Shown here: positions 1 through 43,303 of the stretch, piece after piece
Numbering within the stretch: the stretch's first letter is position 1
Layout: every line of letters starts with the position of its first letter
Source of the DNA: a virus
Length of the DNA stretch: 43,303 bases
Strand: one strand, 5' to 3'
Virus record (IMG/VR): IMGVR_UViG_3300030616_000007
Coordinates: 1 to 43,303 of that record
Made by a program: the position numbers and the translations under genes
The notes under the pieces: generated by a model
The model's database searches: none
Seen by the model: only the letters and a program-made list of their open reading frames with translations
Told to the model about the DNA's origin: nothing

Positions 1-127
1 GGTTTTTTGGGCGGAGTAACTTCCCCCACGAGTAGATTGAGAAGTCTTATAGTTGCCCCCTGTGGCCTCATTGGGAAGTGGGTTATCTTCTATGGTTTCT
101 GGGTATAAAACTTTATCATCTGCCATT
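1..127. repeat. Left copy of 127-bp terminal direct repeat (circular overlap)
   Basis: These bases are identical to the last 127 bases of the window. Genes read through the junction: the stop of the 538-aa protein (TAA at 126-128) overlaps the ATG of the gene that ends the window in a TAATG arrangement. An exact repeat of 127 bases equals a common assembler k-mer length, so it is most simply the overlap of a circular contig. A true short terminal repeat cannot be excluded from sequence alone. Confidence 0.95.
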
Positions 128-1742
128 AGTCGAAAAACACCTTAACTCTATGTACCTCTGGGCTAGAATTGCCTGTGGGCGTTAATATGATTCTGTACTC
201 AAAAATGTCTGCTGTCTCACCAATATTAAACACGGCCTTGGTTTCTTCTCTGGCAGTAAAGGTGCTGTCTCCCCGCTCGTTGGTGGCGGTAATAAAATCA
301 CCAGTTTTATTCAGTTTGTACTGAAAAGCGATATTTGATCCATCGGGGAGGGGTTCACAAAACACCTCAGCATACTTCCAAACTGGGATTTCGGACGGTT
401 TGTTTTTAATGTTTGGCGGTACTTCCAAGCTCTCATAATAGGCGGTAGCCTTATAGTCCTGCCTGACCGCCTTAACCCCAGGCTCTGTCCCGTCCTGATA
501 ACTAAACATTACCGTTCCATCAACCACCGCCACCGCTCCTAACTCATCAGCATCTATCTGATAGTCAAGGTTTAGCACAAATGGATGGTTTTTGTTCTTC
601 CTACCAAAACTGTAAATTCCACCCCTGCCCGTGTCTGCTCCATAGACCGCAAACAGGGCGATATTGTTTATGGTTTTAACGTCGGTAATGGCGGTAACTT
701 CCGGCTCTTCTTCTGGCCCCATCAAGTCCCATGAAAGCAAGCTGGATTGTTCGATTAGCGTAGTTACTCCCCCAGGATTGACTTGACCGCCACCAGGTAA
801 TGCTTTCATTGGTACGCTGTCATTCATGTCGCCATAGAAAATCTGGCCTTCGTCTCCCACTTGAGCCAGGGGGATTTCAGCATCAATTAGGCCGTTGATC
901 CCCTTGCCCGTGTCGGTGGCGCTGTAGGTTCCTATAATCGCCTTGTTGTTTCTCTCAATGAGGGTTTTAGCCAACTTAGACTCAAACAAGTGAACTGCAT
1001 CTGGGGTGTAGTAGTCGTTGTAGTTTACATAAGCCATTTTAGGACCATTACAGATCAACAGGGTTCCCCCCACCTCAGTCATGGTGTGATAGTCGCTTGG
1101 GGTCAAGTCTTGTTTAGGCCAACCAGCATCAGCATCAACATCGTTCCAGTCGGATTGTCCTGGCAATTCTTTTCGGTGTAGGGTGGTGTTTGTCGCCCAG
1201 TATAGATATGCTTTCCCTGAACTAGAAAACCACTCACTTGCCCCCTTTATTTCCCCGTCTGGGTCTTTATATACCCTCTGCCAAAAAGCGTCAGCGTCTC
1301 TTCTATAGATGTAGCCAGCCGAGCCAAAACCGTAGGTGTAACCGTCTGAGGCTTTGACAAAAAACTTGATTAAGTCTCTAAACACAGAAGTTACCTCTGC
1401 CGACAAAGAAGGACTGGGACTAATAGAGGCGCTGGGAGTGGGAGAAGGGCTGGGAGAGAGGCTTGCTGATGGAGACACCGAGGAAGAAGGACTGGGAGTG
1501 GGGCTGGGAGAAGCTGAGGCCGACAAAGACGGTGAGGCGGACTTACTCAATGAGGGTGAAACCGAGAGGGAGGGAGAAGCTGAGGTAATTAAACCTTCAT
1601 CTAGCGTGGTTTGTTGGCAAAAAAGGGAATCGGCCTGTCTCCTGATGGAGAGGTTCTTGCCAAACTTAAAAGCCCCTTCAACCCCTTTGTGGTTGAAGTC
1701 GGCTAAACCGCCAGAGAATTTATCAAAAACATAGTGAGACAT
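126..1742 (-). CDS. Virion/tail structural protein with short Ser/Pro repeat insert (538 aa)
   Basis: Large structural protein that I cannot assign to a named family. Residues 1-53 form a short N-terminal module with a GGLADFNHKG motif. Residues ~54-115 are an SPS-type low-complexity tract, and residues ~116-538 are a beta-rich domain with many Tyr, Trp and Gly residues, compatible with a propeller-like tail or receptor-facing domain. It is the last of three Ser/Pro-repeat genes in a row and overlaps the next tail gene across the circular junction (TAATG), so it belongs to the tail or surface module. The repeat separates two ordinary domains and looks like a flexible, possibly glycosylated stalk. 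Virion role is confident by context; exact role is unknown. Confidence 0.8.
   Translation of the reverse strand: MSHYVFDKFSGGLADFNHKGVEGAFKFGKNLSIRRQADSLFCQQTTLDEGLITSASPSLSVSPSLSKSASPSLSASASPSPTPSPSSSVSPSASLSPSPSPTPSASISPSPSLSAEVTSVFRDLIKFFVKASDGYTYGFGSAGYIYRRDADAFWQRVYKDPDGEIKGASEWFSSSGKAYLYWATNTTLHRKELPGQSDWNDVDADAGWPKQDLTPSDYHTMTEVGGTLLICNGPKMAYVNYNDYYTPDAVHLFESKLAKTLIERNNKAIIGTYSATDTGKGINGLIDAEIPLAQVGDEGQIFYGDMNDSVPMKALPGGGQVNPGGVTTLIEQSSLLSWDLMGPEEEPEVTAITDVKTINNIALFAVYGADTGRGGIYSFGRKNKNHPFVLNLDYQIDADELGAVAVVDGTVMFSYQDGTEPGVKAVRQDYKATAYYESLEVPPNIKNKPSEIPVWKYAEVFCEPLPDGSNIAFQYKLNKTGDFITATNERGDSTFTAREETKAVFNIGETADIFEYRIILTPTGNSSPEVHRVKVFFD
1398..1583 (-). repeat. Ser/Pro-rich repeat tract 1 (about 60 residues)
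   Basis: Encodes alternating Ser with Pro, Ala, Leu, Val, Ile and Thr. Pro-Ser dipeptides recur every few residues. At DNA level the units are degenerate, with both TCN and AGY serine codons. Confidence 0.9.
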
Positions 1743-1770
1743 ATATTCAAAGTAACAAATTAAATTATTT

Positions 1771-4443
1771 CTAGTCTAGCCAGCTTCTATATTTATTAGT
1801 CCAGGTGTTGCCAGTCCTTGAGTATTTATCTGTCCATTCGTTCCCTGCGTCTGAATACTTGTCCGCCCATTCATTCCCCGTCGAAGAATACTTGTCTGTC
1901 CACTCGTTGCCTGTTTCGCTATATTTGTTTTCCCACTCGTTGCCTGGGCGTGAATAGTGGTCTGTCCAGGCTGGCGGGGAAGGTGAGGGACTGATAGACA
2001 AGCTGGGTGAAAATGACGGCGATAGAGACGGAGATAGTGAAGGGCTTGGGGAGGGTGATGCGCTTGGTGAAAGTGAAGGACTGAGCGATGGTGAAAGCGA
2101 GGGGCTTAAAGATGCGCTACCAGAAGGAGATAGTGAGGGCGACAGGCTAGGAGAAAGACTGGGACTAATTGACGGCGACGGGCTAAAGGAAAACGAGGGT
2201 GAAAAACTTGGTGAGAGTGAGGGTGAAATAGAGGGCGAGACACTGGGAGAGAGTGAAGGCGACAGAGAAATTGAGGCGCTGGGAGAAAGAGAGGCTGATA
2301 GTGAAGGAGAAAGTGAGGCCGATACTGACGGGGAAAGGGACGGCGACAAAGAGGGCGACGCAGAGGCACTGGGAGACAGAGAGATACTTAACGAAATGGA
2401 AGCCGATGGAGACAGTGAAGGAGATGGGGAGGGCGACAACGATGGTGAGAGGGAGGGTGAACTGGCGGGGAAAGTAACCGCCCAGTAATCAGTTAATAGC
2501 TCATGTTCTGCCTGGCTGGGGCTGGGACTTAGAGAGACACTGGAGGAAGCCGAAACGGATGGGCTTAAACTAATCGAAACGCTAGGACTGAGAGAAACAG
2601 AAATTGATGGTGAAAGCGACGGACTAGCTGAGGGCGAGAGAGAAATAGATACCGACACAGAAACGGATGGGCTTGGTGAAAAGGATGCCGACGGGGACAG
2701 GCTAGGTGACAGGCTGGGACTGGCTGACGGAGAAATACTAGCCGAAGGGGAGAGGCTTGGAGAAAGCGAGACTGAAACCGACGGACTAGGGCTGGGTGAG
2801 AGAGAAACCGATGCGCTGGGTGAGAGGGAAGGTGAAGCCGAGGGGCTGATACTCAACGAGGGCGACAACGACGGACTCAGTGATGGGCTAGCAGACGGGG
2901 ACTGGCTCAATGATGGAGATAGGGACGGCGACAAACTTATACTAGCTGATGGGCTGATACTCGACGAGGGGGATAGACTAGGAGATAAAGAAACTGAGAC
3001 GCTCGGGCTGAGAGAAACGCTGGCTGAAGGAGATTGACTAGAGCTTGGTGAGAGAGATGGTGATAGGGAAAGACTTAAACTGGGAGACAAGGATGGTGAG
3101 GCTGATATAGAAACACTAGGAGACGGCGAAATTGAAGCGCTGGGACTAACTGAAGAAGAGGGAGAAAGCGACGGGGATAAACTAATACTCAATGACGGTG
3201 AAAGAGAAGGACTTAAGCTGATTGAAGCCGAGGGGGAGACACTAGATGAGGGTGAGAGACTAATTGAAACTGAAGGGCTAAGGCTCTGAGACAACGAGGG
3301 GGAGGCACTAATTGATACTGACGGAGACGGAGAGATACTAGCTGAAGGCGAAACACTAGACGACGGGGATAATGAAATTGAAAGTGATGGACTAGCAGAA
3401 ATCGAGACTGAAGGTGATGGTGAAATAGAAAGACTCTCTGAAAGTGAAGGGCTTGGGGAAATGCTAGCAGAGGGACTGATAGAAGATGATGGGGACAAAG
3501 ATGGTGAGGCCGATTCTCCACCAGGCTCATTAGTATAACCATAAATGTATAAATCTTGATCAGTGTCCTCTACTTTCTGTTCTAAAATTCTATCTGTATC
3601 AATCTCAACCCAACCCCAAAGATCATAAGTTATATCATAATAATTATCATAACTTTCACCATTTTTTCTTATTCCCCAGGAATATTGAGTATTATGAGAA
3701 TCGTACATGAAAAAAAGCGCTCCATTGTTTCCTTCTGGAATGAAACCACTACAATCAGCGTCTATATATGATCCAGCACTAGTAGCATGTCTGGAATTGG
3801 AATTGGTAAAAGTAGTGGCATTGGCAGTTAGCCAACACAATAAATACATATCAATATCATCAACATCTCCATGATAGGCTTCAAAAACTTCATTTTCGTC
3901 ACAACCCACTCCACCCGCATTCCACCTAATTCCACCTACTAATCCATATCTTGTGTCAGAAGAACCGTTTTTTCTCAGTCCAATTTCTTTTCCGCCAAAA
4001 GGATTTGCTTGATGGACAGTAACAAAAACAACAATAGCCGTATCACCGCCCGTATCACTCGAAATATCTACATCTTCCCAGGTATCATCACTGGTTAAAG
4101 TTTTTTGAACACGATTAGTTAGTGATCCGGCTTCAGCGGTTGTAGCATAACCAAGAATATATATCTCAATTTCCGAAGCATCTTCAGTATAAGCCTCAAA
4201 AATATCACTAGAATCAACACCTACGGCTACAAAAATATGCCCTTGATCTAATTGCCCATTTCCATCAGTTGAGCCATTCTTGCGAACACCCACACAGTCT
4301 CCGTCTGCTGTTGCGCTTACTATGATTTCCAAATAGACAAGGGCAACACTTCCCGCATCACCCCCAACATAAGAAGTGATGTCAATATCACTCCAAGAAC
4401 CATCGGCTGTGTGTGTTAGTTGTGATCTAGTAACTGCTTTCAT
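1771..4443 (-). CDS. Giant Ser/Pro-repeat virion protein with triplicated N-terminal domain and 11-aa C-terminal repeats (890 aa)
   Basis: Residues 1-310 hold three diverged ~100-aa repeats, each with a G[VLI]RKNG motif (near residues 52, 155 and 257), a preceding W-x-D-x-D segment and a trailing acidic Tyr-rich strand, suggesting three copies of a beta-sandwich. Residues ~311-823 are an almost pure S-P-S-x tract of about 510 residues, broken once near residue 650 by a short non-repeat peptide containing TDYWAVTF. Residues ~824-890 are about six 11-residue units of the form NEW-x-DKYS-x-xG. Its neighbours are other Ser/Pro-repeat genes and tail genes. It is most likely a virion fibre or surface protein with a mucin-like stalk. 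No named family recognised. Confidence 0.85.
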   Translation of the reverse strand: MKAVTRSQLTHTADGSWSDIDITSYVGGDAGSVALVYLEIIVSATADGDCVGVRKNGSTDGNGQLDQGHIFVAVGVDSSDIFEAYTEDASEIEIYILGYATTAEAGSLTNRVQKTLTSDDTWEDVDISSDTGGDTAIVVFVTVHQANPFGGKEIGLRKNGSSDTRYGLVGGIRWNAGGVGCDENEVFEAYHGDVDDIDMYLLCWLTANATTFTNSNSRHATSAGSYIDADCSGFIPEGNNGALFFMYDSHNTQYSWGIRKNGESYDNYYDITYDLWGWVEIDTDRILEQKVEDTDQDLYIYGYTNEPGGESASPSLSPSSSISPSASISPSPSLSESLSISPSPSVSISASPSLSISLSPSSSVSPSASISPSPSVSISASPSLSQSLSPSVSISLSPSSSVSPSASISLSPSLSPSLSISLSPSLSPSSSVSPSASISPSPSVSISASPSLSPSLSLSLSPSLSPSSSQSPSASVSLSPSVSVSLSPSLSPSSSISPSASISLSPSLSPSLSQSPSASPSLSPSLSPSLSISPSASPSLSPSASVSLSPSPSPSVSVSLSPSLSPSASISPSASPSLSPSLSPSASFSPSPSVSVSVSISLSPSASPSLSPSISVSLSPSVSISLSPSVSASSSVSLSPSPSQAEHELLTDYWAVTFPASSPSLSPSLSPSPSPSLSPSASISLSISLSPSASASPSLSPSLSPSVSASLSPSLSASLSPSASISLSPSLSPSVSPSISPSLSPSFSPSFSFSPSPSISPSLSPSLSPSLSPSGSASLSPSLSPSLSPSLSPSASPSPSPSLSPSLSPSFSPSLSISPSPSPPAWTDHYSRPGNEWENKYSETGNEWTDKYSSTGNEWADKYSDAGNEWTDKYSRTGNTWTNKYRSWLD
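1790..1974 (-). repeat. Tandem 11-residue repeats, consensus TDKYSxTGNEW
   Basis: About six tandem copies encode the extreme C-terminus of the 890-aa protein. Tyr, Trp and Asn are invariant or nearly so, with substitutions at the first, second and sixth positions. The array ends in a degenerate unit (TNKYRSWLD). Confidence 0.9.
1975..3513 (-). repeat. Ser/Pro-rich repeat tract 2 (about 510 residues)
   Basis: Longest low-complexity tract in the genome, with units such as SLSPS, SVSPS, SASISPS and SPSPS. Bases ~2461-2515 interrupt it with non-repeat sequence, perhaps an old recombination junction between two tracts. Synonymous serine codons are mixed, so the amino-acid pattern is better conserved than the DNA pattern. 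Confidence 0.9.
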
Positions 4444-4444
4444 A

Positions 4445-4819
4445 TTAAATTCTCAGAACAATTCCTTCAGTCGCCAAGTCGTTTATTTTTTGAGTTGTCT
4501 TATCAAACTTTTTTCCAACAATATTTCCAGAGGAATCATAAATATTGTTGTATTTAACCTCGGGTATTCTTTCTGATTCAGGTTGTTTGAGGTTTTCTTG
4601 ATGAAATTCAACGTCTCTGAGAAGAAAAATCAAACCATGTAATTTATCAAAAACTTCCTTGGTTAAAATTCCGTACTCCCCAAAAGGTTTTTTGTTGTAA
4701 TAACAATCAGACAGTTCGTCGTGAACCAGATTATATTTTCCATCAATTTTTTTCCTCAATTCCGAAAATTGAATCCCATTAAAATTTCTATTCATTTGGG
4801 AAAAATCTTTTTGGGCCAT
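4445..4819 (-). CDS. Hypothetical protein (124 aa) between Ser/Pro-repeat genes
   Basis: Unrecognised protein, mostly charged and probably helical, with Lys/Glu/Asp-rich stretches and no membrane segment. A Shine-Dalgarno GGAGG lies just upstream of the ATG (complement of 4822-4826). Its stop is one base from the start of the 890-aa repeat protein, so the two are translated together. Position suggests an accessory virion protein, or a chaperone for the repeat fibres as small genes beside phage fibres often are. That is inference from position only. Confidence 0.65.
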   Translation of the reverse strand: MAQKDFSQMNRNFNGIQFSELRKKIDGKYNLVHDELSDCYYNKKPFGEYGILTKEVFDKLHGLIFLLRDVEFHQENLKQPESERIPEVKYNNIYDSSGNIVGKKFDKTTQKINDLATEGIVLRI

Positions 4820-4846
4820 TTGCCTCCTAAAAATTTACAAATTTAT

Positions 4847-6601
4847 TTATGTAGCCTCCTGATAAACTCTGCAACATATTACGTTACTAGCATCTTTGTA
4901 GTGGGTTAAATCTGCTTTTTCTGCGGTAAGAGTGAAATCAGTGTCGGCATTACTGGTATTATCACTATCAACCGTTTCCCAGGCCGGAGTATTTCTATTA
5001 AAGATTTGTAAATAAACCCTTGAAGAAGATGGAGCAAGCGAGCTTTGTCCTTCCCACTCCAGCTGACAAGTATTATTAGCTCCCACAAAATCCTTAAACT
5101 GGTGGATCATGTATTGCCCCATACCAGTTTGCCCCACTCTCACATCATCTTTGTCTGCCACATCAATTATGTCTTGGGCGGAGTAGTTGTTTTCTAAATC
5201 AAGTATTCCTGTTGGTAAGGCCGCCTCATCGCCTCGAGTATATAATTGATAGCCTTCACTCGGCGACGGAGAGATGGAAAGCGAGGGTGAAAGAGAGGCA
5301 GACAGAGACGGTGAGGCAGAAATAGAAGCGCTGGGTGATGGACTAATACTGGCTGACGGAGAAACACTAGAGCTGGGCGACAAAGAGGGCGAGAGGCTTG
5401 GACTCAAACTGGGAGAAATACTGATACTGGGAGAGAGCGATGGGCTTAATGAAATCGAGACTGAAGGGGACAATGAGGGAGAAGCACTTGGAGACACTGA
5501 AAGAGACGGGCTGAGTGAGGGCGACAGTGAGGGCGATGGGGACAACGACAGGGACGGGGACAATGACGGAGACGGAGATAAAGATAGAGACGGAGATAGG
5601 GATGGGGACAATGAAGCCGACAGGGAGGGAGAAAGAGAGGGACTGACTGAAGATGAGGGCGATAAGGAGGGGGACGGCGACAAAGACAGTGACGGAGAAA
5701 GAGAGGGGCTTAAAGATGGCGATAAACTAATTGAAATGGATGGACTAGCAGAAATTGAAACAGAGGGAGAGGGGCTGATTGAAACTGAGGGAGACAGGGA
5801 GGGAGAAAGAGAAATTGAAACAGAAGGACTTAAACTAACAGAAACAGAGGGGCTAAGTGACACCGAAGCCGACGCAGACACCGAGGGCGACAAAGAGACG
5901 CTAACTGAAGGCGAGGGTGAAATAGAGGCGCTTGGACTAACACTGCTTGAGGGTGAAAGGGATGGAGACAGGGAAGGGGAAGGTGAGCCAAAAACGGGAG
6001 TGCATAGGCCGTCGTTAATCTTTATGTAGTCAACGTGATATTCGCCATTACCAGCTACCGTTCCTCCGCCAGTAAGTTGAATCTGTCCATCTGTAATGCT
6101 TGCATACGAAGCGTCTGCGTCTGTAACTTCCAGGCTATCATCAACGTAAATATCAACATCTGTTTGGCTATTGTGAATATCAAGCTGGATCGTGTGCCAA
6201 TCGTTATCCCAGGTCTTAGTCAAAACCTTAACATAAGCAGCCCCGTCATATACCCAAATACCATCCCCACTACCAAAAGGGCCACTATAATCATTCGCTA
6301 GAAAAACAGCTACCCTACACGCACCCCCATCAATAATTAGTTTTATTCCCCAATTACTATTCCCAAAACCATCCCACTGGTCTGCCTTAAAGCGCATCAA
6401 CACGGTTAGATTGCCACTCCCCATGCTGCCCATATCTTGAGTAATACGAGCAATAGCATTGGCGGAAGCCGACCTAATATCGCCATGCCACTGTCCAGAC
6501 GGATCAATTTCAGACACCGCCCCATTACTGCTGGTGTCCGTCCAGTCGTCTAGGTCGGTATCGAAATCTTCAACAAAGAGTCCCCAAGTACAACTAGCCA
6601 T
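4847..6601 (-). CDS. LamG-like domain plus Ser/Pro-repeat virion protein (584 aa)
   Basis: Residues 1-205 resemble a concanavalin/LamG-type jelly roll, with features such as DNDWHTIQLDI, VDIYVDDS and a closing YHVDYIKI strand. This fold often binds carbohydrate. Residues ~206-448 are S-P-S-x repeat, and residues ~449-584 are a separate C-terminal domain rich in Asp, Asn and Thr. The layout of head domain, mucin-like stalk and tip domain suggests a surface fibre or adhesin. The gene directly follows the sugar locus, with 23 bases between it and the glycosyltransferase fusion. The LamG call is by eye and moderate; the repeat tract is certain. Confidence 0.8.
   Translation of the reverse strand: MASCTWGLFVEDFDTDLDDWTDTSSNGAVSEIDPSGQWHGDIRSASANAIARITQDMGSMGSGNLTVLMRFKADQWDGFGNSNWGIKLIIDGGACRVAVFLANDYSGPFGSGDGIWVYDGAAYVKVLTKTWDNDWHTIQLDIHNSQTDVDIYVDDSLEVTDADASYASITDGQIQLTGGGTVAGNGEYHVDYIKINDGLCTPVFGSPSPSLSPSLSPSSSVSPSASISPSPSVSVSLSPSVSASASVSLSPSVSVSLSPSVSISLSPSLSPSVSISPSPSVSISASPSISISLSPSLSPSLSPSLSLSPSPSLSPSSSVSPSLSPSLSASLSPSLSPSLSLSPSPSLSPSLSLSPSPSLSPSLSPSLSVSPSASPSLSPSVSISLSPSLSPSISISPSLSPSLSPSLSPSSSVSPSASISPSPSASISASPSLSASLSPSLSISPSPSEGYQLYTRGDEAALPTGILDLENNYSAQDIIDVADKDDVRVGQTGMGQYMIHQFKDFVGANNTCQLEWEGQSSLAPSSSRVYLQIFNRNTPAWETVDSDNTSNADTDFTLTAEKADLTHYKDASNVICCRVYQEAT
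5258..5986 (-). repeat. Ser/Pro-rich repeat tract 3 (about 243 residues)
   Basis: Same S-P-S-x composition as the other tracts, lying between the LamG-like domain and the C-terminal domain. Its complement produces a long acidic antisense reading frame that is an artefact of the repeat. Confidence 0.9.
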
Positions 6602-6624
6602 GCTTTCTATTTAAGAAAACAAAA

Positions 6625-8334
6625 CTATCTCAACACAACCCAAGTCCCAATGAACCCAAACCCACTCCAATCCCATCCCTCTATATCAAAACACTTCTTT
6701 TCAGTCCATCCCTGAGTATATTTTTGATTCCTAAACTGTGACTTTTTCCATCTGGTAGCGCTGAGATTAGTCGTGTGGCGAATATCTATGTTGGGGTATT
6801 TTGATCTCCAAACATCAGATTTGTAGTCGTCTATTCTCTGTTCTCGGTTGTGGGTTCCTGGCTCAAACCCCATTCCTAGAATATCTTTAGTCGAATTCTC
6901 ACCAGCTAACAACCTCTCCATCCGCTTCTGATAGTGTTGGAGTAGTAGCTCACGTGATGCACAGATCGAGGGTAAGAGCTTGCTATCATAGTAGAGACAA
7001 TGCCCATCAGATGCTCTCAATCGCCACCAGTTGAGATTGTAGTAATAAGTATCATCCCGAGGTGGGGTAAATTCAAAGTGTGATGGGTGGTATAACCAGT
7101 CGTGTTCGCAAAAGAAAATATACTTAGCTTCCGAGGCTTCTATGGCTTTGAGAATCTGGGTAAAGTAGGCCATGTAACCCCGCTCCATCTTGATGTGTAT
7201 GTTTTTACCCATATCGGGCATGGGCTTTAGGGAAGCGCTAACAATCGGTAAACCGATAGATTTAATCTGTTTTTTACACGGGTGGGCAATCTTCAAAGTA
7301 AGCTGATTGTCGGTATAGTACACAATGCCTTTGGTGGGTTTCATGAACTTCTCCCCTTCTTTGTTAATTAGGTCTAACATTTTCTTTCCCTTGGGATCGT
7401 GCCAGTCTGGTAGAGGCTTAAACTTGTCGATTAGCCAGGATAGTGGGTGCTTCTGCTTAGGCCAGCGGTTGTATAAAAACAACTCTCTGGAGTATTGGCG
7501 GGCGTGTTCTATCTGCCTACCGTTCTGGGGGTAGGGAAAGTTAAAGTCTCCCCCCTGGGTCCTGAATAGATGTGAATACCAAGTTTTTTTATTAACCACT
7601 ACCCTACCGCCAGAAAGCCAGGTTTTCAAAGCCACCTCTGTTCCCTGCTGTCCCCAGGAGCCAAAGGCTTCATCACACACCCCTAATTCCCAGTATTTCT
7701 TCCTGGTCATCATAAAGCACGAACCTTGTAGCGACAGGGTTTCTGCTACATCAAGCATCGCTTCTGGGTGTTTCTTTCTAGCCCCGTGATACTGAAAATG
7801 TAGGGTAGTATCGAAGCGATAAAATTCATTTCTCCGGCTTAGTCTGGGTTTCCAGACCATCACCCTCTCAAACTTAGTGCTGTCACAAGCCTTGTTTTTA
7901 GTCCTCTTCTCTCCTGGGTCGTTACAGAATCTGGGAGTTGGCCCCTGATACCATTCATTACCACACTTTGTACACCTCCAGTTAAAGGCATGAAGGTTAT
8001 ACATGGCTGGAACCATAGTCATATCATCCTGCATATCCCTCATCATCTTTACGTCAAAGCCCTCATCAACAATGCAGTGAGCGTCTAGCTTCATTACATA
8101 TTTAGCCCGAGAAACATTAGCGGCCTCATTAACCGCCGCCCTCTGCCCGATGGGAGTAGCGTGGTAAACCAAGGTAACGTCACGGTGATCTGTCACTGGA
8201 GGATCAGGCCAGTTACCATCACAGACAACAATTACTTCAGTAAGACCACGCTTATTTTTTAGCACCCCCTCAACCGTTCTGCTTAGGAATTCCTCGTTTC
8301 TGGCGGCGATTAAAACTGACAGATCGTATTTCAT
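6625..8334 (-). CDS. Two-domain glycosyltransferase: GT2 domain with zinc-ribbon insert fused to second GT-like domain (569 aa)
   Basis: Residues 1-300 are a family-2 GT-A glycosyltransferase, with an N-terminal SVLIAARNE strand, CDGNWPDPP loop, KLDAHC as the DxD-type metal/nucleotide site, and a WGQQGTEVALKTWLSGG acceptor-side helix. A Cys-rich insert (CTKCGNEW ... C ... C) near residue 120 looks like a zinc ribbon. Residues ~335-569 are a second domain related to the separate glycosyltransferase-like proteins at 9706-10353 and 13297-14046, sharing I-S-x-KPM ... GxNI ... AKYIFFCEHDWLY. It overlaps the upstream dehydrogenase gene by ATGA. Fusion implies two sequential transfers on one glycan. 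Donor and acceptor are unknown. Confidence 0.85.
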   Translation of the reverse strand: MKYDLSVLIAARNEEFLSRTVEGVLKNKRGLTEVIVVCDGNWPDPPVTDHRDVTLVYHATPIGQRAAVNEAANVSRAKYVMKLDAHCIVDEGFDVKMMRDMQDDMTMVPAMYNLHAFNWRCTKCGNEWYQGPTPRFCNDPGEKRTKNKACDSTKFERVMVWKPRLSRRNEFYRFDTTLHFQYHGARKKHPEAMLDVAETLSLQGSCFMMTRKKYWELGVCDEAFGSWGQQGTEVALKTWLSGGRVVVNKKTWYSHLFRTQGGDFNFPYPQNGRQIEHARQYSRELFLYNRWPKQKHPLSWLIDKFKPLPDWHDPKGKKMLDLINKEGEKFMKPTKGIVYYTDNQLTLKIAHPCKKQIKSIGLPIVSASLKPMPDMGKNIHIKMERGYMAYFTQILKAIEASEAKYIFFCEHDWLYHPSHFEFTPPRDDTYYYNLNWWRLRASDGHCLYYDSKLLPSICASRELLLQHYQKRMERLLAGENSTKDILGMGFEPGTHNREQRIDDYKSDVWRSKYPNIDIRHTTNLSATRWKKSQFRNQKYTQGWTEKKCFDIEGWDWSGFGFIGTWVVLR

Positions 8335-9218
8335 TTTTTCCAGCTATCAGGGAGTAATTGATTTTTGTCTTTATAGCCCTTACGCCAGTACAGGGCGTTC
8401 TTGAAAATCAGGTGTTCTAGGGTTTTTAGACCAGATTGACGCAACGAATAGGCCAGGGCGTTCATGTCTTTGGGAAGGCACTTACCACTCCAGCCTCTAT
8501 TTTTAGGGTACACATTGGAATGGGTACGGTTCATGCGGGGATCAAGCACTAATCCTTCCCTAACCTGAGCAAAAGACTGGTTAAATGCCCGACAAATATC
8601 ATGCACATCATTCCAGTAATCCACCCGCCTCATAATCCAGTAGTTCTCACAATACTTGATTACCTCTGCTTCTTTGGCAGAACATAGCAGAATCTCGGCA
8701 TTGGCGGTCAACACATAGCGGAAAAACTCGGCAATCTTTTCCCTGGCATGGCGCTTGCCGCCGATAATCTGAAATTGGTTACGGTCTGGGTTAGTCAGGG
8801 GATGGCCTAGAGTTTCACCCACATACTCAGGACTCATGGCAATCTTCACCTCATACTTCTCTCTCAATCTATCGGTTGTGCCTATCTCTACCGTGCTTTT
8901 AATTAAAAAGTAATCCACAATGTCCTTGTACTTTTCCACGCTCTTTTCCACAATTGAGGTATCACACTGGCCACTTCTGGGGTTCATGGGGGTAGGAACC
9001 GAGATAATAGCCAAATCGTATTTAAGAGTGGCTGGATCAACCGTTTTATAAATCGGCTTATCCTCCTGGTTCCTTACCACCCCATCACTCCTAACATAGT
9101 CGGCGCTTCTAAACAGTCCGCCCATATACTGCCCCACCCACCCATACCCAATTAGTAGCACTCTCGGCTCTTGATTGATAACATCACTATCTGGTTGGGG
9201 TTTGCCCAGCTGGTTCAT
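8331..9218 (-). CDS. UDP-glucose/GDP-mannose dehydrogenase family protein, short (295 aa)
   Basis: NAD-dependent nucleotide-sugar dehydrogenase family; canonical members oxidise UDP-glucose to UDP-glucuronate in two steps. Visible signatures are the Rossmann loop GYGWVG (24-29), SVPTPM (73-78), the KSTVEIG segment, SPEYVGE in place of the usual NPEFLREG, and the catalytic-Cys motif GKCLPKD (Cys247). The protein is ~295 aa against roughly 400-450 for typical enzymes, and the C-terminal UDP-binding domain is almost entirely missing. Either it is a compact variant or it acts on another substrate. It overlaps both neighbours by 4 bases. Product might feed arabinose or uronic-acid donors for the adjacent transferases (inference). 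Confidence 0.85.
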   Translation of the reverse strand: MNQLGKPQPDSDVINQEPRVLLIGYGWVGQYMGGLFRSADYVRSDGVVRNQEDKPIYKTVDPATLKYDLAIISVPTPMNPRSGQCDTSIVEKSVEKYKDIVDYFLIKSTVEIGTTDRLREKYEVKIAMSPEYVGETLGHPLTNPDRNQFQIIGGKRHAREKIAEFFRYVLTANAEILLCSAKEAEVIKYCENYWIMRRVDYWNDVHDICRAFNQSFAQVREGLVLDPRMNRTHSNVYPKNRGWSGKCLPKDMNALAYSLRQSGLKTLEHLIFKNALYWRKGYKDKNQLLPDSWKK

Positions 9219-9709
9219 TTAAGCACCTCTGATAAATTGACAAAATTTGATAATACCGTAGTCCAAGGCTTCTCTTTGGTGTAGTTAAAACGGTACTTAA
9301 ACCGAGGGTAAACATTGGCTAATCCATATAACCTATCATCCTCTGGCTGAGTGTCGTGAATAATCACAAACTGGGTATTTTTAACCAATCTCTTGGTTTC
9401 CTCCCGCCTTCGCCTGTGTCCATGATCTACAAAAGCCACTGACCAGGGCTTATCAATGTCGATTGCGTCCCAATCATTGTTCTCAACAAAGTTTACTTGA
9501 TGGAACGACTTGTGGAAGTGTTTGTGCATATCGTAGTATTTTCTGACGTGTTCGTAAGAAACTAAGTTTCTACCCATGTCAAAACACATCCAGTGTAATA
9601 GTGGGGTGCTAAACATACCTATCCCCAACTCCAGCACATCCCCAGAGGTCTGTTGCATAACTTTAATTAAAATTGGGTAGTGGCTGCTCCAATGTGGCCA
9701 GTATTTCAT
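9215..9709 (-). CDS. Class I SAM-dependent methyltransferase-like protein (164 aa)
   Basis: Contains a motif I-like DVLELGIGMFSTP near residue 25, an acidic motif II region (SYEHVRKYY), and an FVDHGHRRRREETKRL segment followed by FVIIHDTQ, as in compact Rossmann methyltransferases of the Methyltransf_24/CmcI type. At 164 aa it is short for a complete enzyme. It sits inside the sugar locus with ATGA-type overlaps on both sides, so O-methylation of a sugar is a reasonable role. The substrate cannot be read from sequence. Confidence 0.7.
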   Translation of the reverse strand: MKYWPHWSSHYPILIKVMQQTSGDVLELGIGMFSTPLLHWMCFDMGRNLVSYEHVRKYYDMHKHFHKSFHQVNFVENNDWDAIDIDKPWSVAFVDHGHRRRREETKRLVKNTQFVIIHDTQPEDDRLYGLANVYPRFKYRFNYTKEKPWTTVLSNFVNLSEVLK

Positions 9710-10353
9710 TTGAATAGTTCCTTTCTTAGATCATCGGCCTTGCCCCAGTAGGGTATCTCGTCCACTGGCGGCTCGATTATTTTAGTATGTTTACTCATGC
9801 CCTGCTCAGTCTTAACGCTGACAACGGGCCTGTCAATATCAAACAGTTTCCATCTTCTGCGCCTGAAAATCTCAATTGGGCGCTCGTTGGTTCTTTTTTT
9901 ATCCCAAAACGGCCTATCCCTTAATACCCAATCAATTTCTCTAATCAAGTGTTCTCTGCCTGTAATTTGTGAGAAGGTTCCAAACTCTTTGGGGTAAAAG
10001 CCGCTATATTCTCCCTTACCCCACTCGTTCAAAACATAATTGTTGGTGCATTTGTAGCTCTCGTTGATGTTTTTAGGCATATACTGAAAGTAGTCTGGTG
10101 GGTAGAGACAGTCGGCCTCAGCGTGGGCTATAAAGGAGGTCGTTGCTAGTTTAGCCCCTATCTGTATCTGGCGGAATAGGTTGTGGTTACAAGCTTCCAT
10201 TTCACCCACACAAATGTTTATTCCCAGCTTCATCGGCTTGTGGGTAACAGAGATTATAGGCAAGCCGTGAGAGGCTTTTATCAAATTCTTGGCTATCTTG
10301 TCTTGTAGGTCGGGTTTTTCTCGATTAGAAGAGTAAAAGACAATCGTATTCAT
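9706..10353 (-). CDS. GT-A-like glycosyltransferase, phage paralogue family (215 aa)
   Basis: Begins with a strand ending FYSSN, then has PIISVTHKPM, GINICVGEMEA and FIAHAEADCLYPPDYF. The last contains an acidic EAD triad where GT-A enzymes carry DxD. It aligns by eye over its whole length with 13297-14046 and with the C-terminal half of the 569-aa fusion. Together they define a three-member family restricted to this locus within the window. No signal peptide or membrane segment is visible, so it is probably cytosolic. The family name is not one I can state with certainty. Confidence 0.75.
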   Translation of the reverse strand: MNTIVFYSSNREKPDLQDKIAKNLIKASHGLPIISVTHKPMKLGINICVGEMEACNHNLFRQIQIGAKLATTSFIAHAEADCLYPPDYFQYMPKNINESYKCTNNYVLNEWGKGEYSGFYPKEFGTFSQITGREHLIREIDWVLRDRPFWDKKRTNERPIEIFRRRRWKLFDIDRPVVSVKTEQGMSKHTKIIEPPVDEIPYWGKADDLRKELFK

Positions 10354-11015
10354 TTCTGCGCCTTAGAAATTACCATGTTATCGGGTTCATAGTCTAGTTC
10401 CCGTCTCACCTCTGTCTTAAAACCAGGCACACACTCCGACAGGAAAAATTGCCTTTCCCTACTCCAAAAGAGGCAATCATCCCTAGTGGGGGTGATGTTC
10501 CATTGATGGAAGCCTTGGTAGTGCTGGCCTCTAGCATTGTCGGGGAAGTGCCTCAAATAAATCCACCCCCCAGGCTTACAGACCCGATACATCTCTTTTA
10601 TGGCGTTATAGGCATTATTACAGTGGTCTAGTGCATTGACAGCGTGGACAATATCAAAAAAATTGTTTTCATAAGTTAAGTTTTCCATGTCCTGCTGTTC
10701 TATGGGATAAAGGGGTTTATACCCGTTCTCCAAGTCTTTACCCCACCTTTTATCTTTACGCCTTAAAAATTCGTTAAACTTGTCGGCTAGAATGTCTGAG
10801 GGGTAAAGAATAATCTTAGCGGAGGGGTGCTGGTTGCCTGTAGTTGATACCACTCCCGCCCCCAAGTCAGCAATCTTGACTTCCTTCTTGTCTCCTATCA
10901 TTGAATCAAAATAAGTCGCTAGGCGGAATTTCTTGTTAAACTGCCTAAACTTCCATTTTGATTTTAAGTAGTAAAACTTTAATGTTTGGCGTTTGCCATC
11001 TTCCCATTGACTCAT
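10350..11015 (-). CDS. Class I SAM-dependent methyltransferase (221 aa)
   Basis: Methyltransf_11-type fold: motif I as IADLGAGVV (residues ~49-57), a post-I acidic strand (LYPSDIL), motif IV-like FFDIVHAVNALDHC, and a post-motif VCKPGGWIYLRHF. The LDHCNNAYNAIKEMYRV helix is typical of small-molecule and sugar methyltransferases. It is one of three methyltransferases in the locus and overlaps its neighbours by 4 bases. Likely role is methylating a sugar or nucleotide-sugar intermediate; the acceptor is unknown. Confidence 0.8.
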   Translation of the reverse strand: MSQWEDGKRQTLKFYYLKSKWKFRQFNKKFRLATYFDSMIGDKKEVKIADLGAGVVSTTGNQHPSAKIILYPSDILADKFNEFLRRKDKRWGKDLENGYKPLYPIEQQDMENLTYENNFFDIVHAVNALDHCNNAYNAIKEMYRVCKPGGWIYLRHFPDNARGQHYQGFHQWNITPTRDDCLFWSRERQFFLSECVPGFKTEVRRELDYEPDNMVISKAQK

Positions 11016-11638
11016 TTTTTTAACCAGACCCAGAAGCCATAATCGCCGACTGGTTCTGTCCTCAAGATTTTAAATTTTAATCTTTGACACAATTTACCAA
11101 TGGACTGCTCGGTGTAAGACACGCCCGCCCACCAAGGTTCCAAGCTCTCTAGCTTGTCTGAGCGTATCCTAACCTTAAATATTCCTTTAGGTTTCAGCAC
11201 CCGATAGACTTCCTCAAAATTCTTCTCTACCATCTCTTTAGTCTTGATGTGCTGAAAAACTAAATAGGAAAACACCAAATCAACCGACTCGTCTGGTAGG
11301 GGAATGGTCTGGCCGTCGGTTTCAATAAACTCCGCTCCAATAACTCTTTTTCTGGCTTGTTTGACCATCTCCCTAGATATGTCTAGCCCGATAACTCTAC
11401 CAAAATCAGTCACCATAAATTCTGTCATTCTTCCCGTACCACACCCCAAGTCAATTATGGTAGCCTTGCCAAAATTTATCCTCTTAGTAAGAACCTCATC
11501 ACTCTTGATGTGCGCTAGGTAATCTTGCGCCCCGCTTTGACGAAACTCATCTTTGGTGATGTTTTTGCCATAGTCGGAGTTAATGTAGTATCTGGAGTTC
11601 TTCTGGGCTAGTTTTTCCCAGAGTGTTTTTTGATCCAC
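11012..11638 (-). CDS. Class I SAM-dependent methyltransferase, GTG start (208 aa)
   Basis: Methyltransf_11 domain with motif I IDLGCGTGRMTEF, motif II IGLDIS, IETDGQTIPLPDESVDLVFS and VLKPKGIFKVRI, all in the expected order. I chose GTG at 11636-11638 because AGGTGG lies five bases upstream; a GTG three codons earlier is less well placed. It overlaps the end of the upstream mutase gene by 31 bases. A tandem pair with the next methyltransferase suggests methylation at two positions on the same product. Substrate not deducible. Confidence 0.82.
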   Translation of the reverse strand: MDQKTLWEKLAQKNSRYYINSDYGKNITKDEFRQSGAQDYLAHIKSDEVLTKRINFGKATIIDLGCGTGRMTEFMVTDFGRVIGLDISREMVKQARKRVIGAEFIETDGQTIPLPDESVDLVFSYLVFQHIKTKEMVEKNFEEVYRVLKPKGIFKVRIRSDKLESLEPWWAGVSYTEQSIGKLCQRLKFKILRTEPVGDYGFWVWLKK

Positions 11639-12465
11639 TCGATCCACCTTTTTCTCTTGTTAAAGAATAATTCAAAATAGTCGTCTAGGCCATAATTTTC
11701 GTTGAGTTTAATCCCCTTGGCTTCTTTTACCAAATTATTAAACACGTTTGATGCTCGATCATGCTTAACCGTCGAATACCCAGTTACCGCCGCCCACCCC
11801 AATCTGTCAATGTCTTTTTTGGCCTCTATGCCGCCCCAAATGTCGGCGAACCGATTAAGGTCGCCGAACATGGGAGCTTGGTAGATGTAGGGCAACAGTT
11901 TACGCTTAAAGGCAAAATTCATGGCACACAGGGGGAATAGACAACCCTTGGGTATTGATCCTTTATAGAATTCGACTGGCTGATTGCCTTTGACTAACTG
12001 GGTCGAAGCATCCCAGTCGGCCACACCCTCCCAGACACCATGAGATAAAACCACCTCGGCTTCGTCTCGTATGCCATAAGGAAAGCCTCGAGTGTATTCT
12101 GAGGCGGTAGATAGCCAAGAGACAGGCACACGCCGTTTAAGAGCGTCTAGGTGGTCTTGGATGGGGTCGCCCACAGGCTTCACATCGTCATCAAGGGAAA
12201 TAATTATGTCAATCTCTGGGTAATATCTGGCGATAATTGCAAAAGCAAAGTTTCTCACTCCGTCATTAAAGTTATAGATTAAGTCGCTTATCTTACCAAG
12301 ATCGTCTAGTCGCCACTTTTTGCCCGACTCTGAATAAATGTATGGGTCTTTACCATCGTTTACCTGAAACAAAAACACCTTATGCTTCCAAAACAGGTTA
12401 AACCAAGCATCCATAAACACCTTCATTTTTTCCGGCCTGATGGTGGGTACAACTACAGCTATCAT
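11608..12465 (-). CDS. Reversibly glycosylated polypeptide / UDP-arabinopyranose mutase-like protein (GT75) (285 aa)
   Basis: Strong resemblance to plant RGP/UAM proteins, which interconvert UDP-arabinopyranose and UDP-arabinofuranose. Visible motifs are SLDDDVKP (the DDD metal site, residues 92-94), YTRGFPYGIRDE (~124-135, containing the Arg-Gly-Tyr/Phe-Pro motif that carries the autoglycosylated Arg in plant enzymes), LSHGVWEGVADWDASTQLVK, IPKGCLFPLCAMNFAF and RFADIWGG. Plant RGPs are about 340-365 aa, so this is a compact version lacking the C-terminal extension. It lies within the sugar operon and overlaps the upstream GT-B gene by ATGA. A GT75 in a phage is unusual. Mutase activity is inferred from the conserved motifs. 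Confidence 0.85.
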   Translation of the reverse strand: MIAVVVPTIRPEKMKVFMDAWFNLFWKHKVFLFQVNDGKDPYIYSESGKKWRLDDLGKISDLIYNFNDGVRNFAFAIIARYYPEIDIIISLDDDVKPVGDPIQDHLDALKRRVPVSWLSTASEYTRGFPYGIRDEAEVVLSHGVWEGVADWDASTQLVKGNQPVEFYKGSIPKGCLFPLCAMNFAFKRKLLPYIYQAPMFGDLNRFADIWGGIEAKKDIDRLGWAAVTGYSTVKHDRASNVFNNLVKEAKGIKLNENYGLDDYFELFFNKRKRWIEWIKKHSGKN

Positions 12466-13316
12466 TCTTTATGGGGTAAGTATTTATAAAGCTCACTAAT
12501 ATACTGATGGTGGTATGCCTGGGCTTTTGAGAGCGCCTTGCCGCCGTAATACTGGTAATAAGCCCTATTCTCCTTGAGTTCTTTACAGCTATCAAGTAGG
12601 TGGTCTATTGTCCTTGTCTCAATAAAGCAATCGTTCCACTCGTCAAGATAACTCGGCTCAGGGAAAGCTACTGTAGGAATACCAAACGAGCCAGCATTTT
12701 CTAACTTTAAGGGGCTTCTTAGTTTCTCTACTGCCGCCCTCCACTCTGGCCTCCACACCACCTGAATATCAATGGTTTTGTGAAAGTTGCAGACTTTCTC
12801 ACGGCTATCTTTGCCGTTTTTGTCGGGTTCGTTGTTATAGTGCTTCCAGTGATCTTCCTCATAACGAAGCTCTAAACCGATTTCCTTCAACTGCTTCCTT
12901 AGTTTCTTAACTGGGTACTGTAGGGCGGTGCGGCTACCTATCACTCCCACCGTCTTGACCTCCCGATCAAACGGCCTAACCCAGCTTTCATAGTTGCAGT
13001 GGTGATGAGGGATAAAAACCACATCTTTTCTTTTTAGGGTCTTCTGAAGATAATCTTTGGCCACCTGGGAAATAGCAATTACTCCCACTTTGGGATGTGT
13101 TTTGAGCCATTTAACCGCCCTGTCAGCATCCACCACATCCAAATAAGACGATTTGGGGTGTTTCTCTGGGGGAGTAATCTTGACGTAGATACAAATATCG
13201 TTTTCATAGCCCTTGGTGGGATTAAGCTTGGCTCCTAAAAAATCAGCTACTTGGATGCCTCTCACGTTGGCGGCTCCACCCCTGGCACAAAAAATACTAA
13301 AGCTCTTTGGGTTCAT
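12462..13316 (-). CDS. GT-B-like glycosyltransferase (284 aa)
   Basis: Residues ~1-120 look like an N-terminal Rossmann half (FCARGGAANVRG, YLDVVDADRAVKWL, VGVIAISQVAKDYL), then VFIPHHHCNYESW as a linker. The C-terminal half has VGVIGSRTAL and KLENAGSFGIPTVAFPEPSYLDEW, which matches the donor-site segment of GT1/GT4-type enzymes (Glu before Ala-x-x-x-G-x-P). It is short for this fold (typical 350-400 aa) but both halves are recognisable. It is in the middle of the sugar operon, just before the RGP-like mutase. Donor and acceptor are unknown. Confidence 0.7.
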   Translation of the reverse strand: MNPKSFSIFCARGGAANVRGIQVADFLGAKLNPTKGYENDICIYVKITPPEKHPKSSYLDVVDADRAVKWLKTHPKVGVIAISQVAKDYLQKTLKRKDVVFIPHHHCNYESWVRPFDREVKTVGVIGSRTALQYPVKKLRKQLKEIGLELRYEEDHWKHYNNEPDKNGKDSREKVCNFHKTIDIQVVWRPEWRAAVEKLRSPLKLENAGSFGIPTVAFPEPSYLDEWNDCFIETRTIDHLLDSCKELKENRAYYQYYGGKALSKAQAYHHQYISELYKYLPHKE

Positions 13317-14046
13317 AGTAAAACCTCACTATATCCTCGGCTCTGCCGATATCTACTAATTCAATTGCTTTTAAGTCGCCCAGGCGCTTTCTGTTGCCAT
13401 GATTTGATTCATACCCAAAAGCCTTGGGGTGGGTAAACACGATACTGGGTAAATTACAATAAAAGTCGGCGGTTTTCCTTACAGTAACTCCCAGCAGGGC
13501 TTCATACCTGCCTGGGTCGCCCCAGTAGTGAATCACCTCAGCCTCACTCTTTCCCTGCTTCATTAGAAACTCTGCCCGCTCAAACCTTTCTTCGAGGGCT
13601 TCAATCCATAGTTTTCTGGGAGCGATAAGCTGGTTGACTACCCGCCTCTTAGTACGGTAGGAAAACATGGGCGGCTTAGTCCAGGTAAAGATGCTCCATC
13701 GGTTCATGTCAAACAAAAACACATCATCTTTGGGGACAGTGGTGTGGAAGTGGTTATAGGAATACAAAATATCGTCCTCGGCCATAGCCACATATTTACT
13801 GGTGGCCGCCTTGCAACCAGCTAGTATCTGCCTATAGATATTTAAGTGTGATCTGCCTATGTCCCCCATACAGATATTCTGCCCGAAGTTCATGGGTTTT
13901 TGGGAGACGCTGATAAGCGGATGGTCGCCAACTACTTTAAGTAGGTGTTTTCTGGTGTTCTCGACAAATATAGGGTTCTGGGTGTCGAGGTGGTTGGAAG
14001 TATAGTAGATGATAGAAATGTCTAGGGGTGTTTTACTTAGCCACAT
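13297..14046 (-). CDS. GT-A-like glycosyltransferase, phage paralogue family (249 aa)
   Basis: Paralogue of 9706-10353 and of the C-terminal domain of the 569-aa fusion. It has IIYYTSN, PLISVSQKPM, GQNICMGDIG, and YVAMAEDDILYSYNHF with an EDD acidic site. The middle region (DDVFLFDMNRWSIF) parallels the NLNWWRLR stretch of the fusion protein. I chose the ATG at 14044-14046 because it places the first beta strand as in the paralogue and overlaps the upstream gene by only 14 bases; an in-frame ATG at 14077-14079 is possible. Probably a cytosolic transferase for the same glycan. Confidence 0.75.
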   Translation of the reverse strand: MWLSKTPLDISIIYYTSNHLDTQNPIFVENTRKHLLKVVGDHPLISVSQKPMNFGQNICMGDIGRSHLNIYRQILAGCKAATSKYVAMAEDDILYSYNHFHTTVPKDDVFLFDMNRWSIFTWTKPPMFSYRTKRRVVNQLIAPRKLWIEALEERFERAEFLMKQGKSEAEVIHYWGDPGRYEALLGVTVRKTADFYCNLPSIVFTHPKAFGYESNHGNRKRLGDLKAIELVDIGRAEDIVRFYYEPKEL

Positions 14047-15271
14047 TTTTAAGAAATTCTCCCACAACCTCCAGAACATACTCGACCTGCTTGCCGTCCA
14101 TGCCCTGATGACAACCTAGTAATAAACCGTTTTCCATAATTAGATCAGCGTTTTTAAGCTCTGAGGCAATCCTGAATTTGTCTGGAGAGGTACGATAAGC
14201 GGGGTGACGGGTAATGTTGCCCGCAAACAATACTCTGGTCTGGATGCCATGATCTTCTAGGTATTTAAGCAGTTGAAAACGGGCAAATGGCGCTCCCTTC
14301 TTAATCGTTAAGGGGAAAGCCAACCAATTGGTTCTAGCCTTAGTGCCGAGAGTGGCGTGGCCGTCTAAAACTTTAGGTAAGTGAAACCAGTCGTTGTGAA
14401 GCCTAAAGTAGTTGAGCATGGTTAAGAAGTTTTCATTTCTCTGCTTGATAAATCCAGGTAGGCGCTTTAACTGCTCTAATCCAAAAGCCGCCGCCGCCTC
14501 ATTCATCTTTAAGTTGTAGCCAAACTCCCCATAAAGAAACTTAGAATCGTAGGGGATACCGTCAATCTGGTAGCCAAACCTTTCCTCAAAACCTTCTCCG
14601 TCGGCATTAAGTCGCCCCCAGTCTTTCAAAAGAATTCCCCTAGTGTGCTTAACCCTGTCGCTCAAACACACCATACCACCAAAGCCCATCGCAGTAATAA
14701 TATGGGAGCCATAAAAGCTGGTGGTAGAAATATCGCTATAATAGCCCGATGGACGGTTGTTTATTTTAACTCCTAGTGTGTCGCAACTATCATCAACGAG
14801 TGCTAAATGATACGTGTCGCAAATCTCTCTGAGCTTCTTTAGGTCTGCCACCCCGCCGATTAAATGCGGAGCCATGATAGCCTTAGTCTTGGGGGTAATG
14901 GCTTGCTCTACTAAATCTTCATCCATTACGTATCTACCTATAACCGAATCGACAAATACAGGGACAAGGTTATTTTGTAGCAGAGACGAAACCACAGTGC
15001 TAAAAGTACAGGCGGGAGTGATAACCTCACTGCCTGGAGGAAGATCAAGCATCTCAAAAGCTAGTAGATTAGCCGATGATCCTGAGTTAGTAGCGATACC
15101 GTACTGATGCCCAAATAAATCAGCTATTTTCTGTTCAAATTCAGCTACTTTAGGGCCAGCCGCTAGCCAGGGGTTCTCTAATGACTCTAAAACGGCTTTT
15201 TTCTCCTCAACCCCATAGACCGCCTGGGCATAGAGAACTTTATAATCGACTTTACCTTGTTTGTTTTGCAT
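14033..15271 (-). CDS. ColD/RfbH-like PLP-dependent sugar 3-dehydratase of the DegT/AHBA family (412 aa)
   Basis: Aspartate-aminotransferase fold of the DegT/DnrJ/EryC1/StrS family. At the site of the usual PLP-binding Lys there is His (TTSFYGSHIIT, His190), as in ColD and the E1/RfbH 3-dehydratases that remove the C3 hydroxyl of 4-keto-6-deoxy sugars. Other matches are DDSCDTLG, SKFLYGEFGYNLKMNEAAAAFGLEQL, and the RfbH-type signature TRVLFAGNITRHP. The [2Fe-2S] cysteine cluster of E1/RfbH (after the DWGR segment) is absent, making it more like ColD. The start at 15269-15271 is set by GGGAGGATC directly upstream. Product would be a 3,6-dideoxy-type sugar. Its partner 4,6-dehydratase is not seen in the window. 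Confidence 0.85.
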   Translation of the reverse strand: MQNKQGKVDYKVLYAQAVYGVEEKKAVLESLENPWLAAGPKVAEFEQKIADLFGHQYGIATNSGSSANLLAFEMLDLPPGSEVITPACTFSTVVSSLLQNNLVPVFVDSVIGRYVMDEDLVEQAITPKTKAIMAPHLIGGVADLKKLREICDTYHLALVDDSCDTLGVKINNRPSGYYSDISTTSFYGSHIITAMGFGGMVCLSDRVKHTRGILLKDWGRLNADGEGFEERFGYQIDGIPYDSKFLYGEFGYNLKMNEAAAAFGLEQLKRLPGFIKQRNENFLTMLNYFRLHNDWFHLPKVLDGHATLGTKARTNWLAFPLTIKKGAPFARFQLLKYLEDHGIQTRVLFAGNITRHPAYRTSPDKFRIASELKNADLIMENGLLLGCHQGMDGKQVEYVLEVVGEFLKNVAK

Positions 15272-16127
15272 GATCCTCCCATGTTGGTACTGGTGCGAAT
15301 TTATCCACCAGCCATTTAATATTGTGTTTCTGCTTGTGCCAAGCCTTGCCATCCATCCACTTGTTAGTATAAGCCGTTCCTTTAGCCCACTGTTCCTTAC
15401 TAAGTGAATAGCCCCGCCCGTGGCTCTTGGGCTTGTGCCAGTGGGCATACCAACACTTTTTATTCCTTACCATCCTACCACCTGACAACCAGCATTTTAA
15501 GCCTATCTCCTGCATTTCCTTGGCAAACTGGCCGTAATTCTCCTCATCCATTAACTCTAACCAGTAGAAGTAATCACGCTTGAGGAACCAGGCTGATCCC
15601 TGTGCAGTCATAAGATCATCAATCAACTTTTCCTTGAGTTTGGGGTCGAGGTTTTTATCCCGCCACTCTTTAGCCTGTAATCCCTTACCGCCCCAGACAC
15701 TCTCATTTTCTGGGTGGGCTAGATAAAGGTAATCAATGTCTGGCCTGCCATCGTGAATAATGCTCCACAACTCAGGCTCTAGCCGCTTTCTTCTAGGAAC
15801 CACTACCCAGTCCTTCTCACAGTCTTTTTTAAGGGCTTCATCATAGCCCTGGCTCAACATACAGTGAGCATCTACTTTGAAGATATACTCACCCTTAGCC
15901 TTGTCCACTCCGGCATTGATAGCCTGTCTCATGCCCCGAGCTTCCCCGAAATGGATGTAAATAACTTTGGGGTCGTTAACCATTTCATTGGCTGGCGGCC
16001 AGTAGCCGTCTAATACGGGAACCACCTCAATTTCTTGGGTAGCTTTGTCAATCAGGTCTAAAATCGTTTTCTGGAGATATGGTTCATTTCTGGCGGGGAT
16101 AACGACAGAAACTAGATCCTTTTTCAT
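15252..16127 (-). CDS. Family 2 glycosyltransferase (291 aa)
   Basis: GT-A fold: SVVIPARNEPYL at residues 6-17, PVLDGYWPP, EARGMRQAINAGVDKAKGEYIFKVDAHC with DAH as the DxD-like site, and KEMQEIGLKCWLSGGR. It is clearly a paralogue of the N-terminal domain of the 569-aa fusion, sharing the ARNE, DG-x-WP-P, DAHC and LSGGR motifs and the Trp-rich C-terminus (H-K-x-WLVDKF). First gene of the sugar operon; its end overlaps the dehydratase start by 20 bases. Cytosolic, since no membrane helix is visible. Donor unknown. Confidence 0.88.
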   Translation of the reverse strand: MKKDLVSVVIPARNEPYLQKTILDLIDKATQEIEVVPVLDGYWPPANEMVNDPKVIYIHFGEARGMRQAINAGVDKAKGEYIFKVDAHCMLSQGYDEALKKDCEKDWVVVPRRKRLEPELWSIIHDGRPDIDYLYLAHPENESVWGGKGLQAKEWRDKNLDPKLKEKLIDDLMTAQGSAWFLKRDYFYWLELMDEENYGQFAKEMQEIGLKCWLSGGRMVRNKKCWYAHWHKPKSHGRGYSLSKEQWAKGTAYTNKWMDGKAWHKQKHNIKWLVDKFAPVPTWEDHAKQTR

Positions 16128-16169
16128 ACAGGATCAATTTAATACAAAAAATATATCTCAACGCAAGGG

Positions 16170-16511
16170 CTATTTTTCAATCACAATCACTGTTGCACTG
16201 GCTTCTCTACTAAGTACGGAAATCTCTGTATAAAATGTTCCGTCTCTTTTTCTGGGAACGAGGAGATTAACTATCGTCCCCGCAATTATCACTTCATCAA
16301 AGTTGTCTGCTTTTACATAGTCTTTATCGTTGTCTGCCCACTTTAAGTACACGTCCTTGGTAATAGCGTAAACCTGGATTAGAGTAGTCTCATCATTGAG
16401 TTTGATGTTGGTGGCTGAATCAATGCTCGAGTCTACCGTTCTTGCCAGGGCTGTGGCTGGGGGAAGAATCCCTACTACATCTTGCCAGTCAAATCTACTT
16501 CCTAAAATCAT
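16170..16511 (-). CDS. Small virion-associated protein, unknown (113 aa)
   Basis: Beta-rich protein starting MILGSRFDWQDVVGILPPA, with TTLIQVYAITKDVYLKWAD and a C-terminal TYTEIS-like strand pattern. AGAGGT stands five bases before the ATG. It follows the first Ser/Pro-repeat protein and lies directly upstream of the glycosyltransferase operon, so it closes the head gene block. A head-decoration or stabilising role is possible but not supported by a recognised motif. Confidence 0.65.
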   Translation of the reverse strand: MILGSRFDWQDVVGILPPATALARTVDSSIDSATNIKLNDETTLIQVYAITKDVYLKWADNDKDYVKADNFDEVIIAGTIVNLLVPRKRDGTFYTEISVLSREASATVIVIEK

Positions 16512-16520
16512 AGTTTACCT

Positions 16521-17837
16521 CTATACATCTGGGAATGATGGGCTTGGTGATTCTGATAAGCTAGGTGATAGTGATGGACTTGGAGACAGGGATGGAGAAG
16601 CTGAAGGTGAAACACTGGGCGAGTAAGAGATTGATGTCGAAGGACTCGGCGAGGGGCTAAGTGAAACTGAAACAGATGGAGATAAAGATGGGCTAGCGCT
16701 TGGAGAAGATGAGGCTGAGGGCGATAGAGACGGGCTAGCGCTAACCGACACTGAGGGGCTGGGTGAACCAGACAGCGACGGACTAAGAGAGGACGATAAA
16801 CTAACTGAGGTAGATGGACTGGGAGAGCCGCTGGGGGTCGTTGAAGCGCTGGCCGAAGGAGAGGCCGAGGGGCTGGGTGAGGGTGAAGGGGATTTACTAA
16901 CCGAAACAGACGGACTGAGTGATGGTGAAGGAGAGCCACTAAGGGAGGGTGAGGCCGAGGGGCTTGGGGATAGGGATGGGGAAAGGGATGGAGAAAGGCT
17001 AGCTGAAACGGAGGGTGAGGGGCTGGGTGTGGCGGAAGGTGATAATGATGGACTACCTGAAGGGGAAACTGAGGCTGACGGGCTAAGACTTGGCGAATGG
17101 CTAACTGATAGTGAAGGAGATAGTGAGCCGCTAAGAGATGGGCTGAGCGAGGGGGAGACTGACAAGGATGGACTGGCTGACGGACTGATTGAGGCTGATG
17201 GAGATAAACTGATGGATGCAGATGGCGAAACTGAGGCTGACGGGCTAACTGAGAGTGATGGTGATAGAGAAATACTAACACTGGGAGATAACGAGATACT
17301 GATACTTGGCGAGGCCGAGGGACTGACTGATGGGCTGGCACTGGGAGATACTGAAGATGATGGACTAAGGCTGGGTGACAATGACTGGCTAACTGAGGCG
17401 GAGGGTGAAACTGAAGGGCTAGCACTAACGGATGCAGAGGCTGAAGTTGAGGGAGACGGTGAGACAGATACTGATGGGGATGGGGAAACTTGACCCGCCG
17501 CCATCAACATCCACGAAGCAGAATCTTCGTCGCCCACGTTGATGTAAACATTTAGGCCAGTTTTGTCTAGGTCTCTGAAATAAGCACCTTTAACAAAACC
17601 CGTATAGCCAGTGGGGACGGTGTTGCCTTCTGCCTCAAGAATATAGTCGGTTGAGCTATCGGGGATTTCACCACCCGAGTCATGATAGCGAAGGACTTTG
17701 TTTGTTCTATAAGGGTCTAATGCCGTCAAAAAATCGCTCTGGGTATCGTTGCGTTCACTAGAATCAAGGGCTTCAATTCTTGCAAGCTCGTTTCTCGCTT
17801 CTCTTGATAAGTCCTTTTTGAGTTCAAAGACAGCCAT
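16521..17837 (-). CDS. Ser/Pro-repeat protein immediately after the capsid gene (438 aa)
   Basis: Residues 1-116 are a folded N-terminal domain with a helical start (LKKDLSREARNELARIEAL) followed by a compact beta region ending ASWMLMAAGQ. Residues ~117-434 are S-P-S-x repeat, ending in a free tail SFPDV. It follows the major capsid gene after a strong hairpin and has its own AAGGGG ribosome-binding site. Position suggests a head decoration protein whose N-terminal domain docks on the capsid and whose ~320-residue mucin-like tail projects outward. The docking role is inference. Confidence 0.82.
   Translation of the reverse strand: MAVFELKKDLSREARNELARIEALDSSERNDTQSDFLTALDPYRTNKVLRYHDSGGEIPDSSTDYILEAEGNTVPTGYTGFVKGAYFRDLDKTGLNVYINVGDEDSASWMLMAAGQVSPSPSVSVSPSPSTSASASVSASPSVSPSASVSQSLSPSLSPSSSVSPSASPSVSPSASPSISISLSPSVSISLSPSLSVSPSASVSPSASISLSPSASISPSASPSLSVSPSLSPSLSGSLSPSLSVSHSPSLSPSASVSPSGSPSLSPSATPSPSPSVSASLSPSLSPSLSPSPSASPSLSGSPSPSLSPSVSVSKSPSPSPSPSASPSASASTTPSGSPSPSTSVSLSSSLSPSLSGSPSPSVSVSASPSLSPSASSSPSASPSLSPSVSVSLSPSPSPSTSISYSPSVSPSASPSLSPSPSLSPSLSESPSPSFPDV
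16536..17489 (-). repeat. Ser/Pro-rich repeat tract 4 (about 318 residues)
   Basis: C-terminal S-P-S-x tract of the capsid-adjacent protein. Compared with the other tracts it has slightly more Ala, Thr and Gly (SASASVSAS, TTPSGSPS). Confidence 0.9.
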
Positions 17838-17851
17838 TTTACCCCTTGGGT

Positions 17852-17878
17852 GGGAGGGTGGCTAAGTACCACCCTCCC
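17852..17878 (-). promoter_or_regulatory. Perfect 10-bp hairpin between capsid gene and repeat-protein gene
   Basis: GGGAGGGTGG and its exact complement are separated by a 7-base loop, right after the major capsid stop codon. No U-tract follows on the minus strand and the next ribosome-binding site begins about ten bases later. It therefore looks like a partial terminator or 3'-end stabiliser that keeps capsid mRNA in excess over downstream genes. Confidence 0.7.
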
Positions 17879-17887
17879 TTAATTAAC

Positions 17888-18997
17888 TTAGAATTTCCAA
17901 AAACCTTCAGCGGCAAAGTGCCTTCTTGCGTCGGCTACTTTGGCTCCGTACACAAAGAGGTCTTTGTAGGCTGAACCGAAGTCGCCAGTCAAGTCCTCTT
18001 CAATGTCCGCTTCTAAGAGCTTCTCGGCAAATGTACACCAGCCTGGGTGTCCAGCGAGGACACGGAAGCCGTCGGTGTTATTACCAGTAAGACGATTAGA
18101 CTTATAGACCTTAAAGCCCTGAAGCATGGTTATAAAGCCCTTTTTCACTAGCTCTTGATAGGCTTCAGGCACGTGCAGCGCTACACCAGAGGCTCGAACC
18201 AGCATGGTTTCAAACTCTGGGGGGACGATTAACCATCGGTCTGTATCAGGAACAGTAGATTTCTCATTTCTGTCAGCGATGTCTAATTTCTCCTTGAGTT
18301 TGGACACGTATTGCAAGAGGTTGGAAGTAGAGATTTGCAACACGGTAGCCGCTTCGATGGTGTAACTAGATCCACCAGCAATCGCTCCACCGTCATATGC
18401 AGACGTTTCATCGTCTGAGTCGTTTTCGATGGTGATGTGAGTAGGGTCTGTGTAGGTTTTTACCCTGTACCACTTATCATGGCCGTCTGCCTTAAAACCT
18501 CGGCCTTCCATGGCCTCAGTAAAGGTTGTTCCAGCACCAACGACTGCCCCTGTGGTGGCGGTGATTGTAACTGTCCCAGTGGTGTAGTCAGTAGCAACCC
18601 TATTCCCTGCGGCAACGTCGCCGTACAAAGCCAGAGTGAACAAGTCCATATTTCTGGCACGTTCACCTGCTTTTTGCTGCACAACGGTTGAGTGGGGGTT
18701 TTTAATGTAGGAGAGCCAGCGGTCAATCGTGTACTCTCTCCAGTAGAATGATTTATATTGATCTATTACAAGTTCCGCATTGACTTCGTATAGATCCTCG
18801 ACAGACAGACCACCTTTTGTATAGGTCTGTTCAGAGATACGAGCGAAGTTAAGAATGTTCAGTTTAGAACCAACGCCGTTGATTTCCCCTTCATAATCAC
18901 GGTTTACAATCACATCAGTTAAGCTGCGATCATATACCTCTCTCAGAAGTTTCTGGGAAAATCCCTCAGCGATTGTAGTTGCGTATGCTGAAGACAT
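17888..18997 (-). CDS. Major capsid protein, HK97 fold, P22 coat-like (369 aa)
   Basis: N-terminal helical segment (FSQKLLREVYDRSLTDVI), then FYWREYTIDRWLSYIKNP as in P22-type coat proteins. A Thr/Gly-rich beta insertion (~residues 135-215) looks like an I-domain, followed by the spine-helix-like ATVLQISTSNLLQYVSKLKEKLD and DRWLIVPPEFETMLVRA, which is typical of this coat group. It ends VYGAKVADARRHFAAEGFW. It has the best ribosome-binding site in the head module (AGGAGGTGAA before ATG), a candidate promoter just upstream and a strong hairpin just downstream, consistent with high expression. Forms the capsid shell together with the scaffold gene upstream. Confidence 0.88.
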   Translation of the reverse strand: MSSAYATTIAEGFSQKLLREVYDRSLTDVIVNRDYEGEINGVGSKLNILNFARISEQTYTKGGLSVEDLYEVNAELVIDQYKSFYWREYTIDRWLSYIKNPHSTVVQQKAGERARNMDLFTLALYGDVAAGNRVATDYTTGTVTITATTGAVVGAGTTFTEAMEGRGFKADGHDKWYRVKTYTDPTHITIENDSDDETSAYDGGAIAGGSSYTIEAATVLQISTSNLLQYVSKLKEKLDIADRNEKSTVPDTDRWLIVPPEFETMLVRASGVALHVPEAYQELVKKGFITMLQGFKVYKSNRLTGNNTDGFRVLAGHPGWCTFAEKLLEADIEEDLTGDFGSAYKDLFVYGAKVADARRHFAAEGFWKF

Positions 18998-19067
18998 TTC
19001 ACCTCCTGTTAAAGACTAAGTAATGTTTCTTTACCGTCCCTAACAGGGGTTTGGAAGAACTAAGCTA

Positions 19068-19097
19068 AGAGTAGCGAACTAAAATATTTCTTGTCAA
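19068..19097 (-). promoter_or_regulatory. Candidate promoter for major capsid gene
   Basis: TTGACA (19092-19097) is followed after 18 bases by TACTCT (19068-19073) on the minus strand, in the only sizeable gap of the head module. The -35 is perfect and the -10 is weak, so an extra booster promoter is plausible but not certain. Confidence 0.45.
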
Positions 19098-19864
19098 GCT
19101 ATGGTTGTGTCTATTTTGCCCGACTTAAGATATTCCTTGTACTTATTGTAGTCGGTTGTCCTGAGTTTTCGGGCTTGCTCTAGAGTAATTTTGTCAGACT
19201 TTGGCTTGCTTTTGGTGCTTGGGCCACCAGTACCAGTTTCAAACATAGCGCCTTTCTTTTTAGAGGTCGTCTTAGTAGCGTCGTGGAGAAAAGCCGATAC
19301 CAAAACCTCAAATTCTACATTTCTTCGGGTAGGCTTGGTGGCAAACAAGATAAACTCGTCCTCCCTGCCCTCTAATTCTGGTGTTTTGTTTAGGGTCTTT
19401 GGGTCTTTAACAAATTTATCTACCTCTCCCTGCCATTTCTCCAAGTCCTTGTTTTCCTTGGTAATCTCCTCGAGTACCTGAAAACGGCGATTGTTAATTA
19501 AATTGTCTTTAGCCATCCTCTGCTCCAGGGTGGTCATTTCCTCCCAGTTGGGATATTCTTTCTCCAATTCTTCCTGAGTCGGCTCAGAGACTTCCATCGC
19601 CTTCTGAAGTACCTCGTTGGTCTTTTTGTTCTTGGCGTGGAGTATCTGGGCTTCCCTTGAGGAATCCACAAACTTCTTCTTGTAATCAGGTTGGGGGGGT
19701 TCTTTGGTTTCAGTCGTCTCTTCAGGCTCTTTGGGCTTTTCAGGCTCTTCCTTAATCTTCTCTGCCTTTTTTAGCGCTTCGTCGGCTTTGTCATCCAACT
19801 CTTCTTTAGTTGGTTTTACGTGTTTTACGCCTTCGTCTTTTTTGGTGAGTGGCTTTTTTTTCAT
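19094..19864 (-). CDS. Probable capsid scaffolding protein (256 aa)
   Basis: Highly charged, Lys/Glu-rich and helical, with almost no hydrophobic core in residues 1-60 and predicted coiled-coil stretches in the middle (TLEQRMAKDNLI ... EITKENKDLEKW). The C-terminal part has a basic patch and a DKITLEQARKLRTTDYNKYKEYL helix, as in scaffold C-termini that touch the coat. It lies directly upstream of the major capsid gene, the usual scaffold position. AGGAGG precedes the ATG. Call rests on composition and position; no protease motif seen. Confidence 0.75.
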   Translation of the reverse strand: MKKKPLTKKDEGVKHVKPTKEELDDKADEALKKAEKIKEEPEKPKEPEETTETKEPPQPDYKKKFVDSSREAQILHAKNKKTNEVLQKAMEVSEPTQEELEKEYPNWEEMTTLEQRMAKDNLINNRRFQVLEEITKENKDLEKWQGEVDKFVKDPKTLNKTPELEGREDEFILFATKPTRRNVEFEVLVSAFLHDATKTTSKKKGAMFETGTGGPSTKSKPKSDKITLEQARKLRTTDYNKYKEYLKSGKIDTTIA

Positions 19865-20030
19865 TACCGTCCTCCTTTGAGGGTTTGGTTAATATTGATT
19901 GATAAAACTCCTTTTGCTCCTCAGTTAAGTAGCTGCTCCTCGCCCGCAAAAACACAATATCTGAAGGCAAGAGAGCGTGTAGCTCTTTCTGAGTAATTCT
20001 GTCAAGGGTTTTCTGTGCTGACTCGTTCAT
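19806..20030 (-). CDS. Small basic-tailed hypothetical protein (74 aa)
   Basis: Starts with an ATGA overlap on the epimerase stop and ends 59 bases inside the scaffold gene in another frame. Residues 1-50 are helical with ITQKELHALLPSDIVFLRA; residues 51-74 are very Lys/Arg-rich (KKATHQKRRRRKTRKTN). The N-terminal half may be the functional part and the basic tail a by-product of the overlap. Function unknown; a small head-assembly factor is possible from position. Confidence 0.6.
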   Translation of the reverse strand: MNESAQKTLDRITQKELHALLPSDIVFLRARSSYLTEEQKEFYQSILTKPSKEDGNEKKATHQKRRRRKTRKTN

Positions 20031-20812
20031 TTTGGGTTGTATCCTAGTAATTGTTTAGCTTTAGTAATATCAAATAACGACTGATTGCCTTTGGTGAAGT
20101 TGGGGACTCTCGGGTATCTCTTCTGAATAAAACCCTGAATATCGACGTTTCCTGCTCTCTCTATAGGTACAACTGGATCAGCAATATTAAACACCCCAAA
20201 GCCTTGATAGTCGGCTTCACAAGCTGCCCTCACTCCCTCGGCCATGTTTTCCCTACTTATAGAAACATAGAAATGCTCTGATACTGGCCTAGCGCATGGG
20301 TAGTCTCGGGTCTTTCTGCCTGTGGGGGTGTCCATGCGGAGGGCAATGGTGGTCATGTTGTGCTTATGCGCCGCCCTCTCTAAATGTTTTTCACATATCC
20401 GCTTGGAGATAGCATAGTAGTTATCGTCCTTGTCGTCTGGTTTAACATTGTCCTCTCTAATGGGGAATCGCTCTGGGCGACAAAGGTTGGCCTTACTAAA
20501 GCCATATACCGCCCCGCTACTCATATACACCAACCGCTTTACTCTAACTCTGTTACAGGCCTCAATGACACACTGGGTTCCTTTAATGTTTTGGTGTAAG
20601 AAATCTTCCCAGGGGTCCGGGGTGGGTCGGGGGATGCCCGCCAGGTGGATACACGCCTGTTTGCCCTGGAGTTTACCAGCCAACTTAGTAATGTCGTGGA
20701 TGTCCTCACCATTTACCAAGTCATAGCCTGTGATTTCAAAGCCCGTCCGTTGCAAGTATGGAGTTATGGCTCTACCAATGAGTCCCTGATTGCCTGTAAG
20801 TAATATTTTCAT
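20027..20812 (-). CDS. NAD-dependent epimerase/dehydratase, extended SDR family (261 aa)
   Basis: Nucleotide-sugar SDR: TGNQGLIG (residues 6-13) as the TGxxGxxG loop, HLAGIP, MSSGAVYG with the catalytic Ser region, and YYAISK with the Tyr-x-x-x-Lys pair (YAISK). LRMDTPTGRK replaces the usual LR-x-x-N-x-YGP loop. At 261 aa it is shorter than UDP-galactose 4-epimerase or UDP-xylose synthase (~310-340). It lies between portal-side and scaffold-side head genes, about 4 kb upstream of the sugar operon, which it probably serves as an epimerase or decarboxylase. It overlaps both neighbours by 4 bases, so it is fully built into the head operon. Confidence 0.85.
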   Translation of the reverse strand: MKILLTGNQGLIGRAITPYLQRTGFEITGYDLVNGEDIHDITKLAGKLQGKQACIHLAGIPRPTPDPWEDFLHQNIKGTQCVIEACNRVRVKRLVYMSSGAVYGFSKANLCRPERFPIREDNVKPDDKDDNYYAISKRICEKHLERAAHKHNMTTIALRMDTPTGRKTRDYPCARPVSEHFYVSISRENMAEGVRAACEADYQGFGVFNIADPVVPIERAGNVDIQGFIQKRYPRVPNFTKGNQSLFDITKAKQLLGYNPK

Positions 20813-21123
20813 TTCTTTACCATCCCCGCCATAGCTCGGTCAATTGCTTCCTTGGCCTTGTCGGGCGTGGATAAAAAAGCCTCGAGTAGTAAATAATTTC
20901 TCAGTCTAGCCTTTAAGAACAAGTCCTGTTTGGAGTTGTGTTTAGTGTCGGTCAGTTCTTGCTCTACCCCGTCCTTCATGGCCTTAATATAGGTTTTGAC
21001 GTTTTCCAGGGTGAGTTTATTCTTGGTTAGTGCTTCCAACCAAGTATGTAGGGTTTCTTTCTCAACAGAATTGAGGTCTTCGTATTTAAGATTTAGTTTT
21101 TTGAGAATATCATCGACTTTCAT
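20809..21123 (-). CDS. Hypothetical helical protein (104 aa)
   Basis: Helix-rich (DDILKKLNLKYEDLNSVEKETLHTWLEAL ... QDLFLKARLRNYLLLEAFL is broken by a short loop) and charged, without membrane segment or known motif. ATGA overlaps join it to the portal gene upstream and the epimerase downstream. Small helical proteins directly after the portal are common in phages of this type and often belong to head assembly; that role is inferred only from position. Confidence 0.65.
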   Translation of the reverse strand: MKVDDILKKLNLKYEDLNSVEKETLHTWLEALTKNKLTLENVKTYIKAMKDGVEQELTDTKHNSKQDLFLKARLRNYLLLEAFLSTPDKAKEAIDRAMAGMVKK

Positions 21124-22832
21124 TGGATCATCGGGTTAGGAGCGGGTAAGGCTCCGGCCTGTCCTCCCATCATGCCAGGAGTGGGTACACCCTCCGTAGG
21201 CATTTGTTCCATCTTTTGCTCTTCAAACTCCATTATATCGTTAATTTCTTCGGGTGATAAGTCTGCAAATTCTAACAGTTTTCGTTGATAGACTTCAAGC
21301 AACTTGGGATTGCCTGGAATAAAGGTAACTGTAGCATTTAGCTTTTGGAGGGTTTCAGTGTCCTGCGCCCGCTTTTCGTCTTGCGCCCATACCTTAGTCT
21401 GATACCCTGATTTACTCATCCAGTCTTTTGAACTAATTTCCCTTTGATAGATGCGGTTGGTGTTTTTACCCTTCTTGTAGATTTTAACTGCGTCCAATTG
21501 GTCGCTGGCCGCTTCAATCAGCTTTAAGAACATCTCCCCCCGTGCTTTCCAGGCTGGAGTGTAAAACTTGCTCATACCCTTAACCCGCTCTTTGGCTTCA
21601 CCTAGAGCTAGCTGGACTTCTCCGAGGGTGATTTTTCTCTCGGTTTGGACTCCCTGCTGGGTTGAAGTGGCTCCAGTAGCCTTCTCAATCATCTGTAAGA
21701 TAAAGTTCATTTCATCGAGAGACTCTGAGAGGTCGGGGATGTCCACCTTTTGCAGTACGTCTTGGGGCTTGCCTGGTACGCCGTACCAACCCCAAGGAAT
21801 AGGATTAAAGGTTGAGGGCATAAAGCCTTCAACGGTGGAATCAAAATAATGCATCCCGAAGTTGCGTAGGGTTCTATTCTCTACCAACTGGGAAAACCAC
21901 GAATTTAAGACCTTTGATGGGGTTCTAACTATATCAGCCACCCCGTCGCTCCAGAAATCCTGTCTTTCCATGTCGTCGGCCCAGCTTACATAAGGAAAGT
22001 GGGTCTGCCAGTAATGGTCTGACGTGGTTCCAATGACTTCTTCTAGGGGCTTCTCCATTAAAATCTTCATGTCGTCCGCTTCTACATACAGCCATATTTG
22101 CTCATCCTCGCCCTCCTCTTGTCTCTTCACAAAATGCAGGGTTATCTCCACGATGGTTTCACCCAGAATCGGGCTATCTACATCGGGTACACCCAGCTCT
22201 TCCATTTTGCGGTTCTTTTCTACTGCCATTTTTTGATTGGCGGCGACCTTAATCAGTCCCATTTCCGTCCCGTACCAGGTTTTTAAGTCTCTAACGGCAT
22301 CCTGGTCATAATCTGGGGTGTTTTCTAGTTCGCTAATAGTCTTGTAGATGTGAGTGTGGATCAGATAGCGTGAGGTGTGAATATCGGTGGGGTCGGTATA
22401 TCTTGATACTAAAATATCCTGCGGGTCTTGGACAGTTGTTTTGATCTGCCCGTTGATTATCTGCCACTGGTCAAAGCTCCTGCCATAGAGGAAAACCTGC
22501 CGCTTATCGACAATATCCAGTAAGTCCAGGTGGTTTTGTTCTACCGTCCACTTCCAGTATTCGTTCTGAAAAACCTCTTTTTGCTTGTCGTTGTCTAGGT
22601 TCTCAAAATAAAGTACAGGCATATCATCCACGTCTTTTAGTAGAGTTCTGATTGTGGACTTCATCAAGGGAAGGTTTACGCTCTGTCGTTGGGTTAGGCG
22701 GTTAATAGTTACTTTGTCTCTGTATAAGGTGTAGTTTTCAAGCCAGTCCTCTTGCCGCCTCTCTCGATAGTTATAGCCTTCGAGCTTGTTGTTGAGCAAC
22801 ATCTGCAATTTTGGGTCGAGCGTCTCTTCCAT
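21120..22832 (-). CDS. Portal protein (570 aa)
   Basis: Follows the large terminase, has the usual portal size, and shows portal-like segments: an N-terminal region with DKVTINRLTQRQSVNLPLMK, a DPQDILVSRYTDP stretch, a clip/stem region with WFSQLVENRTLRNFG, and the long helix near the C-terminus rich in Glu and Gln. Forms the dodecameric ring for DNA packaging and head-tail joining. I use the ATG at 22830-22832; a TTG at 22866-22868 would add 12 residues but has no ribosome-binding site. The Met/Gly/Pro-rich C-terminus (GMMGGQAG) is common in podoviral portals. Confidence 0.85.
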   Translation of the reverse strand: MEETLDPKLQMLLNNKLEGYNYRERRQEDWLENYTLYRDKVTINRLTQRQSVNLPLMKSTIRTLLKDVDDMPVLYFENLDNDKQKEVFQNEYWKWTVEQNHLDLLDIVDKRQVFLYGRSFDQWQIINGQIKTTVQDPQDILVSRYTDPTDIHTSRYLIHTHIYKTISELENTPDYDQDAVRDLKTWYGTEMGLIKVAANQKMAVEKNRKMEELGVPDVDSPILGETIVEITLHFVKRQEEGEDEQIWLYVEADDMKILMEKPLEEVIGTTSDHYWQTHFPYVSWADDMERQDFWSDGVADIVRTPSKVLNSWFSQLVENRTLRNFGMHYFDSTVEGFMPSTFNPIPWGWYGVPGKPQDVLQKVDIPDLSESLDEMNFILQMIEKATGATSTQQGVQTERKITLGEVQLALGEAKERVKGMSKFYTPAWKARGEMFLKLIEAASDQLDAVKIYKKGKNTNRIYQREISSKDWMSKSGYQTKVWAQDEKRAQDTETLQKLNATVTFIPGNPKLLEVYQRKLLEFADLSPEEINDIMEFEEQKMEQMPTEGVPTPGMMGGQAGALPAPNPMIQ

Positions 22833-22871
22833 ATAGTTACGATAAACAATAAAAATAGTTGAAGGCAAGTA

Positions 22872-24113
22872 TTAAGCTGGTAGCCCCGTATAGATAGGTT
22901 TTACCCCACCTGGGTCGTTGGGCTTCCAGTTTGACTTCTTGCCCGAGGCTATAGCGTATCTGGTCGCATCCATTAAGTGATTAAAAATGTCGCTGGGTTC
23001 GTTGATGATTCTACCATCCTTATCTTCCATCCAAAGGTAGTTGCGGTATTCTTTGAGTAGGTTAATACTGCGCTTGGTGACTGAGATCCGCTGGTCTTGG
23101 AGGTACTGAATGCCGTGTAAAACACTGTCTTTGCCCTTAACTGAGGGAACAACCATCAATCCATAGCTTTTAATCTCGTCAATGCTCTTGGGTTCAGCGC
23201 TGTCCGCCACAACTAAAGCCCTCTCCTGGTTTTTGAAGAAGTCAGCTATTTGTTTGTTGGCTAGTCCCTTGTGATAAAGCAATTCGTCTAAGATGTAGCC
23301 GCCGTTGTATTCATACACCGCCACTGCTGCTGCTGGGTCGTTAGTATAGCCAAAGTCTAGTCCATACCGCCACAACCTAGCCTCATGGGGGAAGCCCGGC
23401 ATATCATCTAGTATCTGCCAGCCAGTGTATATTCTGCCCTCTAGCTCCCCCAGTTGGCCCAGACCATATACCTGCCACCAATGTTTGTTATTTTTGTGTG
23501 ATTCAATTTCCTTAATCGTGTTTTCATCCAAAGCCTCGTTATCTAAATATGTGAGGGTAATAAAATCAATGTCCCCTCTCTGTCCTAGCATATCGGTATA
23601 AAACCAAAACTCAGCCGTTGGGTTCCAGTCCATCCAGATAATATCCCGGGTACGGGTAATTAGTTGGTCGGCGATCTTGTATGAGAGGTTATTGGCCTCG
23701 TTAAGAAAAAGGGTATCACGCCTTGGGCCATGAGCTTTCCCATAAGTATCAAAAGAAGAAAACTCAGCAATACTACCAGTCTCAAAATAATAGGTGTGCT
23801 TACTCTTATTCCACCGGCCATCCTGCCAGTATCCCCGATCCTTCATGATGATCTCAAAGTCACGCATGGCCCCCTTTTCTAGGTGGGGATAGGATTCTGA
23901 GCCGGTGGTAGTGATCTTGTTTTTATTGGATTGGCAGTAGTCAATCAGCCAAATAAGAATAGAGACGGTTTTACTGGCGGAAGTACCACCTGATACCGCT
24001 CTAATGCGTTTCTTTAATTCAAAGATCCTCTTGGTCGCTGTCGTATCTTTGATGTGAAAGTTACTCTGTTGATTTTCCTCCATAGATTGGGGTTGGCACA
24101 AACGGTTCACCAT
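22872..24113 (-). CDS. terL: Terminase large subunit, PBSX/XtmB-like (413 aa)
   Basis: ATPase and nuclease motor for genome packaging. Walker A is SGGTSASKT (41-49), Walker B-like TLFLNEA (134-140). The nuclease domain begins GLDFGYTNDPAAAVAVYEY and includes VVADSAEPKSIDEIKSYG and HLMDATRYA with the late Asp. Length and motifs match the PBSX-type large terminase group. AGGA precedes ATG at 24113, although this start lies 53 bases inside the small-subunit gene; an ATG ten codons later is an alternative. Neighbours are the small subunit and portal. Confidence 0.93.
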   Translation of the reverse strand: MVNRLCQPQSMEENQQSNFHIKDTTATKRIFELKKRIRAVSGGTSASKTVSILIWLIDYCQSNKNKITTTGSESYPHLEKGAMRDFEIIMKDRGYWQDGRWNKSKHTYYFETGSIAEFSSFDTYGKAHGPRRDTLFLNEANNLSYKIADQLITRTRDIIWMDWNPTAEFWFYTDMLGQRGDIDFITLTYLDNEALDENTIKEIESHKNNKHWWQVYGLGQLGELEGRIYTGWQILDDMPGFPHEARLWRYGLDFGYTNDPAAAVAVYEYNGGYILDELLYHKGLANKQIADFFKNQERALVVADSAEPKSIDEIKSYGLMVVPSVKGKDSVLHGIQYLQDQRISVTKRSINLLKEYRNYLWMEDKDGRIINEPSDIFNHLMDATRYAIASGKKSNWKPNDPGGVKPIYTGLPA

Positions 24114-24369
24114 CTTTTCCTGTTAGTTCGTGTGACTGTTTTGCCTTACCATCAATCCTATCACCGAACTCTTTAATCGCTGGTACATTACCTTTTAACA
24201 CTTCCTTGAATAAAGCCTCACCTGCTAGCGTCTTGTATTCTTTCTTGTTTGTCTTGTCTTCACGTTCTGCTATTTCTTTCAATACACCAGACCAAGTCCA
24301 TTCTTTTTTTGGCCGTCCTTTAGGGTTTCCTGACTGTCCTGGCTTGTATGATGTTGATACTTTAGGCAT
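24061..24369 (-). CDS. Probable terminase small subunit, DUF5681-like (102 aa)
   Basis: N-terminus carries the KPGQSGNPKGRPKKE signature of the DUF5681 family, which is very often found next to large terminases. The middle is helical and charged; the C-terminus (GKDGEPFVPTPIYGG) runs into the overlap with the large subunit. Likely recognises the packaging site. No recognisable HTH, so DNA recognition mode is unclear. Confidence 0.75.
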   Translation of the reverse strand: MPKVSTSYKPGQSGNPKGRPKKEWTWSGVLKEIAEREDKTNKKEYKTLAGEALFKEVLKGNVPAIKEFGDRIDGKAKQSHELTGKDGEPFVPTPIYGGKSTE

Positions 24370-24387
24370 TGCTCTGTTTTTTGTCTG

Positions 24388-24561
24388 TTATAAAGTTTTT
24401 GTACCTCTGGACGCAACATACTTGTCAATTTCTTCTTGCTCAACAGCCCACGCATTTCCTATTTTTCTAGCCTTTAATCTCCCATTGTTGATTAACTTCC
24501 TCAAGTAAGAGGCGTGACTAATTCCCATTTTTTCTTTAGCTTCTTTGAGATCGTATATCAT
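24388..24561 (-). CDS. Small HTH protein, excisionase/MerR-like HTH_17 type (57 aa)
   Basis: Short gene starting with an ATGA overlap on the upstream stop. The protein begins MIYDLKEAKEKMGISHASYL, continues RKLINNGRLKARKIGNAW and ends EIDKYVASRGTKTL. This is the winged HTH_17/excisionase pattern: a helix-turn-helix with ISHASYLRKLINNG, the wing KARKIGNAW and a final helix. There is no integrase, so an excisionase job is unlikely. A transcription or packaging-site DNA-binding role just before the terminase genes is more likely. Confidence 0.75.
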   Translation of the reverse strand: MIYDLKEAKEKMGISHASYLRKLINNGRLKARKIGNAWAVEQEEIDKYVASRGTKTL

Positions 24562-24746
24562 ATGTATGGTAAAAATCTTTTTATTGTAAGTTTGCTGGGC
24601 TTTACACCCTTGATTATAGCTTTTTCGGCTGCTTTTTGGTTGTACTCTTTGATTAATGGGGTAATCCTAGCCCTTGCTTCATCACCATCTATCCTGCACA
24701 TATTAAAGTCTAATTTTACTTGTTGGATTTGATTAAATAGTTTCAT
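24558..24746 (-). CDS. Small basic hypothetical protein (62 aa)
   Basis: Helical, with no recognised domain: a QIQQVKLDFNMCRIDGD start, ARARITPLIKEYNQKAAEKAI in the middle and a basic end. The sequence around RIDGDEARARI resembles small phage proteins of unknown role, not a defined family. It is joined to the HTH gene by an ATGA overlap and lies downstream of a strong hairpin. Confidence 0.6.
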   Translation of the reverse strand: MKLFNQIQQVKLDFNMCRIDGDEARARITPLIKEYNQKAAEKAIIKGVKPSKLTIKRFLPYI

Positions 24747-24763
24747 GATATAATTTGTTTATC

Positions 24764-24796
24764 GCCCCTCCAGTCTCTCAGCTCGAGGGGCTTTTT
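24764..24796 (+). terminator. Hairpin with U-tract on the plus strand (terminator-like)
   Basis: GCCCCTC (24764-24770) pairs with GAGGGGC (24785-24791) around a 14-base loop and is followed by TTTTT on the plus strand. On the minus strand, where the genes lie, an A-tract precedes the stem and no U-tract follows. It would stop antisense transcription, or act as a 5' leader hairpin for the 62-aa gene. Confidence 0.6.
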
Positions 24797-24798
24797 GT

Positions 24799-25359
24799 TT
24801 AGTGTCCCGACCATGCATCTGTTTGTCTTTTGGGTTGGCCGTCGTGTAGAAATGCGCTTGAATATGAGTTCAGAGTTATTGCGTATCCATCACTGCTCGG
24901 TTTAACTCTTTTTGTCATCAGATCACCTTTGAAGTTGTTTATGGCTGGCTTTACTATATCGCTTCCAGGCTCTGATCCAATGAACTCTTTGGCTATCTCT
25001 CTGACTTTTACGCTTGCTTTGGTAACTCCTATTACTTGGTAGAAATCGATATTGGTTTGGTCATATCCCCATGAAGAGTAGAGGATGTCGCCTTTTTTTG
25101 CCGGGTTAACAAAGTTTTTTCTTGCCTGTCTGCGCTCCTCAGCTCTTGCCTCTATTCTTGCAAAATGGCCTTCGATGTTTTTCGCCCTCTCCCCAGCCCA
25201 TTTCATAGCCGAGTCTTCACTATTAAAATAGTAGTTTTCTTTGATCTGGTTTAATAGTTTGGCATTATTGTTGATAATTTTCCCATACCATCGACCTAAT
25301 TCTTTTTTGTGTGTTACCTCGATGGTGTATTGTTTTATGTTTTTGGTAAATATAGTCAT
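24799..25359 (-). CDS. Conserved-looking phage protein of unknown function (186 aa)
   Basis: N-terminal ~60 residues are beta-rich, then a charged helix (GERAKNIEGHFARIEARAEERRQAR is one run with Ala/Glu/Arg). The C-terminal half starts GDILYSSWGYDQTNIDFYQV, a stretch I have seen in proteins of phages and plasmids without known role. First gene behind a near-consensus promoter with an operator-like palindrome, so it is probably made early and in quantity. Not assigned. Confidence 0.7.
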   Translation of the reverse strand: MTIFTKNIKQYTIEVTHKKELGRWYGKIINNNAKLLNQIKENYYFNSEDSAMKWAGERAKNIEGHFARIEARAEERRQARKNFVNPAKKGDILYSSWGYDQTNIDFYQVIGVTKASVKVREIAKEFIGSEPGSDIVKPAINNFKGDLMTKRVKPSSDGYAITLNSYSSAFLHDGQPKRQTDAWSGH

Positions 25360-25392
25360 GTCTCTCCTATGACCTGTCTATTAATTATCTAT

Positions 25393-25421
25393 AGTATACA
25401 ATACTATACACTACCTGTCAA
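25393..25421 (-). promoter_or_regulatory. Strong promoter with overlapping palindrome, upstream of the 186-aa gene
   Basis: TTGACA (25416-25421), a 17-base spacer and TATACT (25393-25398) on the minus strand. A perfect 7-bp inverted repeat TATAGTA-5-TACTATA covers the -10 and looks like a repressor operator. The -35 overlaps the end of the preceding zinc-ribbon gene. Confidence 0.8.
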
Positions 25422-25605
25422 CACGTTTCTTTTTCAACTCATCTTCGATTTCGTTTTCAAACAACTGACAGTTTTGACAACATAGGGTGCTCCATTTTCT
25501 ATATGCATTCTTTAGCGTTACTGTTACCATTCCAAATCCACAGATTGGGCACGGCTTCACGTTGTAATAACTCATAGTATCGTTGTATACACAAATAGAT
25601 ACCAT
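25411..25605 (-). CDS. Small zinc-ribbon protein, Lar-like (64 aa)
   Basis: Two CxxC knuckles (KPCPICGFG and LCCQNC) separated by a ~20-residue beta hairpin form a zinc ribbon like that of Lar-type restriction-alleviation proteins (KPCPFCG ... C-x-x-C). The C-terminus is acidic then basic. I chose the ATG at 25603-25605; a TTG four codons earlier and an ATG ten codons later (25573-25575) are alternatives, and none has a clean ribosome-binding site. A Lar-like function against type I restriction is possible; the family is broad and the call is tentative. Confidence 0.6.
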   Translation of the reverse strand: MVSICVYNDTMSYYNVKPCPICGFGMVTVTLKNAYRKWSTLCCQNCQLFENEIEDELKKKRVDR

Positions 25606-25613
25606 GTCAATCG

Positions 25614-26348
25614 TCAAACCCCCACTATTGGAACCTTAACTATCGGGTTAATAGTCGAGTTGCCTCGGTATGTTTTTCTTTTCAATGTGACTATGTTGCT
25701 GCCCCACTTTTTTTGGAGCTTAATGTTTTGCTGGTTTTCCCTTTCTTGTGTTCTCATTGAAACTATGCCACCCTTGTTTTTTATATGTCCACAGAAATAT
25801 GACCACTTGTTGAACCTGAGTAATTTTCTGTATTTTCTCAACACTTGAACAGAGAAGTCATAATCCTCCTCAAAATACAAGTCATTGTCGAAACGTAAGC
25901 CCTCGTCGGTATTTACAATACCCATCAGAGGACCGAGCACTACGGAGGACAGGTTGAACGGGGTGTGCTCCCGGTAGTTTCGTGGGTCTGGAAGCAAATT
26001 TACCCCCCACAAGACCGTGCCAATCTCCCTGCACATGTTAAACAGGTTGGTGGCCATTTCCAAGAACTGATCCTCTCCTGCTTTAATGTATTTGCCCTTC
26101 TCAATATACCCAACATATGAAATGTCGTCATCCATCATCAAGATATCCTCACCGGGGAACATCTCGAGGATAGCGTTTCTTTTTTTTGATATGTTTCCAT
26201 CCTTTTTATCGGGTATTGAGATAACGTTTTCAACATTTGCTTTGTATAAGCCAGCCTGGCTCTCCGGCACAACCACGCTCGCCGAAGTTAACCACTTAGA
26301 TGTTTTTACATTGTCCGGTCTTTTGTATGACGGTATTAAGACTCTCAT
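25614..26348 (-). CDS. Putative DNA-modifying glycosyltransferase, TET-associated/GREB1-like type (244 aa)
   Basis: Begins RVLIPSYKRPDNV, has SVVVPESQAGLY (residues ~24-35), ISKKRNAILEMF and LMMDDDISY (DDD at 73-75), then a later EEDYDFSVQVLRKY. This combination (IPSYKRP, VVPES, KRN, DDD) is characteristic of the TAGT/GREB1-related glycosyltransferases of phages, which glucosylate oxidised or hydroxylated bases in DNA. It overlaps the ParB-like gene by 4 bases. I see no TET/JBP dioxygenase, hydroxymethylase or DNA methyltransferase in the window, so the acceptor is not obvious: host-made modified base, another enzyme or a protein. Confidence 0.78.
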   Translation of the reverse strand: MRVLIPSYKRPDNVKTSKWLTSASVVVPESQAGLYKANVENVISIPDKKDGNISKKRNAILEMFPGEDILMMDDDISYVGYIEKGKYIKAGEDQFLEMATNLFNMCREIGTVLWGVNLLPDPRNYREHTPFNLSSVVLGPLMGIVNTDEGLRFDNDLYFEEDYDFSVQVLRKYRKLLRFNKWSYFCGHIKNKGGIVSMRTQERENQQNIKLQKKWGSNIVTLKRKTYRGNSTINPIVKVPIVGV

Positions 26349-26923
26349 GACCTATCTACCAATTTTTTGCCACCTATCACTCTGCCAACCCCCCGAATAC
26401 CCTTAGAACTCTTAACCGTATCTAACCCAAACATTTCTGTAGCCACGTTCCAGTCCATTATGTTATCAAAATAAAATAGCAAATAATTGTTTGCCTCAAG
26501 CACCTCACTACTAAACTCACACTCTGCGGGCACCATCTCCTCTTTTTGAAACAAGTCGGTCAACGAAATAGCCTTTTCTATGTCCACCTTGTACTCATCC
26601 AAATCTATGTCAACACTCTCCACCAATTTTGCCAATTCTTTTTTGTCGTAATACCCAGCTCTGTCGTTGTCTGATAAAGCGTATTCGGTTTTTTCTTTAT
26701 CTGTTGGGGCATCGACCACACTCACCCACACTTCATCAATTCCAAGCTCTTTATAAGCCCTTAGGCGCATATTGCCACCCAATACTGTGCCGTCCTTGGT
26801 TATTAGTAACGGCTTGTATTGACCCAACTTCGAAATTTGTTTTTTTAATCGTTCGAAGTCCTCTTTTTTTATGCCTCGGGGGTTTTTTGACCAATTATGA
26901 AGTTCAGATAATTTCCTTTTCAT
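26345..26923 (-). CDS. ParB/Srx-fold protein (192 aa)
   Basis: N-terminal ParB-like domain with PLLITKDGTVLGGNMRLRAYKELG region; the GGNMRLRA box is the ParB/sulfiredoxin nucleotide-binding loop. Residues ~75-100 (TEYALSDNDRAGYYDKKELA) match ParB-like proteins that sit beside DNA modification genes. There is no clear C-terminal HTH for DNA binding. CTPase or nuclease activity is typical of the family but not proven by sequence. The downstream partner is the TET-associated-type glycosyltransferase, with which it may form a DNA-modification pair. Confidence 0.78.
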   Translation of the reverse strand: MKRKLSELHNWSKNPRGIKKEDFERLKKQISKLGQYKPLLITKDGTVLGGNMRLRAYKELGIDEVWVSVVDAPTDKEKTEYALSDNDRAGYYDKKELAKLVESVDIDLDEYKVDIEKAISLTDLFQKEEMVPAECEFSSEVLEANNYLLFYFDNIMDWNVATEMFGLDTVKSSKGIRGVGRVIGGKKLVDRS

Positions 26924-26960
26924 ACTTCACCGTCCTTTGTCTAGGGTTTGGTATGAGACT

Positions 26961-26990
26961 AATATAGCAGATGGTTTTATTTGGAGACAA
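26961..26990 (-). promoter_or_regulatory. Candidate promoter for the ParB-glycosyltransferase pair
   Basis: TTGTCT (26985-26990), 18 bases, TATATT (26961-26966) on the minus strand. The -35 lies within a 17-bp sequence duplicated from the end of the Tad2-like gene. Just upstream an inverted repeat AACTACC/GGTAGTT could be an operator. Confidence 0.45.
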
Positions 26991-26999
26991 CTACCCAAT
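26983..26999. repeat. 17-bp direct repeat, copy 1
   Basis: GGAGACAACTACCCAAT, identical to 27362-27378. The pair brackets the 99-aa gene 27032-27331 and the second copy is the 3' end of the Tad2-like gene. Confidence 0.85.
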
Positions 27000-27031
27000 T
27001 GGTAGTTAGCACGTAAAGTGATGCTTGCTTA

Positions 27032-27331
27032 TCATTTTATTGTCCATGTTCCATTTTTATGTAAAAAGATTTCCCAACACCAATAATCTTTCCCTTTTTC
27101 ATCAGGATAAACTCCACTTAGCCCCACTGTAAAATATCTATTTCTAAAATTCTTATCATCTATAAATATACTCATCTCGTTTTCTGTTCCACCCCTTCGA
27201 GAACCCATTAAAAAACTAGCCTTTACCTCTTTGGAATATCCTCCCCTATTTTTATCAAAAAGTTTTTTCACAGCATACACAAGCTCTTCCCAACATTTTT
27301 TCTTTTGTGTTTCTGTTCTTTTATAATCCAC
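27032..27331 (-). CDS. Hypothetical protein bracketed by direct repeats (99 aa)
   Basis: GTG start with GGAGG nine bases upstream. Charged, mixed alpha/beta: TQKKKCWEELVYAVKKLF helix, SFLMGSRRGG loop, then a beta-rich C-terminus (NRYFTVGLSGVYPDEKG, WEIFLHKNGTWTIK). No motif recognised. It lies between two 17-bp direct repeats, so it may be a recent insert or the survivor of a duplication. Placement beside a putative anti-defence gene makes a counter-defence role thinkable, without direct support. Confidence 0.6.
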   Translation of the reverse strand: MDYKRTETQKKKCWEELVYAVKKLFDKNRGGYSKEVKASFLMGSRRGGTENEMSIFIDDKNFRNRYFTVGLSGVYPDEKGKDYWCWEIFLHKNGTWTIK

Positions 27332-27349
27332 TACTGATTACCTCCTTAT

Positions 27350-27637
27350 TTAACTCTGTTGGGAGACAACTACCCAATCAATCGCTAACAAATCACCTTC
27401 ACGAATAACCCAAGCGTGTTGACCTTGTTTAACATTTGCTAGATCGTCTCCAGCGTCGTTTTTGATGGTTAAGTAGTGGGTGATCTTGCTTAAATAAGCG
27501 TATGACTTCTTGTTATTCCATTCAAGCCGAGTAACGGCGTTGCCTTTAATGACTTCCTCCATCGCTTGAGGGAAGGTTAGGGTCCTTTCGTCAGTCTGGG
27601 GCTTGTTGATAATTGGGCTATGAGATGCTTCCATCAT
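27350..27637 (-). CDS. DUF2829 / Tad2-like protein, putative Thoeris anti-defence (95 aa)
   Basis: Residues ~20-90 match the DUF2829 pattern: LTFPQAMEEVIKGNAVTR followed by LEWNNKK, hydrophobic strands ending GQHAWVI, and the closing DLLAIDWVVV. Tad2 proteins of this family sequester the cyclic signal made by the Thoeris defence system. An extra ~19 residues precede the domain. The start overlaps the upstream winged-helix gene by ATGA, with AGGAGGG upstream; a second ATG one codon later is equally usable. Family assignment is fairly good; actual ligand binding cannot be judged from the sequence. Confidence 0.72.
   Translation of the reverse strand: MMEASHSPIINKPQTDERTLTFPQAMEEVIKGNAVTRLEWNNKKSYAYLSKITHYLTIKNDAGDDLANVKQGQHAWVIREGDLLAIDWVVVSQQS
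27362..27378. repeat. 17-bp direct repeat, copy 2
   Basis: GGAGACAACTACCCAAT, encoding part of the C-terminus of the Tad2-like protein on the minus strand (VVVS). Matches copy 1 at 26983-26999. Confidence 0.85.
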
Positions 27638-27879
27638 ACCCTCCTTAATTGTACATAATAAGTCTTATTTGATCTGGTAACTGCTCGCCTAATATAGCCT
27701 TTTCTTAACAAGACTGAAACCGCATTGACTACAGTGTAACTTTTGGCCCCTGCCTGTTTCATCTGTTTTAATATCTCCTGGAGAGGGATGGGGGTGTTTT
27801 CTTGGTGTACCCATTCATCAACCACCACCATAATTTCTTCTTGGAGACGATTGATGTCTTTCAGGCTTTGGTTTTCCAT
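27634..27879 (-). CDS. Winged-helix DNA-binding protein (81 aa)
   Basis: Compact winged helix: helix 1 INRLQEEIMVVVDEWV, TPIPLQEILKQMKQAG, a recognition helix SYTVVNAVSVLLRKG and the wing YIRRAVTRSNKTYYVQL. A small transcription regulator controlling this segment is likely. A TATAAT box lies only eight bases before the ATG, so the mRNA may be leaderless, and there is no Shine-Dalgarno at proper distance. It starts a two-gene unit with the Tad2-like gene. Confidence 0.72.
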   Translation of the reverse strand: MENQSLKDINRLQEEIMVVVDEWVHQENTPIPLQEILKQMKQAGAKSYTVVNAVSVLLRKGYIRRAVTRSNKTYYVQLRRV

Positions 27880-27887
27880 CCTGATTC

Positions 27888-27893
27888 ATTATA
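27888..27893 (-). promoter_or_regulatory. -10 box TATAAT close to the start codon
   Basis: Perfect TATAAT on the minus strand, eight bases before the ATG of the winged-helix gene. The -35 region is poor. If used, transcription would begin at or next to the start codon. Confidence 0.45.
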
Positions 27894-27928
27894 GCCTATT
27901 TCTCCTTTAATTAGTTTGAAAAATAAAC

Positions 27929-28366
27929 TTACTTTTCACCCCTGGTATCGTTTTTATTTTCAAGGGTGCTGATAATATAAGCCTCAATCTCCTCTTGGCT
28001 TTGTTTGTTTAGTATCATGTCTAGTATTTGGTGGGAGTGGTAAGAACTATTTTTGTATTTATAAGTAACGACACCACCCTCATGATAACTATATTGTATG
28101 GTGCCTCCAATTATTGCTTGTGGTTCTTGTACCAAGTCCAAGTCATCATAAATCTTTTCATTTTCACCCATCCACACCTCCTCAGCACATCGGAAGAGGT
28201 CTGAGAGAGATATGGCTGGGACAACCATGCTCGGGTCAAGTTTTCCGACGGGCATTAAATCCTGTTTCTTATAAATCCTTTTTGTCCCTATATGAATAAA
28301 CTCCCCACCCCCTGACTTACATCCTCTCTCTGTTAATAGTTTTGATAGTGTGCGTGAGAAAATCAT
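27929..28366 (-). CDS. Hypothetical protein (145 aa)
   Basis: No family recognised. Residues 1-50 are a basic domain (FSRTLSKLLTERGCKSGGGEFIHIGTK is broken by glycines), followed by ISLSDLFRCAEEVWMGENEK, then a beta segment with many Tyr and Ser residues and a helical end. The pattern ISLSDLFRCAEEVW resembles proteins with small early-gene regulators, but nothing definite. Overlaps the upstream gene by ATGA. Confidence 0.6.
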   Translation of the reverse strand: MIFSRTLSKLLTERGCKSGGGEFIHIGTKRIYKKQDLMPVGKLDPSMVVPAISLSDLFRCAEEVWMGENEKIYDDLDLVQEPQAIIGGTIQYSYHEGGVVTYKYKNSSYHSHQILDMILNKQSQEEIEAYIISTLENKNDTRGEK

Positions 28367-28680
28367 TTCTCCTCCATTTGGGTTAGTAGATCGTCTAATG
28401 CTTGGTTTACCAATTGACAGTCATGACAATCATCAACCTCGTCTTTCCAGTGATACCAGCCACACAAAGGTTCTTTTGAGTTATATTTTTTCATCTCCTC
28501 AATCGCTTTCTTCCATTCTTCATCTCGGTCTTGTTTGATTTGTTGGAAGGCTGATTTAAGCCAATCGACAAACTCAACATATTCTTCCTCGAGTAAAACA
28601 ACCTGAGCGAAGTCTCCAGGAGTTGTGCTGTCCCTAGTAACAAATCGTTTTTCAAATTCTCTCCACAATTTATCTGTCAT
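28363..28680 (-). CDS. Hypothetical acidic helical protein (105 aa)
   Basis: Helical and acidic, with Trp-rich stretches (LWREFEKRFV, GWYHWKDEVDDCHDC) and a C-terminal helix. CHDC may bind metal but a second pair is not obvious (only CGWYHW nearby). Joined by overlapping stops and starts to both neighbours. Function unknown. Confidence 0.6.
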   Translation of the reverse strand: MTDKLWREFEKRFVTRDSTTPGDFAQVVLLEEEYVEFVDWLKSAFQQIKQDRDEEWKKAIEEMKKYNSKEPLCGWYHWKDEVDDCHDCQLVNQALDDLLTQMEEK

Positions 28681-29096
28681 GTGGTTCCTCCTACATCAAA
28701 TCTGCTAACGCCTTTTTCTAGCTTAATAATCCCATCAATCATCTTCTTGGCTTCGTTAAAGCCGTAGCATACCCCCGCTTTTACCTTGCCCGTACACTGT
28801 AGGGCTTTAAGCCATGACTCCTGGTGTTCTGATACCTTGCCACCCTGTTTGCGCTTCATCTCGATAAACAATACGTGCTTTGGGGTAACTACAATGTAAT
28901 CCGGCACGCCAGGTCGCCACCCCTCCGCTTTTCTCTTGCCAAGATATGCTAGGTTAGGCCTTTGCCCCGCCCGCCGATTGAGGCTAAGTTCATTGATTAA
29001 GTGGGCGTATTCAGTTACCTTGCCCTGGTTGTGGAGTAACTGTAGGTAGCTGGCTAGGGAAACGCACTCCTGGTATTCTGTGGGGGTGGTGTTCAT
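28677..29096 (-). CDS. VRR-NUC domain nuclease (139 aa)
   Basis: PD-(D/E)xK nuclease of the VRR-NUC family, usually a structure-specific or junction-resolving nuclease in phages. Visible: an N-terminal helix with TPTEYQECVSLASYL (Glu of the fold), GVPDYIVVTPKHVLFIEMKRKQGG, in which PD, E and K form the active site, and EHQESWLKAL. At 139 aa it is a stand-alone domain. The ATG at 29094-29096 is chosen because it forms an ATGA overlap with the HTH gene; a GTG six codons earlier would also be in frame. Confidence 0.88.
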   Translation of the reverse strand: MNTTPTEYQECVSLASYLQLLHNQGKVTEYAHLINELSLNRRAGQRPNLAYLGKRKAEGWRPGVPDYIVVTPKHVLFIEMKRKQGGKVSEHQESWLKALQCTGKVKAGVCYGFNEAKKMIDGIIKLEKGVSRFDVGGTT

Positions 29097-29308
29097 CTTT
29101 TGGTTTTCTCCCACATGGCTTTTAGTTTGTCGAATTCTCGGTAATAGCGATAGACTGTAGATGTGGGGATATCAAACTCGGTGGCCGTTGATTCAACGAC
29201 CTGTTTTTGGGGATAGTCCATTAACTTCTCCATGTAGTTTAAAATAGCCAACATATCCCTCTCGCTAGCAAAGAGGTTGCCCTTGCGATGGGTGTTCCTT
29301 TTATTCAT
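29093..29308 (-). CDS. Small HTH protein (71 aa)
   Basis: Residues ~30-60 form a helix-turn-helix: KQVVESTATEFDIPTSTVYRYYREF, with the turn at FDIP and recognition helix STVYRYYREF. The N-terminus is basic. First gene after a candidate promoter that shares an operator-like box with the XRE-sigma promoter, so it is likely a regulatory gene of the early phase, or the DNA-binding partner of the following nuclease. Confidence 0.7.
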   Translation of the reverse strand: MNKRNTHRKGNLFASERDMLAILNYMEKLMDYPQKQVVESTATEFDIPTSTVYRYYREFDKLKAMWEKTKR

Positions 29309-29317
29309 TCTCTCCCC

Positions 29318-29346
29318 AATATCTCACGATAATTAAATAAGTGCAA
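29318..29346 (-). promoter_or_regulatory. Candidate early promoter with TTATCGTGA box
   Basis: TTGCAC (29341-29346), 17 bases, GATATT (29318-29323) on the minus strand. The spacer ends in TTATCGTGA (29324-29332), identical to the same position in the promoter upstream of the 85-aa/XRE-sigma operon. Confidence 0.5.
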
Positions 29347-29347
29347 G

Positions 29348-29653
29348 TTATATAAATGCTCCCTGTCCACCTTCTTCCCGGAAGATGAAAGTGCCTTTTT
29401 GTTTTTCCTTGAACCCCCTAGCCCTTCTTACCTTCTCTGATGTTGGTTCTAGATCATCGTGTCTTTTCTGGAGGTGCTGTCGGCTTCGGCGGATTGTCTC
29501 TGTGCTAGGTGCATTTTTAAAGCTCCGATAGCTTATGTGCTGTCCGTCTACAAATCCTAGTGCCCCATACACTTGCCAGATTAGCTCTTGGTCGCTGTTC
29601 CTTGTGGCGGGCTGGTCTTGAAGGATTGATTTAACTGTGTCGTAAATTTTCAT
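29348..29653 (-). CDS. Conserved-looking phage protein of unknown function (101 aa)
   Basis: Pattern ATRNSDQELIWQVYGALG followed by APSTETIRRSRQHLQKRHDDLEPT and a basic RRARGFKEK is one I associate with small phage replication-region proteins; no function is assigned. Likely helical and DNA-associated given the Arg-rich middle. Overlaps the gene upstream by ATGA and ends the operon before the candidate promoter at 29318. Confidence 0.7.
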   Translation of the reverse strand: MKIYDTVKSILQDQPATRNSDQELIWQVYGALGFVDGQHISYRSFKNAPSTETIRRSRQHLQKRHDDLEPTSEKVRRARGFKEKQKGTFIFREEGGQGAFI

Positions 29654-29877
29654 TTCTGCACCTTCTTTCCTTTAATATAAACGCCCTTGCGTTTGGCATC
29701 TTGGGGGACTTTCCACTCAAGTTTTACTGTACCCTTAATTAAAGCCCTGGGGATACTCAAAAACCACTCAAGCCTGTTTTTAATGGGTATCTCTGCTTCG
29801 TACGTATCAACCGCCATATAGGAAGTTGTTGCTGTGGCCCAAACATATTCACCGTCTTTGTGTATTTTGTGTTTCAT
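29650..29877 (-). CDS. Hypothetical basic protein (75 aa)
   Basis: Beta-rich N-terminal half (KHKIHKDGEYVWATATTS), then LEWFLSIPRALIKGTVKLEW and a Lys-rich C-terminus (KRKGVYIKGKKVQK). No membrane segment, no known motif. ATGA overlaps on both sides show it is translated as part of the early operon. Confidence 0.62.
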   Translation of the reverse strand: MKHKIHKDGEYVWATATTSYMAVDTYEAEIPIKNRLEWFLSIPRALIKGTVKLEWKVPQDAKRKGVYIKGKKVQK

Positions 29878-30062
29878 TTCTGTACCTCAATAATTATTCT
29901 ATTAGCGCTTTTAAGTTGGTTGTAGGCACTCTGATCTAAAATGATTCCATTTAACTCAATGGGTTGGTTGATAGAGTCGATGCGGTCGAGGATAACTTGT
30001 CGGCTCCAGTGTTCGTAATAAAATAGACCGAGTATGGCTAGTATGGCGAGTAGGTATTTCAT
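29874..30062 (-). CDS. Small membrane-anchored protein (62 aa)
   Basis: Residues 3-16 (YLLAILAILGLFYY) form one membrane helix right at the N-terminus, followed by a ~45-residue charged, helical domain (QVILDRIDSIN ... LKSANRIIIEVQK). It could be a signal-anchored protein with its domain outside the membrane. Early-expressed phage membrane proteins of this size sometimes block superinfection or change host membrane state. No direct evidence for either. Confidence 0.65.
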   Translation of the reverse strand: MKYLLAILAILGLFYYEHWSRQVILDRIDSINQPIELNGIILDQSAYNQLKSANRIIIEVQK

Positions 30063-30406
30063 TTGTCCTCCAGTGATTGATTGAGTTTGAATTTGATGTC
30101 GGTGAGGGCTTGGTTGTAAGCAATGCCCCAGTCTGGATTACTGACTTGGCTTGGGATTTCTACCTCCATCCCATCCAACTCCTTCTCAATCTCTTTGTGG
30201 AGGTCGTTGATGGTTTGGGTGAGTCTAAGTTCTATCCATTTCTTGATGTCTGTATTTACAACAGAAAACATTTCTGTTGACCAAGAACCACCTTTTTTAG
30301 AATATTCTTCAATTTCTTTTTCCGTCATTTCAACTAGAAGCTCTCTTTTCCACTTTTTATCAAACTCTTCCATCAGCTTCTCTATGATTTTATCTTTGAG
30401 TGTCAT
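30059..30406 (-). CDS. Coiled-coil hypothetical protein (115 aa)
   Basis: Strongly helical and charged: DKIIEKLMEEFDKKWKREL, VEMTEKEIEEYSKKGG, and LTQTINDLHKEIEKELDGME. Its C-terminus (NQSLEDK) is the same heptapeptide that ends the NinB-like protein 490 bases upstream, where the DNA is also almost identical, so the two gene ends share a duplicated segment. Function unknown. Confidence 0.62.
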   Translation of the reverse strand: MTLKDKIIEKLMEEFDKKWKRELLVEMTEKEIEEYSKKGGSWSTEMFSVVNTDIKKWIELRLTQTINDLHKEIEKELDGMEVEIPSQVSNPDWGIAYNQALTDIKFKLNQSLEDK

Positions 30407-30549
30407 TTGTTCTCCAAACTAAATTTAGAAACTTCTTCTTTTCCTATTACCGGGCAAATATGATTTATAGCCTCGTTCTTTTTAGTACCACATTTAATAC
30501 ATTTCCCATTTTTATATTCGTGTTCGTAGGATTTCTTTTTCTTACTCAT
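30403..30549 (-). CDS. Tiny zinc-ribbon-like protein (48 aa)
   Basis: Reads MSKKKKSYEHEYKNG then KCIKCGTKKNEAINHICPVIG and ends KFSLENK. CIKC plus a later HxxC suggest a zinc knuckle. The start overlaps the stop of the gene upstream (ATGA) and the stop overlaps the next start (ATGA), so it fits the operon exactly. Too small for standard gene finders. Role unknown; small zinc proteins often bind nucleic acid or RNA polymerase. Confidence 0.75.
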   Translation of the reverse strand: MSKKKKSYEHEYKNGKCIKCGTKKNEAINHICPVIGKEEVSKFSLENK

Positions 30550-30884
30550 TTGTCCTCCAGTGATTGATTGTATTGCTCCTCTAGGCTAGGCCAGGGTGTA
30601 ATAACGTCAAATTTCACCGATAAGTGCCGGGTCAAGGTGTCGGCTACTCTAATCATCTCTTTGGTCGTGAGTTGGGTGGTAGAGTCTTTGTGGAACATGG
30701 CTTGCATGATTTGCTTAAAGAGTAATTCTTTAACGGTGATTTTTGTCCAGGGTATCTCAGCTTCGTGCTTGAGTACCTTCATCATCGAGAGTCCCGAGTC
30801 GTTAAGTGCCTCCGCCAAGTCGGAACACCAGGCGTGGAGGGAATTATTTTGTTTTAATGTTCTTGGTTTAGAAGGGGATGTCAT
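30546..30884 (-). CDS. Conserved phage recombination-region protein, NinB-like (112 aa)
   Basis: Contains RTLKQNNSLHAWCSDLAEAL, SGLSMMKVLKHE, IPWTKITVKELLFKQIMQAMF, STTQLTTKEMIRVADTLTRHL and a final VKFDVITPWPS. This is a common phage protein located beside SSB and recombination genes, distantly like NinB. The start is the ATG at 30882-30884; the reading frame is open for another 30 codons upstream, but only within the SSB gene. Its last residues are NQSLEDK as in the coiled-coil protein downstream. Molecular function uncertain. Confidence 0.75.
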   Translation of the reverse strand: MTSPSKPRTLKQNNSLHAWCSDLAEALNDSGLSMMKVLKHEAEIPWTKITVKELLFKQIMQAMFHKDSTTQLTTKEMIRVADTLTRHLSVKFDVITPWPSLEEQYNQSLEDK

Positions 30885-31464
30885 TGGGGTCAACATCCTG
30901 ATCCATTTTCTGCTCTGTGGGCGATTCCTTGCCCCCCGTTTCGGCTTTTTCCCCTCCAAATGGATCTTCGCCACTAAATAGTTTTTCTAGGTCGATTTTC
31001 TTCTCTTTGTAAATATCTTTGATCTCGGAAGATACGGGAGTTTTTGGTTTGGGGCGGGTTTCATATGAAGTCTCTAAACTCTCCCCCTCTCTCTCAACCA
31101 CAATGTCATAAGCCCTTGGGTCGCCCCAATCATCATCCTTGGTAAGTTTTCTTAAACTAGTAAGAATTCCCTTTTGAGTGATCTCCAGAATCTCTACGTC
31201 GTTTGTTTGATAATTGAAAACGATGAAAGTATTAAAGAATTTTGGTGCTTGCTTCTCTATCTTTTCTGCTGGTACCGGTTCGTCAATCCTAAATCTTAGA
31301 GGAGTTGGTTTTCCGTCCTCTCCCGTCACCCACAACACGGAACCAATAATGGGTTTTGAGAGAATGCGGAATCGGTTGTCTCCCTGCTTCCACTTCATAT
31401 AGCCACCACTTGCCGTGTTTTTGGCTAAAGTCTCATCATAATCACTCGGATAAAAGTCTGACAT
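30868..31464 (-). CDS. Single-stranded DNA-binding protein, gp32/SSB-like (198 aa)
   Basis: Residues ~1-115 look like an OB-type core: SGGYMKWKQGDNRFRIL, WVTGEDGKPTPLRFRID, KFFNTFIVFNYQTNDVEIL and TKGIL-like strand ends. The remainder is Pro/Lys/Glu-rich with an acidic, disordered tail ending DVDPNDIPF, the classic SSB tip (D-x-I-P-F) that recruits partner proteins. The KWKQGDNRFRIL stretch is typical of phage SSBs. It protects replicating or recombining DNA and probably works with the host replisome because no phage polymerase is seen. Confidence 0.85.
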   Translation of the reverse strand: MSDFYPSDYDETLAKNTASGGYMKWKQGDNRFRILSKPIIGSVLWVTGEDGKPTPLRFRIDEPVPAEKIEKQAPKFFNTFIVFNYQTNDVEILEITQKGILTSLRKLTKDDDWGDPRAYDIVVEREGESLETSYETRPKPKTPVSSEIKDIYKEKKIDLEKLFSGEDPFGGEKAETGGKESPTEQKMDQDVDPNDIPF

Positions 31465-31472
31465 GTTCCTCC

Positions 31473-31658
31473 TTAATTTATTAACTCTCTAATGTTTATA
31501 TCGCAGTGTTGATCGTATGCTGCTATCCCGTCCTCCCTCATTTCGTCTCTAATGTCCTCTAATCGGCAAGCCTCAACTTCGCCGTCGTGTTCTCTCATTA
31601 AGTCCTCGTCTACTTCTTGGGTGCAGTGGTCGGTTTGTGGATCGTTGTAGTCAATCAT
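31473..31658 (-). CDS. Small acidic hypothetical protein (61 aa)
   Basis: Very acidic (Asp/Glu ~30%), with Cys and His residues ([19 protein letters not shown]). Begins with ATGA overlap on the XRE-sigma stop. It could be a DNA mimic or a small regulator working with the sigma-like protein. No recognised motif. Confidence 0.62.
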
Positions 31659-32314
31659 TTTGTCTCCTCTTCTGGATTGATAAATTTTTTTAATTCTGCC
31701 CTTTTTGCTGGATGCTTTAGCTTTCGCAAGGCTTTTGCTTCAATCTGTCGAATCCGCTCCCTAGTTACCCCAAACTTCCTCCCCACTTCTTCATAAGTCA
31801 TCGCCCCGTGAGATGATCTCTCTTTCTCGTCATCAAGGCGGTCTGTTTCTTCTTTTGTTACAGGCACGCCTATCCCAAACCTCATCCGCAAAACTTTAGC
31901 TTCTCTATCAGACAAAGAATCTAAAATATCCTCGACCCCCTGTTTCAAAAATTCTTGGTCTATTTTTCTCTCAGTAGTCTCAAGAGTGTCAGGAAGGGCT
32001 AGCTTATCAACAATGTGAGGCAAAAGCCTCTCGGTTACAACGTGTTCTGTGGTGAAAGAAGACCTCTTTAACTTGAAGGCTTGCAACCATTCGGGGAAAA
32101 GTGTTTCTACATCACTTTGCAACACCTCAGCTATTTTTTTAGCCTCTTTCATTGTCGGGTAACGATTAAATGTCTCAATCCTACTTATTAACTGACAACT
32201 TATACCAACCAGTTCTCCCAACTCTCTCTGCAACATCCCCAACTCTTCTCTTCTCCTTCTTACCTCGTTATTGAATGCCTGATGTTTAACGCCGAAACTA
32301 AACCCTTCCTCCAT
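31655..32314 (-). CDS. XRE-type HTH fused to sigma-70 region 4 (219 aa)
   Basis: Residues ~14-75 form a Cro/C1-type HTH ([39 protein letters not shown]). Residues ~125-205 are an almost canonical sigma-70 region 4 ([16 protein letters not shown], then [31 protein letters not shown]). Sigma region 2, which melts the -10 element, and region 3 are missing. Region 4 normally contacts the -35 element and the beta-flap of RNA polymerase. The protein may recruit or redirect polymerase at operators read by the HTH, or displace host sigma region 4. It lies in the first operon behind a strong promoter, fitting an early-to-late switch role. The fusion is unusual. Confidence 0.88.
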
Positions 32315-32316
32315 CT

Positions 32317-32574
32317 CTATCTCCCCATGCCAGCTAACATAATATTTTTGAGGCCGTAGTCGTCAGATAGCTTTTTGGCCTGTCCACATAAGTCGTCAAC
32401 CTGTTGTAGTGGGTCTTTTGTTACTGGCTTCCAATTCTCAATCGTGCTGAGAACCTCATCGGCGGTGTTATCAGCTAGGCTCTCAATTTCTTCTTTGCTG
32501 TCTAATAACTTGCCAACCTCTATCGCTTGCACGATAGTTTCTTCAATCAGTTGTAATTTGTTTTTGGTATTCAT
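32317..32574 (-). CDS. Hypothetical helical protein, first gene of early operon (85 aa)
   Basis: Helix-rich and acidic ([43 protein letters not shown]), no known domain. It stands first behind the TTGACA promoter, with a strong GTAGGAGG ribosome-binding site, two bases ahead of the XRE-sigma gene. Could be a partner or antagonist of the sigma-like protein. Function unknown. Confidence 0.68.
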
Positions 32575-32602
32575 TCTTGCCTCCTACAGCTTGATTTAAT
32601 CA

Positions 32603-32632
32603 AGTCTATCACGATAAGTTGTGATATGTCAA
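32603..32632 (-). promoter_or_regulatory. Strong early promoter with two palindromic operators
   Basis: TTGACA (32627-32632), 18 bases, TAGACT (32603-32608) on the minus strand, directly before the 85-aa/XRE-sigma operon. A perfect palindrome CTTGATTTAATCAAG (32590-32604) covers the transcription start. ATCAC/GTGAT arms lie in the spacer around the TTATCGTGA box (32609-32617). Likely autoregulated by the XRE domain. Confidence 0.75.
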
Positions 32633-32645
32633 CCAGCAAATTTAT

Positions 32646-32687
32646 CAAGAAAAATCCGCCGGGCCGTAGGAGGCGAAGCGGCGGATT
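32646..32687 (-). terminator. Rho-independent terminator ahead of the early promoter
   Basis: AATCCGCCG and its exact complement CGGCGGATT (9 bp) with a 17-base loop, followed by TTTCTT on the minus strand. It ends the small-gene operon 33,355-32,721 and insulates the promoter at 32,603. Confidence 0.85.
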
Positions 32688-32720
32688 GGTCGCTGTAAAA
32701 ACAGTGCCGTCGTTATTCTA

Positions 32721-32879
32721 TCACCCTTGTTGAGCTTCCACCAAATCATCGTTTCTCTTAAAAAAAGACCTTTTAGCCTTATACATGGTTAACAATCGGG
32801 TGTACTTGCCAAAAGTTTTCTTGCCGCCATGGTTGCACCAAACCGCCCGCCCACCTATAAAGAACCTATTTCTTTTCAC
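32721..32879 (-). CDS. Tiny basic protein, GTG start (52 aa)
   Basis: Reads MKRNRFFIGGRAVWCNHGG, then KKTFGKYTRLLTMYKAKRS and FFKRNDDLVEAQQG, with the GTG read as Met. AGAGGGG stands five bases before the GTG, which overlaps the preceding stop (GTGA). Basic, with a Cys-Asn-His motif. Last of four tiny overlapping genes before the terminator. Function unknown. Confidence 0.65.
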   Translation of the reverse strand: MKRNRFFIGGRAVWCNHGGKKTFGKYTRLLTMYKAKRSFFKRNDDLVEAQQG

Positions 32880-33004
32880 TTAAACCCCTCTCTAAACTTA
32901 TGCCCACACTCGGGGCAGGTATGAACGCCGATTTTTTTCTCGATTTGCTTATTTCTTCTAATGAGTTTGATAGCTTTTTTAATGGCTTTTTGTCTCGGTT
33001 TCAC
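32876..33004 (-). CDS. Tiny zinc-finger-like protein, GTG start (42 aa)
   Basis: Basic helix (KPRQKAIKKAIKLIRRNK) followed by HTCPECGHKF, a CxxC knuckle as in rubredoxin-like or C4 zinc ribbons. GTG start lies within the gene upstream. Only one cysteine pair is present, so zinc binding might require a dimer. Function unknown. Confidence 0.6.
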   Translation of the reverse strand: MKPRQKAIKKAIKLIRRNKQIEKKIGVHTCPECGHKFREGFK

Positions 33005-33233
33005 CAAATACCTCCTTAGCTTGTTGAAAAGTGTCGTTTGCTTCTAATTGCTTATAGTCCTCTTCCGCCGTTTTTTCCTCGAGTGGTTCGTTTGCTTCTA
33101 TCTCCTCTACCAAAGAGTCTACCAAATCCACATAATCCATGAAGTATTTTTGGAATAGGGCTTTATCTGATTTCCTAGCCATCATCCTAAAAAAAGAGGA
33201 TGCCTTTTTTAATCGGGTTATCTTGTTATTCAC
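32979..33233 (-). CDS. Hypothetical protein, GTG start (84 aa)
   Basis: Helical, acidic in its second half (FMDYVDLVDSLVEEIEANEPLEEKTAEED), basic at the N-terminus (NKITRLKKASSFFRMMARK). GGGGGG just upstream, and the GTG overlaps the stop of the 41-aa gene before it. No motif recognised. Confidence 0.65.
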   Translation of the reverse strand: MNNKITRLKKASSFFRMMARKSDKALFQKYFMDYVDLVDSLVEEIEANEPLEEKTAEEDYKQLEANDTFQQAKEVFGETETKSH

Positions 33234-33355
33234 ATTCCCCCCGTTGTTATCTCATCAAAAAAAGTAGAATACCTGATTTTGTCGATAATCCAAGTCAATG
33301 GTGACGGGGTTTTATCTCTTAAAAAAGTTAATTTCCGATATAGCCATAGTTTCAT
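33230..33355 (-). CDS. Tiny basic protein, first of the small operon (41 aa)
   Basis: Reads MKLWLYRKLTFLRDKTPSPL then TWIIDKIRYSTFFDEITTGGM. GAGG precedes the ATG at a slightly long spacing; an ATG five codons earlier lacks a ribosome-binding site. Its stop overlaps the GTG of the next gene (ATGTGA). Aromatic and basic, without a clear membrane helix. Function unknown. Confidence 0.6.
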   Translation of the reverse strand: MKLWLYRKLTFLRDKTPSPLTWIIDKIRYSTFFDEITTGGM

Positions 33356-33385
33356 GTAGGTAATCCTCATTAAATAAAAAAATGC

Positions 33386-33735
33386 GGGTGCGTTGTGGTC
33401 TGTTTAGTCAAGAGGGTGGCTTCTTGAGGGTAGGGGGAGGTATGCCATTCTGGGTGTGGCCTCTTATCCGGTGCTAGTAAAACGTACGTTTTCAAATATG
33501 TGCGTTCTGCTTCTCAACGAGTGATCTGCCGGATCAGGCTCGTGAGTGCGGTTGATCCTGTTGTTTTGCCCGTGAGAGTGTCTCGACGTTTTCCAACCCT
33601 CCTCTTAACGACTTGCTCGGATCATTTAACTGTTTAGCAAGTAAATCTACTCTTGTCCTTCGTTCTGCCGCTGGGTGTCAATCTAACGGCCTCTTGTCCT
33701 GCTATCAATTACCGGGGTTTAATCCATTGATAGCA
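33386..33735 (-). ncRNA. Unassigned structured non-coding region (~350 nt)
   Basis: No convincing gene on either strand. It begins (minus strand) with a perfect 10-bp hairpin TGCTATCAAT/ATTGATAGCA (33700-33735), just behind the terminator at 33737-33762. Further inside are ACTTGCT/AGCAAGT, GGATCA/TGATCC and TCAAGA/TCTTGA pairs and a 14-bp palindrome AAAACGTACGTTTT (33479-33492). CTGGGTGT plus GGCCTCTTrTCC occurs at both ends (33450-33469 and 33671-33699). On the minus strand it ends in a U-tract near 33384. It could be a structured RNA or an origin of replication. No known class recognised. Confidence 0.45.
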
Positions 33736-33736
33736 T

Positions 33737-33762
33737 AAAAAAACGACCTAGTAACTAAGTCG
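33737..33762 (-). terminator. Rho-independent terminator of the 81-aa gene
   Basis: CGACTTAG pairs with CTAGGTCG (one G-U) around a TTA loop, followed by TTTTTTT on the minus strand. The TAG stop of the 81-aa gene lies inside the stem. Confidence 0.88.
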
Positions 33763-34000
33763 CTTTCTTGTTGTCGGTGGGTGATTCTTTTTCAATTTCT
33801 TTATACATAGCCGCAAGTCCTAACTTTGCATCTTCTTCGGAGTCATAAGCGTGCAATGCTTTTAGTATGTGGTTGTGAAACTGTAGTTTTGTGTAATGGA
33901 TAAACTCAATATCTTCGATGCTTAAATCGCCCTTGCGTGCCAGTGCTGCTTTGTATCCAGCGAAGAAGTAGGACACGTTGTTTTTGATGTGTTTAGCCAT
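33755..34000 (-). CDS. Hypothetical protein downstream of structured RNAs (81 aa)
   Basis: Starts MAKHIKNNVSYFFAGYKAAL, then a helical, mixed-charge body with FIHYTKLQFHNHILKALHAYDSEED. Weak ribosome-binding site (CGGA at 6 bases). It is flanked by an RNA-like element upstream and terminator plus RNA-like element downstream, so it is a one-gene unit. Role unknown. Confidence 0.65.
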   Translation of the reverse strand: MAKHIKNNVSYFFAGYKAALARKGDLSIEDIEFIHYTKLQFHNHILKALHAYDSEEDAKLGLAAMYKEIEKESPTDNKKAT

Positions 34001-34035
34001 AAAAAATCCGTTTCTATTTGATTAACAACTAAATA

Positions 34036-34153
34036 TGGAGTATAGCTTGATTAGCTGTCCTTTACGAAATTCCCTTGCGGGCCATCAACTGCAGAAGGTA
34101 GCCTACCGCTGAATCGCTGGAGATCAACCCAGCTATCGCTCATCTATACTCCA
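34036..34153 (-). ncRNA. Structured non-coding element closed by a 10-bp helix (118 nt)
   Basis: TGGAGTATAG (34036-34045) and CTATACTCCA (34144-34153) are exact complements and enclose ~98 bases with internal GCTGG/CCAGC (34116-34133) and GGTAG/CTACC pairs. It precedes the 81-aa gene by 36 bases. It could be a cis-acting leader or a small RNA; I recognise no Rfam-type class. Confidence 0.5.
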
Positions 34154-34169
34154 CATTCAATTGTCAACT

Positions 34170-34249
34170 AAAAAGCCCCCTTGAGGTGGGGCTGTGGGAA
34201 CGTGTGTTATCCCGTATCCCACCTCAAAGAGGCTCCACACGTTTCACAG
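34170..34249 (-). promoter_or_regulatory. Pseudoknot overlapping a terminator (riboswitch/attenuator-like)
   Basis: On the minus-strand RNA four segments occur in the order A (34249-34236), B (34227-34218), A' (34206-34192), B' (34190-34181). A pairs with A' (5 + 8 bp), B pairs with B' perfectly (10 bp), so an H-type pseudoknot is possible. B' and the end of A' also form the 5' side and loop of a terminator, AGCCCC/GGGGCT plus TTTTT (34170-34193). The two folds exclude each other. Lies 11 bases after the 34,260 gene's stop and upstream of the 81-aa gene. Confidence 0.6.
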
Positions 34250-34259
34250 CATATTAAAT

Positions 34260-34505
34260 CTACCAACTTATTTTAGTGTTGTCAACTATCTGGTAGTGGG
34301 TCAATTTGAAAATCCGCATCCTTGACCGCTCATGGTTATCTATTTGTTCCTGTATATCATTGCCCGCATTTTCCCAGTCTTTTTGGATCAATTCCGAATC
34401 AGGATCATCCGTATATTTGTATTCGTCCAGCCCGCCAAATAGATCCACTACTCTCGCCATTCCTCTTAAGAATGATGGTTTGTTCAGGATATCCGTTGAG
34501 TTCAT
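34260..34505 (-). CDS. Hypothetical protein, possibly leaderless mRNA (81 aa)
   Basis: Reads MNSTDILNKPSFLRGMARVV, DLFGGLDEYKYTDDPDSEL and ends THYQIVDNTKISW. Small, acidic in the middle. An extended -10 (TGTTATACT) lies only seven bases before the ATG, so transcription would start about at the start codon. Its 3' end carries one arm of a 20-bp inverted repeat (34292-34311). Function unknown; its position right after the late terminator and its own promoter suggests expression at a distinct time. Confidence 0.65.
   Translation of the reverse strand: MNSTDILNKPSFLRGMARVVDLFGGLDEYKYTDDPDSELIQKDWENAGNDIQEQIDNHERSRMRIFKLTHYQIVDNTKISW
34292..34311. repeat. 20-bp inverted repeat, left arm
   Basis: GGTAGTGGGTCAATTTGAAA, whose reverse complement occurs exactly at 34750-34769. 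The arm lies inside the 3' end of the 81-aa gene. Confidence 0.9.
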
Positions 34506-34506
34506 T

Positions 34507-34521
34507 GACCAAAGTATAACA
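34507..34521 (-). promoter_or_regulatory. Extended -10 promoter, TGTTATACTTTGGTC
   Basis: TATACT (34513-34518) preceded by TGT, an extended -10, and followed by TTGGTC. TATACTTTGGTC occurs again at 41304-41315 in another promoter-like gap. No good -35. Confidence 0.5.
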
Positions 34522-34537
34522 CCTTTAATAAGGAAGA

Positions 34538-34592
34538 AAACATGTAAAAGACAAAATACGCCGCTTCTTTTTACAGGAGAAAGCGACGTATT
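34538..34592 (-). terminator. Rho-independent terminator at end of late transcription
   Basis: AATACG/CGTATT and CGCTT/AAGCG stems (34555-34592) with one mismatch, followed by TTTTGTCTTTT on the minus strand. Marks the end of the late lysis transcript before the early region. Confidence 0.8.
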
Positions 34593-34749
34593 TATTAACG
34601 ATATGTGGATATATTGTAATTTAAATAAGCTATTTAATCAACAAATGAAACTTACCAGGTTACAAAAATTGGAAGTTGTTTTTTGGTGTTGCCTGACATT
34701 TTTTGCTATTGTATTCGCTATAAGAATTGCGCTCAACATTCCCCTTTAA

Positions 34750-34769
34750 TTTCAAATTGACCCACTACC
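34750..34769. repeat. 20-bp inverted repeat, right arm
   Basis: Perfect reverse complement of 34292-34311. The two arms flank 438 bp that contain a promoter, a terminator and part of a small gene. Confidence 0.9.
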
Positions 34770-34790
34770 AACTATCTAAATATATGCCGT

Positions 34791-34828
34791 TTCTATAGAG
34801 TATTTCTGTTTTCTATATAGCTTCTATA
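34791..34828. repeat. Three short TTCTATA repeats (iteron-like)
   Basis: TTCTATA at 34791-34797, 34811-34817 and 34822-34828, in an AT-rich stretch between the inverted repeat and the structured element. Might be protein-binding sites of an origin or regulator. Confidence 0.4.
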
Positions 34829-34860
34829 AAGTTGTGCTGGTTGGGGTTATGCTCCCCCCT

Positions 34861-35060
34861 ACAAGCCTTGTGAAAATAGTTTCAAAGCTCGAGGACTAAC
34901 ACTGCAGCCGGCCTAGATGCAATCTAAGTGCTTGCAATGTCACCAGCATCTCTCAGCTCCGCATAAGTAACCCCGGTGAGAGAAACTGATGCGGGTTTGA
35001 GAAGTGCCGATGCCTGCCCCACATCGGCTATTTAAGTCAATCAGGTTTCTGTAGGCTTGT
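34861..35060 (-). ncRNA. Structured non-coding element after the late operon (200 nt)
   Basis: The ends ACAAGCC (34861-34867) and GGCTTGT (35054-35060) are exact complements. Inside are a GCCGATG/CATCGGC hairpin (near 35006-35028) and a bipartite stem (GCATC plus CTCTCA with TGAGAG plus ATGC, near 34946-34995) that competes with CCGCAT/ATGCGG. It begins at the stop of the HNH-like gene. A regulated 3'-UTR or stand-alone small RNA is plausible. No known class recognised. Confidence 0.45.
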
Positions 35061-35503
35061 CAAACACGGTTGCGTCTTTTCTGGCGTAGGGGATTGGCTT
35101 TCCTCAATGCCTCTCTAGCCTGTTCGATCAATTCTTCTCTTTCTTCTTCTCGGGCGGCACGGGTGCGCTGGTCTGTCTGCATAAGTTGGTCTATGGCATA
35201 GTAATTTTGGCACTCTTTTAAGTTTATCTCATGTGCTCTACCCACGTAGCTTAGGTGATAGTCGAGGTGCTCTTGTACCGTCACCACCAAGCCGGCTTCG
35301 GGTTCATCATAGTTAGGATTGCTCTTGTCGTGGTTAAAGTGCATGCAATGGAGCATCACCCCATCCTCAAACCTCTCACCCGAAATCTCAGAGGCTCCGC
35401 CAGCACGCTTAAACATCTTCAATCGGGTCTGCTTACTAAACGCCCACCTAGAGGCTTCAATTGCGGCCAGGAGGCCGATAAATGGTAAAGCCTCCTTACG
35501 CAA
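35060..35503 (-). CDS. HNH-endonuclease-like protein, TTG start (147 aa)
   Basis: Middle part FEDGVMLHCMHFNHDKSNPNYD followed in a second part by EHLDYHLSYVG has the His-Asn-His order and spacing of HNH nucleases, but the structural cysteines of the zinc-binding subtype are missing except one. The first ~20 residues are hydrophobic (ALPFIGLLAAIEASRWAF) and the C-terminus is a charged helix. TTG start is supported by AGGAGG five bases upstream. It lies at the end of the lysis block, not by the terminase where phage HNH genes usually sit. Confidence 0.65.
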   Translation of the reverse strand: MRKEALPFIGLLAAIEASRWAFSKQTRLKMFKRAGGASEISGERFEDGVMLHCMHFNHDKSNPNYDEPEAGLVVTVQEHLDYHLSYVGRAHEINLKECQNYYAIDQLMQTDQRTRAAREEEREELIEQAREALRKANPLRQKRRNRV

Positions 35504-35512
35504 ATTTGCCTC

Positions 35513-35797
35513 CTATTCTTCTAATGTTCCTAACTGAGAGGCTATCGCCCTACCCGCAACTATCTCGGCTGTCATTCGCCAATCACGGGAACCTTCCGGC
35601 CAGCTTAACTCCCTCTTTTGGTAGCGGCGGGTTTCCTCAGCTACATACTCCCCGGGGTAACCTGCATAGATCAGTAGGTTAGCAAACTGGCTCCAAAATC
35701 TCTCCCCTTCTCGATGGGCTTGTTCCATTTTCTGAAACACTTTTAGCCTGTCGGCTTCAAGGACTTCTTTGGGGTCGTAGCTTCGATGTTCGGTCAT
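35513..35797 (-). CDS. Hypothetical protein in lysis block (94 aa)
   Basis: Charged, helical (DPKEVLEADRLKVFQKMEQAH) with a Trp/Tyr-rich middle (FWSQFANLLIYAGYPGEYV) and a helical C-terminus. No membrane helix. The start overlaps the holin stop by ATGA. Could assist lysis or be a late accessory gene; no motif recognised. Confidence 0.62.
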   Translation of the reverse strand: MTEHRSYDPKEVLEADRLKVFQKMEQAHREGERFWSQFANLLIYAGYPGEYVAEETRRYQKRELSWPEGSRDWRMTAEIVAGRAIASQLGTLEE

Positions 35798-36003
35798 TTG
35801 GTTAATACGTTTTTACTAATCTCGTAGAGGCCAACGGCTGCACCACCCACCAGGAGGCTTTCTAATGCCCCTGTATCGGTTATGTACCCCAAAAGTAGGG
35901 CAACCACTACAGAGACTAGCGGAAGCCATTTGGGGGGTACTAGCTCGGTCTTTTTGATAATTTCTACTACTACCGTAACGGCGGGTACAAGTATGGTGTG
36001 CAT
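35794..36003 (-). CDS. Putative holin (69 aa)
   Basis: Two hydrophobic segments separated by a short charged stretch: residues 3-13 (TILVPAVTVVV) and 28-58 (PLVSVVVALLLGYIT ... LLVGGAAVGLY), and a short Lys-containing C-terminus. Size and layout fit small class II or phage-holin families with two helices. It lies next to a peptidase likely to act as endolysin. Holin function is inferred from position and topology. Confidence 0.72.
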   Translation of the reverse strand: MHTILVPAVTVVVEIIKKTELVPPKWLPLVSVVVALLLGYITDTGALESLLVGGAAVGLYEISKNVLTK

Positions 36004-36004
36004 A

Positions 36005-36979
36005 TTACCTCTTAATGTTTAATAAGTAACTTTTAAGGCGGGCAATTTCCTCTTTGATAGAGGCTACCAAGGCTTCCCTTATCTCTTTGGCCTTGATTTC
36101 TTTGGTTAGGCTCAATCTCTCCTCTAGTACCTTGATCCTGGCCTTTAGCTCCTGCTCGGTAATGCTCCAAGCCTTCTTATCATCTGCTGTACTCGCTTGT
36201 AGTTCTTCATGATCGCTCTGTAGCTTGCCATACCCCTTAGCTTTATCTTCAGCCTCTTTCCAGTCAATAGCCGTGTCCAAGTGATCTTTGTCCGCCAAAG
36301 TTTGTAGGTGATTATCCATCTGCTTAATCGCTTCGTCTCGCTTGCCCTCAGCCGTTGTTTGAGCGTCTTTTGCCTCTTGAGCAGACTGGCGCACCTCTGA
36401 TAGAAGTTGCTCGACATACCCAGGTGATTCCCACCCCTTAGCCATAAATCCATCATATTTGCTAGCCTTGGTAACTAATTCCTCAAATTTGGCCTTGCCT
36501 AGCTCCACTCTTTCCTCGCCTTCTACTGGAACCTCTTGAGCCTTGTTGACTACCGCAAAGCCCGTGTATTTGGTGTACTTGGAGGTGGCACTTTCCCTCC
36601 CTGTCCACGGATCATACAATCGTTGGTTTCCCACAAACAAGACCCAATGGCTATCCCTCGTATTATCTAGCCCATCAAAGTCTGCTTCAACCAGGCATCC
36701 ACCGTTACGGTTGATTGCCTCTGCCACCCGTTCATTGTCGTAAGCATAACCACGCCACTCAAACTCAAGCCAAGGTATAGCTTCTTTAACCTTTGACCAA
36801 AGAATTAAAGCCCCCTGAAAACCACCCACCCGTGTTAGTCTGTCGTTCACTTCATCGGGGTTAAGCCCCGCCAACATCGCTAGTGCTGTGATTGTGCATC
36901 CATAATCACCAATTGTTTTGCTTGTCTTACCAATCTTTTTACTCGCCCATCTTGTATCACGCTGAGAGAGGATTGTCAT
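36005..36979 (-). CDS. C39-like cysteine peptidase with coiled-coil tail, probable endolysin (324 aa)
   Basis: Residues 1-150 form a papain-like C39_2 domain: SQRDTRWASKKIG, TIGDYGCTITALAML with catalytic Cys28, DSHWVLFVG with His111, and LYDPWTG with Asp123. Residues ~165-324 are a long charged coiled coil (QLLSEVRQSAQEAKDAQTTAE, EELQASTADDKKAW, ELKARIKVLEERLSL) without a recognised cell-wall-binding domain. It sits between a membrane coiled-coil protein and a holin, so cleavage of peptidoglycan peptides during lysis is the likely role. An alternative is a virion-associated peptidase. Confidence 0.75.
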   Translation of the reverse strand: MTILSQRDTRWASKKIGKTSKTIGDYGCTITALAMLAGLNPDEVNDRLTRVGGFQGALILWSKVKEAIPWLEFEWRGYAYDNERVAEAINRNGGCLVEADFDGLDNTRDSHWVLFVGNQRLYDPWTGRESATSKYTKYTGFAVVNKAQEVPVEGEERVELGKAKFEELVTKASKYDGFMAKGWESPGYVEQLLSEVRQSAQEAKDAQTTAEGKRDEAIKQMDNHLQTLADKDHLDTAIDWKEAEDKAKGYGKLQSDHEELQASTADDKKAWSITEQELKARIKVLEERLSLTKEIKAKEIREALVASIKEEIARLKSYLLNIKR

Positions 36980-37002
36980 AATCTAGGCTATTAGCCCAAC
37001 AA

Positions 37003-37278
37003 TTATCTAGTTTGCCTTAATAATGTCTTAACGTCAACCTTGATTTCTGCCAAGTCCTCGGCAAAGACTTTGTCGTGTTCTTCTAAAATTACCACCCTCT
37101 CAACCAAAGCTGTCAGGCGGTCAACTTCACTAGAAATCCTGTTGATATATTCCTCGTTGGCGTTGACTCGATTAGAGGTGTTGGCATAAATTATGATTAG
37201 CCCACCCACTAAAAGAATTATCGACCAGGAGTGTTGTTCTATGAAAGACTGTAGCCAGCGTTTATTGTTGTTGTCCAT
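37003..37278 (-). CDS. Membrane-anchored coiled-coil protein in lysis module (91 aa)
   Basis: One membrane helix (SIILLVGGLIIIYA, residues ~19-32) followed by a coiled coil (EEYINRISSEVDRLTALVERV ... DLAEIKVDVKTLLRQ). Topology resembles an inner-membrane spanin or XhlA-like lysis protein, with the coiled coil on the outside. The ATG at 37276-37278 is preferred over a TTG three codons earlier because AGGGA is better spaced to it. It overlaps the end of the ejection protein gene. Confidence 0.65.
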   Translation of the reverse strand: MDNNNKRWLQSFIEQHSWSIILLVGGLIIIYANTSNRVNANEEYINRISSEVDRLTALVERVVILEEHDKVFAEDLAEIKVDVKTLLRQTR

Positions 37279-39433
37279 AAATACCAATCCCTACTAATTC
37301 AGGATCAATGCCATATTGTTGAGAAAGCTGGCGGTATAAATTATCAATTTGGGATTGAGACTGCTTATATTGGGCAAAAACTGCATTTGCCTCAGCAACA
37401 TATGCCTGGCGTTGATTAGCTGACAATCTCTTACCCTTAATTACTTTATTGTAGATTTTTCTGACCTGCTCTGGCACTCCAGCGGTATTCTCTGCTGTTG
37501 CAAACTCGCCCTCTCTAACGACTGAGCCGGGGTCGAGCATCTTCATGTAGGCAAAAATTAGGGAAACATCTCCTGCTGGGGTGTCTGTGGTGTTGGCAAC
37601 TTTGTTGTAAGAGTTCAAAATATCAAGATAGTTATTTTCTTGAGTTCTCTTAAAGTATTCTGCTCGTAAGTCGTTAGCAACCCCCCTCGTTTCTTCAGAA
37701 ACCCGGGGTGTTTCAGCGGCAACTAAGTCATAAATTCCACTAATTTCTTCTAAGTCGCTTTTGCTCGCCCCCTGAGACAATGCCTCTAAAAGTAAGTCCC
37801 TTTTGCTTTTACCGCCGAACAATTGTGGTTGTGGGCTGGTTGGAGCGCCAGGAACAGCGGGCGGTGTAGTTGGAGTAGTGGTTGGGGGAGTAGTGGTTGG
37901 AGTGGTTTGTTGGGTTGCAGAGACTTCTTCTGGCTTGGCTCCTACAGCAGCCGTTGCACCTATGGCTCCGGCTTTCAGTGCCGCTGAAGGTGCGTTTAAT
38001 CCTGGTGTTTTGGCCAATGCTTCTCCCGCCTTTTCTAGCCCCTTGCCCACCAACTTGCTCGCTGTCGGTGTTTCCAAAGCCCTTCTTGTAGCCATTGGAG
38101 CTACTGCACCCGCTGGCCCACCAGCCGCAAATCCGCCAGCTCCAGCCACCATGTCCAACAGTCCTAGTGTAGATTTACTTGGGGCTACATTCCCTACTCT
38201 AGCAGCATATTGACGGGCTTGCATCGCCGTATGGACGGTTTCATTGATGGCTCTAAACTCATCAAACCCTCCCTTTTTCAAAATATTGTCTAAGGTATCG
38301 TTCATTAACACATACACTTCTCTCCAGGCCTCTGCTTGTTTTTTCTCAACCGCCGAAGATAAAGAGTTCCAGCTACCCAAAGAACCGTATTCTGTCTTTA
38401 AGACATAATACTCTGCCGGAGTAAGGGTGGTTTTTGCTCCCACATCGGTTTCAATTACGTTGAGAACATCTTGTAAGGGTTTTTTGGTAACAATAGATTT
38501 TGCTTGTTTAATTTTATTCTTTAAGAAGCCAGTTAATTTGCTAACTGGAATCTTCTCATCAATCTGGCTGGAGGTTTTAAGAATCTTCCCGCTATTTTCT
38601 ACAATAAGATCGTCAGCTTGGGTCAACACCTCATCGGCAGAGCCTGGATTGATGCCTAGATTTTTCATTCGCTTTAATAGACTATTGCCACCTTCCCTTG
38701 CGAGCGGTTTAGAACCAATGCTTTTAACATAGGCGGTAATTCCAAACTTTTCTCCCGCCTTGGTTAATTTTTGACCGACCTTTTGGGCGGCGGGTGAAAT
38801 GGCTTGACCAGCCTTGTCTAAAACTCCAGCAGAAATAGCCCCAGTAGCGGCTCCAGTAGCAACAGAGCCAGGAGTAGCCCCCTCTTGAGAGGCAGCGAAC
38901 AATCCACCAGAAGCCGCACCAGGAAGCAAGACTCTCTCTGCCAGGGTTGCTCCCTTGCCAAAAGGTACAGCATACGACAAAACACCCGCAGTCTGTTGAG
39001 CGCCACGTTTAAGCAATCCCCCCCGAGTTAGGTCTTTTTCTTCGATATATTTGGGCTTATAGCTGGTAACGGACTCTAGTTCTTGGGGGGTCAATTCCTG
39101 GCCTAGCGCAGACTTGACCATGCCTGGAGTTGTGGCTACCCTGCCTGCTTCTAATACTGATTCCCCTACCATCTGAAACGGTCTGTAGAGGGACTTAAAG
39201 AAGTTCCCCACAAAAGTCCCCTGGGGTTGGGTTAGCTCGCTTCCCCCTTGGGTGTTTGGAGAAAATGATTGAGCGCCAGGTTGAGTTCCAGGCTGGACAC
39301 CCGCTGGAGGGGTTAATTGTTGGCTGGTTGCCCGTTGATTAAATTGAGCAAGAGAAGTGCTGACCTGTTCTTCACTCAGACCTCTGGCTTGCGCCCTTTT
39401 TTTGATTTCGTTTATCTGCCATTGTTTAAGCAT
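37262..39433 (-). CDS. Large internal virion / DNA-ejection-type protein (723 aa)
   Basis: N-terminal Gln-rich segment, then Gly/Ala-rich hydrophobic stretches (ASGGLFAASQEGATPGSVAT, LLDMVAGAGGFAAGGPAG), helical middle domain (~residues 230-420), a Thr/Pro linker (near residues 505-530), and a C-terminal soluble-lytic-like helical domain with MKMLDPGSVVREGEFATAEN and LSANQRQAYVAEANAVF. The DPGSVVREGEFA motif is shared by ejection or internal proteins of many short-tailed phages. It would help move DNA across the cell envelope. No transglycosylase active site evident. Confidence 0.75.
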   Translation of the reverse strand: MLKQWQINEIKKRAQARGLSEEQVSTSLAQFNQRATSQQLTPPAGVQPGTQPGAQSFSPNTQGGSELTQPQGTFVGNFFKSLYRPFQMVGESVLEAGRVATTPGMVKSALGQELTPQELESVTSYKPKYIEEKDLTRGGLLKRGAQQTAGVLSYAVPFGKGATLAERVLLPGAASGGLFAASQEGATPGSVATGAATGAISAGVLDKAGQAISPAAQKVGQKLTKAGEKFGITAYVKSIGSKPLAREGGNSLLKRMKNLGINPGSADEVLTQADDLIVENSGKILKTSSQIDEKIPVSKLTGFLKNKIKQAKSIVTKKPLQDVLNVIETDVGAKTTLTPAEYYVLKTEYGSLGSWNSLSSAVEKKQAEAWREVYVLMNDTLDNILKKGGFDEFRAINETVHTAMQARQYAARVGNVAPSKSTLGLLDMVAGAGGFAAGGPAGAVAPMATRRALETPTASKLVGKGLEKAGEALAKTPGLNAPSAALKAGAIGATAAVGAKPEEVSATQQTTPTTTPPTTTPTTPPAVPGAPTSPQPQLFGGKSKRDLLLEALSQGASKSDLEEISGIYDLVAAETPRVSEETRGVANDLRAEYFKRTQENNYLDILNSYNKVANTTDTPAGDVSLIFAYMKMLDPGSVVREGEFATAENTAGVPEQVRKIYNKVIKGKRLSANQRQAYVAEANAVFAQYKQSQSQIDNLYRQLSQQYGIDPELVGIGIYGQQQ

Positions 39434-39434
39434 A

Positions 39435-40529
39435 TTATCCTCTCAAAGCCCATCCAGAGCTTTCATATTGCCAGGATCTACCTAGTTCATCAACATACCA
39501 ACTGCCAATACCCATTGAGGGAGAATAAGTTGGTGTAACCACTTCGTTTATAATTGAATCAAGAACAGGATCAGTTGTTGCGCCTCCACCCAGTAAGCCT
39601 GATAAGAAATCGGCTCCAGAAAATCCAGAACCGCTACTGCTCGGCCCAATCAATTGGCGGTTTACAATGTTTCCACTCTGGTCAACAGTAACAAAGTAGT
39701 CGTTAGTTCCATCGCTCCAGGTACTAACTGAAGTCTCGATGTTTTTAGCTTTGTTGGCGGCGATGGCGCTTTGGATCATGCTTGAGCTGATACCTGTAGT
39801 ACGGGTAATAGCGGCTATGTCCTCACCACTTGCGTTGTCTAATGCTCCCATCCCTAAAAGGGTGTTAGTCCAGTTTAAAGCTAGTTGGACTGCATTAGAG
39901 TTGATGTCAATTTGTCTGGACTGTAAGTTAAGTTGGGTTTCTACATCTGCCTTGGCCATTTCTATCTGGCTTCTTAATGGGGCGGTTTCTTTCTCATAGG
40001 CTTGTTTTAATCTTCTGAGGCGCTGATCCATAATCCCCGCCGTTAAAAATGGATTATCAGTTATTTTGTTTCTCTCTTCTAAAAACTGTTTTTCGCTGGC
40101 AGCTAGTTGCTCTTCTTTCTGCTTAACTCCAGAGGAGTCTATCAGACTCTTATACATTTCGGGCAGGTTGGGAGTTTCTGGAGCAGTCATTGTCCCCAAA
40201 CCTGCTCCGGCTGTTCCACTGGGTAGTTCCGTCTGTCTAGTTGGAGCTGGGGCAGGTTGAGGCGCTGGAGTCACGCCAGCCGATTGTTGTCTTTGATCTT
40301 GTAAATACTTGGTGAATTGATCGTGGGGTACGTTTTGGGCGGCGGCTGATTGTTTGTTGACTTCCTCTGATACCGCCTGTCCTGCCCCCACCTGGGATGA
40401 GCCGGGGTGAATTACACCAGGGTCGCTTAAAGTCCCCCCGATATACTGGCGGCCTCCGTACCAACCGCCTTCTTGAAAGCCTCCGGCGGGTGGAGTAATC
40501 CCTAGTGATGTGGGGTCATATACTGCCAT
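39435..40529 (-). CDS. Internal virion / ejection-associated protein (364 aa)
   Basis: Begins with Gly/Pro-rich disordered ~100 residues (a Pro/Ala/Gln linker near residue 95), then a long helical region (KQKEEQLAASEKQFLEERNKI, RLRRLKQAYEKETAPLRSQI) and a beta-rich C-terminus (SVSTWSDGTNDYFVTVDQSG, GSWYVDELGRSWQY). It stands between the adaptor and the large ejection protein and is separated from the latter by one base. Likely part of the ejection complex or the tail hub. Confidence 0.68.
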   Translation of the reverse strand: MAVYDPTSLGITPPAGGFQEGGWYGGRQYIGGTLSDPGVIHPGSSQVGAGQAVSEEVNKQSAAAQNVPHDQFTKYLQDQRQQSAGVTPAPQPAPAPTRQTELPSGTAGAGLGTMTAPETPNLPEMYKSLIDSSGVKQKEEQLAASEKQFLEERNKITDNPFLTAGIMDQRLRRLKQAYEKETAPLRSQIEMAKADVETQLNLQSRQIDINSNAVQLALNWTNTLLGMGALDNASGEDIAAITRTTGISSSMIQSAIAANKAKNIETSVSTWSDGTNDYFVTVDQSGNIVNRQLIGPSSSGSGFSGADFLSGLLGGGATTDPVLDSIINEVVTPTYSPSMGIGSWYVDELGRSWQYESSGWALRG

Positions 40530-41260
40530 TACGAGAAATCTCCTATAATATCGCTAGTTTTAGTCCGACCAAACATATCTCTGACGTTAAACATGGGCTG
40601 GGTTTTTTCATATTTGGCCTGTTCTTGTTTGATCTTGTTGAAAGCAACTGAAAGAATTTGTTTAGCTTCGATACTGAAAAACTCACCAGCCTTTTCATCT
40701 TCGCCCTTGTGTTTTAGGATAGCCTTGGCCTCTAATAAGATCGCCTCGTTTCCCTCGGGCATGGTATAGGAGAAAATGGTGGTGTCAGTATCATCGTCTA
40801 GTTTTGGGGCGACTTTCTGCCCCCACATATTTATTACCAGCCCCGCCGTCGTGGGGGTGGGATAAATAAATACTTGATGTCCATGCACCGCCCATTTCTT
40901 CTTGGTGCTGTTTGCGTTCAAATCGTCGGCCTTCCAGTCTAAATAGTCCTGAAAGACCATTGGGCTATAATCAGGGGCTTCACCATAATAATCACCATCT
41001 ACTTCCAGCCTCCACGCTGAATCAATGCTCCAAGGATTAGTTGAGTTGTCACCATCGGGCAAGTCGTAGTTTTCTATGTTGGCTTGGGAAGCGGTTGTTT
41101 TAGAATCTTCTAGTTTAGGCCAGCGGAAAAGTCTGGCCGCCTTGCTTACATAGGCTCGATTGATAGCCGCATCAATTGTGTCGGGGGGGAAAAGTGAACT
41201 GTTTTCGTTTACGCTCAAGTCTGATTGTAGTGCAGACCTCAAATCTGAAAGTGTATCCAT
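40529..41260 (-). CDS. Head-tail adaptor / connector protein, T7 gp11- or P22 gp4-like (243 aa)
   Basis: Starts with helices (LSDLRSALQSDLSV, IDAAINRAYVSKAARLFRW), an ENYDLPDG loop, then MVFQDYLDWKAD and HGHQVFIYPTPTTAGLVINMWG, typical of podoviral adaptor proteins, and a final helical domain (EGNEAILLEAKAILKHKGED). It would bind the portal ring and form the start of a short tail. Supports short-tailed morphology together with the absence of tube and tape-measure genes. Overlaps the start of the next gene by one base. Confidence 0.75.
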   Translation of the reverse strand: MDTLSDLRSALQSDLSVNENSSLFPPDTIDAAINRAYVSKAARLFRWPKLEDSKTTASQANIENYDLPDGDNSTNPWSIDSAWRLEVDGDYYGEAPDYSPMVFQDYLDWKADDLNANSTKKKWAVHGHQVFIYPTPTTAGLVINMWGQKVAPKLDDDTDTTIFSYTMPEGNEAILLEAKAILKHKGEDEKAGEFFSIEAKQILSVAFNKIKQEQAKYEKTQPMFNVRDMFGRTKTSDIIGDFS

Positions 41261-41303
41261 GCTTCTATACTCCCAAATAAAATTAGTTTATGGCAAGTGC
41301 TAA

Positions 41304-41336
41304 GACCAAAGTATAGTTTGATATAGATTAAACTAT
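41304..41336 (-). promoter_or_regulatory. Promoter-like -10 with overlapping inverted repeat
   Basis: TATACT followed by TTGGTC (41304-41315) shares a 12-mer with the promoter before the 34,505 gene. ATAGTTT/AAACTAT (41313-41336) forms a 7-bp inverted repeat over the -10. Lies in the 72-base gap ahead of the adaptor gene. Confidence 0.35.
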
Positions 41337-41593
41337 TTTGATACTAGCTCTTTGGTCTTTACATCTACTTTGTAAGCAGAAATAGCCCTGGGGTTCTTGT
41401 CTAATTTAACAAAAATCTCCTTCTGCTTGTGGTCTGGCTCATACTCTAATGTCCCCTCTTTTCTTTTCCAGTTAACCACGAGCCTTTCTGTGGTGTCTTT
41501 GTCCCCCACCCACATTTTTAAGTGGGCTTTTGAGTGGATGCGCCCCTCAATCGTGCCAATTATCTGGCCTGTTTTAGTGTAAAAAATTATCAT
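41333..41593 (-). CDS. Small beta-rich virion protein (86 aa)
   Basis: Alternating beta pattern (IIFYTKTGQIIGTIEGRIH, TERLVVNWKRKEG, DHKQKEIFVKLDKNPRAI), ends in Lys/Val-rich strands. Resembles small phage tail proteins that start with a TGxIIGTIxG turn. Located between tail-fibre paralogues and the adaptor. No defined function. Confidence 0.65.
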   Translation of the reverse strand: MIIFYTKTGQIIGTIEGRIHSKAHLKMWVGDKDTTERLVVNWKRKEGTLEYEPDHKQKEIFVKLDKNPRAISAYKVDVKTKELVSK

Positions 41594-41602
41594 TCAATCT
41601 CC

Positions 41603-42049
41603 TCATAGACCTAAATTATTCTTAAAAATACGATAAGAAAAGTCTGTGTCAATAGTCCCACTATTATCTATGCTATTAAAATGAACCACAAAATATAAAT
41701 AAGTATCATCAGCAAAAACCGCCAAATAAACCAAAACAACAGCATCCCCAAAAGCATAAGGGGCCTGACAAGCGGTACTTGCTGTGGGGGTGTCTAATAT
41801 ATAACCAGCAAAATAGGGGACATAACCCAGATTATGAGTAACCTTTTCAACAGTATAGTGATAATAAATAGTTCCCAAAAATTCATCAACAACAGATTTA
41901 TAATAATTGGCCTTGTTGGTTGTTACAGTGATTGTCCCCTGAGAATAATATTTTAAGGTATTAAAATCACTACTAAACGAAAGATTATCAGAATCAGTCT
42001 CGGTTAGAGCGTTGTACCCACTTTTGGCTACTACAATTTTTCTGCTCAT
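41603..42049 (-). CDS. Tail surface protein, paralogue 3 (148 aa)
   Basis: Starts RKIVVAKSGYNALTETDSDNL followed by FSSDFNTLKYY, the signature shared with the two genes upstream, then beta strands with HNLGYVPYFAGYI and DDTYLYFVVHF. Probably a beta-sandwich tip or decoration that trimerises. Longest copy, with an extra ~20 residues before the HNLGY motif. Overlaps the upstream paralogue by ATGA. Receptor binding is a reasonable inference. Confidence 0.75.
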   Translation of the reverse strand: MSRKIVVAKSGYNALTETDSDNLSFSSDFNTLKYYSQGTITVTTNKANYYKSVVDEFLGTIYYHYTVEKVTHNLGYVPYFAGYILDTPTASTACQAPYAFGDAVVLVYLAVFADDTYLYFVVHFNSIDNSGTIDTDFSYRIFKNNLGL

Positions 42050-42441
42050 AACGACACCTCAAAAGCATACCACTTAATATCTACATCATAATTGCTCCCA
42101 GGTCTGGTTAAAATAAAATATAAATAAGTGTCGTCGGCCTCTGGTGTAAAGGATGGGCCAGTAAAAAAAACTGGGGTATCACGGTCATATGGAAAAGACA
42201 GGGGGCCAGCCATCGCAACCTTGCCGTCGGGAAATTTGCAAAAAGCATAAAAATTGGGAGCATAGCCCAAACCATGAGTAACTGTAAAAGTTTTGGGGTT
42301 AGCATTCACCGTCTGGTTTAATAGGGTTCCCTCAGCCAAAATCTTAAAGGTGTTGAAAGAAGAGTGAAAAATAAAATCATTAGGGTCAGAAGAAGTTAGG
42401 GCGTTGTTTCCTGATTTGGCAACTGCGATTATTCTTGTCAT
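42046..42441 (-). CDS. Tail surface protein, paralogue 2 (131 aa)
   Basis: Starts TRIIAVAKSGNNALTSSDPN, then FIFHSSFNTFKIL, THGLGYAPNFYAF and DDTYLYFILTR. Aligns along its length with paralogues 1 and 3; the first 30 residues and the HGLGYAP and DDTYLYF motifs are best kept, while the region between them varies. Two bases separate it from the gene upstream. Likely a virion surface domain. Confidence 0.75.
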   Translation of the reverse strand: MTRIIAVAKSGNNALTSSDPNDFIFHSSFNTFKILAEGTLLNQTVNANPKTFTVTHGLGYAPNFYAFCKFPDGKVAMAGPLSFPYDRDTPVFFTGPSFTPEADDTYLYFILTRPGSNYDVDIKWYAFEVSL

Positions 42442-42443
42442 TC

Positions 42444-42788
42444 TTACTCTGGTATATCATCATAAAAAATAAAATATCTCATGTCCTTGTCTGATCCAGT
42501 ACTGTTATAAAGATATAGTTTAGTATTACTCACCCAGCCCCTAAAATCTCCAAAAAGATTGCAACCAGTCATTATTTGAAATCTTCCTGAAGAAACCTCA
42601 CCATAAGCATAAAAATGGGGATAATAATTTATGTTGTGTGAGACTTCTTCACTCTGCCCATTAACCACCCCCCTGGAGTGTTCTTTAATCAAAACATCAT
42701 CTTCTCCTGTAAATAAAGAAAAATGATTAGGGTTAGTGTCGGTTAGGGCATTATATCCTGTTAGAGCCACCCTAATTACGTTTTTCAT
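42444..42788 (-). CDS. Tail surface protein, paralogue 1 (114 aa)
   Basis: Starts MKNVIRVALTGYNALTDTNP, then HNINYYPHFYAYGEV and TKLYLYNSTG, parallel to paralogues 2 and 3. I use the ATG at 42786-42788, which starts one base after the upstream stop and aligns with the paralogue starts; an ATG four codons earlier overlaps that gene. It is the most diverged copy of the three, with different middle region. Likely virion surface. Confidence 0.72.
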   Translation of the reverse strand: MKNVIRVALTGYNALTDTNPNHFSLFTGEDDVLIKEHSRGVVNGQSEEVSHNINYYPHFYAYGEVSSGRFQIMTGCNLFGDFRGWVSNTKLYLYNSTGSDKDMRYFIFYDDIPE

Positions 42789-42789
42789 T

Positions 42790-43302
42790 CTATTCAGCAT
42801 CCCCTATTAGAATCTCAGGAATATTGTTATTGTAGAGTATGATTCTGGGCTTGTCTGGATCGCCATCAATTACCCAAGTATTGTTTCCCACTATCACCTC
42901 ACCGCCAATGAGGGTTCCGGCTTGAACCGTCCCTTTAAATACTGCGCTCCCAGTCTGTGCATCTATGGCAAAAGTATATACTCCTGATTCGTCCCTGGCG
43001 GCGATACCGTTAGGGCTAATTCTAAGATCACCCGACACCCCACTTACATACTTGCCCACCTGGATTGCTCCAGATGGAGTAAATTCAAACTCACCTAGAA
43101 TCCGCTTGGTTCTGGTGTTTAGGGCGGAGCTTAACAATTCCACCGCTATTCTTCTAGTAGGAAGGCTCTGGTCTTTGGTTTTTTGGGCGGAGTAACTTCC
43201 CCCACGAGTAGATTGAGAAGTCTTATAGTTGCCCCCTGTGGCCTCATTGGGAAGTGGGTTATCTTCTATGGTTTCTGGGTATAAAACTTTATCATCTGCC
43301 AT
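42790..43302 (-). CDS. Tail-tip/fibre-type structural protein (170 aa)
   Basis: N-terminal ~45 residues are polar and flexible, then a repeating beta module: EFTPSGAIQVGKY, SGDLRISPNGIAARDES, YTFAIDAQTGSAVFKGTVQAGTLIGG and a closing NTWVIDGD-PRI strand. The segment from GDLRISPNGI to GTVQAGTLI is typical of the ends of phage tail proteins that lie before fibres. The start lies in the 127-bp terminal repeat, and across the circular junction it overlaps the 538-aa Ser/Pro protein. It links the repeat-protein block with the paralogue block. Confidence 0.78.
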   Translation of the reverse strand: MADDKVLYPETIEDNPLPNEATGGNYKTSQSTRGGSYSAQKTKDQSLPTRRIAVELLSSALNTRTKRILGEFEFTPSGAIQVGKYVSGVSGDLRISPNGIAARDESGVYTFAIDAQTGSAVFKGTVQAGTLIGGEVIVGNNTWVIDGDPDKPRIILYNNNIPEILIGDAE

Positions 43303-43303
43303 T
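43177..43303. repeat. Right copy of 127-bp terminal direct repeat
   Basis: This is the second copy of the repeat at 1-127. It contains the 5' end of the tail-tip-like gene that starts at 43302. Removing one copy leaves a 43,176-bp circle. Confidence 0.95.

Follow-up and report, generated by a model that had tools for sequence, protein, structure and literature searches.

The RGP gene and the cassette around it

The window, i.e. the whole stretch of 43,303 bases analysed here, is a virus record that carries, among other phage genes, those for a terminase large subunit (22872..24113; phrog_5653, E=1e-32, and Pfam Terminase_3C) and a major head protein (17888..18997; phrog_267, E=6e-23), in line with the preliminary description, which had placed the DNA in a phage. 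Like all window features located below, both lie on the minus strand. At 11608..12465, an ORF with an ATG start encodes a 285-aa GT75/RGP protein, a predicted NDP-pyranose/furanose mutase, in which every one of the conserved blocks quoted in that description (SLDDDV, YTRGFPYGIRDE, LSHGVW, DASTQLVK, and IPKGCLFPLCAMNFAF) was found. The Pfam profile PF03214 (RGP) is its sole Pfam match (E=2.4e-28), scoring 99.8 bits against a curated cut-off of 23.8, and the best match is thereby the RGP family and no non-RGP GT2 enzyme; NCBIfam and PHROGs, searched with the same protein, gave no match. Against the PDB sequences, the UDP-arabinopyranose mutase 8cid came first (3.6e-16), followed by MtdL (5e-8), with no significant match beyond these two, and a profile built from 11 phage relatives likewise retrieved only 8cid (7e-26) and MtdL (1.5e-13). 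The resemblance to the RGP blocks and profile is far beyond chance, and the ORF is a genuine, apparently intact GT75 protein.

The gene is part of a cassette spanning 6625-16127. Its start is overlapped over 4 bases by the end of a gene for a possible glycosyltransferase of 284 aa (12462..13316), whose PHROG glycosyltransferase match is weak (E=0.017), and its 3' end by the start of a gene for a SAM methyltransferase of 211 aa (11012..11647; Pfam Methyltransf_11, E=2e-25), a second one of 221 aa being encoded at 10350..11015 (Methyltransf_11, E=3e-12). Two GT2 glycosyltransferases, of 291 aa (15252..16127; Pfam PF00535, E=4e-17) and 569 aa (6625..8334; PF00535, E=4e-12), cluster by BLAST with a 260-aa protein devoid of Pfam matches (13297..14079) and a 215-aa protein (9706..10353), both of which are assigned to the glycosyltransferase family of the cassette through this clustering. 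Besides, an RfbH/E1-type sugar 3-dehydrase of the DegT family is encoded at 14033..15448: its PDB match 3bcx (E=4e-74) is a CDP-6-deoxy-L-threo-D-glycero-4-hexulose-3-dehydrase, and its NCBIfam RfbH match (1.9e-104) is below the cut-off of that family. The stretch SHIITAMGFGG in this ORF may reflect a His replacing the PLP lysine, as in the E1 family, and the similarities of the protein suggest a dideoxy-sugar step rather than an arabinose one.

The preliminary description had also proposed that parts of a route from UDP-GlcA to UDP-arabinose are present, a proposal that is not supported within this record. The short UDP-glucose-dehydrogenase-like protein of 295 aa (8331..9218) retains the CLPKD motif (as GKCLPKD) and ends ahead of the C-terminal UDP-binding domain; the 261-aa SDR (20027..20812) only resembles uronate-dehydrogenase-like and Azf-like SDRs, with no clear specific match, and is not recognisable as UDP-xylose synthase or epimerase; and neither a UDP-GlcA decarboxylase (UXS) nor a UDP-xylose epimerase (UXE) was recognised among the ORFs scanned, which cover the small ORFs in part, in a record that is perhaps a fragment. 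A full UDP-arabinose pathway (UGD, UXS, UXE) was thus not found among these ORFs. Similar short UDP-glucose-dehydrogenase-like proteins of 251-295 aa, all without the C-terminal domain, form a phage family (L015, L016, L020, L037, L055).

On either side, the cassette is flanked by Ser/Pro-repeat proteins, namely a 438-aa protein (16521..17837; S+P+T 58%) whose gene separates the cassette from that of the major head protein, and a 584-aa protein (4847..6601; S+P+T 40%) on the other side. A Ser-rich protein of 890 aa (S+P+T 48%) is encoded at 1771..4443.

Fold, active site and relatives of the phage protein

An AlphaFold2 model, computed from a 42-sequence alignment of relatives, reached a pLDDT of 95.6 and a pTM of 0.93. 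With this model, the top Foldseek match was 8cid (rice UAM2), followed by six MtdL structures (E from 2.7e-16 to 8.8e-15), after which E falls off to 7e-6. In VIA-align, the model superposes on OsUAM2 (8cid) with Z 27.6 and 2.4 A over 269 residues, and on MtdL (7xpu) with Z 26.1, the best other GT-A fold among those listed reaching Z 13.8. As the Z of the GT75 structures is twice the best value among the other folds listed, a plain GT2 identity was rejected, and the protein is predicted to adopt a GT75 fold with the GT75-specific core, beyond a mere GT-A fold. FAD-type UGM folds were seen neither among the fold matches listed nor among the profile matches of the protein.

The study of MtdL identifies the residues that contact the metal, the nucleotide, and the sugar or take part in catalysis; among them, D40, D109-D111, R159, D195, R257, D260, and H287 either bind the nucleotide or the metal or are required for activity (PMC9937993). 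Their equivalents in the phage protein were mapped via HMMER alignments, and conservation was counted in 42 sequences. The DDD motif D92-D94 (MtdL D109-D111), the metal His H235 (H287), R126 (R159, the autoglycosylated Arg of plants), D150 (D195), R205 (R257), and D208 (D260, the proposed base) are invariant (42/42 each), as is D37 (D40), whose equivalence, drawn from its position in the N-terminal half, is the least certain of the set. Loss of the DDD motif or of the Arg, looked for through residue conservation and fold superposition, was thus not found, and the RGP/GT75 identity claimed from the letters alone is upheld by profile, fold, and catalytic residues.

With the plant UAM/RGP enzymes (OsUAM1, AtRGP2, and the solved OsUAM2), the phage protein shares the fold and the conserved blocks, and with the active ones among them the DDD motif, the glycosylated Arg, and the base Asp, whereas it is ~60 residues shorter and 25% identical to OsUAM2. 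MtdL and Hyg20, the GDP-L-fucose/galactose mutases of Actinobacteria that are the only characterised bacterial GT75 members (PMC9937993), have the fold and the DDD motif in common with it as well; an equivalent of MtdL D87 is present in addition to those listed above, while Gln229 of MtdL is replaced by M182 and the identity is about 25%. The length of 285 aa, compared to 344-376 aa in the solved GT75 enzymes, counts against a mutase. So does the behaviour of some plant GT75 proteins, which are inactive despite a kept fold. At the C-terminal oligomerisation helix, the phage protein is shorter, the hydrophobic residues F242 and L245 being mostly kept and position 249 being Ala. The closest phage pairs show a dN of 0.13-0.16 and a dS >1 (dN/dS about 0.1), which indicates strong purifying selection on RGP in these relatives. 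The protein is very probably a mutase, and the enzyme class of GT75 mutase is well supported by computation. The family assignment itself is ordinary; the compact, fully conserved active site and the glycosylation-cassette context are moderately interesting.

IMG/VR scans yielded 42 viral RGP relatives. The window protein is closest to proteins of other phages, with identities of up to 65%, bacteria coming next; among the cellular sequences compared, the nearest are bacterial MAGs (41% for Roizmanbacteria, 35% for Anaerolineae), which are closer to it than OsUAM2. The Anaerolineae member shows PRGMPY, NHGLW, DFDAVTQL, and IPRGKYFPMCGMN, and the presence of the same blocks in this bacterium indicates that they are family-wide. 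In addition, Haloferax and Halobaculum carry the family, Haloferax volcanii scoring in the control, and relatives occur on haloarchaeal and planctomycete plasmids; RGP was above its cut-off in 2/380 genomes of the G003 phylum and 2/301 of the G004 phylum, centre genomes included. In the tree, the window protein falls inside a 37-row group that is viral save for two MAG sequences (L054, L055) and is moderately supported (82/97), its own three-row group being strongly supported (98/97). Plants are represented in the tree by OsUAM2 alone, a paralogue that has diverged and whose branch is very long, so that its position is uninformative. Given these bacterial and archaeal members and the phage clade, the term 'plant-type' used in the preliminary description is not supported, and a plant origin of the phage gene appears neither needed nor supported by the data.

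Phage RGP is not new, since an uncultured Caudovirales phage entry in BFVD/UniProt (A0A6J5N5Z7, 'Reversibly glycosylated polypeptide (Fragment)') belongs to the same family (46% identical; Foldseek E=2.7e-24) and phage-encoded GT75 in soil is mentioned in a 2025 paper citing Xu et al. 2024 (PMC12016548); a functional study of RGP or arabinopyranose mutase in a phage was not found in the literature. As the family has already been seen in phages, bacteria, and archaea, the window protein, encoded by a tailed phage, is a well-supported further member rather than a plant gene in a virus. In one relative (L050, 9992-11899, on the same contig as L012), a ~343-aa intein bearing a LAGLIDADG domain splits the phage RGP gene ahead of the conserved Cys in the CxMN block. 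The RGP and glycosyltransferase cassette was also observed on a contig of 38.9 kb from a bin assigned to Candidatus Saccharimonadales (L055, JANWIN010000010.1), a weak hint at Patescibacteria as hosts of related phages.

The sugar nucleotide

At MtdL positions 13, 86, and 87, active plant RGPs carry Pro, Asp, and Ser, whereas the GDP-specific MtdL carries Thr13 where the plants have Pro; exchanging Ser and Asp at the last of these positions, be it in MtdL (D87) or in AtRGP2 (S91), leaves the altered enzyme without its product (PMC9937993). In the phage set, P7 (position 13) is invariant (42/42) and D68 (position 87) is Asp in 26/42 and Ala in 12, while N67 (position 86), facing Asp in plants and Ser86 in MtdL, fits neither type. 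The pocket thereby seems to mix plant and MtdL features: as P7 is plant-like, D68 of MtdL type, and N67 neither, the nucleotide is somewhat more likely to be UDP than GDP, the sugar itself being unreadable from the sequence.

One possible activity is that of a UDP-L-arabinopyranose mutase, forming UDP-L-Araf from UDP-Arap supplied by the host. Rice UAM2 is indeed the closest solved relative, and P7 is shared with the active plant RGPs; however, the MtdL study counts OsUAM2 itself among the inactive plant paralogues (PMC9937993), D68 stands where active plant RGPs have Ser and where the S91D change abolishes the AtRGP2 product, N67 matches neither type, and the window combines a UGD-like ORF lacking its C-terminal domain with no recognised UXS or UXE. 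An FAD-independent mutase for UDP-D-galactopyranose (or a related hexose), yielding UDP-Galf, is just as possible: the plant OsUAM1 and AtRGP2 convert UDP-Galp too (PMC9937993), and GalE-family epimerases adjoin RGP in two relatives (L045, L046) and lie nearby in two others (L017, L011). Nevertheless, GalE was not recognised in the window, and enzymes of the GalE family are also able to convert UDP-Xyl to UDP-Arap, which makes their presence beside RGP compatible with UDP-Gal and UDP-Ara alike and of no use in deciding between the two.

That the protein would be a mutase-dead glycosyltransferase or a self-glycosylating protein is improbable. RGPs do self-glycosylate an Arg, and AtRGP2, when given UDP-Glc, shows glycosyltransferase activity alone (PMC9937993), but the metal His and the phosphate-binding Arg, both lost in the inactive AtRGP5, are invariant in the phage set, together with the Arg and Asp residues on which mutase activity depends. 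The same type of reaction is known from FAD-dependent UDP-galactopyranose/arabinopyranose mutases (UGM; C. jejuni HS:15.16) (PMC10615251), which use flavin, whereas the phage GT75 is predicted to be flavin-independent. GT75 enzymes represent a flavin-free way to NDP-furanoses, and a compact phage branch with its catalytic residues kept could offer small enzymes for furanose chemistry.

Late-region context and possible destination of the sugar

Taken together, we consider it fairly probable that the gene encodes a metal-dependent, flavin-independent GT75 NDP-pyranose mutase that supplies a glycosylation cassette of the late region, whose most likely targets are virion proteins. By homology with the mechanism proposed for MtdL, the DDD motif and H235 would hold a divalent metal on the diphosphate, R126 would act as the nucleophile at the anomeric carbon, with D208 serving as base, and the sugar would close again into a furanose ring and be handed back to the nucleotide, the product being UDP-L-Araf, UDP-D-Galf, or another NDP-furanose. 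The co-encoded late-region glycosyltransferases would probably use this product on phage virion proteins, the flanking Ser/Pro-repeat proteins being candidate acceptors.

Comparison across phages fits late-gene glycosylation of virion proteins. Most of the 42 viral relatives share little with the window beyond RGP, L016 being the only one with head and portal proteins highly identical to those of the window, and neighbourhoods of RGP and glycosyltransferases recur across phages with unrelated structural genes. The neighbours comprise several kinds of glycosyltransferase, including, immediately upstream of RGP in about ten cassettes, a TOD1/MUCI70-type (PF04765) glycosyltransferase-like protein (e.g. 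L043, 16874-17527). Many relatives have their terminase, portal, and capsid genes no more than about 10 kb away from RGP, and 671 of the 741 ORFs of at least 80 aa in the viral loci are co-directional with it. For other phages, e.g. mycobacteriophage Maravista, it has been suggested that phage-encoded glycosyltransferases may glycosylate the capsid (PMC11256854).

The link to Ser/Pro-rich proteins drawn in the preliminary description is suggestive, such repeat proteins flanking the cassette and accompanying related ones. Ser/Pro repeats were found in 7/11 RGP loci that encode two or more proteins of the same glycosyltransferase family and in 0/28 others (Fisher p=2e-5, for loci that share ancestry). 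The seven positive loci fall in one RGP subclade and are not independent, so that the association is partly due to shared ancestry; the window RGP belongs to a different subclade and constitutes a separate case. The Ser/Pro-repeat proteins are a suggestive lead to the acceptor and, should they prove to be so, would provide a testable case of furanosylated virion proteins. A more far-reaching and rather tentative extension is a portable late-gene cassette common to diverse tailed phages, in which GT75 would supply the furanose to dedicated glycosyltransferases that build a mucin- or extensin-like coat on Ser/Pro-repeat virion proteins.

We regard as unlikely the alternative that the sugar remodels the surface of the host, so as to exclude superinfection or change a receptor, and not the virion. 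Phages do carry genes remodelling the host surface, and an RfbH-like 3-dehydrase is typical of O-antigen pathways; however, an O-antigen flippase or acetyltransferase was not recognised among the ORFs scanned, and the cassette sits amid late structural genes, between Ser/Pro-repeat proteins. Attachment of the furanose to phage DNA through a TAGT-type (TET-associated) glycosyltransferase (25614-26348; Pfam TAGT, E=1.1e-13) is very unlikely, for although arabinosylated DNA is known in phage RB69, as stated in PMC6024577, TAGT occurs in 0/42 RGP-bearing records (most of them fragments) and 13 kb separate the TAGT gene from RGP, which lies among the late structural genes.

Independently of RGP, the TAGT-matching gene adjoins a ParB-like gene and may point to DNA-base glycosylation. 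Finally, an ORF at 31655-32314 combines an N-terminal HTH_3 domain with a C-terminal Sigma70 region 4 domain.
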